Source: a virus. From it: a stretch of DNA of 27,613 nt. A program made the translations under genes and the position numbers. This document shows, one piece after another, positions 1 through 27,613 of this stretch; the first letter of the stretch is position 1, and each line of letters opens with the position of its first letter. A model generated the notes under the pieces. It worked only from the letters and a program-made list of their open reading frames with translations. It was not told the DNA's origin and did no database searches. Location of the stretch: the IMG/VR virus record IMGVR_UViG_3300025117_000206, positions 1 through 27,613 of that record; one strand, given 5' to 3'.

Positions 1-2
1 CT

Positions 3-902
3 GATTATTGCACCATCGACCGCACAACAGGCAAGTCGCGTTCAATACGCAACGAAACAGCCAATTTTGCAGGTTCAGGCTCCGGGGCAACAGCCGGTGG
101 CTTAGGTTATCCGCGTACATCTACATCGCGTTACAATTACGAAGTTGCCGCAGGGCTTAAAGGTTCAGGCTGGTCTAATTTAACATGGCTCGACCGCATG
201 TACCTGGCCTGCCTGATGTACATCGAGTACCGCACTAAAAACCTTAAGGTTTCGCTTGGCGCAGGCGCATCGAATTGGAGCAGCGCCAATTGGAGCGCCT
301 ACAATAGTTATAATCCCGTATTTAAAATGTTTGAGGCGCAATTGGCATTGTCGAATACTTCCGAAATCAATACAAAAGGCTACATGTCCGGCATTTTTAC
401 ACGGGTATTTACCAGCCCTGCATACAATACACCGGTCCCGGTTTACCGTGGTAAAAATTTGCTTTGGGGAAATTTGTGGGCATGGATTTCGGGCATCGAA
501 CTCGAAGTACAATCAGTAGCCGATGGCGGTAAATCGTCGCTATATGTGTGCTACAACAACGCACTGTTAGATGCTAACCGCAGCGATGTCAGTTTTGCAT
601 TTAAATCGGTTTATACATTAATTAGTAGCGAAGTGCCACGGGTTGACGGGTGGGTGAAAACTATTTTTCCCGGTACAATTGCGGGCAATGTATTAACTGG
701 AGCAGCCGAAACAACTTATGGCTGTGCGTATAATTGGAACAGCAATCTACCTGCTTCTGGAACTGTGCGACGCGGTGTCCTTTTCGGTGCGAACCTGCTT
801 TACGGTGGCACTTGCGCCCTCGGATCGGCGCTTGCGAACTACGGTCCTTCGAACGCGAACGCGAACTTCGGCGGCGGCTTCCGTGCTAACGTGTCCGAAT
901 AA
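3..902 (+). CDS. DGR variable target protein, probable receptor-binding tail protein (5'-partial)
   Basis: The reading frame is open from the first bases of the window (frame of position 3) to TAA at 900-902, so the true start lies upstream; the internal ATG at 198 is not the start. The C-terminal part has the look of the C-type-lectin/formylglycine-enzyme-like fold used by DGR targets: a 'LLWGNLWAWISGIE' segment (compare GNVWEW-type motifs), then Gly/Asn-rich sequence from RGVLFGAN to the end. The last ~45 residues include the variable repeat at 772-886, which matches the template repeat at 1102-1216 apart from adenine-derived changes. By family this should be a tail-tip or fibre protein displaying a variable ligand-binding surface. 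That it binds the host receptor is inferred. The target assignment is firm because of the VR/TR pair; the fold assignment is from motif memory only. Confidence 0.9.
   Translation, partial: DYCTIDRTTGKSRSIRNETANFAGSGSGATAGGLGYPRTSTSRYNYEVAAGLKGSGWSNLTWLDRMYLACLMYIEYRTKNLKVSLGAGASNWSSANWSAYNSYNPVFKMFEAQLALSNTSEINTKGYMSGIFTRVFTSPAYNTPVPVYRGKNLLWGNLWAWISGIELEVQSVADGGKSSLYVCYNNALLDANRSDVSFAFKSVYTLISSEVPRVDGWVKTIFPGTIAGNVLTGAAETTYGCAYNWNSNLPASGTVRRGVLFGANLLYGGTCALGSALANYGPSNANANFGGGFRANVSE
772..886 (+). repeat. DGR variable repeat (VR)
   Basis: This 115-bp segment aligns without gaps to 1102-1216 (offset 330). I count 14 differences, and every one is at an adenine of the template (to T, C or G); none of the 87 non-adenine bases differ. 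Encoded changes relative to the template include N to L, Y and T, T to A, I to F and S to G. Identity stops abruptly on both sides (771 and 887). Confidence 0.95.
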
Positions 903-918
903 ATCGAAGCCGAAAAAT

Positions 919-936
919 CCTCGCGTTTCAGCGAGG
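919..936 (+). other. Hairpin just downstream of VR (candidate DGR target-recognition structure)
   Basis: CCTCGC at 919-924 pairs with GCGAGG at 931-936 around a 6-nt loop. It begins 17 nt after the stop codon of the variable gene and 32 nt after VR. In the Bordetella phage DGR a hairpin/cruciform just beyond VR promotes retrohoming; an equivalent role here is inferred. It has no T-run, so it is not an obvious terminator. Confidence 0.5.
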
Positions 937-1051
937 CCGAAACCGCAGCCGGGCTCATCAAAATTGAAAGTCATGGCAAATCGAAAAACTTGAAAAAAGG
1001 TAATGAATGAAATTGAATTTTAAAATGAAGATAAACGAAGCCTTTCTTCCT

Positions 1052-1072
1052 CCCTCCCCATTTTGGGGAGGG
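1052..1072. repeat. GC-rich palindromic intergenic repeat
   Basis: CCCTCCCC at 1052-1059 pairs perfectly with GGGGAGGG at 1065-1072 around a 5-nt loop, followed by GGGGTGGGG-like sequence. It resembles the C/G-rich hairpins scattered between genes in Bacteroidota. It sits about 30 bp before the template repeat. The rest of 903-1101 has no ORF I can support. Confidence 0.6.
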
Positions 1073-1101
1073 TAGGGGTGGGGCTGGGCGGCTCATTCTC
1101 T

Positions 1102-1216
1102 GCGGTGTCCTATTCGGTGCGAACCTGAATAACGGTGGCAATTGCGCCCTCGGATCGGCGAATGCGAACAACGGTCCTTCGAACACGAACGCGAACATCG
1201 GCAGCAGCTAACGTGC
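1102..1216 (+). repeat. DGR template repeat (TR)
   Basis: This is the non-coding donor copy of the VR. Read in the VR frame it is rich in AAY codons exactly where the VR varies (for example LNN, GGN, SAN, NN), which is the classic DGR design in which AAY can become almost any residue without making a stop. 28 adenines are present and 14 of them differ in the current VR. Unusually, the TR contains an in-frame TAA at 1209-1211, which is TTC in the VR. A second possible alignment of the 3' end (GCTAACGTG at 1207-1215 with 885-893) would imply an 8-nt length difference there. Confidence 0.95.
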
Positions 1217-1339
1217 CATAAAATTGAAGGAATGAGAGCCCCGGCAGGATGCCGGAACATGACAAAAACAAAAGCCTGTTAGTAGGGAAACTGAAAGCTG
1301 GCGTGGTGGCAGCACGGATACACCAACAAAACAAACCGC
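1102..1339 (+). ncRNA. Putative DGR TR RNA with structured downstream spacer
   Basis: The TR and the 123 nt between it and the reverse-transcriptase start have no supported ORF. In Bordetella phage the TR RNA needs its downstream spacer as binding site and primer for the reverse transcriptase. Here the spacer holds a strong hairpin, CCGGCA (1241-1246) pairing with TGCCGG (1250-1255) around GGA. I could not place the RNA's 5' end or promoter with confidence. Confidence 0.55.
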
Positions 1340-2320
1340 ATGAAACGAAAAGGAAACATCAGGGACGAATTTTTAACGTATGCCAATTTCGACAAAGCAG
1401 AGCGGAAGGCACGTAAAAACAAGGCAGACACTTATGGGGTAATACAGTTCGACAAAAACAGGGAGGCCAACCTTCAGGAATTGATCGGGCTGTTTTCGGA
1501 AGACCGGTTTAGGTCGAGTACACCTAAAACATTTACCATGATGGCCGATGCCGGTAAAGTGAGGGAGATTACCAAAATGCCCTATTTTCCCGATCGGATT
1601 GCGCATCATGCCATTTTAAACATGATCGAAGAGCGGCTTACCCGCTCATTTATTGCAAACACGTTCAACAGCATCAAGCATCGCGGCATACATTTGCTCA
1701 ATCAAAGGCTCAAACACGACTTGCACGTCGATCCGGAGGGAACCAGATATTGCCTGAAAATAGATATCCGGAAGTTTTATCCTTCGGTGCCGTGTAACCG
1801 AATTAAAGAAGAGCTGCGGCGTTACATCAAAGACAAATGGTTCCTGGCAATTATCGACGAAGTACTCGATACCACCGATGGATTAAGCATTGGCGGCCTG
1901 CTTTCGCAGATATTTTCGAATACCTACGTCAACCGGCTCGATCATTACATCAAGGAAGAACTGAAAGTGAGGTATTATTACCGCTATGCCGACGATATGG
2001 TTTTTCTGGCCGCCGATAAACCAAGCCTGCACCAGGCACTGTGGCGCGTCCGCAATTATTTGTGGTATAACCTTGAACTGGAGCTGAAGAAAAACTGGCA
2101 GATCTTTGAAGTTGATGAACGGGGCATTGATTATGTGGGCTATGTTTTCAGGCATACGCACACGCGAATCCGGAAGCGGATTAAAAAGAATTTTGTAAAG
2201 AAACGGCATAACGCCAAATCAGTAACCTCATACAAAGGAATGCTGAAATGGTGTGATTCCAGACATTTAATTTATAACATTTTAGAATTGGACAATCATG
2301 CAAAAAAACGTACAAATTAA
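1340..2320 (+). CDS. DGR reverse transcriptase
   Basis: This enzyme copies the TR RNA into cDNA with adenine-specific errors, which then replaces the VR. The 326-residue protein shows the family motifs in order: KIDIRKFYPSV (motif A, catalytic Asp about residue 142), GLSIGGLLSQIFSN (motif B with the DGR-typical SQ at 189-190, where retron and group II enzymes have SP), RYADDMVF (motif C, Asp 218-219) and GIDYVGYVF with a following basic tail (KRIKKNF). Length is normal for the family. It starts 124 nt after the TR and overlaps the next gene by 23 bp, so the two are probably co-transcribed. No avd-like accessory gene is found beside it. The call is secure. Confidence 0.97.
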   Translation: MKRKGNIRDEFLTYANFDKAERKARKNKADTYGVIQFDKNREANLQELIGLFSEDRFRSSTPKTFTMMADAGKVREITKMPYFPDRIAHHAILNMIEERLTRSFIANTFNSIKHRGIHLLNQRLKHDLHVDPEGTRYCLKIDIRKFYPSVPCNRIKEELRRYIKDKWFLAIIDEVLDTTDGLSIGGLLSQIFSNTYVNRLDHYIKEELKVRYYYRYADDMVFLAADKPSLHQALWRVRNYLWYNLELELKKNWQIFEVDERGIDYVGYVFRHTHTRIRKRIKKNFVKKRHNAKSVTSYKGMLKWCDSRHLIYNILELDNHAKKRTN

Positions 2321-2909
2321 CGCCGACGTATTTATCGAAGACCTAAAAACCGGTCATTCGTACGTCAATTTCGACCGTCGCGCCGAAGTAGTAACCGACG
2401 AGCAAACGGGCCAGCCCCGCAATGTGATTATTACCGCCGAGCAGTACCGTGTAACCAACCCTGCAACCCGTGCCCGTATCATCAATGCGGTAATACAGGC
2501 CAATTACCCCGATGGCGAAGACACAGCCGCACTGCGTAAAGGCATTGTAGATGCCACCAACTCCGAATTTATTGCCTTTAACAATTTTGTTGAAGCCATA
2601 AAAGCAAAGTGTGCCAGCGAAGGTGTTGGAGAAGATATAAGCCTTACGCTCGACCAGGTAAAAGCGAAGCTTTTGAAAGAGTTTTCGGTTACGATTAACA
2701 AATTCACGTTATTGGCAACAAGAGCAAGGTTAATTAACGGCTCCGGAAATGCACAGTTGGAAGGCCTTATTGCTTACACCAACCAGGTGCGCGAAACAAC
2801 AGTTACGGCAATCAATTCGTTTTCTGATTTAAGAGTAGCACAAAGATTCAGAATTCGTGCCGAAGACGTTGCAGCCATCGAAGCCCAGTTTCAGCCCTTT
2901 TTGTTTTAA
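2298..2909 (+). CDS. DGR-linked hypothetical protein
   Basis: I do not recognise this 203-residue protein. It has no signal peptide or membrane segment. The first ~60 residues look beta-rich (VFIEDLKTGHSYVNFDRRAEVV), and the rest is predicted mainly helical, with alternating Ala/Leu/Ile patterns. Its ATG lies inside the 3' end of the reverse transcriptase (23-bp overlap), which suggests translational coupling. It could be an accessory factor of the retroelement or a phage gene that happens to sit next to it. It does not look like the short four-helix Avd protein. Confidence 0.8.
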   Translation: MQKNVQINADVFIEDLKTGHSYVNFDRRAEVVTDEQTGQPRNVIITAEQYRVTNPATRARIINAVIQANYPDGEDTAALRKGIVDATNSEFIAFNNFVEAIKAKCASEGVGEDISLTLDQVKAKLLKEFSVTINKFTLLATRARLINGSGNAQLEGLIAYTNQVRETTVTAINSFSDLRVAQRFRIRAEDVAAIEAQFQPFLF

Positions 2910-2918
2910 TGGCTTTGC

Positions 2919-3236
2919 ATGAAGTCATTCAGCGAACTTGGGGTAACCACAAACAGGAGGTTTGTTGGCGATAAAATCAAGATTGAAAAGATTGAAGGCG
3001 CCGAAATTATTGTACTCGATTACGAAGTACGCGCCAGCAAACTAAGCAAAGAAAACGACCCTAACTGGAAAGGCGAGCGAAAAGAGTGCCTGTACCTTCA
3101 AATTGAAGTTGGTGGACAAAAGCGCGTACTCTGGGGCAGCTACATGTACCTGATCGACCAGATCAGCCAGGTAAAACCCGAAGACCTGCCCTTTAAAGCA
3201 ACCATTGTAAACGAACACGGGTATGTGTTTAAATAG
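2919..3236 (+). CDS. Small conserved-looking phage protein beside the DGR
   Basis: This is a soluble 105-residue protein with alternating charged and hydrophobic residues (GDKIKIEKIEGAEIIVLDYEV ... CLYLQIEVGGQKRVLWG), which suggests a small beta-barrel followed by a helix (YLIDQISQV). From memory, similar small proteins occur in Bacteroidota phages without known function. An OB-like nucleic-acid-binding fold is possible but not shown. It starts 9 nt after the preceding stop and is followed within 7 nt by a strong terminator, so it ends the DGR operon. Confidence 0.8.
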   Translation: MKSFSELGVTTNRRFVGDKIKIEKIEGAEIIVLDYEVRASKLSKENDPNWKGERKECLYLQIEVGGQKRVLWGSYMYLIDQISQVKPEDLPFKATIVNEHGYVFK

Positions 3237-3242
3237 AAAAGC

Positions 3243-3275
3243 AAAAACCTCCGATAAAACTCCGGAGGTTTTTTT
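3243..3275 (+). terminator. Rho-independent terminator of the DGR operon
   Basis: AAACCTCCG (3245-3253) pairs with CGGAGGTTT (3263-3271) around a 9-nt loop, and the T-run continues to 3275. It lies just after the stop of the 105-residue gene. Confidence 0.9.
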
Positions 3276-3325
3276 ATTCCATTCAATTGTTGTAACTTGT
3301 ATGGGAAAAATAAAAATCAAATTTT

Positions 3326-3925
3326 ATGAAAAAACTATTCTTCACAATTGCATTACTAACCCTCTACTCATGCGAAATGGATGATAAAGGAGATTTTCAC
3401 ACAACCTGGTTATTTTGGTTTTTAATCGCTATGCTTATTATCACATTTATAATAACAGGTATATCTGCCGAATCGAATATTAAAAAGAAAAACGAACGGC
3501 TTCGAAAGGCGGGAATAAACCCAAATGCAGTTTTTAGTGTCGGAAAGTACGTTGGAGGTCATCCTAATATTGATAAAACGATTGAGAAATGCTCAATTTA
3601 TAAAAGGACAGAAGATGTGGTTATTTGTGAGGTTGGTCAAAATTATTTCCCGACACCAAAATCAAGAATACCAATAAATTCAATAAAAAACATTCAGGTT
3701 GAAGATGCATCTTCTATTGAAAAAAAAATAACGCTTGGAAGAGTGCTGTTAGTTGGTGTTTTTGCCTTGGCTTGGCGTAAAAATAAAAAAGATGAACATG
3801 CTTTTGTTACGATAGATTGGGATGATGGAAAGTTTGATCATTCTACTGTTTTTGCCTTTGACGGCAAAAACGCTATGCAGAATGCAAATACGGCAAGAAA
3901 TAACCTGATAAAAATGGTTCATTAA
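3326..3925 (+). CDS. Membrane-anchored hypothetical protein (possible moron)
   Basis: Function not recognised. The 199-residue product starts with a lipoprotein-like signal (hydrophobic 4-14, LYSC at 13-16), followed by a clear transmembrane helix at about 27-47 and a basic KKKNERLRK stretch. The remaining ~130 residues look like a compact beta-rich, PH-like domain (PINSIKNIQVED, HAFVTIDWDDGKF) with a short hydrophobic hairpin near GRVLLVGVFALAW. The gene is much more AT-rich than the tail genes, and lies in its own unit between terminators at 3243-3275 and 4053-4077. Such islands in temperate phages often carry lysogenic-conversion genes; that role here is inferred. Confidence 0.8.
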   Translation: MKKLFFTIALLTLYSCEMDDKGDFHTTWLFWFLIAMLIITFIITGISAESNIKKKNERLRKAGINPNAVFSVGKYVGGHPNIDKTIEKCSIYKRTEDVVICEVGQNYFPTPKSRIPINSIKNIQVEDASSIEKKITLGRVLLVGVFALAWRKNKKDEHAFVTIDWDDGKFDHSTVFAFDGKNAMQNANTARNNLIKMVH

Positions 3926-3935
3926 CATTTAACCG

Positions 3936-4046
3936 ATGAACGATGTCTCTAAAAATATTTGGCGCTACCGCATTAAACCATATCTTTTTTCTGGGCTTAT
4001 AATTTTGATAATAATCATTATTCTGTATTTATTCAACATTCTATAA
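3936..4046 (+). CDS. Single-pass micro-membrane protein
   Basis: A 36-codon ORF begins 10 nt after the preceding stop. Residues 1-16 are polar and basic (SKNIWRYRIKP), and residues 17-35 form one strongly hydrophobic helix (LIILIIIIILYLF). It is followed within 7 nt by a terminator, which fits the end of a two-gene unit with the gene at 3326. No function can be assigned. Hydrophobic AT-rich ORFs can arise by chance, so confidence is moderate. Confidence 0.5.
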   Translation: MNDVSKNIWRYRIKPYLFSGLIILIIIIILYLFNIL

Positions 4047-4052
4047 AAACAA

Positions 4053-4077
4053 TAAACCCGCTCATTCAGCGGGTTTA
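4053..4077. terminator. Bidirectional terminator between convergent units
   Basis: TAAACCCGCT (4053-4062) pairs with AGCGGGTTTA (4068-4077) around CATTC. It closes the 3326-4046 unit on the plus strand. It also contains the stop codon of the minus-strand repressor gene (4062-4064), so it may serve both convergent transcripts. Confidence 0.85.
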
Positions 4078-4220
4078 TCTTTTTCTTCTTGTTCATCCAA
4101 GTATTTGATTAGAACCGTTTCAATGAAATTAGCCATTGTTCGGTTCTCTTTTTTTGCCCGAGTTTTCACTCTTTCAAATACTTCCTTGTCAAGTTTAAGG
4201 CTAGTTGCTTCTTTTACCAT
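4062..4220 (-). CDS. Ribbon-helix-helix (Arc/CopG-type) DNA-binding protein
   Basis: The minus strand encodes 52 residues from ATG at 4220 to TGA at 4062. The sequence TSLKLDKEVFERVKTRAKKENRTMANFIETVLIKYLDE fits the ribbon-helix-helix pattern: an alternating N-terminal strand, a helix, a turn with N-R-T, and a second helix. Members bind operator DNA as dimers, often as autorepressors or antitoxins. No toxin partner is next to it. It is divergent from the antirepressor gene at 4374, and an inverted repeat lies between them, so local repression of that gene is a reasonable inference. Its last codons lie in the terminator hairpin. Confidence 0.85.
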   Translation of the reverse strand: MVKEATSLKLDKEVFERVKTRAKKENRTMANFIETVLIKYLDEQEEKDKPAE

Positions 4221-4244
4221 ATTCTAAAGTATTACTATGTATTG

Positions 4245-4252
4245 CAAAAATA
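4245..4252 (-). promoter_or_regulatory. Possible -7 box for the RHH gene
   Basis: On the minus strand 4252-4245 reads TATTTTTG, a match to the Bacteroidota -7 consensus TAnnTTTG, 24 nt upstream of the RHH start codon. I see no clear -33 element at the expected distance, so this is tentative. Confidence 0.4.
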
Positions 4253-4281
4253 ATAAAAAATTGGTCTAAAAAAATACTTTT

Positions 4282-4311
4282 AGATATTTGTGCGATATAT
4301 TTTAAATATCT
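4282..4311. promoter_or_regulatory. Operator-like inverted repeat
   Basis: AGATATTT (4282-4289) and AAATATCT (4304-4311) are perfect inverted arms separated by 14 bp. They end next to the -33 region of the antirepressor promoter, where the divergent RHH protein could act. The sequence is AT-rich, so chance symmetry is possible. Confidence 0.4.
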
Positions 4312-4312
4312 G

Positions 4313-4344
4313 TTGTATATGTGATAGAATATTATTTATATTTG
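4313..4344 (+). promoter_or_regulatory. Bacteroidota-type promoter for the antirepressor gene
   Basis: TATATTTG (4337-4344) matches TAnnTTTG exactly, with TTG at 4313-4315, 21 bp upstream. Transcription from about 4350 would give a leader of about 24 nt before ATG 4374. This supports that start over the in-frame ATG at 4290, which lies upstream of the promoter. Confidence 0.65.
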
Positions 4345-4373
4345 TTCAATCAAATATTTTAAAGTTCATACGT

Positions 4374-4907
4374 ATGAAAAATGAGATTGTAAAAATTAAT
4401 GGAGCTGAGTTTTTATGTCCACGCGACGGCGACGATATTTTTGTTGCCATAAAACCAGCTTGCGAGTTCCTTGGAATTGATCCTTCATCGCAGATGAGAA
4501 ATCTGAAAAACGACCCTGATTTTCTTGGTTCAGTTGTGGTCAATATGACCACAACTGGAGCCGATGGAAAACAGTATGAAATGGTGTGTTTGCCCCTTCA
4601 ATTTTTCTTTGGTTGGTTGGCTCAAATCGATCACACGAAAGTGAAAGAAGAAATCAGGCCAACAGTTATTCAGTACAAACTTGAAGTTTGCAATGTGCTT
4701 TATAGCCACTTTATGGGTGCCCGTAAATTCCTTGAAGAAAAAGAAAGTGCAATTGGTAAACTGAATGATCGTATTAAATCTGCTCGCAAAAATTTCAGCA
4801 ATGCCAAATCTGTACTCAGCGATGCCGAAGATGCAATGGACAAAGTAGCCCGTTTAACTTATGAAGAATATAAGGTTACAGGGTTTCAGATGAACTTAGA
4901 TTTTTAA
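4374..4907 (+). CDS. P22-type antirepressor, N-terminal domain protein
   Basis: The 177-residue product matches the P22 antirepressor N-terminal pattern through residues ~15-120: DDIFVAIKPACEFLGIDPSSQMRNL, then a strand-rich middle (DGKQYEMVCLPLQFFFGWLAQID), then KEEIRPTVIQYKLEVCNVLYSHF. The C-terminal ~60 residues are a charged coiled coil (EEKESAIGKLNDRIKSARKNF). By family such proteins inactivate a phage repressor or act in superinfection control, but many remain untested. It is divergent from an RHH gene, like the Arc/Mnt-controlled ant gene of P22, and is closed by its own terminator. Start chosen from the promoter position. Confidence 0.85.
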   Translation: MKNEIVKINGAEFLCPRDGDDIFVAIKPACEFLGIDPSSQMRNLKNDPDFLGSVVVNMTTTGADGKQYEMVCLPLQFFFGWLAQIDHTKVKEEIRPTVIQYKLEVCNVLYSHFMGARKFLEEKESAIGKLNDRIKSARKNFSNAKSVLSDAEDAMDKVARLTYEEYKVTGFQMNLDF

Positions 4908-4914
4908 AAACAAC

Positions 4915-4957
4915 AATCCCCCGGGGCTCAGGCGTTACAAGCACCTGCCGGGGGATT
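4915..4957 (+). terminator. Long-stem hairpin after the antirepressor
   Basis: AATCCCCCGG (4915-4924) pairs with CCGGGGGATT (4948-4957). The loop holds a smaller CAGG/CCTG pairing. No long T-run follows, so termination is likely but not certain. Confidence 0.65.
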
Positions 4958-4987
4958 CATTAAAAATTAATTCAACACGTCAAAGTT

Positions 4988-5191
4988 ATGGAAAAATCAT
5001 TCATGTTTATTTCGCCGGTGCTTAATTTAACTAATCCGGCACATCAGTTACTGGTTGCAGAGCAAGAAAAAGCCCTGCGCAAAGAAGAATTCGAACTGGC
5101 CCGCCACCGTTTAATGAATGCCACCCGCCGCGTGCAGGATATAAAAGCAACCATTCATTTTTCTGCAAGAAAGGAGGCCTATAATGGCTAA
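4988..5191 (+). CDS. Small helical hypothetical protein
   Basis: I do not recognise this 67-residue protein. Residues ~18-50 form a charged helix (HQLLVAEQEKALRKEEFELARHRLMN). It is the first of three tightly packed small genes before the tape measure, overlapping the next by 8 bp. This is where siphoviruses often place tail-assembly chaperones, but no slippery site or readthrough frame is evident, so I do not assign that role. Confidence 0.7.
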   Translation: MEKSFMFISPVLNLTNPAHQLLVAEQEKALRKEEFELARHRLMNATRRVQDIKATIHFSARKEAYNG

Positions 5192-5447
5192 AGAAATCAA
5201 TAAAATAGAAAATGTAGTTGTTGTTGGGGGAGTATCATTAACCGAAAAAGCAATCGTTCGTCTTCAACAACTTCAGAATCACGATAACTCCGGTATTGAT
5301 TACATGACTAAGACTATTCAGCAAGCAATTCGAACGATTGTTCGTGACCTCGGCAATTTCGATCACGCTGAACTTGAAAAGATTCAAACTTTATTAAGTA
5401 ATATGGCATGCGTTTGCGACTGGATAGAAGCTTTAGAAAAACCATGA
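5184..5447 (+). CDS. Small hypothetical protein upstream of tail genes
   Basis: The 87-residue product has no recognised family. It has a short valine-rich strand (NVVVVGGVSL) followed by helices (TEKAIVRLQQLQNH, IQQAIRTIVRDLG). It is preceded by an AAGGAGG sequence at the correct distance, one of the few good Shine-Dalgarno sites here, which supports ATG 5184. It overlaps the next gene in an ATGA arrangement. Confidence 0.75.
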   Translation: MAKEINKIENVVVVGGVSLTEKAIVRLQQLQNHDNSGIDYMTKTIQQAIRTIVRDLGNFDHAELEKIQTLLSNMACVCDWIEALEKP

Positions 5448-5590
5448 CCGACCTACGCAACCGACTGATTGAGTTACGGCAGTTGGAAGAAGCTGCAAAA
5501 CTTGAATTCGACCGCGCAAAAAATGTACTCCTCAAAATAAAGCGCGAAATACGTCGCCTCGAAAACATCCTTAAACCCGGGATCAACTGA
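5444..5590 (+). CDS. Short coiled-coil protein
   Basis: 48 residues, almost entirely a charged coiled coil (RNRLIELRQLEEAAKLEF ... LLKIKREIRRLENIL). The ATG at 5444 overlaps the preceding stop by 4 nt, which fits coupled translation and is preferred over the longer frame from 5408. Its stop lies inside the following terminator. Function unknown. Confidence 0.7.
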   Translation: MTDLRNRLIELRQLEEAAKLEFDRAKNVLLKIKREIRRLENILKPGIN

Positions 5591-5603
5591 TCCGGGGTTT
5601 TTT
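5573..5603 (+). terminator. Terminator overlapping the end of the coiled-coil gene
   Basis: AAACCCGGGATC and GATCCGGGGTTT form a near-perfect stem with one mismatch around AACT, ending in a T-run. It separates the small-gene unit from the tape-measure unit. The stop codon 5588-5590 lies within the stem. Confidence 0.85.
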
Positions 5604-5651
5604 ATTGTTGCTGCCTGAGTGCGAAGCTGGTCGAAGGCAGAAGCCCGAAGG

Positions 5652-5687
5652 TGTCCTTTATTTCGCCTCCATCCAGCCCTAACTTGG
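5652..5687 (+). promoter_or_regulatory. Putative phage late promoter, copy 1
   Basis: TGTCCTTTA at 5652-5660 and TAACTTGG at 5680-5687, start-to-start distance 28 bp, as in four other copies (9773, 17755, 18699, 21744). It lies 35 nt before the tape-measure ATG. The flanking 5604-5721 contains only intergenic-repeat-like sequence (GTGCGAAG, GAAACTTGAAAC). Confidence 0.7.
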
Positions 5688-5721
5688 AACCTGAAACTTG
5701 AAACTTTAAACTCAGGAAGTT

Positions 5722-8700
5722 ATGAAGAACGAAGTAGCCCGCCCAAAAGTAATTCTCGATGGCAAACAAGCCGAGCAGGAACTGGAGAACCTTACCGCCA
5801 AAGCAAAGAAATTCCGCGATGCAATGATGGAAGCCGCTGCTGCTGGTGATCCTCAAAAGGAAAAACGATTTCAACAACAGCTCAAGGCTACAACAACCGA
5901 GATCCGAAACCTGAAGAAAGAAGCCTTCGATGTTGACCGGGTATTGAAAAATATCAATGGCGCCAGCTTTAACGAATTGTCACAGGCCGTTCGGAAAGCA
6001 ACCAACGACCTGAAGAAAATGCAGCAGACCGATCCGGGTTATCAGGCCCAGCAGCAAAAAGTAGTTGCCCTTAAAACTAAACTGGGAGAACTTAGCAATG
6101 AACAAAAAGTACATGAGCCGCTTTGGAGCCGAATGGCCAATGGAGCCAATAAATATTTTAGTGTAATTACAGCCGGAGCCGCTTCATTGGCAGGTCTAAT
6201 TTTGGGAATGAAACAAGTCGTTCAATCGTTTAACGACTACGAAGAGCGAGTCGATAATCTATCCGCTCTCACAGGTTTGGCAGGTGAAAATCTGGATTGG
6301 TTAAGTCAGAAAGCAAAAGATCTATCCACATCTACACTTGAAGGCAATATCCGTGTAAAGCAAAGCGCTCAGGATATTGTTGACGCTTTTACCAAAACCG
6401 GTTCTGCCCGGCCTGAATTACTCAAAAATAAAGAAGCTCTGGCAGAAACGACTCAGGAAGCCATTATACTGGCTAACGCTGCCAAAACCGAACTCTATCC
6501 GGCCATTGAAGCATTAACAATGGTCATGAACCAATACAATGTTCCGGCAAGCGAAGCCAGGCGAATCATTAATGTATTGGCTGCAGGTTCAAAAGAAGGC
6601 GCAGGAGAAATACCTTATCTGACTACTGCATTTGAAAAAGCCGGAACAGTTGCTTCCCTGGCAGGAATCAGCATCGAAACCCTTGGGGCGACAATTGAAA
6701 CCCTGGCACCACGAATTACACAGCCTGAAATTGCAGGGCGTTCGTTAAAAGGTGTGTTAATCGACATGCAAACCGGAGCCGATGATACCAACCCTGCTAT
6801 TGTTGGTCTATCAACTGCTTTGGAAAATCTGGGAAAGAAGAATCTGTCAGTTACTGAACTCACTAAAAAATTCGGAACAGAAAACATTGCCACCATCCAA
6901 ATTCTTTTGACCAATATTGAAGAATTGAAGCGGTACGAAAAAGCAATGACCGGTACCAATGTAGCCATCGAACAAGCTGCCATCAACACCGACAATAACA
7001 ATGCGAAGCTGGCACAGGCTAAAAACCGGATCAATGTAATCAGCATTGCCCTGGGTGAAAAACTGGCGCCTGCCATGACGCTTGTTACCGGTTATTTTGG
7101 GAAGTCATTGGCTGTATTATCCTATCTGGTCGATGTATTTATAAAATATAGTGGTTTGATTTTTACAAGCACTGCTGCAATCGTTGGATATACCGTCGCT
7201 ATAGAACTGGCCACGTTGTGGGAAACCCGTAGCAATGCCGAAAAAGGCATTGGACTTGCACTTACCAAGCTGAAAGTATTTTGGCATGGAGTTGAACGCG
7301 GAGCGCTTTTATTATCCGCTGCAGCTCAGGCGCTGATGACGGGAAATACGACCAGGGCTACAGCCGCCATGCGCCTTTTCAATATCGAGACAAAAATGAA
7401 TCCAATCGGGTTGCTGGTCGGAATAATTGCTGCTGCAGTCGTTGCACTTGCAATGTATTCGCGAGGTTTAACCGCTGCACAACAAGCTCAAAAGGCCGTA
7501 AATGATGTAAACATCGAGGCTCAAAAAGCGATGGTCGAAGAAAAAGTAAAAGTTGAACAGTTACTTAAAATTGCAAAAAATAAAAATCTATCTGATGAAA
7601 CACGGTTAAAGGCCCTCAAAGATCTCAACGAAATATCTCCTGAATACTATGGCAACTTAACCCTTGAAACAATCAATACCAAAGCCGCAGATGATGCAAC
7701 TAAAAATTACATCGAGTCAATTAAAAAGAAAGCCAAAGCTCAGGCCGGATTTCAAAAACTGGTTGACATTGAAAAAGAACTGATTGACTTGCAAAATGGC
7801 AAAGGAGCTGAGTCTACTTTCTGGCAAGATACCTGGAATATGGCCACATCTGCCGGAAATGCTGCCGTCTATGCCGGAAAATCAGTAAATACAGCCCTTT
7901 CCAATATCGACGAAAAAACGAAAGCTTTGATCGAAACAAAGAAGAAGCTAACTGAGCAGATGGATAATGAAAACAAAACTCCTGCATCAACCGATTCTGG
8001 AAAAAACCCGGGTGGTGATGATAAAGCAGCCCAGGACTTGATTAAACTCAAAGAAAAAGAATTACAGGATATTAATGAAGAGATTGCTGCTACGCCTGCC
8101 CTAATTGCTGCCAGAAATCAAAGGGCTGAAGCAAAACAAAAAGAAATTGATGCTCTGAAAGAATTGGGTACTACTAAAGGGAAAAAAGAAGACGACAAGT
8201 CAAAAGATGCAGCCTACAAAGCCCTTGAAATTGCCAACCGTAAAGAACTTAACCTGATTAAGCAATATCAGATTGAAGTCAATGCCACCGAAGAAGAATA
8301 TAATAAAGCGCTGGAAGAGGAAGAGATAAATGCATTGAATAAAAAGCTGGCCCTTCAGATAAAGTATGGCGACGATTATTCCGATACTATGGCTGCGATA
8401 CTCGATAAGCAGTTGAAAATTCAGAATGACATTGATAAAAAAACTGATGACGAAAAAAAGAAGTCGCTCAAAAAAGAATTGGACGATCTCGACAACCAGC
8501 AAAAAAACGAACTCGCCTTACTCAAAAAAGGTGCCCTTGCAAAAGGTTTATCCGAAGAAGAAACCAACGCTTTATTGATCACAAAAGAGATTGAGTTTCT
8601 CAATCAGAAGTTAATCCTTGAAAAAAAATATGGTCAGGATACTGTTGAGACTACAGCAGCCATTACTTCCAAAATAAACGAACTGGCCGAAAACGCAGTG

Positions 8701-9669
8701 AAAGGCGACGAAGACCGTGCAAAAGAATTGGCCGATCTTAAAAAGAAATATCTCGACGAAGAGGTATTGGCAAAGGAAGAAAAAGTCAATGATCTGGCCG
8801 CTCTCGACAAATTATATCAGGACGGAGCAATTAGTTCTTATGAAGAATATCAGCGATTAAAAACTGAAATCAATAAAAAATATGAACAGAGCAGATTAGA
8901 TAAAGCTATTGAATTTGGGCAGAAAGCTCAGCAATTTATATCGCTTGGTTCGAACCTGGTGCAAACATTAATGGATGCAGAATTAGCAAAAGCTGGTGAT
9001 AACGAAGAAAAGAAAGCGCAAATAAAGAAGAAATATGCAAATGCACAGTTCTTGATGGCTGCCAGCGAAATAGTTGTAAATACCGCTGTTGCTATTATGC
9101 AGGGGTTTGCTCAACTTGGGCCAATTGGCGGAGCAATCGCAGCGGTATTGCTTGGAGCCACCGGAGCCGCACAACTTTCTATTGCTAATTCTGAACGTCA
9201 GAAAATAATGGGCTCCAAACAATCTGGCGGATATGCTAATTTTGATGGCGCCGAAAATGAGGTTGATGGTGTGTACCATAAAAAAGAATTTATCGCTTCA
9301 GCCCCGGCAGTGCGAAATCCAACGGTAAAACCAATTCTTGATATTATTAACCTGGCACAAAAAAACGGCACCATTGCACAGCTTAATTTACCTACTGTAC
9401 TGGCTGCAACTGGGTCGTTGCCAAATGGAAGACAAAGCGGAGGTTTTGCAAGCGAAATTATACCAACTGGAAGCCCTACTACTCCAATATCTCCATCGGC
9501 ATATGCTACCCGTGACCCCGAGCTCACCGCCGCTCTCAATAACATGTCACGCGCGGTTGCCCTTCTGGTTAAAAACGGCGTTCAATTCCCGATCGTGCCA
9601 TTTAAAAAGCAGTTGGACGAAGTTTCCGACCTGATTAATCAAACTGGAATGAGAGGGTTTAAAAAGTAA
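5722..9669 (+). CDS. Phage tail tape measure protein (TP901 family)
   Basis: The 1315-residue protein sets tail length and is probably packed in the tail tube. It opens with ~130 residues of coiled coil, then a hydrophobic helix (146-170) and the TP901-type core (~170-450: NLSALTGLAGENLDWL, AQDIVDAFTKTGSARPELL, AGRSLKGVLIDM, KFGTENIATIQIL). Hydrophobic segments follow at ~476-495 and 559-581 and a large one at ~1109-1153. A long coiled coil covers ~770-1070. The C-terminal 150 residues are glycine-rich with GGYANFDGAENEVDGVYHKKEF, a pattern common at this position in Bacteroidota tape measures. It has its own putative late promoter. The long minus-strand ORFs inside are shadows. Confidence 0.95.
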   Translation: MKNEVARPKVILDGKQAEQELENLTAKAKKFRDAMMEAAAAGDPQKEKRFQQQLKATTTEIRNLKKEAFDVDRVLKNINGASFNELSQAVRKATNDLKKMQQTDPGYQAQQQKVVALKTKLGELSNEQKVHEPLWSRMANGANKYFSVITAGAASLAGLILGMKQVVQSFNDYEERVDNLSALTGLAGENLDWLSQKAKDLSTSTLEGNIRVKQSAQDIVDAFTKTGSARPELLKNKEALAETTQEAIILANAAKTELYPAIEALTMVMNQYNVPASEARRIINVLAAGSKEGAGEIPYLTTAFEKAGTVASLAGISIETLGATIETLAPRITQPEIAGRSLKGVLIDMQTGADDTNPAIVGLSTALENLGKKNLSVTELTKKFGTENIATIQILLTNIEELKRYEKAMTGTNVAIEQAAINTDNNNAKLAQAKNRINVISIALGEKLAPAMTLVTGYFGKSLAVLSYLVDVFIKYSGLIFTSTAAIVGYTVAIELATLWETRSNAEKGIGLALTKLKVFWHGVERGALLLSAAAQALMTGNTTRATAAMRLFNIETKMNPIGLLVGIIAAAVVALAMYSRGLTAAQQAQKAVNDVNIEAQKAMVEEKVKVEQLLKIAKNKNLSDETRLKALKDLNEISPEYYGNLTLETINTKAADDATKNYIESIKKKAKAQAGFQKLVDIEKELIDLQNGKGAESTFWQDTWNMATSAGNAAVYAGKSVNTALSNIDEKTKALIETKKKLTEQMDNENKTPASTDSGKNPGGDDKAAQDLIKLKEKELQDINEEIAATPALIAARNQRAEAKQKEIDALKELGTTKGKKEDDKSKDAAYKALEIANRKELNLIKQYQIEVNATEEEYNKALEEEEINALNKKLALQIKYGDDYSDTMAAILDKQLKIQNDIDKKTDDEKKKSLKKELDDLDNQQKNELALLKKGALAKGLSEEETNALLITKEIEFLNQKLILEKKYGQDTVETTAAITSKINELAENAVKGDEDRAKELADLKKKYLDEEVLAKEEKVNDLAALDKLYQDGAISSYEEYQRLKTEINKKYEQSRLDKAIEFGQKAQQFISLGSNLVQTLMDAELAKAGDNEEKKAQIKKKYANAQFLMAASEIVVNTAVAIMQGFAQLGPIGGAIAAVLLGATGAAQLSIANSERQKIMGSKQSGGYANFDGAENEVDGVYHKKEFIASAPAVRNPTVKPILDIINLAQKNGTIAQLNLPTVLAATGSLPNGRQSGGFASEIIPTGSPTTPISPSAYATRDPELTAALNNMSRAVALLVKNGVQFPIVPFKKQLDEVSDLINQTGMRGFKK

Positions 9670-9843
9670 CAGCCATTTACAATTAGACGATTTACTATTT
9701 ACGATTTGGAGCCCTGATCGGAGCGATTGGGGTTATAATAGTAAATGGTAAATAAATAAATCGTAAATATTCTGTCCTTTCTCGACCCCGCACCCTACGC
9801 TATATTCGTAAATAGTAAATGAATAAATAGTAAATATTTTCTC
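9670..9843. repeat. AT-rich repeat-filled intergenic region
   Basis: This spacer has several copies, in both orientations, of GTAAATAGTAAAT/ATTTACTATTTACG-like units (for example around 9690-9706, 9736-9770 and 9808-9838), plus late promoter copy 2. No ORF is supported. A 23-bp stretch at 9750-9772 recurs exactly at 25988-26010. Confidence 0.7.
9773..9808 (+). promoter_or_regulatory. Putative phage late promoter, copy 2
   Basis: TGTCCTTTC at 9773-9781 and TATATTCG at 9801-9808, again 28 bp start to start. The box ends 35 nt before ATG 9844. Confidence 0.75.
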
Positions 9844-11055
9844 ATGGCAGTCAATCACTCCATATACGGCGGACCTGTTCAACTCTCAGGCAATAAAGTT
9901 GAAATAGAAGTCATAAACGACGCCATCGTTGGCGAATCGCCACGCGCATTGCTTAAGGCTACCAGTAGAGACGGGGCAGTGGCCGGTGGCCCGTTCATTG
10001 ACTCGCGTCCCTGGCTCCCGTTGCCTACTCCTCTCGAAGGTCAAGGGATGGCAACCTTCGATTTTTCGGAATACCTTGATGCGCCAACCGATTTCAATTT
10101 CACCCATCCATACGGCGAATCCATTGCGGTGAAACATCCGCTCCGGGCTTTCGATATTGATATTCTGGCAGGCGCCAGCTACATTGATAATGATCTGGAG
10201 AGTTTAACATACATGCAAAAAATTGAAGCCTGGCAAGCTGTTGAAGAAGCCGTGGCCATCCGCATCCTGAAAGGAGGGATGAGCCAGCAGCGCCAATCGG
10301 AATATAACGAAGCCGCCACCAACTTCTTTCAGGATTTTATCCAGGGCAATAAGTTCCTGACCCACCGCCCCGACTTCCAGCGCATATCGTACAATCAGCC
10401 CGTGCGGTTATGGTATTTGCTGCCCGAAACCGAACAGGTTACCCGCGTCATCAAAATTGAATACACCGACGCCGACGACCAGGTAGTGGTAATCACCGAA
10501 ATCATCACGCTGGATCCGGATGGTTTGTATGAATTCATACTCGATCCTGTAAAACTCGAAATCCCCACCGATGCCAAACAGATGAAAGTTTACCAGTTTG
10601 ACGATGGCACACAGGTAGGCGAAGCCCGTACCTTCATCTTCGATCATACATATTACGAAAACAACACCTTCCTGTTTTTTGCCAATTCGCTGGCCGGTAT
10701 TGACGATTGCTGGCTGACCGGCGCCATTAAGATGGGTATTAATGTGGAAGGCGAAACAGGGCTGCAAATCCTCGACCGCACGGCAACCACGCGCGACCGC
10801 TCAACGGTTGTAACCAGCAAAACAGCGGCGCGTAAATGGTCCATCTTTCCGGGCAACCGGCTGAATGTGGCCGAAATGGAAGCCCTTCAGGACCTGATTT
10901 ATTCCCGGTTTATCTGGCTCGTTTGGAACGGCAAAACCATACCGGTAACCCTCGAAAACGGAGAGTTCGAACTGACCGACACCATGCGCGACCTGATAAT
11001 CAACGACGAACTGGAGCTTGTATTTACCGAGGCACACCGTAATAATCATTTTTAA
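9844..11055 (+). CDS. Phage tail structural protein, unassigned
   Basis: This is a 403-residue soluble protein with mixed strands and no signal peptide or repeats. The N-terminus (NHSIYGGPVQLSGNKVEIEV) and an internal YEFILDPVKLEIP suggest a beta-sandwich domain, and the C-terminal TAARKWSIFPGNRLNVAEMEALQDLIYSR is followed by IPVTLENGEFEL. The order tape measure, this gene, fibre, fibre, hub suggests a distal-tail or baseplate component, but I do not recognise a named family. It has its own putative late promoter. Confidence 0.85.
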   Translation: MAVNHSIYGGPVQLSGNKVEIEVINDAIVGESPRALLKATSRDGAVAGGPFIDSRPWLPLPTPLEGQGMATFDFSEYLDAPTDFNFTHPYGESIAVKHPLRAFDIDILAGASYIDNDLESLTYMQKIEAWQAVEEAVAIRILKGGMSQQRQSEYNEAATNFFQDFIQGNKFLTHRPDFQRISYNQPVRLWYLLPETEQVTRVIKIEYTDADDQVVVITEIITLDPDGLYEFILDPVKLEIPTDAKQMKVYQFDDGTQVGEARTFIFDHTYYENNTFLFFANSLAGIDDCWLTGAIKMGINVEGETGLQILDRTATTRDRSTVVTSKTAARKWSIFPGNRLNVAEMEALQDLIYSRFIWLVWNGKTIPVTLENGEFELTDTMRDLIINDELELVFTEAHRNNHF

Positions 11056-11074
11056 CCGAAGGCTGGGGTTTAAC

Positions 11075-11196
11075 CTTAGTAGAAAGAGGAGATAAATGAA
11101 AAACCAACCTTATTACCGTTCGACTGAGCTCACGCCGAAGCCTAATTGATTAAGGTAATAAGGTTGAAATCAAATAGGGTCGATTTTTCTACTAAG
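11075..11196. repeat. 122-bp nested palindromic element
   Basis: Outer arms CTTAGTAGAAA (11075-11085) and TTTCTACTAAG (11186-11196), and inner arms of 13 bp (11105-11117 and 11154-11166, CAACCTTATTACC with its complement), share the same centre. The intervening arms of 19 nt on each side are unpaired. The apex contains GTTCGACTGAGC, similar to common Bacteroidota intergenic repeats. It could be a decayed MITE-like insertion or a structured leader RNA. The remainder of the 332-bp gap 11056-11387 is AT-rich, with a small CGATT/AATCG hairpin at 11203-11216 and no late-promoter motif. Confidence 0.7.
11096..11149 (+). CDS. Possible 17-residue leader peptide
   Basis: ATG 11096 is preceded by AAAGAGGAG, a good Shine-Dalgarno match in a genome that rarely uses them, and the ORF ends at TGA 11147-11149. 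It encodes a polar peptide (MKNQPYYRSTELTPKPN). It lies in the left arm and apex of the nested palindrome, so translation could change the folding of the RNA. It may equally be chance. Confidence 0.25.
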   Translation: MKNQPYYRSTELTPKPN

Positions 11197-11387
11197 TTCT
11201 CCCGATTTATGAATCGAACTTCAATACAGATAACTTGAATCTGCACGTTCAATAATGCCATGTAAAATAGACCGTTTGCAATTATTTGATTTACTGATCA
11301 TTGCGATTTGTTATATAGTAGGTTAAAAAATGAAAATAAGGTTTTTTTTAATAGTAAATAGTAAATAATTAAATAGTCAATAAATTA

Positions 11388-12875
11388 ATGGATGCCATTC
11401 AGCAACTTTTGAAAACAATACGCGCGGTAAGCAAGAGCAATCCGGTTACCTATATGCAATTGTCGGAGATCATCCGGGCACTTTATCGTAAAAGTCCTGC
11501 TGAAGCCTTGATACAGGACGGGCTTATTTCCGGGGGAACGGTTGTCTGGCTGTATGGTTTAAGTTATGCCGTTAGCCAAACGGTTTATGCCATCGGTGGA
11601 GAGGTATTTACTTCACCATCCAGCATCATCACATTGGCTGATGCTGATCCAACCTATTCGCGTATTGATGTAATTGTGGTTAACAACACCGGCGAAGTGG
11701 AAGTGATCACCGGCGAACCTTCAGCCAATCCGCAGAAACCTTCGGTTAATCCGGCCACCCAGATTGAACTCACCAGCGTTTTATTACTGGCCAATGCCAC
11801 CGAGCCCGAAGGCATCACTGACGAAGTGATTTACGACGAGAACATTGAATGGACACCTTCAACATCAGGTGTAACCGTTAATTTTAATTCAACTACCTTA
11901 CCTTTTCATGGAGCTAAATGTGCCGATGCAGGAACAATTGCAAATAATAATACGATCACATTTACCAATAGTGTTCCCTTAACTGTTGCTGACTACGCAA
12001 CTTTATCGCTTTTTTTAAAACTAAAAGCTGTTGCATCAACAAAAAATGCAGTTTACATTCGGTTTCAGTTAGCAGGAGTAGCTATATCACAAGAAGTTGC
12101 AATTACCTGGGCAATAGCTGATACTACAAATTGGCAGGGATCGGTAATAATGTTAGATGATTTTACTTTTACTGATACCACTTTTGATAGTATAAGAATC
12201 AGATGGAGCAGGGTTCAGGGAACTACTGCCCACGCAGGTTTTTATCTCGACCTTATTAAGCTGCAAACCGGGGTGGCCCCTGCTGTTTTTTTTGATACCG
12301 TACAACTTACCGGCGATGTAATTGCTTTAGGAAAAACAGGAACGCCGATACCTTCAGTCCTGAAAAACATCATTACAGCAGGCTCGTTTGGCGATGCCAC
12401 GCATACGCTCACGCTTACCGTTGATGCCAAAGGCCGGATAACTGCTATAACCGCAAATTCTATAACGATTGCCGATGGCCGTGAAGTTGAATTAAGTACT
12501 TCTGGAGGTTATATTGTATGGAGGTATGTTGGCGATCCGGACTGGATTAACTTGGTTGCACTTTCATCGTTAGTTGGTCCTCCCGGGGATGATGGCGCTC
12601 CGGGAGTACAGCCCATAGAGGTAGGCAGTATAACTCTTTCATCCGGATCATGGTCGTTGGTTTCCGGATTATACGAGTACGACCTTGCCAATGCAAATAT
12701 TACCGCCAATTCAATAGTAGATGTGATCCCTGATAATGCTGATATTTCCATTGTAAAAGCCGCAGATATTTTGCCGAAAACCGTTTCGAGCGCCGGAAGT
12801 GTGAAATTGTATTCAACCAATGCACCCACCGGAAATATAGGAGTAACCATTAATATAACGGAGGCCATGCCATGA
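11388..12875 (+). CDS. Tail fibre/baseplate protein with collagen-like segment
   Basis: The 495-residue protein begins with a helical ~50-residue head, then a beta-rich domain resembling baseplate-attached fibre proteins (SRIDVIVVNNTGEVEVITGEPS). A distinct, more AT-rich block (residues ~153-284) looks like a jelly-roll-type domain (FYLDLIKLQTG at its end). A VTLTVDAKGRITAI-like stretch common in phage fibres follows, then a short collagen-like GPPGDDGAPG around residue 396, and a C-terminal beta domain. It overlaps the next gene by 4 nt. It is probably part of the adhesion apparatus. No enzymatic motif is visible. Confidence 0.8.
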   Translation: MDAIQQLLKTIRAVSKSNPVTYMQLSEIIRALYRKSPAEALIQDGLISGGTVVWLYGLSYAVSQTVYAIGGEVFTSPSSIITLADADPTYSRIDVIVVNNTGEVEVITGEPSANPQKPSVNPATQIELTSVLLLANATEPEGITDEVIYDENIEWTPSTSGVTVNFNSTTLPFHGAKCADAGTIANNNTITFTNSVPLTVADYATLSLFLKLKAVASTKNAVYIRFQLAGVAISQEVAITWAIADTTNWQGSVIMLDDFTFTDTTFDSIRIRWSRVQGTTAHAGFYLDLIKLQTGVAPAVFFDTVQLTGDVIALGKTGTPIPSVLKNIITAGSFGDATHTLTLTVDAKGRITAITANSITIADGREVELSTSGGYIVWRYVGDPDWINLVALSSLVGPPGDDGAPGVQPIEVGSITLSSGSWSLVSGLYEYDLANANITANSIVDVIPDNADISIVKAADILPKTVSSAGSVKLYSTNAPTGNIGVTINITEAMP

Positions 12876-14779
12876 GCAAGATAGGAAGTTTCAGATTACC
12901 GATGACCGGCGGTTCGCCAGACCCGGCGGTTTTTTGCCCTGTAAATGATTATGTGCCAGATTTTTTTGTACCTGAACCTGAATGGCCAGCGCTAGATCCT
13001 GTTACTAACGAGATTCAACTTCTGTGTTCTGATGAAGGCGACCGCAGAATAGCTTTTACATGTACGATTCAATCTGCCGGAACTTATACTGTTAAGGTTT
13101 ATGGCGCTGGCGATGCTTTGCTTGACACTCAGGTTAAAAACAACGGAGTAGCATACAACTACCGGTTTACTGAAGGAGCCGGATATGCAGCTAATGGATA
13201 CACAACTTTTAAAGTAAGCATTAAACCAACAGCCGCATTAAACCTGCTTACATTTGCAGTCGGGTATATCAGTGGTAATCAAGTTTCAAACTGGAGAATA
13301 TTAAGTGCAAAGTTCAATGCTCCAAATATGACATCGCTGGCTTCAGCATTCAACAACATTAATGTACTTAGAATACTTGAATTTCTCACAGCAATGGATT
13401 CATGTACTTCTATGGCATCCATGTGTTCTGGCTGTTCCTCGTTGGTTGATTTGATTTTACCTTCGTCTATGAATGCAGTTACAACAATGGCGGCAATGTT
13501 AAGCAACTGCACATCATTCAAAAGAATCACCTGGCCTTCAAGTATTACGTTGTTAAGTATCTGTAATGGTATTTTTGGAGGTTGTTCAGTTCTGGAGAAA
13601 TTGGTTTATCCAGCCTCAATGCCTGCATTAACAAGGCTCGATTCGGCTCATTCGAACTGTTCTTTGCTCTCTTCTGTTACACTTCCAAGTTCAATGCCTT
13701 TGCTTGCCAATATGGATTCATCGTTTAGTAGCTGCGTTAAACTTAAAAGTGTTGCATTCCCTGCAACACAAAATTCCTTGACTAACCTCAGAGCAGCTTT
13801 TTATAATTGTGTATTATTGGCTTCTGTCACACTTCCAACTTCAATGGACTTACTCACTTCATTGGAAACCACATTTCAATACTGCAATGCGCTGAAGTCA
13901 ATGGCATACCCTTCGTCTTTACCTGAGTTGACAACATTAAACGGAACGCATGTCAATAATTATTCATTAATGTCTGTCACCTTGCCAGCATCAATGCCAA
14001 AAAATACTTCGCTGTATCAAACATTTTCTTATTGTTCTGTTTTGCCATCCATTGTAATAACTGCCGCTCAAACACTTGTTACAACAATGTATCAAATGTG
14101 TCAGTATTGCTATGAATTGGCGACACTATCACTTCCGGCAACGATGAACGAGGTATTGACAGCCTATGCTATGTGCTATAATTGCAAGGCTCTGGTTTCA
14201 GTTACATTACCCACCTCAATGAATAAATGTACTAATATAGTTCAAGGGTTTCAAAATTGTAATGCCTTGGTAACAATTACATTACCCACCTCAATGAATC
14301 TTCTTACTGCTATGGGGTCTAGTTGCGCTAATTGTCCAGAGCTTACAACAATAAATCTACCATTATCTTTGCCAGTTATATCAGATATGTCCTCATTTGC
14401 TAGTGTATCTCCTAAAGTAAATTATATAAGCACTTGTACATTCCCGTCCACTCAAGTAAATGCCGGCGGACTATTAGTTAATCATTTATTAACTTCATTT
14501 AATCAACCAACATTACGCGCCTCAATATTTGGAGTTTTTTCTCAAGTAGGAAGCAAACTGCTAACGTCTTGCGAAATAGATTGGGCTAATTCAACTTTCT
14601 CAAGTGGAACTTCTCCACAATTGAGAATAGATCAAAATAATTTAGATGCCACAGAAATAGATAGAATTTTCACCGCCCTGCCTACAGTAACCGGAAAAAC
14701 CATAAATGTGACAAATAACCCCGGGTATGCTACTTGTAATAAAGCTATTGCAGAAGCTAAAGGATGGACGGTAAGTTAA
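12872..14779 (+). CDS. BspA-like leucine-rich-repeat tail fibre, probable adhesin
   Basis: The 635-residue protein has a ~165-residue N-terminal region with a beta-sandwich-like part (AGTYTVKVYGAGDALLDTQV), then 14 consecutive 25-residue repeats (about residues 166-515) of the form L.SVTLPtSMn.lT.l...F.nC.a, and a C-terminal ~120 residues ending in an Asn/Thr-rich LRR-like cap (LRIDQNNLDATEIDRIF). The repeat belongs to the BspA/LRR_5 type used in surface adhesins, although the usual period is 23. A cysteine or asparagine at the NC position recurs in most units. Lying between fibre and hub genes and 4-nt coupled to the former, it is likely a receptor-binding fibre. Codon use is more AT-rich than in the hub gene. 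Confidence 0.88.
   Translation: MSKIGSFRLPMTGGSPDPAVFCPVNDYVPDFFVPEPEWPALDPVTNEIQLLCSDEGDRRIAFTCTIQSAGTYTVKVYGAGDALLDTQVKNNGVAYNYRFTEGAGYAANGYTTFKVSIKPTAALNLLTFAVGYISGNQVSNWRILSAKFNAPNMTSLASAFNNINVLRILEFLTAMDSCTSMASMCSGCSSLVDLILPSSMNAVTTMAAMLSNCTSFKRITWPSSITLLSICNGIFGGCSVLEKLVYPASMPALTRLDSAHSNCSLLSSVTLPSSMPLLANMDSSFSSCVKLKSVAFPATQNSLTNLRAAFYNCVLLASVTLPTSMDLLTSLETTFQYCNALKSMAYPSSLPELTTLNGTHVNNYSLMSVTLPASMPKNTSLYQTFSYCSVLPSIVITAAQTLVTTMYQMCQYCYELATLSLPATMNEVLTAYAMCYNCKALVSVTLPTSMNKCTNIVQGFQNCNALVTITLPTSMNLLTAMGSSCANCPELTTINLPLSLPVISDMSSFASVSPKVNYISTCTFPSTQVNAGGLLVNHLLTSFNQPTLRASIFGVFSQVGSKLLTSCEIDWANSTFSSGTSPQLRIDQNNLDATEIDRIFTALPTVTGKTINVTNNPGYATCNKAIAEAKGWTVS
13367..14416 (+). repeat. 14 coding repeats of 75 bp (LRR units)
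   Basis: The protein repeats start every 25 residues (166, 191, 216 and so on to 491). DNA similarity between units is moderate, strongest at ACACTTCCAAnTTCAATG-like and CCCACCTCAATGAAT segments, so unit gain or loss by recombination is possible. Confidence 0.85.
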
Positions 14780-14797
14780 ACATTAAAATTTTGCAAG

Positions 14798-17593
14798 ATG
14801 TTCACATTAACCATCAACTCGCGCCAGTTAATCCTTGATCCCGGTTTCGGGGTTCCGTTGCTCTATAAAAACCCGTGCTGGTGTTTTAACGAGATCCCTG
14901 GACCGTTGGCGCTCGATGTGTCGATACCCGATAATGATGTGAACCGTAACTATCTTGGTTTTCCGGGTCGCTTTGCCAAAATAGCCAAAAGCAACGACCG
15001 CAAATTTCCAGGGGCCGAATTGCGCTGGAGAGGTTACTTATATATTTACGGCACACTGGTCATCACTAACGCATCCGAAAAAGGTTACGCCGGGTACATC
15101 CAGAGCGAACTGCGGTCACTTAGCGATAGCCAGCGCGAGAAACTTATTGGCGACCACAATTTGCTGGGTGAACTCACATTCGAGAATAAACCCGATTACG
15201 ATCCTGATACCGACCTGTATTGCACCATCAGGCTGAACAATGCAGGTTTTTGGGTAGATAAAGGAAAACGCGAACCTTATACCGATCTGGATGGAAATGC
15301 CACCGAACGCGAAATATTAACCCGCAAATTTGAAGATACGGTCGGGTTCGAGGTCAACTATACTGTAACAGGAGGAGTATTAACGGCTGCCGGTGTGAAT
15401 GGAGTGGTAGTAGTAAGCCCGTTCCCGTTCCTTCACAAACTGATTGAATTGTTGCTGCGCGATAATCAATTTTTCATGCGTAATTATTTTATTCAGGATA
15501 ACGACGATCTTAAAACCCTGTGCCTATATCACAACACATCCATTTGCCGGGCGTATGGACCCAGTATCCTTGCATCAATAACAAAAATTGATTATCACGC
15601 TTTGGTAACCGGCAACGTTGGCACCATTCCCGGATTAATGATCCAGTCGCAGCTTTGGTTAACCGATCAGTTTATGCTGAAAAAGTTATTGCCCAAATTG
15701 GAACTTAACGAGCTGCTGTTGTCGGTACAAAACCTGACCAATACGTTTTTCCACTTCTCCGGAATCAACGACGTGGATAACATTGACCGGGAAAGCCTGT
15801 TCGATATGCAGTCGTTCAACCTTTCGAAATACCGGATAAGCCGTTGGTTGCCCGGTAAACGTCAAAACCTGATCCTAAAATTCAAATTCGATCACGATCC
15901 TGACGATCAGGAATTCAACGAAAACTTTACGGATATCAGCTCCCGTGAAGCTGATATTCAGGACCCGGTAACTGTATATGCCGATTTGGTTGCCATTGCC
16001 GAACCCGCTATTAGTGAAATCCGCCTGGTAACTTCCGAAAAAATGTACTACGAATACCGTCAGGAGACTACGGATGATGAAGATGGAAATTCGATAGAGG
16101 CATTGATGTGGGCGCCGATATCCATCGACCTTCAGGATTATAAATACAATCCTTCAGGTGATGATACGGAAGAAATTCAGACCAAATTTTCAACCCTCCG
16201 GATGCATACAAGTGGCTATCCCATTGGCTACCAGAAAGGAAATAACATCCAGTTCTCACAATTCACGGAAAATTTTTCCCCGCGATTATTGTTTTATAAC
16301 GGCAACAATACAGGTGGGGTAACTACCCCCAGTGGGCTAACCATCGACTGGAAAAGCATCGTTCCGAGACGTTACCGCCGCACGGCTGCCTTTTATGCGA
16401 ATGCCCTGCCGGTTGAAGCTAATTTCAGGTTTCCGGGCAATATTTTTTACAAGGTACTGAACGAAATATATAAACCTTACCTCGACCACGACGGTTCGTT
16501 TTTCATCAAAGAAATGCAGGTCGAGGCCGGAAATTCAGAGTTTGTTGATGCCACGTTAACGGTTTTCAAGAACGAAGATAATGTGTTTGTTGCGGCCCCT
16601 GATATTGTCGAAGGCGGCGGCGAACATGCCGGTGGAGCGCTATTCGTCCCCATGTTTGTTGGGGTAACCGAATACGGTGCGCCTATTTTGGTCGATGCCG
16701 CGGGTTTGACCCGCCCGATGCCGGTATTCGGAAATCTTTCGGATGCCGATTACGCGGAATTTACCTGTGTAGCTTATTCTCCTGACGACAAATTACTCTT
16801 TGTTGGCGGTAACAGCGGCCAGTTGCACGTTTGCGACCTGAGCGATATGGACAATATCCGGTACAAAACGATCTCAGTTTTTGGGGTAATGAATGTAACC
16901 GGCGTGAGCCTGGTTGACAACGGAACAACCAAAACACTGCTGATCGGCTACGGAAACGGATCGGCGGCATGGGCGCAGCCTTATCATGCTGTCTGGGCCG
17001 ATTATGTCAGCAGCGAAGCCGTGCAAACCGCCTCGTTCGATCATGGAACCGGCCACCTGCGCGGTTTTATATATTATGGTGGCTATTACCATGCCGTTAC
17101 CCGCGATGGAGAAGTATTCCGCACGGCCAGCCTTTCGACGATGTGGAGCCAGGTAGCCGATATAGCTGCCGAATTTATTGCGATTGCCGAAACGGCCACG
17201 CATCTTTACGTCGCCGAAGTGAATGAAGACGGACTGTATTGCGAAAAAACGAATACGGCGCAATATTACCGCACCGGGCTTGTCGGGTCGCCATACCAAA
17301 AAGAAAGGACCTTGCAACCCCTGCTGGGCGACAATATTCTATTTATTAACGCCGACGATAATGCCTGTATTTTTATTAAAGATGTCAACACGGCCAGTAC
17401 TCCTATCACCCCTGCCGGAATCAAAAATGCAGGTGGAGCTTGTTTCGATGCCACCAAATACGCCTACATCAGCGTGCGCGATAGTTCGGGCTATACCAAA
17501 ATAGCCAAATACAATGCCGAACTACAAATCCCCGAAGCACTGTGGAGCTACCTGAACGTAAGCGCGTTCTTTACTAAATTGTGGTTGTATTAG
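14798..17593 (+). CDS. Large tail hub/baseplate protein with C-terminal propeller-like domain
   Basis: 931 residues. The N-terminal ~600 residues look like a tail-associated hub protein: a strand-rich start (FTLTINSRQLILDPGFGVPLLY), SIPDNDVNRNYLGFP, a hydrophobic helix pair (PFPFLHKLIELLLRDNQF) and a beta-rich middle. The C-terminal ~290 residues (from about 640) resemble a beta-propeller: FTCVAYSPDDKLLFVGG followed by QLHVCDLSDM is like a WD40 blade, and comparable strands recur (HLYVAEVNEDGLYC, YAYISVRDSSGYTK). It is the last large gene of the tail module and begins 18 nt after the LRR gene. Hub identity is inferred from position and size. Confidence 0.8.
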   Translation: MFTLTINSRQLILDPGFGVPLLYKNPCWCFNEIPGPLALDVSIPDNDVNRNYLGFPGRFAKIAKSNDRKFPGAELRWRGYLYIYGTLVITNASEKGYAGYIQSELRSLSDSQREKLIGDHNLLGELTFENKPDYDPDTDLYCTIRLNNAGFWVDKGKREPYTDLDGNATEREILTRKFEDTVGFEVNYTVTGGVLTAAGVNGVVVVSPFPFLHKLIELLLRDNQFFMRNYFIQDNDDLKTLCLYHNTSICRAYGPSILASITKIDYHALVTGNVGTIPGLMIQSQLWLTDQFMLKKLLPKLELNELLLSVQNLTNTFFHFSGINDVDNIDRESLFDMQSFNLSKYRISRWLPGKRQNLILKFKFDHDPDDQEFNENFTDISSREADIQDPVTVYADLVAIAEPAISEIRLVTSEKMYYEYRQETTDDEDGNSIEALMWAPISIDLQDYKYNPSGDDTEEIQTKFSTLRMHTSGYPIGYQKGNNIQFSQFTENFSPRLLFYNGNNTGGVTTPSGLTIDWKSIVPRRYRRTAAFYANALPVEANFRFPGNIFYKVLNEIYKPYLDHDGSFFIKEMQVEAGNSEFVDATLTVFKNEDNVFVAAPDIVEGGGEHAGGALFVPMFVGVTEYGAPILVDAAGLTRPMPVFGNLSDADYAEFTCVAYSPDDKLLFVGGNSGQLHVCDLSDMDNIRYKTISVFGVMNVTGVSLVDNGTTKTLLIGYGNGSAAWAQPYHAVWADYVSSEAVQTASFDHGTGHLRGFIYYGGYYHAVTRDGEVFRTASLSTMWSQVADIAAEFIAIAETATHLYVAEVNEDGLYCEKTNTAQYYRTGLVGSPYQKERTLQPLLGDNILFINADDNACIFIKDVNTASTPITPAGIKNAGGACFDATKYAYISVRDSSGYTKIAKYNAELQIPEALWSYLNVSAFFTKLWLY

Positions 17594-17754
17594 AGCCTCC
17601 CCTAACCCCTCCAAACGGAGGAAAATTTGTCGCACTGAGCGAACGGGATAATAATGCCGAAGGCATGCCCGGATTATACCACCCCTTCGGGGTTTAACCC
17701 GGCTTATTCGATCGTTTTTCTATAATCATTACAACCCTTCGGGCTTAAATTTTC

Positions 17755-17790
17755 TGTCCTTTCTCCCTTTTCCCGTCTTCCCTATCTTCG
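17755..17790 (+). promoter_or_regulatory. Putative phage late promoter, copy 3
   Basis: TGTCCTTTC at 17755-17763 and TATCTTCG at 17783-17790, 28 bp start to start. The following leader is longer than in the other copies because it contains the 41-bp tandem repeat at 17814-17854. Confidence 0.75.
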
Positions 17791-17813
17791 ATTCAGTAAA
17801 CAGTTCCGAAGGC

Positions 17814-17854
17814 AACCCGTAACCCGTAACCCGTAACCCGTAACCCGTAACCCG
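17814..17854 (+). repeat. Tandem heptanucleotide repeat AACCCGT
   Basis: Five full copies of AACCCGT and a sixth truncated copy lie in the leader between late promoter 3 and the start at 17870. Copy number could change by slippage. Confidence 0.9.
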
Positions 17855-17869
17855 AAATACGCAACGCAC

Positions 17870-18202
17870 ATGCAAAACTACAATTTAGCTGACCATAACT
17901 CGAACAACACCTTCGAAGGCGTTGAGTTTATCCTGCCCAACGAAGATGCGTACAGCCTGGCCTATGCCGCGGTAAAAATACAGGTACGCGCATCGGTAGG
18001 GTCGCCGGTACTGAAAGAATTCAAGACCAGCGACGGAACGCTTGTTATCAACCAACCCTGGACCATTACAGTGCCGCAGCAACTGGTGAAACTTGCACCT
18101 GGAACGTATCAGTGGGACTTGAAAATTATTTTCATTGATGGGCGGAACAAAACATACATCGGCGGAAAATGGACCATTAAACCCGTAATAACCTCGATAT
18201 AA
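17870..18202 (+). CDS. BppU-like baseplate/fibre protein with Ig-like fold
   Basis: The 110-residue protein has the pattern of the N-terminal domain of phage baseplate upper proteins: NTFEGVEFILPN, AAVKIQVRASVGSPVLKEF, TSDGTLVIN, LAPGTYQWDLKIIFIDGRNKTYIGGKWTI. Such domains attach fibres to the tail tip. The stop overlaps the next start by one base (TAATG), so it is coupled to the collagen-like protein, which fits an anchor plus stalk pair. Confidence 0.8.
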   Translation: MQNYNLADHNSNNTFEGVEFILPNEDAYSLAYAAVKIQVRASVGSPVLKEFKTSDGTLVINQPWTITVPQQLVKLAPGTYQWDLKIIFIDGRNKTYIGGKWTIKPVITSI

Positions 18203-18696
18203 TGGACGTAGTTCAGATCATTATCAACGAGTTTCCGGTTGCAGTTAACCTCGAAGTTAATGAGCAGGTCGAAAATGTAACTATTGAGGTCAATCAGGCG
18301 GTTGCGGGTCTTTCGGCGTATATGGACGCGATGGTGAATGGAGGTTTTGAAGGTACTAAAGAAGAATGGTTCGCTTCGCTGAAAGGCGATAAGGGTGATA
18401 AGGGAGAACAGGGCAACCAGGGTGAACCGGGTGCAACCGGAGATCAGGGCGAACAGGGAAACCCCTTCCTGTGGCAGGATTTTACGCAAGACCAGCGCGA
18501 CGAGCTGAAAGGCGATCCTGGTGATCAGGGCGAACCTGGAGAATCGGCACAGTTTGGAGAAGGCGAAAAAATAACCGGAATAGATGCCGGAATCCTGGGC
18601 GAGGAAAGCTATTACGAAGGGTTTATGTATAAATGCGTAGTTGAAGGCGAAGCCAGCGAGACAGTGTGGATTAAATGGGCGGTTATCAACTCATAA
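18202..18696 (+). CDS. Collagen-like phage fibre protein
   Basis: The 164-residue protein has a short N-terminal beta region (VQIIINEFPVAVNLEVNEQ), then interrupted Gly-X-Y collagen repeats at about residues 60-112 (GDKGDKGEQGNQGEPGATG and GDPGDQGEPGE) split by FLWQDFTQDQRDELK, a motif often seen in phage collagen-like stalks, and a small C-terminal domain. It probably trimerises as a stalk. It is coupled by TAATG to the BppU-like gene and followed by late promoter copy 4. Confidence 0.85.
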   Translation: MDVVQIIINEFPVAVNLEVNEQVENVTIEVNQAVAGLSAYMDAMVNGGFEGTKEEWFASLKGDKGDKGEQGNQGEPGATGDQGEQGNPFLWQDFTQDQRDELKGDPGDQGEPGESAQFGEGEKITGIDAGILGEESYYEGFMYKCVVEGEASETVWIKWAVINS

Positions 18697-18698
18697 GT

Positions 18699-18734
18699 TG
18701 TCCTTTCGTTAAATACGCTTTCGCCCCATCTTTG
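18699..18734 (+). promoter_or_regulatory. Putative phage late promoter, copy 4
   Basis: TGTCCTTTC at 18699-18707 and CATCTTTG at 18727-18734, 28 bp start to start. It immediately follows the collagen-like gene and precedes the holin ATG by 13 nt, so the holin mRNA would be nearly leaderless from this site. Confidence 0.7.
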
Positions 18735-18747
18735 AAATCAAAACGCT

Positions 18748-19194
18748 ATGGACGAATACTTAACCTTCCCAAATCTTGTAAAAGGCATCTGGGAACTTCT
18801 CTGCGGAATATTGGGAACAATCATCGGCTATTTTCTGCCAATCAAGGATATGGTCAATTTTATAGTACTACTTTTTTTTCTCGATGTATTGATGGGCTAT
18901 TGGGCGGCCCGCAAATTGCGCGGCGAAAAGTTCAGTACCCGCATAGTCTGGCGAACGACCATGCCGCGGATGTTGATATCGATCCTGTTAATCATGATGG
19001 CCTATATGTGGGACGATGTTTTCAACCAGTCATTTCTGCAAACTTACAACCTGATAGGCTGGTTCATCGCCGGAGTACTAATTTTCAGTATCGGAAAAAA
19101 TGGATACAAAATAACCAAATGGCAAGGGTTTCAGGGGCTTGAAAACATTTTTAAAAAGAAAATTGAGAAAGAAACCGGCGCTGATATAACCTAA
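18748..19194 (+). CDS. Phage holin (toxin-secretion/phage-lysis holin family)
   Basis: 148 residues with about four membrane segments: ~16-30 (LLCGILGTIIGYFL), ~36-56 (VNFIVLLFFLDVLMGYWAA), ~75-93 (RMLISILLIMMAYMW) and ~103-118 (LIGWFIAGVLIFSIG). The D-V-L-M-G-Y-W-A-A-R motif followed by K-F-S-T-R is typical of the Bacteroidota and Firmicutes holin family 4. It should form pores in the inner membrane that release the endolysin encoded downstream. It begins the lysis module behind its own putative late promoter. Confidence 0.92.
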   Translation: MDEYLTFPNLVKGIWELLCGILGTIIGYFLPIKDMVNFIVLLFFLDVLMGYWAARKLRGEKFSTRIVWRTTMPRMLISILLIMMAYMWDDVFNQSFLQTYNLIGWFIAGVLIFSIGKNGYKITKWQGFQGLENIFKKKIEKETGADIT

Positions 19195-19206
19195 AATCGT
19201 AACGAT

Positions 19207-19707
19207 ATGAAAAACCTACTCTTATTACTCATCGCGTTTTTGTTTTTTAGTGCGGTTACCGCTCAAATACCCACACGGGTACGCAAGGCCGACCAGGCGC
19301 AATGGCTCTTATACTCGGCCTATTGCCGCACCATGGTACCTGATACCATTCAGCAGCCCGGAAGCCGCGGTTTCGAGCATGTAACCGAGATAAAGACCGA
19401 CTTTACCACCACGAACGGCACAACCTACCATGCGGGCGACCGGTATTACTTCTGGAACGAACCCATTGACACCATCTGGTATTTTTGTAAGTGTAAAGAT
19501 TACAAGGAAAACTCGCTGAACACCCGGATACAGCCCTACACGATCACAGTTCCTAACCGCGTGTTTTTTTTGCGTCCGAAAATCTGTTTAGTACGCCAGC
19601 GCCGCGCAACGGTAAAAGATTTTTACGAACATTGGATGTTGGGCAACCTCGATTACTATAAGTACGAGACCATCAGTCTTACATACAGGATTAAACTGGT
19701 AGAGTAA
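19207..19707 (+). CDS. Exported hypothetical protein in lysis module
   Basis: The 166-residue product has a clear signal peptide (hydrophobic 4-17, likely cleavage after VTA at ~19). The mature part is mixed alpha/beta with two cysteines close together (FCKCKDY) and no recognised domain. It starts 13 nt after the holin stop and overlaps the next gene by one base (TAATG). A periplasmic or outer-membrane role in lysis or superinfection exclusion is possible but only from context. Confidence 0.8.
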   Translation: MKNLLLLLIAFLFFSAVTAQIPTRVRKADQAQWLLYSAYCRTMVPDTIQQPGSRGFEHVTEIKTDFTTTNGTTYHAGDRYYFWNEPIDTIWYFCKCKDYKENSLNTRIQPYTITVPNRVFFLRPKICLVRQRRATVKDFYEHWMLGNLDYYKYETISLTYRIKLVE

Positions 19708-19940
19708 TGGCAGATTTATTTGTTGGAGCAACACACCACGATGAACTAGCGTTAAAATTTACCTATAAAAATGCGCCAGCGTGTTATTGGGAAATCAAAA
19801 AGCTTAAAAGGGGTACAATAGAGCGACTGATAGGCAAAAAACTAAAAAGTAAAGACGGGATGCATCCTTGTGACGACATAAATTTATTAAGGAATTGGGA
19901 TAATTTACCCGATTATAATGAGCAAGAACGAAGTAAATAA
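19707..19940 (+). CDS. Small hypothetical protein
   Basis: 77 residues, soluble, basic in the middle (KKLKRGTIERLIGKKLKSKDG) and acidic at the end. No family recognised. It is coupled to the upstream exported protein by TAATG and sits 12 nt before the endolysin start. Confidence 0.7.
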   Translation: MADLFVGATHHDELALKFTYKNAPACYWEIKKLKRGTIERLIGKKLKSKDGMHPCDDINLLRNWDNLPDYNEQERSK

Positions 19941-19952
19941 AACTTTAAAACC

Positions 19953-20375
19953 ATGCAACGCATCAACCTTACTGCTAAGCTGTATTTGGACGAATATATT
20001 CCAAAAGACTTGTACCTGAAATATCAGGATAAACCGCACATTTTAATCGGGTTGTTGGATAACCGATTAATTGAAGCTGATCAGAAACTACGCGAGGTGT
20101 TCGGTTCTGTTACGATCAACAACTGGTGGAACGGTGGTCAGCGCAACTGGTCGGGATTGCGCACACCAGAAAGCCCCGATTACTCACCAACCAGTCAGCA
20201 TTCGTTTGGCCGCGCTTCCGACAAACTATTTTCGGTGCCAGCCGAAGAAGTCCGGAAATATATCCAGGAACACTGGCACGAATTGGGTATCACCTGCATC
20301 GAAGACGGCGTAAGCTGGGTGCATAGCGATGTCAGGTTCTGTACCGGAAACGAACTTTTAATTGTACGGCCATGA
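19953..20375 (+). CDS. Endolysin, peptidase M15A family
   Basis: The 140-residue protein is a compact zinc peptidase expected to cut peptidoglycan stem peptides at lysis. The M15 signature is complete: SQHSFGRASD gives zinc ligands His83 and Asp90, and SWVHSDVR gives His124. NNWWNGGQRNWSGLRT precedes them as in other phage M15A enzymes. There is no signal peptide, so release through the holin is expected. A small gene overlaps its stop (ATGA). Confidence 0.93.
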   Translation: MQRINLTAKLYLDEYIPKDLYLKYQDKPHILIGLLDNRLIEADQKLREVFGSVTINNWWNGGQRNWSGLRTPESPDYSPTSQHSFGRASDKLFSVPAEEVRKYIQEHWHELGITCIEDGVSWVHSDVRFCTGNELLIVRP

Positions 20376-20497
20376 AAACCACAAATAGAAAAGAGAAAAG
20401 GGAAAAAAAGAAAGGGTGGATGAAGGCCGTCCATTTATTTTACCTGAAAGAAGAAGCCATCTGGTGGGCCGTTTCGCATGCATTAGCTAAATTATAA
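20372..20497 (+). CDS. Small basic hypothetical protein
   Basis: A 41-residue ORF starts in ATGA overlap with the endolysin stop and ends 4 nt before the next start. The N-terminal half is very basic (RKEKREKKKGWMK), and the C-terminal half is an amphipathic Trp-rich helix (FYLKEEAIWWAVSHALAKL). Tight packing supports it as a real gene. Function unknown; membrane-surface association is possible. Confidence 0.65.
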   Translation: MKTTNRKEKREKKKGWMKAVHLFYLKEEAIWWAVSHALAKL

Positions 20498-20501
20498 AAA
20501 T

Positions 20502-20873
20502 ATGAAAAAGTCAGACATTGGAACCTATCAGGAACTACAACCAAACGGTATGATTGCCGACAGTTGGACCCGAAAATCAGGATCGTGGGCGTTCGCGTTT
20601 TGGGTATTAACAACCATTTATTTTTGCGCCTCTTACGAGTACCATTTTTACGTACTTTCTAAAATGGTAAGCATTACGCCCGAACCCGCTATATCGCAAC
20701 AAACATTTATTACACTCCTGAACCAGTTGGAGGTAATCAACTGGACTATTTTCGGATTTTTTGGATTAGCCGTATTTGCGCCCAAGGCATTGCAAAAGTT
20801 TGCCGAAACAAAAGCCGGAATAAAATCAACAATAGAAACAGAAAGCACATCAACTAAAACCACCACAGAATGA
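20502..20873 (+). CDS. Two-pass membrane protein of the lysis module
   Basis: The 123-residue product has two hydrophobic helices, ~30-52 (FAFWVLTTIYFCASYEYHFYVL) and ~79-95 (INWTIFGFFGLAVFAPKAL), and a Ser/Thr/Glu-rich tail. It overlaps the next gene by ATGA. It could be a second holin, an antiholin or a tail-tip-independent envelope protein; the sequence alone does not decide. Confidence 0.75.
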   Translation: MKKSDIGTYQELQPNGMIADSWTRKSGSWAFAFWVLTTIYFCASYEYHFYVLSKMVSITPEPAISQQTFITLLNQLEVINWTIFGFFGLAVFAPKALQKFAETKAGIKSTIETESTSTKTTTE

Positions 20874-21472
20874 AACTCCTAAAAGCTGCCCTCTTTTGGA
20901 TTAAAGGCAATTTAATCAAGTTGTTGGCAGTTGCAGTAGTGTTACTATTTGCAATTGTAGCTTATCTTTTCAACCAGAACGACTACCTGAAACACGACCG
21001 GAACCGGATAGAAGAGAACTTTATGCAGGTTACCCAAACCAACGCTGTATTAAACGTCACGCTGGGCGAATACCAGCAGATGCAGACCAGGGATAAGGCT
21101 AAACTTGACTCCTTGTTCGCGGCTGTCAAAATCAAGCCCAAAACGGTCAGGGGTGCAACCGTTATTAATACGGTTTATAAGGATACGGTTATTGAAAAGA
21201 TAGTTTATTTACCGGCAATTCAGCAGCCAGATAAAAGCTTTAAGATTCCGGTTTCAACAAACAACGGTTGCTGGGGCATGAAAGGACAAATTTTGTCAAA
21301 CGACCAAAACAGCAAACTCGAAATCACTGAAAAGACCGCAACCAATTCACATCAATTAGTGGTAACGAAAAAGAAAAGATTCTTATTCTGGACCATCCGC
21401 CCCGAAAAATACCGGCTTTTCAACGATTGTGGCGAGGGGACTTTTACCCAAATAAACTTTATAAAAAAATAA
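20870..21472 (+). CDS. Membrane-anchored periplasmic protein, spanin-like
   Basis: 200 residues: an uncleaved N-terminal anchor at ~16-35 (NLIKLLAVAVVLLFAIVAYLF) followed by a coiled coil of ~50 residues (NDYLKHDRNRIEENFMQV ... RDKAKLDSLFAAV) and a C-terminal domain with two cysteines and basic residues. This topology resembles inner-membrane spanins of Gram-negative phages, which disrupt the outer membrane at the last step of lysis. No overlapping lipoprotein partner was found, so the role is inferred. Confidence 0.65.
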   Translation: MKLLKAALFWIKGNLIKLLAVAVVLLFAIVAYLFNQNDYLKHDRNRIEENFMQVTQTNAVLNVTLGEYQQMQTRDKAKLDSLFAAVKIKPKTVRGATVINTVYKDTVIEKIVYLPAIQQPDKSFKIPVSTNNGCWGMKGQILSNDQNSKLEITEKTATNSHQLVVTKKKRFLFWTIRPEKYRLFNDCGEGTFTQINFIKK

Positions 21473-21478
21473 ACCATT

Positions 21479-21715
21479 ATGGAAACAGAAATCAGCCTTA
21501 AAGAATTTTTACTGATCATTTTCGGGTTTGGTTACCTGGTTAACCACCGCAGCAAAGAGATCCACCGCGTTACCGAAAAGCACCGCAACTGTCACCTGAA
21601 CCACATTTCGGGCAAAACCAGCGAACACATCACCAAACGAAAGGCGCTGAAACTGATTAAAAACAATGGTTATAACGGTTGCCGGTGGTGCTGGCCCGAG
21701 GCGGACGCAGGATGA
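21479..21715 (+). CDS. Small hypothetical protein, His/Cys-rich
   Basis: 78 residues. A short hydrophobic N-terminus (FLLIIFGFGYLV) is followed by a His/Lys-rich region and NGCRWC near the end. HRNCHLNH and CRWC could bind metal, but it is not a recognisable HNH nuclease. It starts 6 nt after the preceding gene. Confidence 0.65.
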   Translation: METEISLKEFLLIIFGFGYLVNHRSKEIHRVTEKHRNCHLNHISGKTSEHITKRKALKLIKNNGYNGCRWCWPEADAG

Positions 21716-21743
21716 TGGCATCGTTAGGTGAGCCTGTCGAACC

Positions 21744-21779
21744 TGTCCTTTCTCCTGTATAAAATATTTAGAAAATTTG
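21744..21779 (+). promoter_or_regulatory. Putative phage late promoter, copy 5
   Basis: TGTCCTTTC at 21744-21752 and AAAATTTG at 21772-21779, 28 bp start to start. It ends 34 nt before ATG 21814. Its -7 part is the weakest at the first position but keeps ATTTG. Confidence 0.65.
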
Positions 21780-21813
21780 ATTTTCAATTTATTAATCATT
21801 AAAATTTCATCTC

Positions 21814-22230
21814 ATGAAACGATTCATTGCACTTTGCATTTTTGCGATCGGGATGTTGGTTGTGTGGCCGCCTGGCGAACAGGCACGGGCTGCAAACTCC
21901 GATCAGGTTTGTTTTGTAGTCGATCATCAATTTGTAGCTCCCGCTTCAGCAATGGTTCAGGATAACTACATCTTCAGCCAGATCGGCAATGTAAATACTC
22001 AATCGCCACTGGTTTGCAGGAAAGGAGGTGGTGTTGAAGTACAGGTATTGAATCTTGTTGCTCAGCCTACTAATCTAATTAATCAAAAAGTGACAAAGCT
22101 CAATTTTACCCAGTATTGTAAAACTGACTTACGATTGTGCATATACTCGATGCGTCAAAGTCAGAACTTCATACAACGAAATATTGTGTCAGTACACCCG
22201 GTTAGGATCAGGGCTGACACTTCGGTTTAG
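21814..22230 (+). CDS. Small exported protein with its own late promoter
   Basis: The 138-residue product has a signal peptide (hydrophobic 4-18, likely cleavage after ARA/AA at ~25-27). The mature ~110 residues carry several cysteines and few acidic residues, ending VHPVRIRADTSV. No family recognised. It is a monocistronic unit between late promoter copy 5 and the terminator at 22260. An AAAGGAGG sequence in its middle has no ORF behind it. Confidence 0.75.
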   Translation: MKRFIALCIFAIGMLVVWPPGEQARAANSDQVCFVVDHQFVAPASAMVQDNYIFSQIGNVNTQSPLVCRKGGGVEVQVLNLVAQPTNLINQKVTKLNFTQYCKTDLRLCIYSMRQSQNFIQRNIVSVHPVRIRADTSV

Positions 22231-22259
22231 GTTAGTTAGGTTAATAGATTTATTGGTTC

Positions 22260-22289
22260 CCCCCGGTCACGAGTTGTCCGGGGGTTTTT
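22260..22289 (+). terminator. Terminator ending the late region
   Basis: CCCCCGG (22260-22266) pairs with CCGGGGG (22278-22284) around an 11-nt loop and is followed by TTTTT. It lies between the convergent exported-protein and integrase genes. Confidence 0.9.
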
Positions 22290-22292
22290 GTT

Positions 22293-23441
22293 TTAAAGCG
22301 GAGGCATTTTTAACTTGATCTCTAAGTTTTCGTACAAACCCATGCTCTTCAGATAAGTATCAGTTTGTGCAATTGAATGATGCCTACACTGGAGCTGTAT
22401 CCGTTTCAGATCAACCCCGGCTTTATATGCCCTGACAACCCCGGTATGCTTCCAACTATATAAAGTGTGATCTTCAGAAAAATTGTGTTTCTGCAAAAAT
22501 GGCCGGTGCCGGTCGTTCATCCTGTTTTTCGAAATGCATGTTCTTTTGCCAGGGAAAAGCCAGTCACCTGAATTTTTAAATTGAACCAGGTTAATTATTG
22601 AATCGATCAATGAATCTGGGATGGTTACAAATTCGCTTTTATTATTTTTCGATATCGAAGCATCGATATAAATCATTCGATCAGAAAGCCTGATATCAGA
22701 TACTTTTAATTGCCTGATTTCATTCGGACGCATGAACGAATTATAAATGATCTGAATAAAACTCCAAAGCTCAGGATCTGACACAGATATTTCATTTTTT
22801 AATAATTCAATTTCAGAATCAGTATACGCTAGATTTCGAAGGCTTCGCTCTTCCTTTTGTTTTTCGAGTTCTGAAAATGGATTTTTTACAATTATCTCCC
22901 GCTTTTTAAGAATGCTCCAGAGCCGCTTGATATAACTTACATCATTATTAATAGTACTACCTTTTATCCCGGAGCTTATTCTCCAGTCAATATACTGATA
23001 GGCATCTTTACGGGAAAATTTGTCCAGGTTAATTGAATCCAGACCGTTTGTTTTTGCCCATTCAAGGAAGATATTCATACACGATGAATACGAATTGTAA
23101 GAGCCAGCCTTTAACCCAGATATCTTAAGCGCATATTCCATCCCTTTCCGGAGAGTCAAATCAATTGATTTTCCTTCAACTTTATCGCTGATGTGATATC
23201 CTTCCTCAAGCAACTGATTGATCGCCTTAATCCTTGCTTTTGCATAAGCCCTGCGGATGCGGATCGTGTCCGCTTCGTCTTTTCCAATCTCTTTATTAAT
23301 GGCATAGTCCCAACGGCGAATTGTCTTTTTCTCGACATCGCTCCAAACCCAGAACTGGATATACCACCGGCTGGTTAGTTTACCTTGTCGGTCATTTAAC
23401 AATGCTTCTTTGTAGGGTAATTTTTCTGTCTGTGTCTTCAT
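22293..23441 (-). CDS. int: Tyrosine recombinase (phage integrase)
   Basis: 382 residues from ATG 23441. The frame stays open to 23699, but the upstream part runs through the attP region and is not protein-like. The N-terminal arm-binding region (YIQFWVWSDVEKKTIRRWDY) is followed by a SAM-like core-binding domain (~98-180) and the catalytic domain: Arg238 (MRPNEIRQL), a Lys around 268 (KNNKSEFVTIP), His332 and Arg337 in KHTGVVRAY, His354/355 (CRHHSIAQT) and Tyr363 as nucleophile. The gene lies beside an attP-like region and is transcribed opposite to the late genes. It catalyses integration and, probably with a helper, excision. Confidence 0.95.
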   Translation of the reverse strand: MKTQTEKLPYKEALLNDRQGKLTSRWYIQFWVWSDVEKKTIRRWDYAINKEIGKDEADTIRIRRAYAKARIKAINQLLEEGYHISDKVEGKSIDLTLRKGMEYALKISGLKAGSYNSYSSCMNIFLEWAKTNGLDSINLDKFSRKDAYQYIDWRISSGIKGSTINNDVSYIKRLWSILKKREIIVKNPFSELEKQKEERSLRNLAYTDSEIELLKNEISVSDPELWSFIQIIYNSFMRPNEIRQLKVSDIRLSDRMIYIDASISKNNKSEFVTIPDSLIDSIINLVQFKNSGDWLFPGKRTCISKNRMNDRHRPFLQKHNFSEDHTLYSWKHTGVVRAYKAGVDLKRIQLQCRHHSIAQTDTYLKSMGLYENLEIKLKMPPL

Positions 23442-23523
23442 TTTTATCAGTTTTAATTGACTGAAAAGAGGCACCGAACAGAACACAACTGTGTCAACAG
23501 GTGTGTCAAGGTATAAAACAATA

Positions 23524-23556
23524 AACCCAACTAAATGTATGACAATTAGTTGGGTT
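23524..23556 (-). terminator. Hairpin/terminator between repressor and integrase
   Basis: AACCCAACTAA (23524-23534) pairs perfectly with TTAGTTGGGTT (23546-23556). On the minus strand it is followed by TTTATTGTTTT, so it would stop leftward transcripts from the repressor. It lies inside the putative attP and could also be a core-site element. Confidence 0.6.
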
Positions 23557-23606
23557 AGTAGATGGGTGGATGATGGGATTTGAATTTTCCGTATTTTCCG
23601 GCTTAT

Positions 23607-23637
23607 AAAGTGCTGTAAATCAATACAGCACTTTTTT
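23607..23637. terminator. Hairpin with flanking A/T runs after the repressor gene
   Basis: AAAGTGCTGTA (23607-23617) pairs with TACAGCACTTT (23624-23634) around a 6-nt loop. The T-run is on the plus strand, and a shorter TTTAT is on the minus strand. It is probably bidirectional, ending the repressor transcript or blocking read-through into it. Confidence 0.6.
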
Positions 23638-23658
23638 ATTTTTGAAAAAATTACTGTG

Positions 23659-24090
23659 TCATTCTGTGTCATTCTGATAATCAGTATTATAGACATCAAT
23701 TTTGTGAAGTAAAAGCAGCGATTTTAAGTAGGCATTTTCCCGAAGCAACCTTCTGTTTTCTTCGGTCAAAAGTTGAATAATTTTCTTGTTTGATTTTTTC
23801 TCTTTTAACGGATCTTTAGATAAGATTCTGAAATCCATTCGCGGATCTTCAACAGCAATCAGCTTTTCTTCCTTATCATTATCTATATCATCAGGAAAAA
23901 AGAAAGCAGGTTTAACCTCTAATAAGTTTGCCAACTTAATAATGTGGTCCATTTTTAAATTCTCAATTATACCTCTTTCCAACTGAGAACCCCAGCCTCC
24001 GGGATCTTTGGAACCAATAGCATTTCCCAAATCTGCTTGAGTTAGTTTTTTTTTCTCGCGTAACTCTCTGATTTTCTGGCCTAATTCCAT
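23659..24090 (-). CDS. XRE-family repressor, CI-like
   Basis: 143 residues. Residues 3-62 form an XRE helix-turn-helix (LGQKIRELREKKKLTQADLGNAIG ... SQLERG), followed by KLANLLEV and PAFFFPDD. An acidic linker leads to a C-terminal coiled coil (IIQLLTEENRRLLRENAYLKSLLLL) that could dimerise. There is no LexA-like peptidase motif, so RecA cleavage is not expected; inactivation may instead involve the antirepressor at 4374. It is divergent from the Cro-like gene with operators between. Its 3' end overlaps the CTGTGTCATT repeats of the putative attP. Confidence 0.88.
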   Translation of the reverse strand: MELGQKIRELREKKKLTQADLGNAIGSKDPGGWGSQLERGIIENLKMDHIIKLANLLEVKPAFFFPDDIDNDKEEKLIAVEDPRMDFRILSKDPLKEKKSNKKIIQLLTEENRRLLRENAYLKSLLLLHKIDVYNTDYQNDTE

Positions 24091-24103
24091 AATTTTTTAA
24101 TTA

Positions 24104-24118
24104 TAGTATAAAATACCA
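24104..24118. promoter_or_regulatory. Repressor operator O1
   Basis: TAGTATAAAATACCA, a 15-bp near-palindrome 13 bp upstream of the CI-like start codon. The same sequence occurs inverted at 24520-24534, and the perfect version lies at 24139-24153. Confidence 0.7.
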
Positions 24119-24126
24119 TAAAAACA

Positions 24127-24159
24127 TTTGGTTTATAGTAGTATTAAATACTATATTTG
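24127..24159 (+). promoter_or_regulatory. Rightward early promoter (cro side)
   Basis: TTTG at 24127-24130 and TATATTTG at 24152-24159 (exact TAnnTTTG) with 21 bp between. Operator O2 fills the spacer and touches the -7 box, so a bound repressor would block this promoter. The leader is about 30 nt. Confidence 0.75.
24139..24153. promoter_or_regulatory. Repressor operator O2
   Basis: TAGTATTAAATACTA, a perfect 15-bp palindrome (7+1+7) in the spacer of the rightward early promoter. Confidence 0.8.
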
Positions 24160-24197
24160 TAAAGATTTATTTACAACCTGTCAATTAAAACGCACAA

Positions 24198-24509
24198 ATG
24201 TACCCAAAAGTTTCAAAAAAGTATAGAGTAAAGGAGCTGATCAATAGCCTACCTGCAACAGATAGGGACGTCGCCATGAAACAGTTACCTGAATATCTTG
24301 GAGTGAGCCGGCAAACATTCAGTAAAATACTAAATGTGAGCGTAGATGATGATTATGAACCTGCTTCCGGAACACTGATTAAACTTGCATCATTTATGAA
24401 TTGCAGCACCGAAGAATTACTCGAAAATAAACCTGATTCTATTACAATCGATCAGCTTCGGGTATTATCCAGTACAAACACAGCCAAAGAACTTACATTA
24501 TCAAAATGA
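24198..24509 (+). CDS. XRE-family regulator, Cro-like
   Basis: 103 residues. An N-terminal basic segment leads to a helix-turn-helix in residues ~28-70 (LPEYLGVSRQTFSKILNV ... TLIKLASFMNCSTEELLEN). It is transcribed divergently from the CI-like gene, from a promoter overlapped by operator O2. By position it is the Cro counterpart of the lysis-lysogeny switch, though which protein binds which operator is not shown by sequence. Confidence 0.85.
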   Translation: MYPKVSKKYRVKELINSLPATDRDVAMKQLPEYLGVSRQTFSKILNVSVDDDYEPASGTLIKLASFMNCSTEELLENKPDSITIDQLRVLSSTNTAKELTLSK

Positions 24510-24519
24510 TTAAAGATTG

Positions 24520-24534
24520 TGGTATTTTATACTA
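24520..24534. promoter_or_regulatory. Repressor operator O3
   Basis: TGGTATTTTATACTA is the exact reverse complement of O1, located between the Cro-like gene and the LuxR-type gene. A half-site, AAATACTA, follows near 24562. It may let the switch proteins also control the downstream regulator. Confidence 0.7.
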
Positions 24535-24574
24535 TAAATATCACAACTCCTTAAACAATTAAATACTACCCAAT

Positions 24575-25123
24575 ATGATGATTTTGAAAAACCTTGAATT
24601 TCACCGCTCTGTAGAAGGTAAAGATGCTATGTACCGAAATTGCGGAGCCCCTAACAGTATTTTGATCGAACCCACTTCTACGGAAATTATTATTCCATTG
24701 CTGGCACAAACCGAAGCGCAATTTCCACGATGCTACAAGCGATTAAAAGAAGTTTACGGACAAAGCCGGGAATTCCGTTATCTGGCTGCACGCCGATTTA
24801 TAAAGTGCAATTGTGGCGAATTTGATAATGTGCTGGATGTTGACGATAACGGCCTGATTCATCCTGAACTGGTTACCTGCCCCATGCGAGGTGAATGTCT
24901 GGATGAAGGAATTATCTGCCTTCCGGAACGCGAAACAGGTTTAACGGCTCGTGAAAAAGAAATTGCCCAATTGGTTGCAAAGGGTATGTCGAACGAGGAA
25001 ATTGCCAGGATGCTTTTCATCGGTATCGATGCAGTTAAATCGCATGTGCAAAACTGTTTACGCAAACTCAATCTTCATTGCAGGGCCAGCCTGTCAAGTT
25101 ACATTACCCAAATGAATTCATGA
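24575..25123 (+). CDS. LuxR-type HTH regulator with Cys-rich middle domain
   Basis: 182 residues. The C-terminal ~62 residues are a clear LuxR/FixJ DNA-binding domain (LTAREKEIAQLVAKGMSNEEIARMLFIGIDAVKSH, then VQNCLRKL and the terminal helix). The N-terminal part has no receiver domain but several cysteines (CNCGEFDNV, TCPMRGECLDEGIIC) that could bind zinc. Bacteroidota phages and conjugative elements often carry such proteins near their control regions. It follows operator O3. It is a candidate activator of later phage promoters, including the TGTCCTTT set, but that is inference. Confidence 0.85.
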   Translation: MMILKNLEFHRSVEGKDAMYRNCGAPNSILIEPTSTEIIIPLLAQTEAQFPRCYKRLKEVYGQSREFRYLAARRFIKCNCGEFDNVLDVDDNGLIHPELVTCPMRGECLDEGIICLPERETGLTAREKEIAQLVAKGMSNEEIARMLFIGIDAVKSHVQNCLRKLNLHCRASLSSYITQMNS

Positions 25124-25130
25124 ATTAACT

Positions 25131-25186
25131 AACCGGGGCTTCTGCGTTCTTTCTGGCTACAACCTACAATTATGGAAGCTCCGGTT
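25131..25186 (+). terminator. Hairpin after the LuxR-type gene
   Basis: AACCGGGGCTTC (25131-25142) pairs with GAAGCTCCGGTT (25175-25186) with one G-U pair and a 32-nt loop, followed by TAAATATTTTTAA. It begins 7 nt after the gene. The rest of 25187-25318 contains repeat-like CCCTGAGTTTATCGAAGGG sequence and no ORF. Confidence 0.5.
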
Positions 25187-25318
25187 TAAATATTTTTAAT
25201 TGATTGATCGCAGTCTGGCCGCTGTTAAGGGCCGAAGTTATTTTTTGCAAATCTAAATGCGGCTACGGTGGCGGTTATTTACCCTGAGTTTATCGAAGGG
25301 TTCACTGGAGCAAAATTT

Positions 25319-25390
<72 letters not shown>

Positions 25391-25407
25391 CACGGTGAAT
25401 GAAGCAA

Positions 25408-25439
25408 AATCGGGGTAGAATCCCTGCGGTGCCCCGATT
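25408..25439 (+). terminator. Hairpin downstream of the tRNA
   Basis: AATCGGGG (25408-25415) pairs with CCCCGATT (25432-25439), with an outer GGTGA/TCACC pairing at 25394-25398 and 25441-25445. There is no T-run. It may end or process the tRNA transcript. Confidence 0.45.
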
Positions 25440-25568
25440 ATCACCCACTTACACAGGCTCAGTGGTCGAAATCGTTGCCTGAGCGCGAAGCAGTCATAGG
25501 CAAATCGTCAATTATAAATAATTTAATAGCAAATGAAAATTGCGTCCCCACGCCAAAAACTAACAATT

Positions 25569-25784
25569 ATGTATGTCGAAATTGTAACACCTAACCCCGA
25601 TTCGAAGCAATCACGCTTTGCTTTACAGGATCTGACTATTGAAGAGCTTGAAATTATTCAAAGCTCGCTGGTAACTTTTAAACAACATTCCCTTCAGGAT
25701 CCTGAAGTTTTTAAGATCCCCAGGCAGCTTATAGTTGCCATGTTTCAGAAGATTGATCAGGAATTGGTAAATGCACGGTCATGA
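25569..25784 (+). CDS. Small early hypothetical protein
   Basis: 71 residues if begun at 25569 (MYVEIVTPNPDSKQ), or 83 from the in-frame ATG at 25533. I prefer 25569 because AAACTAACAATT before it looks like a Bacteroidota leader and the extra 12 residues are basic and unstructured. The sequence is helical (LTIEELEIIQSSLVTFKQH; LIVAMFQKIDQELV) and unrecognised. It is the first of a run of overlapping small genes typical of phage early regions. Confidence 0.7.
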   Translation: MYVEIVTPNPDSKQSRFALQDLTIEELEIIQSSLVTFKQHSLQDPEVFKIPRQLIVAMFQKIDQELVNARS

Positions 25785-25993
25785 AATCAGGAATAGCCAA
25801 TTTAAAAGACGGCAGCCGTAGGATTATTATTTATGGTGGCGAGGTTACCGACTTTGGCGATAAGCTTGCCGAAGCTGCCGAGAAGGATCCTGACCTGGAA
25901 CGACAAATTACCATCGCCGCCCTATCGTTGCAATACACCCGCATGTCGCGCGATTTTGGTGAACAGATGATTGAAATGGTAAATAGCAAATAA
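25781..25993 (+). CDS. Small early hypothetical protein
   Basis: 70 residues, ATGA-coupled to the preceding gene. A short beta start (DGSRRIIIYGGEV) leads into helices (FGDKLAEAAEKDPDLERQI, MSRDFGEQMIEMV). No family recognised. Its last codons run into the 23-bp repeat at 25988-26010. Confidence 0.7.
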   Translation: MKSGIANLKDGSRRIIIYGGEVTDFGDKLAEAAEKDPDLERQITIAALSLQYTRMSRDFGEQMIEMVNSK

Positions 25994-26010
25994 ATAAATC
26001 GTAAATATTC
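25988..26010 (+). repeat. 23-bp direct repeat shared with 9750-9772
   Basis: The sequence (AAATAAATAAATCG followed by TAAATATTC) is identical at the two sites, and both are followed by GTCC or TGTCC. Both precede a gene start, at 26016 and 9844. Confidence 0.85.
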
Positions 26011-26015
26011 GTCCC

Positions 26016-26291
26016 ATGTTTGCCCAGGAAGCCCGACAATATATCGAGAAGCTGATTCGCCTTCAGAAAAAAATTGAAGCGAAAGGTTACCGGTACATCG
26101 ATCACGGCGCAGTTAAGCAAGCCCGCGAGCATTTAAAAAATCAGCTTGAATTCTATCCTTACAATACCGACGATAAAATGCGCCGGTTCTGGGACCATCA
26201 CCGCAGCGAAATACGTGGACTAATACCAAGCGAAAGTCACCGGTGCTTTAAAAAACTAATGACCGAATTTATTAACCTCCAAAACCAATGA
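26016..26291 (+). CDS. Small early hypothetical protein
   Basis: 91 residues, basic and helical (ARQYIEKLIRLQKKIEAKGYRY; HGAVKQAREHLKNQLEF; MTEFINLQNQ). No recognised family. ATGA overlap with the zinc-ribbon gene indicates an operon. Confidence 0.72.
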   Translation: MFAQEARQYIEKLIRLQKKIEAKGYRYIDHGAVKQAREHLKNQLEFYPYNTDDKMRRFWDHHRSEIRGLIPSESHRCFKKLMTEFINLQNQ

Positions 26292-26680
26292 TTACAAAAC
26301 TCACCAAAACTGACCACCACGAACAATCGCTGCAGATGGACCAAGAAACGAAGTATCTGGTACGCGAAGCCATGGAAGCCATGCTCTCCCATCAATTCGG
26401 ATCAATAGAACTACGCGACCGTGCAATGAAGCTGAAACGAATGTTGGAAGACCCGGCCAATGAAGACCGGCCTGCCATATTCCAGAAAACACATGGAATG
26501 ATTATTACCTGTCCTGATTGTGGAGGTAGCCAATGCCGGAAGATATTCCCTGATGACCGAAAAGAAGAAATTGAATTTCACCCATGTACAACCTGTAAAG
26601 GCGAAGGGCAACTTTTTCACGAAGTCATCCGAAAATCATACGTTCCGACCGAATATCACCGCCGAAAATTAGCCAAATGA
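26288..26680 (+). CDS. Zinc-ribbon protein of the early region
   Basis: 130 residues. Two Cys pairs of DnaJ-like zinc-finger style are visible: CPDCGG at 75-80 and CTTCKGEG at 100-107. This suggests one zinc site that may bind nucleic acid or protein. The N-terminal 65 residues are helical (LVREAMEAMLSHQFGSIELRDRAMKLKRMLED). It overlaps both neighbours by 4 nt (ATGA). Role unknown. Confidence 0.78.
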   Translation: MITKLTKTDHHEQSLQMDQETKYLVREAMEAMLSHQFGSIELRDRAMKLKRMLEDPANEDRPAIFQKTHGMIITCPDCGGSQCRKIFPDDRKEEIEFHPCTTCKGEGQLFHEVIRKSYVPTEYHRRKLAK

Positions 26681-26901
26681 AAAGATCAGTAAAAGTTATT
26701 GCACTTCTGGTTCTGTGGTTGCAATTGTCATCATTTACCGGATGCACATCTATGAAATACGCCATCAGGCAACACAATTGCAAGCTGATACAGAAGGAAA
26801 TAAGGTTGCACGGAAAACTAAAAATAGACCGGTCGCAAAGGCAAAATTTCTATTGGTCAATGCGTCCGATTGGTCACTGGCCCTTCCAATTTTTACAATA
26901 A
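26677..26901 (+). CDS. Small predicted lipoprotein
   Basis: 74 residues. The N-terminus KRSVKVIALLVLWLQLSSFTGC has charged, hydrophobic and lipobox-like parts with Cys at ~23. The mature part is short and basic (KLIQKEIRLHGKLKIDRSQ). ATGA overlap with the zinc-ribbon gene supports this frame over the overlapping +2 frame beginning at 26715. Phage early lipoproteins can block superinfection; that is only a possibility here. Confidence 0.6.
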   Translation: MKRSVKVIALLVLWLQLSSFTGCTSMKYAIRQHNCKLIQKEIRLHGKLKIDRSQRQNFYWSMRPIGHWPFQFLQ

Positions 26902-26922
26902 TTAACCTATAAGTTAACTTTT

Positions 26923-27126
26923 ATGCCAAAACTCGATAAGATGTTCTCGCTGGAGGTAACTCCGGAGCAATTTCTCCGCAACTGTTCCCGTGAAGAATTA
27001 ATTGAAACTGATTTACTCCTGAACTCGCCACGCCATCAAAAAACGATGCATGGGACTTATGCACCGGCTGCTGATAAAAAGCAATTGAATAGTAACCAAG
27101 TAATAAAAACAACTTTAAAATCATGA
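26923..27126 (+). CDS. Small early hypothetical protein
   Basis: 67 residues, soluble. The first half is helical (TPEQFLRNCSREELIETDLLLN), the second half polar (RHQKTMHGTYAPAADKKQ). ATGA-coupled to the next gene. No family recognised. Confidence 0.68.
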   Translation: MPKLDKMFSLEVTPEQFLRNCSREELIETDLLLNSPRHQKTMHGTYAPAADKKQLNSNQVIKTTLKS

Positions 27127-27587
27127 AATTAACACTTGAAAAAACAACTGCAAAAAAACTCTATCCCGAATCACCAGAGTGGTTCCGGAAAGTATTAACC
27201 GAAACATTTGGAGATGACTGTTTCAAGAAAAAAACCTTCGAAGACATTAAAACCTTTGAGGATGCTTGCGAAGAACTGGAAATATATCCGGAAGATGTAT
27301 TCAACGCAAATGACTGCTCTGATGAAGTAGCCTACAAAAAATTAAAGGTTATCGCAAAGGCAATTAACCAGAACTGGACACCCGATTGGGACAATGCCAA
27401 TCAGCAAAAATGGTGGCCTTACTTCAAGCTGTCTTCCGGTTTCGGTTTTTCGTACTCGTGTTACTACTACGTTGTCACGTTTACGTCTGTCGGCTCTCGC
27501 CTTTGCTTCGAGTCTGAGGCTAAATGCACTTATGCAGCCAAGCAATTCCTTGATATCTACGAACAATTTATAACCATTAAAAAATAA
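27123..27587 (+). CDS. Phage protein with hypervariable-looking C-terminus (DGR-target-like)
   Basis: 154 residues. Residues 1-100 are an ordinary charged helical domain (FEDIKTFEDACEELEIYPEDVF; KKLKVIAKAIN) ending NQQKWWPYFKL. Residues 105-129 are very different: GFGFS followed by YSCYYYVVTFTS and VGSRLCF, then a helix AKQFLDIYEQFI. In codons 106-129 only 6 of 72 bases are A while the rest of the gene is A-rich, no codon ends in A, and the putatively variable positions are all NNY set between fixed TCG/ACG codons. That is what a DGR variable repeat looks like. The TR at 1102-1216 is not its template. From memory, similar C-termini occur in Bacteroidota phage proteins; no function is assigned. 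Confidence 0.8.
   Translation: MKLTLEKTTAKKLYPESPEWFRKVLTETFGDDCFKKKTFEDIKTFEDACEELEIYPEDVFNANDCSDEVAYKKLKVIAKAINQNWTPDWDNANQQKWWPYFKLSSGFGFSYSCYYYVVTFTSVGSRLCFESEAKCTYAAKQFLDIYEQFITIKK
27438..27509 (+). other. Adenine-poor, NNY-rich segment (candidate second VR)
   Basis: Codons 106-129 of the gene at 27123. Nine consecutive or alternating codons (TAC, TGT, TAC, TAC, TAC, GTT, GTC, TTT, TCT) could all derive from AAY, separated by TCG and ACG codons like those in the known TR. No partner repeat is found in this window. Confidence 0.45.
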
Positions 27588-27592
27588 AAATC

Positions 27593-27613
27593 ATGGCCAA
27601 AAAATCAGTGAAA
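27593..27613 (+). CDS. Start of next gene (3'-partial)
   Basis: ATG 27593 opens seven codons (MAKKSVK) to the window edge, 5 nt after the preceding stop, with AAAAAATAAAAATC before it as for other genes here. Too short to identify. Confidence 0.4.

Follow-up and report, generated by a model that had tools for sequence, protein, structure and literature searches.

The DNA analysed here, hereafter the window, comprises 27,613 nucleotides, positions 1 to 27,613 of the viral record IMGVR_UViG_3300025117_000206. Its beginning holds the 3′ part of a target gene with a variable repeat (VR) at its end, a non-coding template repeat (TR) and a reverse transcriptase (RT) gene, in that order and on the same strand (Table 1). 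VR and TR are direct repeats of 115 bp, and an ungapped comparison between them found 14 mismatches, all 14 at adenines of TR and none at the 87 other template bases, exactly as the initial annotation had counted. From TR to VR, the changes were A>T at seven sites, A>C at four and A>G at three. If 14 mismatches were randomly placed over 115 sites, of which 28 are adenines, the probability that all of them would fall on A is 1.1e-10. VR and the stop codon of the target gene are separated by 13 nt, and no accessory ORF is located between VR and RT. A search of the rest of the record yielded no further TR-like pair, leaving 772-886/1102-1216 as the sole pair, and no extra VRs were found in the window record or in the host genome of a sister phage described below.

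Table 1. Features of the DGR locus and their positions in the window.
Feature	Position	Strand	Description
Exchanged block, right-hand part	1..1522	+	Divergence from sister phage; whole block -939 to 1522
DGR target gene, 3′ part	3..902	+	C-type-lectin-like tail-tip/collar-fibre protein (predicted); 5′ end beyond window
VR	772..886	+	115 bp; variable repeat at target gene 3′ end
IMH-like VR 3′ end	873..886	+	Four A-site differences (873, 876, 880, 881), same in sister alleles
Hairpin CCTCGC-GTTTCA-GCGAGG	919..936	+	6-bp stem; candidate target-site hairpin
TR	1102..1216	+	Non-coding; 115 bp, 28 A; in-frame TAA (1209-1211) by VR frame
TR-RT spacer	1217..1339	+	Assigned by position only; role inferred from BPP-1
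DGR reverse transcriptase	1340..2320	+	326 aa; YADD and IGGLLSQ intact; PF00078, phrog_1423

The sequence between TR and the RT gene has an equivalent in BPP-1, which serves RT recruitment and cDNA priming (PMC12875486). Downstream of VR, the candidate hairpin begins 32 nt beyond the repeat end, compared with 4 nt for the hairpin described after VR in BPP-1 (PMC3240598), and it is kept in the sister allele; read on the minus strand, the same sequence also scores as a terminator-like site. Among relatives, hairpins were equally common after TR and after VR, with no enrichment at VR, and a post-VR hairpin was therefore rejected as a family-wide feature, the region after TR being indistinguishable. 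A GC-rich palindrome, CCCTCCCCA-TTT-TGGGGAGGG, was also observed at 1052-1072, 29 nt upstream of TR. Its centre is swapped for another palindrome-like sequence in the sister allele, and it is possibly a Bacteroidota intergenic repeat.

The RT matched PF00078 (5.4e-15) and phrog_1423 (6.8e-92), and the PDB entry that it matched most closely in sequence was the reverse transcriptase 8ub7 (2.2e-28), which we take to be the BPP-1 RT. Since its ORF follows TR and both the YADD motif and IGGLLSQ, a motif of the IGxxxSQ type, are intact, the complete adjoining RT of the initial annotation was borne out. It is 41% identical to the RT of crAssphage LMMB, 34.5% to that of hankyphage and 29% to that of BPP-1, and in the tree it and its sister alone form a long branch. 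Searches for Avd (PF22296/PF05635) in the window record and two of its kin (G000, G002, G003) gave no match, while the BPP-1 Avd, used as a positive control, does match PF22296. The gene following RT (2298-2909) was considered as an accessory gene and rejected; it is restricted to the closest kin and is thus not a conserved accessory.

The full target protein of 432 aa was obtained from an identical contig (L003:4265-5563). It matched phrog_5302 'tail protein' (9.2e-33) and had over 50 near-full-length homologues with ~30% identity, which are themselves DGR targets in relatives. An AF2 model built from 50 sequences reached a mean pLDDT of 72 and a pTM of 0.79, with only moderate confidence in the VR region (residues 351-432, block pLDDT 33-85). 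Searched against the PDB, the model gave its sole significant matches to TaqVP of Thermus aquaticus (5vf4, E 1.8e-4), a DGR variable protein of CLec fold, with TM scores of only 0.37-0.46 and 11-13% identity. Matches in BFVD included tail fibre, tail-collar fibre (crAss-like ones among them) and receptor-binding-complex proteins, and the target sequence profile had no match among solved structures. With moderate confidence, then, the target is predicted to fold as a C-type lectin. It is very probably a tail receptor-binding (tail-tip or collar-fibre) protein, in line with the initial annotation, and homology and gene neighbourhood suggest that it would bind a receptor.

A sister phage (G002) was available for comparison. 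Its identity to the window is 99.93% across 14.2 kb (9216-23441) and 100% across 25781-27613, and it is 99.8% identical to an upstream kin record over 8.7 kb, giving 99.8-99.9% identity over more than 20 kb in total. Against this background stands a 2.5-kb block, from -939 to 1522 in window coordinates, with 5-31% divergence per 150 bp, flanked by identical sequence, 636 bp on its left and 590 bp on its right. The block takes in the end of the upstream (fibre) gene, spans target, VR and TR, and stops after the first 61 RT codons, and this content indicates that target and template were replaced together, exchanged as one unit.

The sister allele of the locus is carried by contig L004 and by contig L083 of Prolixibacteraceae UBA9940, whose loci are identical, and its TR and VR differ at 19 sites, all 19 at TR adenines. 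The two TRs differ from each other at nine sites (7.8%). At seven of these, including all five without A in either TR, both VRs follow their own TR, and the remaining two (repeat positions 11 and 84) have A in the window TR and are altered in the window VR. The initial annotation had proposed a comparison of VR among related phages, and where the TRs agree we found 11 differences between the VRs, every one at a shared TR adenine. Non-A template bases agree with VR at 87 of 87 positions in the window and 89 of 89 in the sister allele. Based on the TR-TR rate, approximately seven non-A mismatches per pair would be expected without transfer since the allele split, and none was seen (P ~0.001 each). 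Transfer from TR to VR is supported at least over 779-862, where changes at non-A sites of a TR recur in the VR paired with it. Because this holds for both alleles, these alignments strongly support retrohoming within the history of the allele. Retrohoming had at first been placed after the divergence of the two phages; with the discovery of the block exchange this reading was abandoned, and the agreement of TR and VR is dated to the split of the alleles instead.

A wider survey of related RT loci yielded about 92 distinct A-biased TR/VR pairs, collected with a score that penalises non-A mismatches, so that counts for the family are biased towards A-only pairs. In sister pairs of relatives, nearly all VR-VR differences occurred at TR adenines and every non-A change in TR was also present in VR. 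The base placed at a TR adenine depended on its 3′ neighbour (relatives L004-L119). In the RT family of the window, A before G was replaced by G only, at 137 of 137 changed sites, among them synonymous GCA>GCG changes in many TR clusters. The rule was also seen in the BPP-1-like RT group (14/14; 49 pairs, L144-L208), and recent work on the BPP-1 RT reported that the 3′ neighbour is the dominant influence and that misincorporation of G is almost absent in NAG. In AAT, the second A mostly became C in the RT family of the window and not in the BPP-1 group, a preference for which selection or shared ancestry may in part be responsible.

The four differences closest to the 3′ end of VR behave differently from the other ten. 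At 873, 876, 880 and 881 the sister VR has identical bases, whereas other A sites differ, and the in-frame TAA of TR corresponds to TTC in VR. Among the ~92 distinct pairs of relatives, TR adenines located 6-11 nt from the repeat 3′ end were replaced in VR in 85 of 85 cases, and those in most of the repeat body in ~50-80%. Sister pairs of relatives nearly always had the same base at the 3′ end (exceptions were L068/L070 and L071/L117), and the synonymous codon CTA at this end became CTT in VR in 33 of 39 cases. Likewise, TAT in the repeat tail changed to T in 37 of 46 cases, with a mixed outcome in the body. An in-frame TR stop was present in 13 of the pairs, 12 of them having it within the last 8 nt. 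In the IMH of BPP-1, the transfer of markers halts before the 3′ end (PMC3240598). The comparison with the sister allele and the relatives thus makes it likely that 873, 876, 880 and 881 are fixed differences that set the 3′ end of VR (IMH) apart from that of TR (IMH*), and the last ~14 bp (IMH region) are probably not copied into VR, to which the in-frame TAA in the 3′ segment of TR also points. With this end left uncopied, the products of mutagenic copying are likely ten differences at 24 upstream adenines rather than 14 at 28, and one of the ten (782) is synonymous.

The initial annotation had ascribed all 14 differences to mutagenic retrohoming, which agrees with the ten upstream sites and not with the four that are shared with the sister allele. 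It is unlikely that all 14 are products of the latest retrohoming event, even though every one of them lies at a TR adenine. Both 873 and 876 are A before G, the context that turns to G everywhere in the relatives, and since these two sites would be G in nearly all relatives anyway, the main support for the uncopied limit comes from 880-881 and from the relatives. If there is selection for Phe at codon 879-881, it could make re-mutation to TTC recur. Moreover, the A-only 3′ end of relatives is partly a product of the pair finder, which penalises non-A mismatches; a BPP-1 control with annotated TR and VR had 17 A-site differences in the body and five at the 3′ end, four of the five non-A, so that a true 3′ end can hold non-A mismatches. 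Nevertheless, the sister allele shares its bases at exactly these four sites, and the changes of CTA and TAT in the tails of relatives, together with the near-constant agreement of sister pairs there, favour a fixed and uncopied 3′ end.

The claim of recent activity, drawn in the initial annotation from the 14 differences, was too strong. Wherever contigs L003 and L058 overlap the window they match it at every base, also within VR, so that VR is the same in all three assemblies with the window allele (possibly not independent samples), and IMG/VR contained no other alleles of the window VR beyond these three contigs. In addition, four of the 14 differences are probably the fixed ones of the 3′ end. 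What the sequences support is retrohoming in the history of the allele. The identical VRs, and a region before TR/RT in which no promoter-like site was seen, could also indicate a fossil in which the repeats and RT persist while retrohoming has stopped in this phage. We consider this improbable, because the RT is open with intact motifs and because complete non-A agreement was kept in both alleles despite TRs that are 7.8% apart. An RT from a defence or retron system next to an unrelated duplication can be practically dismissed: NCBIfam gave solely sub-threshold matches of the RT to group II intron, retron and DRT models, far below their cut-offs, whereas the phrog_1423 match, the IGxxxSQ motif, the A-only pattern and the same RT-TR-VR arrangement in ~90 relatives, with TR/VR pairs at most related RT loci, argue for a DGR. 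The DGR identity assigned by the initial annotation agrees with this combination of an A-only repeat pair, a DGR-type RT and a VR at the 3′ end of the target.

Among known systems, the DGR of crAssphage LMMB (PMC7290462) shares with the window the target-VR-TR-RT order, the lack of avd, a tail-collar fibre target and the YADD RT; its authors assigned it to 'lineage 3', CLec3. Unlike LMMB, the window phage is temperate, has an integrase and a tape-measure gene and is not crAss-like, and its RT stands apart on a long branch. At its end the window VR reads GGGFRA (GGGFRANVSE) instead of the SRLC motif of lineage 3, and most VRs of relatives end in GSRLCF. As LMMB itself is without SRLC, the missing motif is not decisive against lineage 3. 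The window DGR is a likely rather than a certain member of this lineage, given its ending and an RT branch that it shares with its sister alone. With BPP-1 (mtd/avd/brt; PMC3240598), the window shares A-specific TR/VR differences, fixed 3′-end differences (five in BPP-1), a candidate hairpin after VR and a probable tail receptor-binding target, and it differs in the lack of Avd, in a distant RT and in 3′-end differences that are all at A. The Bacteroides hankyphage p00 (PMC6199706) is also a temperate Bacteroidota phage, with 14 A mismatches in a 117-bp repeat; its RT is only distantly similar and its target is different and much larger.

Elsewhere in the window, three segments are absent from or unlike the sister phage (3.3-5.6 kb, 8.2-9.2 kb and 23442-25780). 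The first includes a protein with a P22_AR_N domain (4290-4907, 7e-29), without counterpart there. The last contains a repressor-like gene (23659-24090), a LuxR-type regulator and tRNA-Met (25319-25391), a tRNA being the only match in an Rfam search, and its differences suggest an immunity region other than that of the sister phage. Located among the tail genes is a 635-aa protein with BspA-type leucine-rich repeats (12872-14779; LRR_5, 2e-33), a possible second surface-binding protein. A collagen-like tail-fibre-type protein (18202-18696) is followed by holin-like (18748-19194) and endolysin-like (19953-20375) genes. In the upstream kin record, glycosyltransferase and nucleotide-sugar epimerase genes (L122:2025-4919) possibly modify surface glycans in the same phage. 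A near-identical prophage is present in a Prolixibacteraceae genome assembly.

We are highly confident that the locus is a functional-looking, Avd-less DGR of target-VR-TR-RT order in a temperate tailed Bacteroidota phage, which would rewrite the C-terminal end of a tail-tip protein resembling C-type lectins, and that the block from the fibre to the 5′ part of RT has also been exchanged. This reading builds on the A-only differences, the match between each VR and its TR, the intact RT motifs and the fold class of the target, and it implies that the element would be transcribed and active and that its target would bind a receptor. By homology to BPP-1, the TR RNA would be reverse-transcribed by RT with misincorporation opposite template adenines, and the cDNA would replace the matching stretch of VR, probably leaving out the last ~14 bp with the in-frame TAA. 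Up to approximately ten residues at the C-terminus of the target, mostly at Asn codons in TR, could be changed in this way, and an altered tail tip may in turn alter the receptor specificity of the phage. Swapping of the whole block between otherwise near-identical phages would add a second layer of variation, in which a new target comes with its matching template, since both lie within the block along with the fibre end and RT start. Whether tail-tip specificity in this phage population is governed by two coupled layers, adenine-directed rewriting and the exchange of self-consistent blocks, with the uncopied in-frame stop of TR marking the limit of rewriting, seems to us an evenly balanced question.

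The window DGR clearly adds a new member to a kind that is well known. Through it, a Prolixibacteraceae phage and a divergent branch of RTs join the Avd-less DGRs, and the near-identical phage pair lets TR-to-VR transfer, its 3′ limit and cassette exchange be told apart. A widespread shortcut is corrected as well: mutagenesis is overstated when all A differences, among them the fixed ones of the 3′ end, are taken as evidence of activity.
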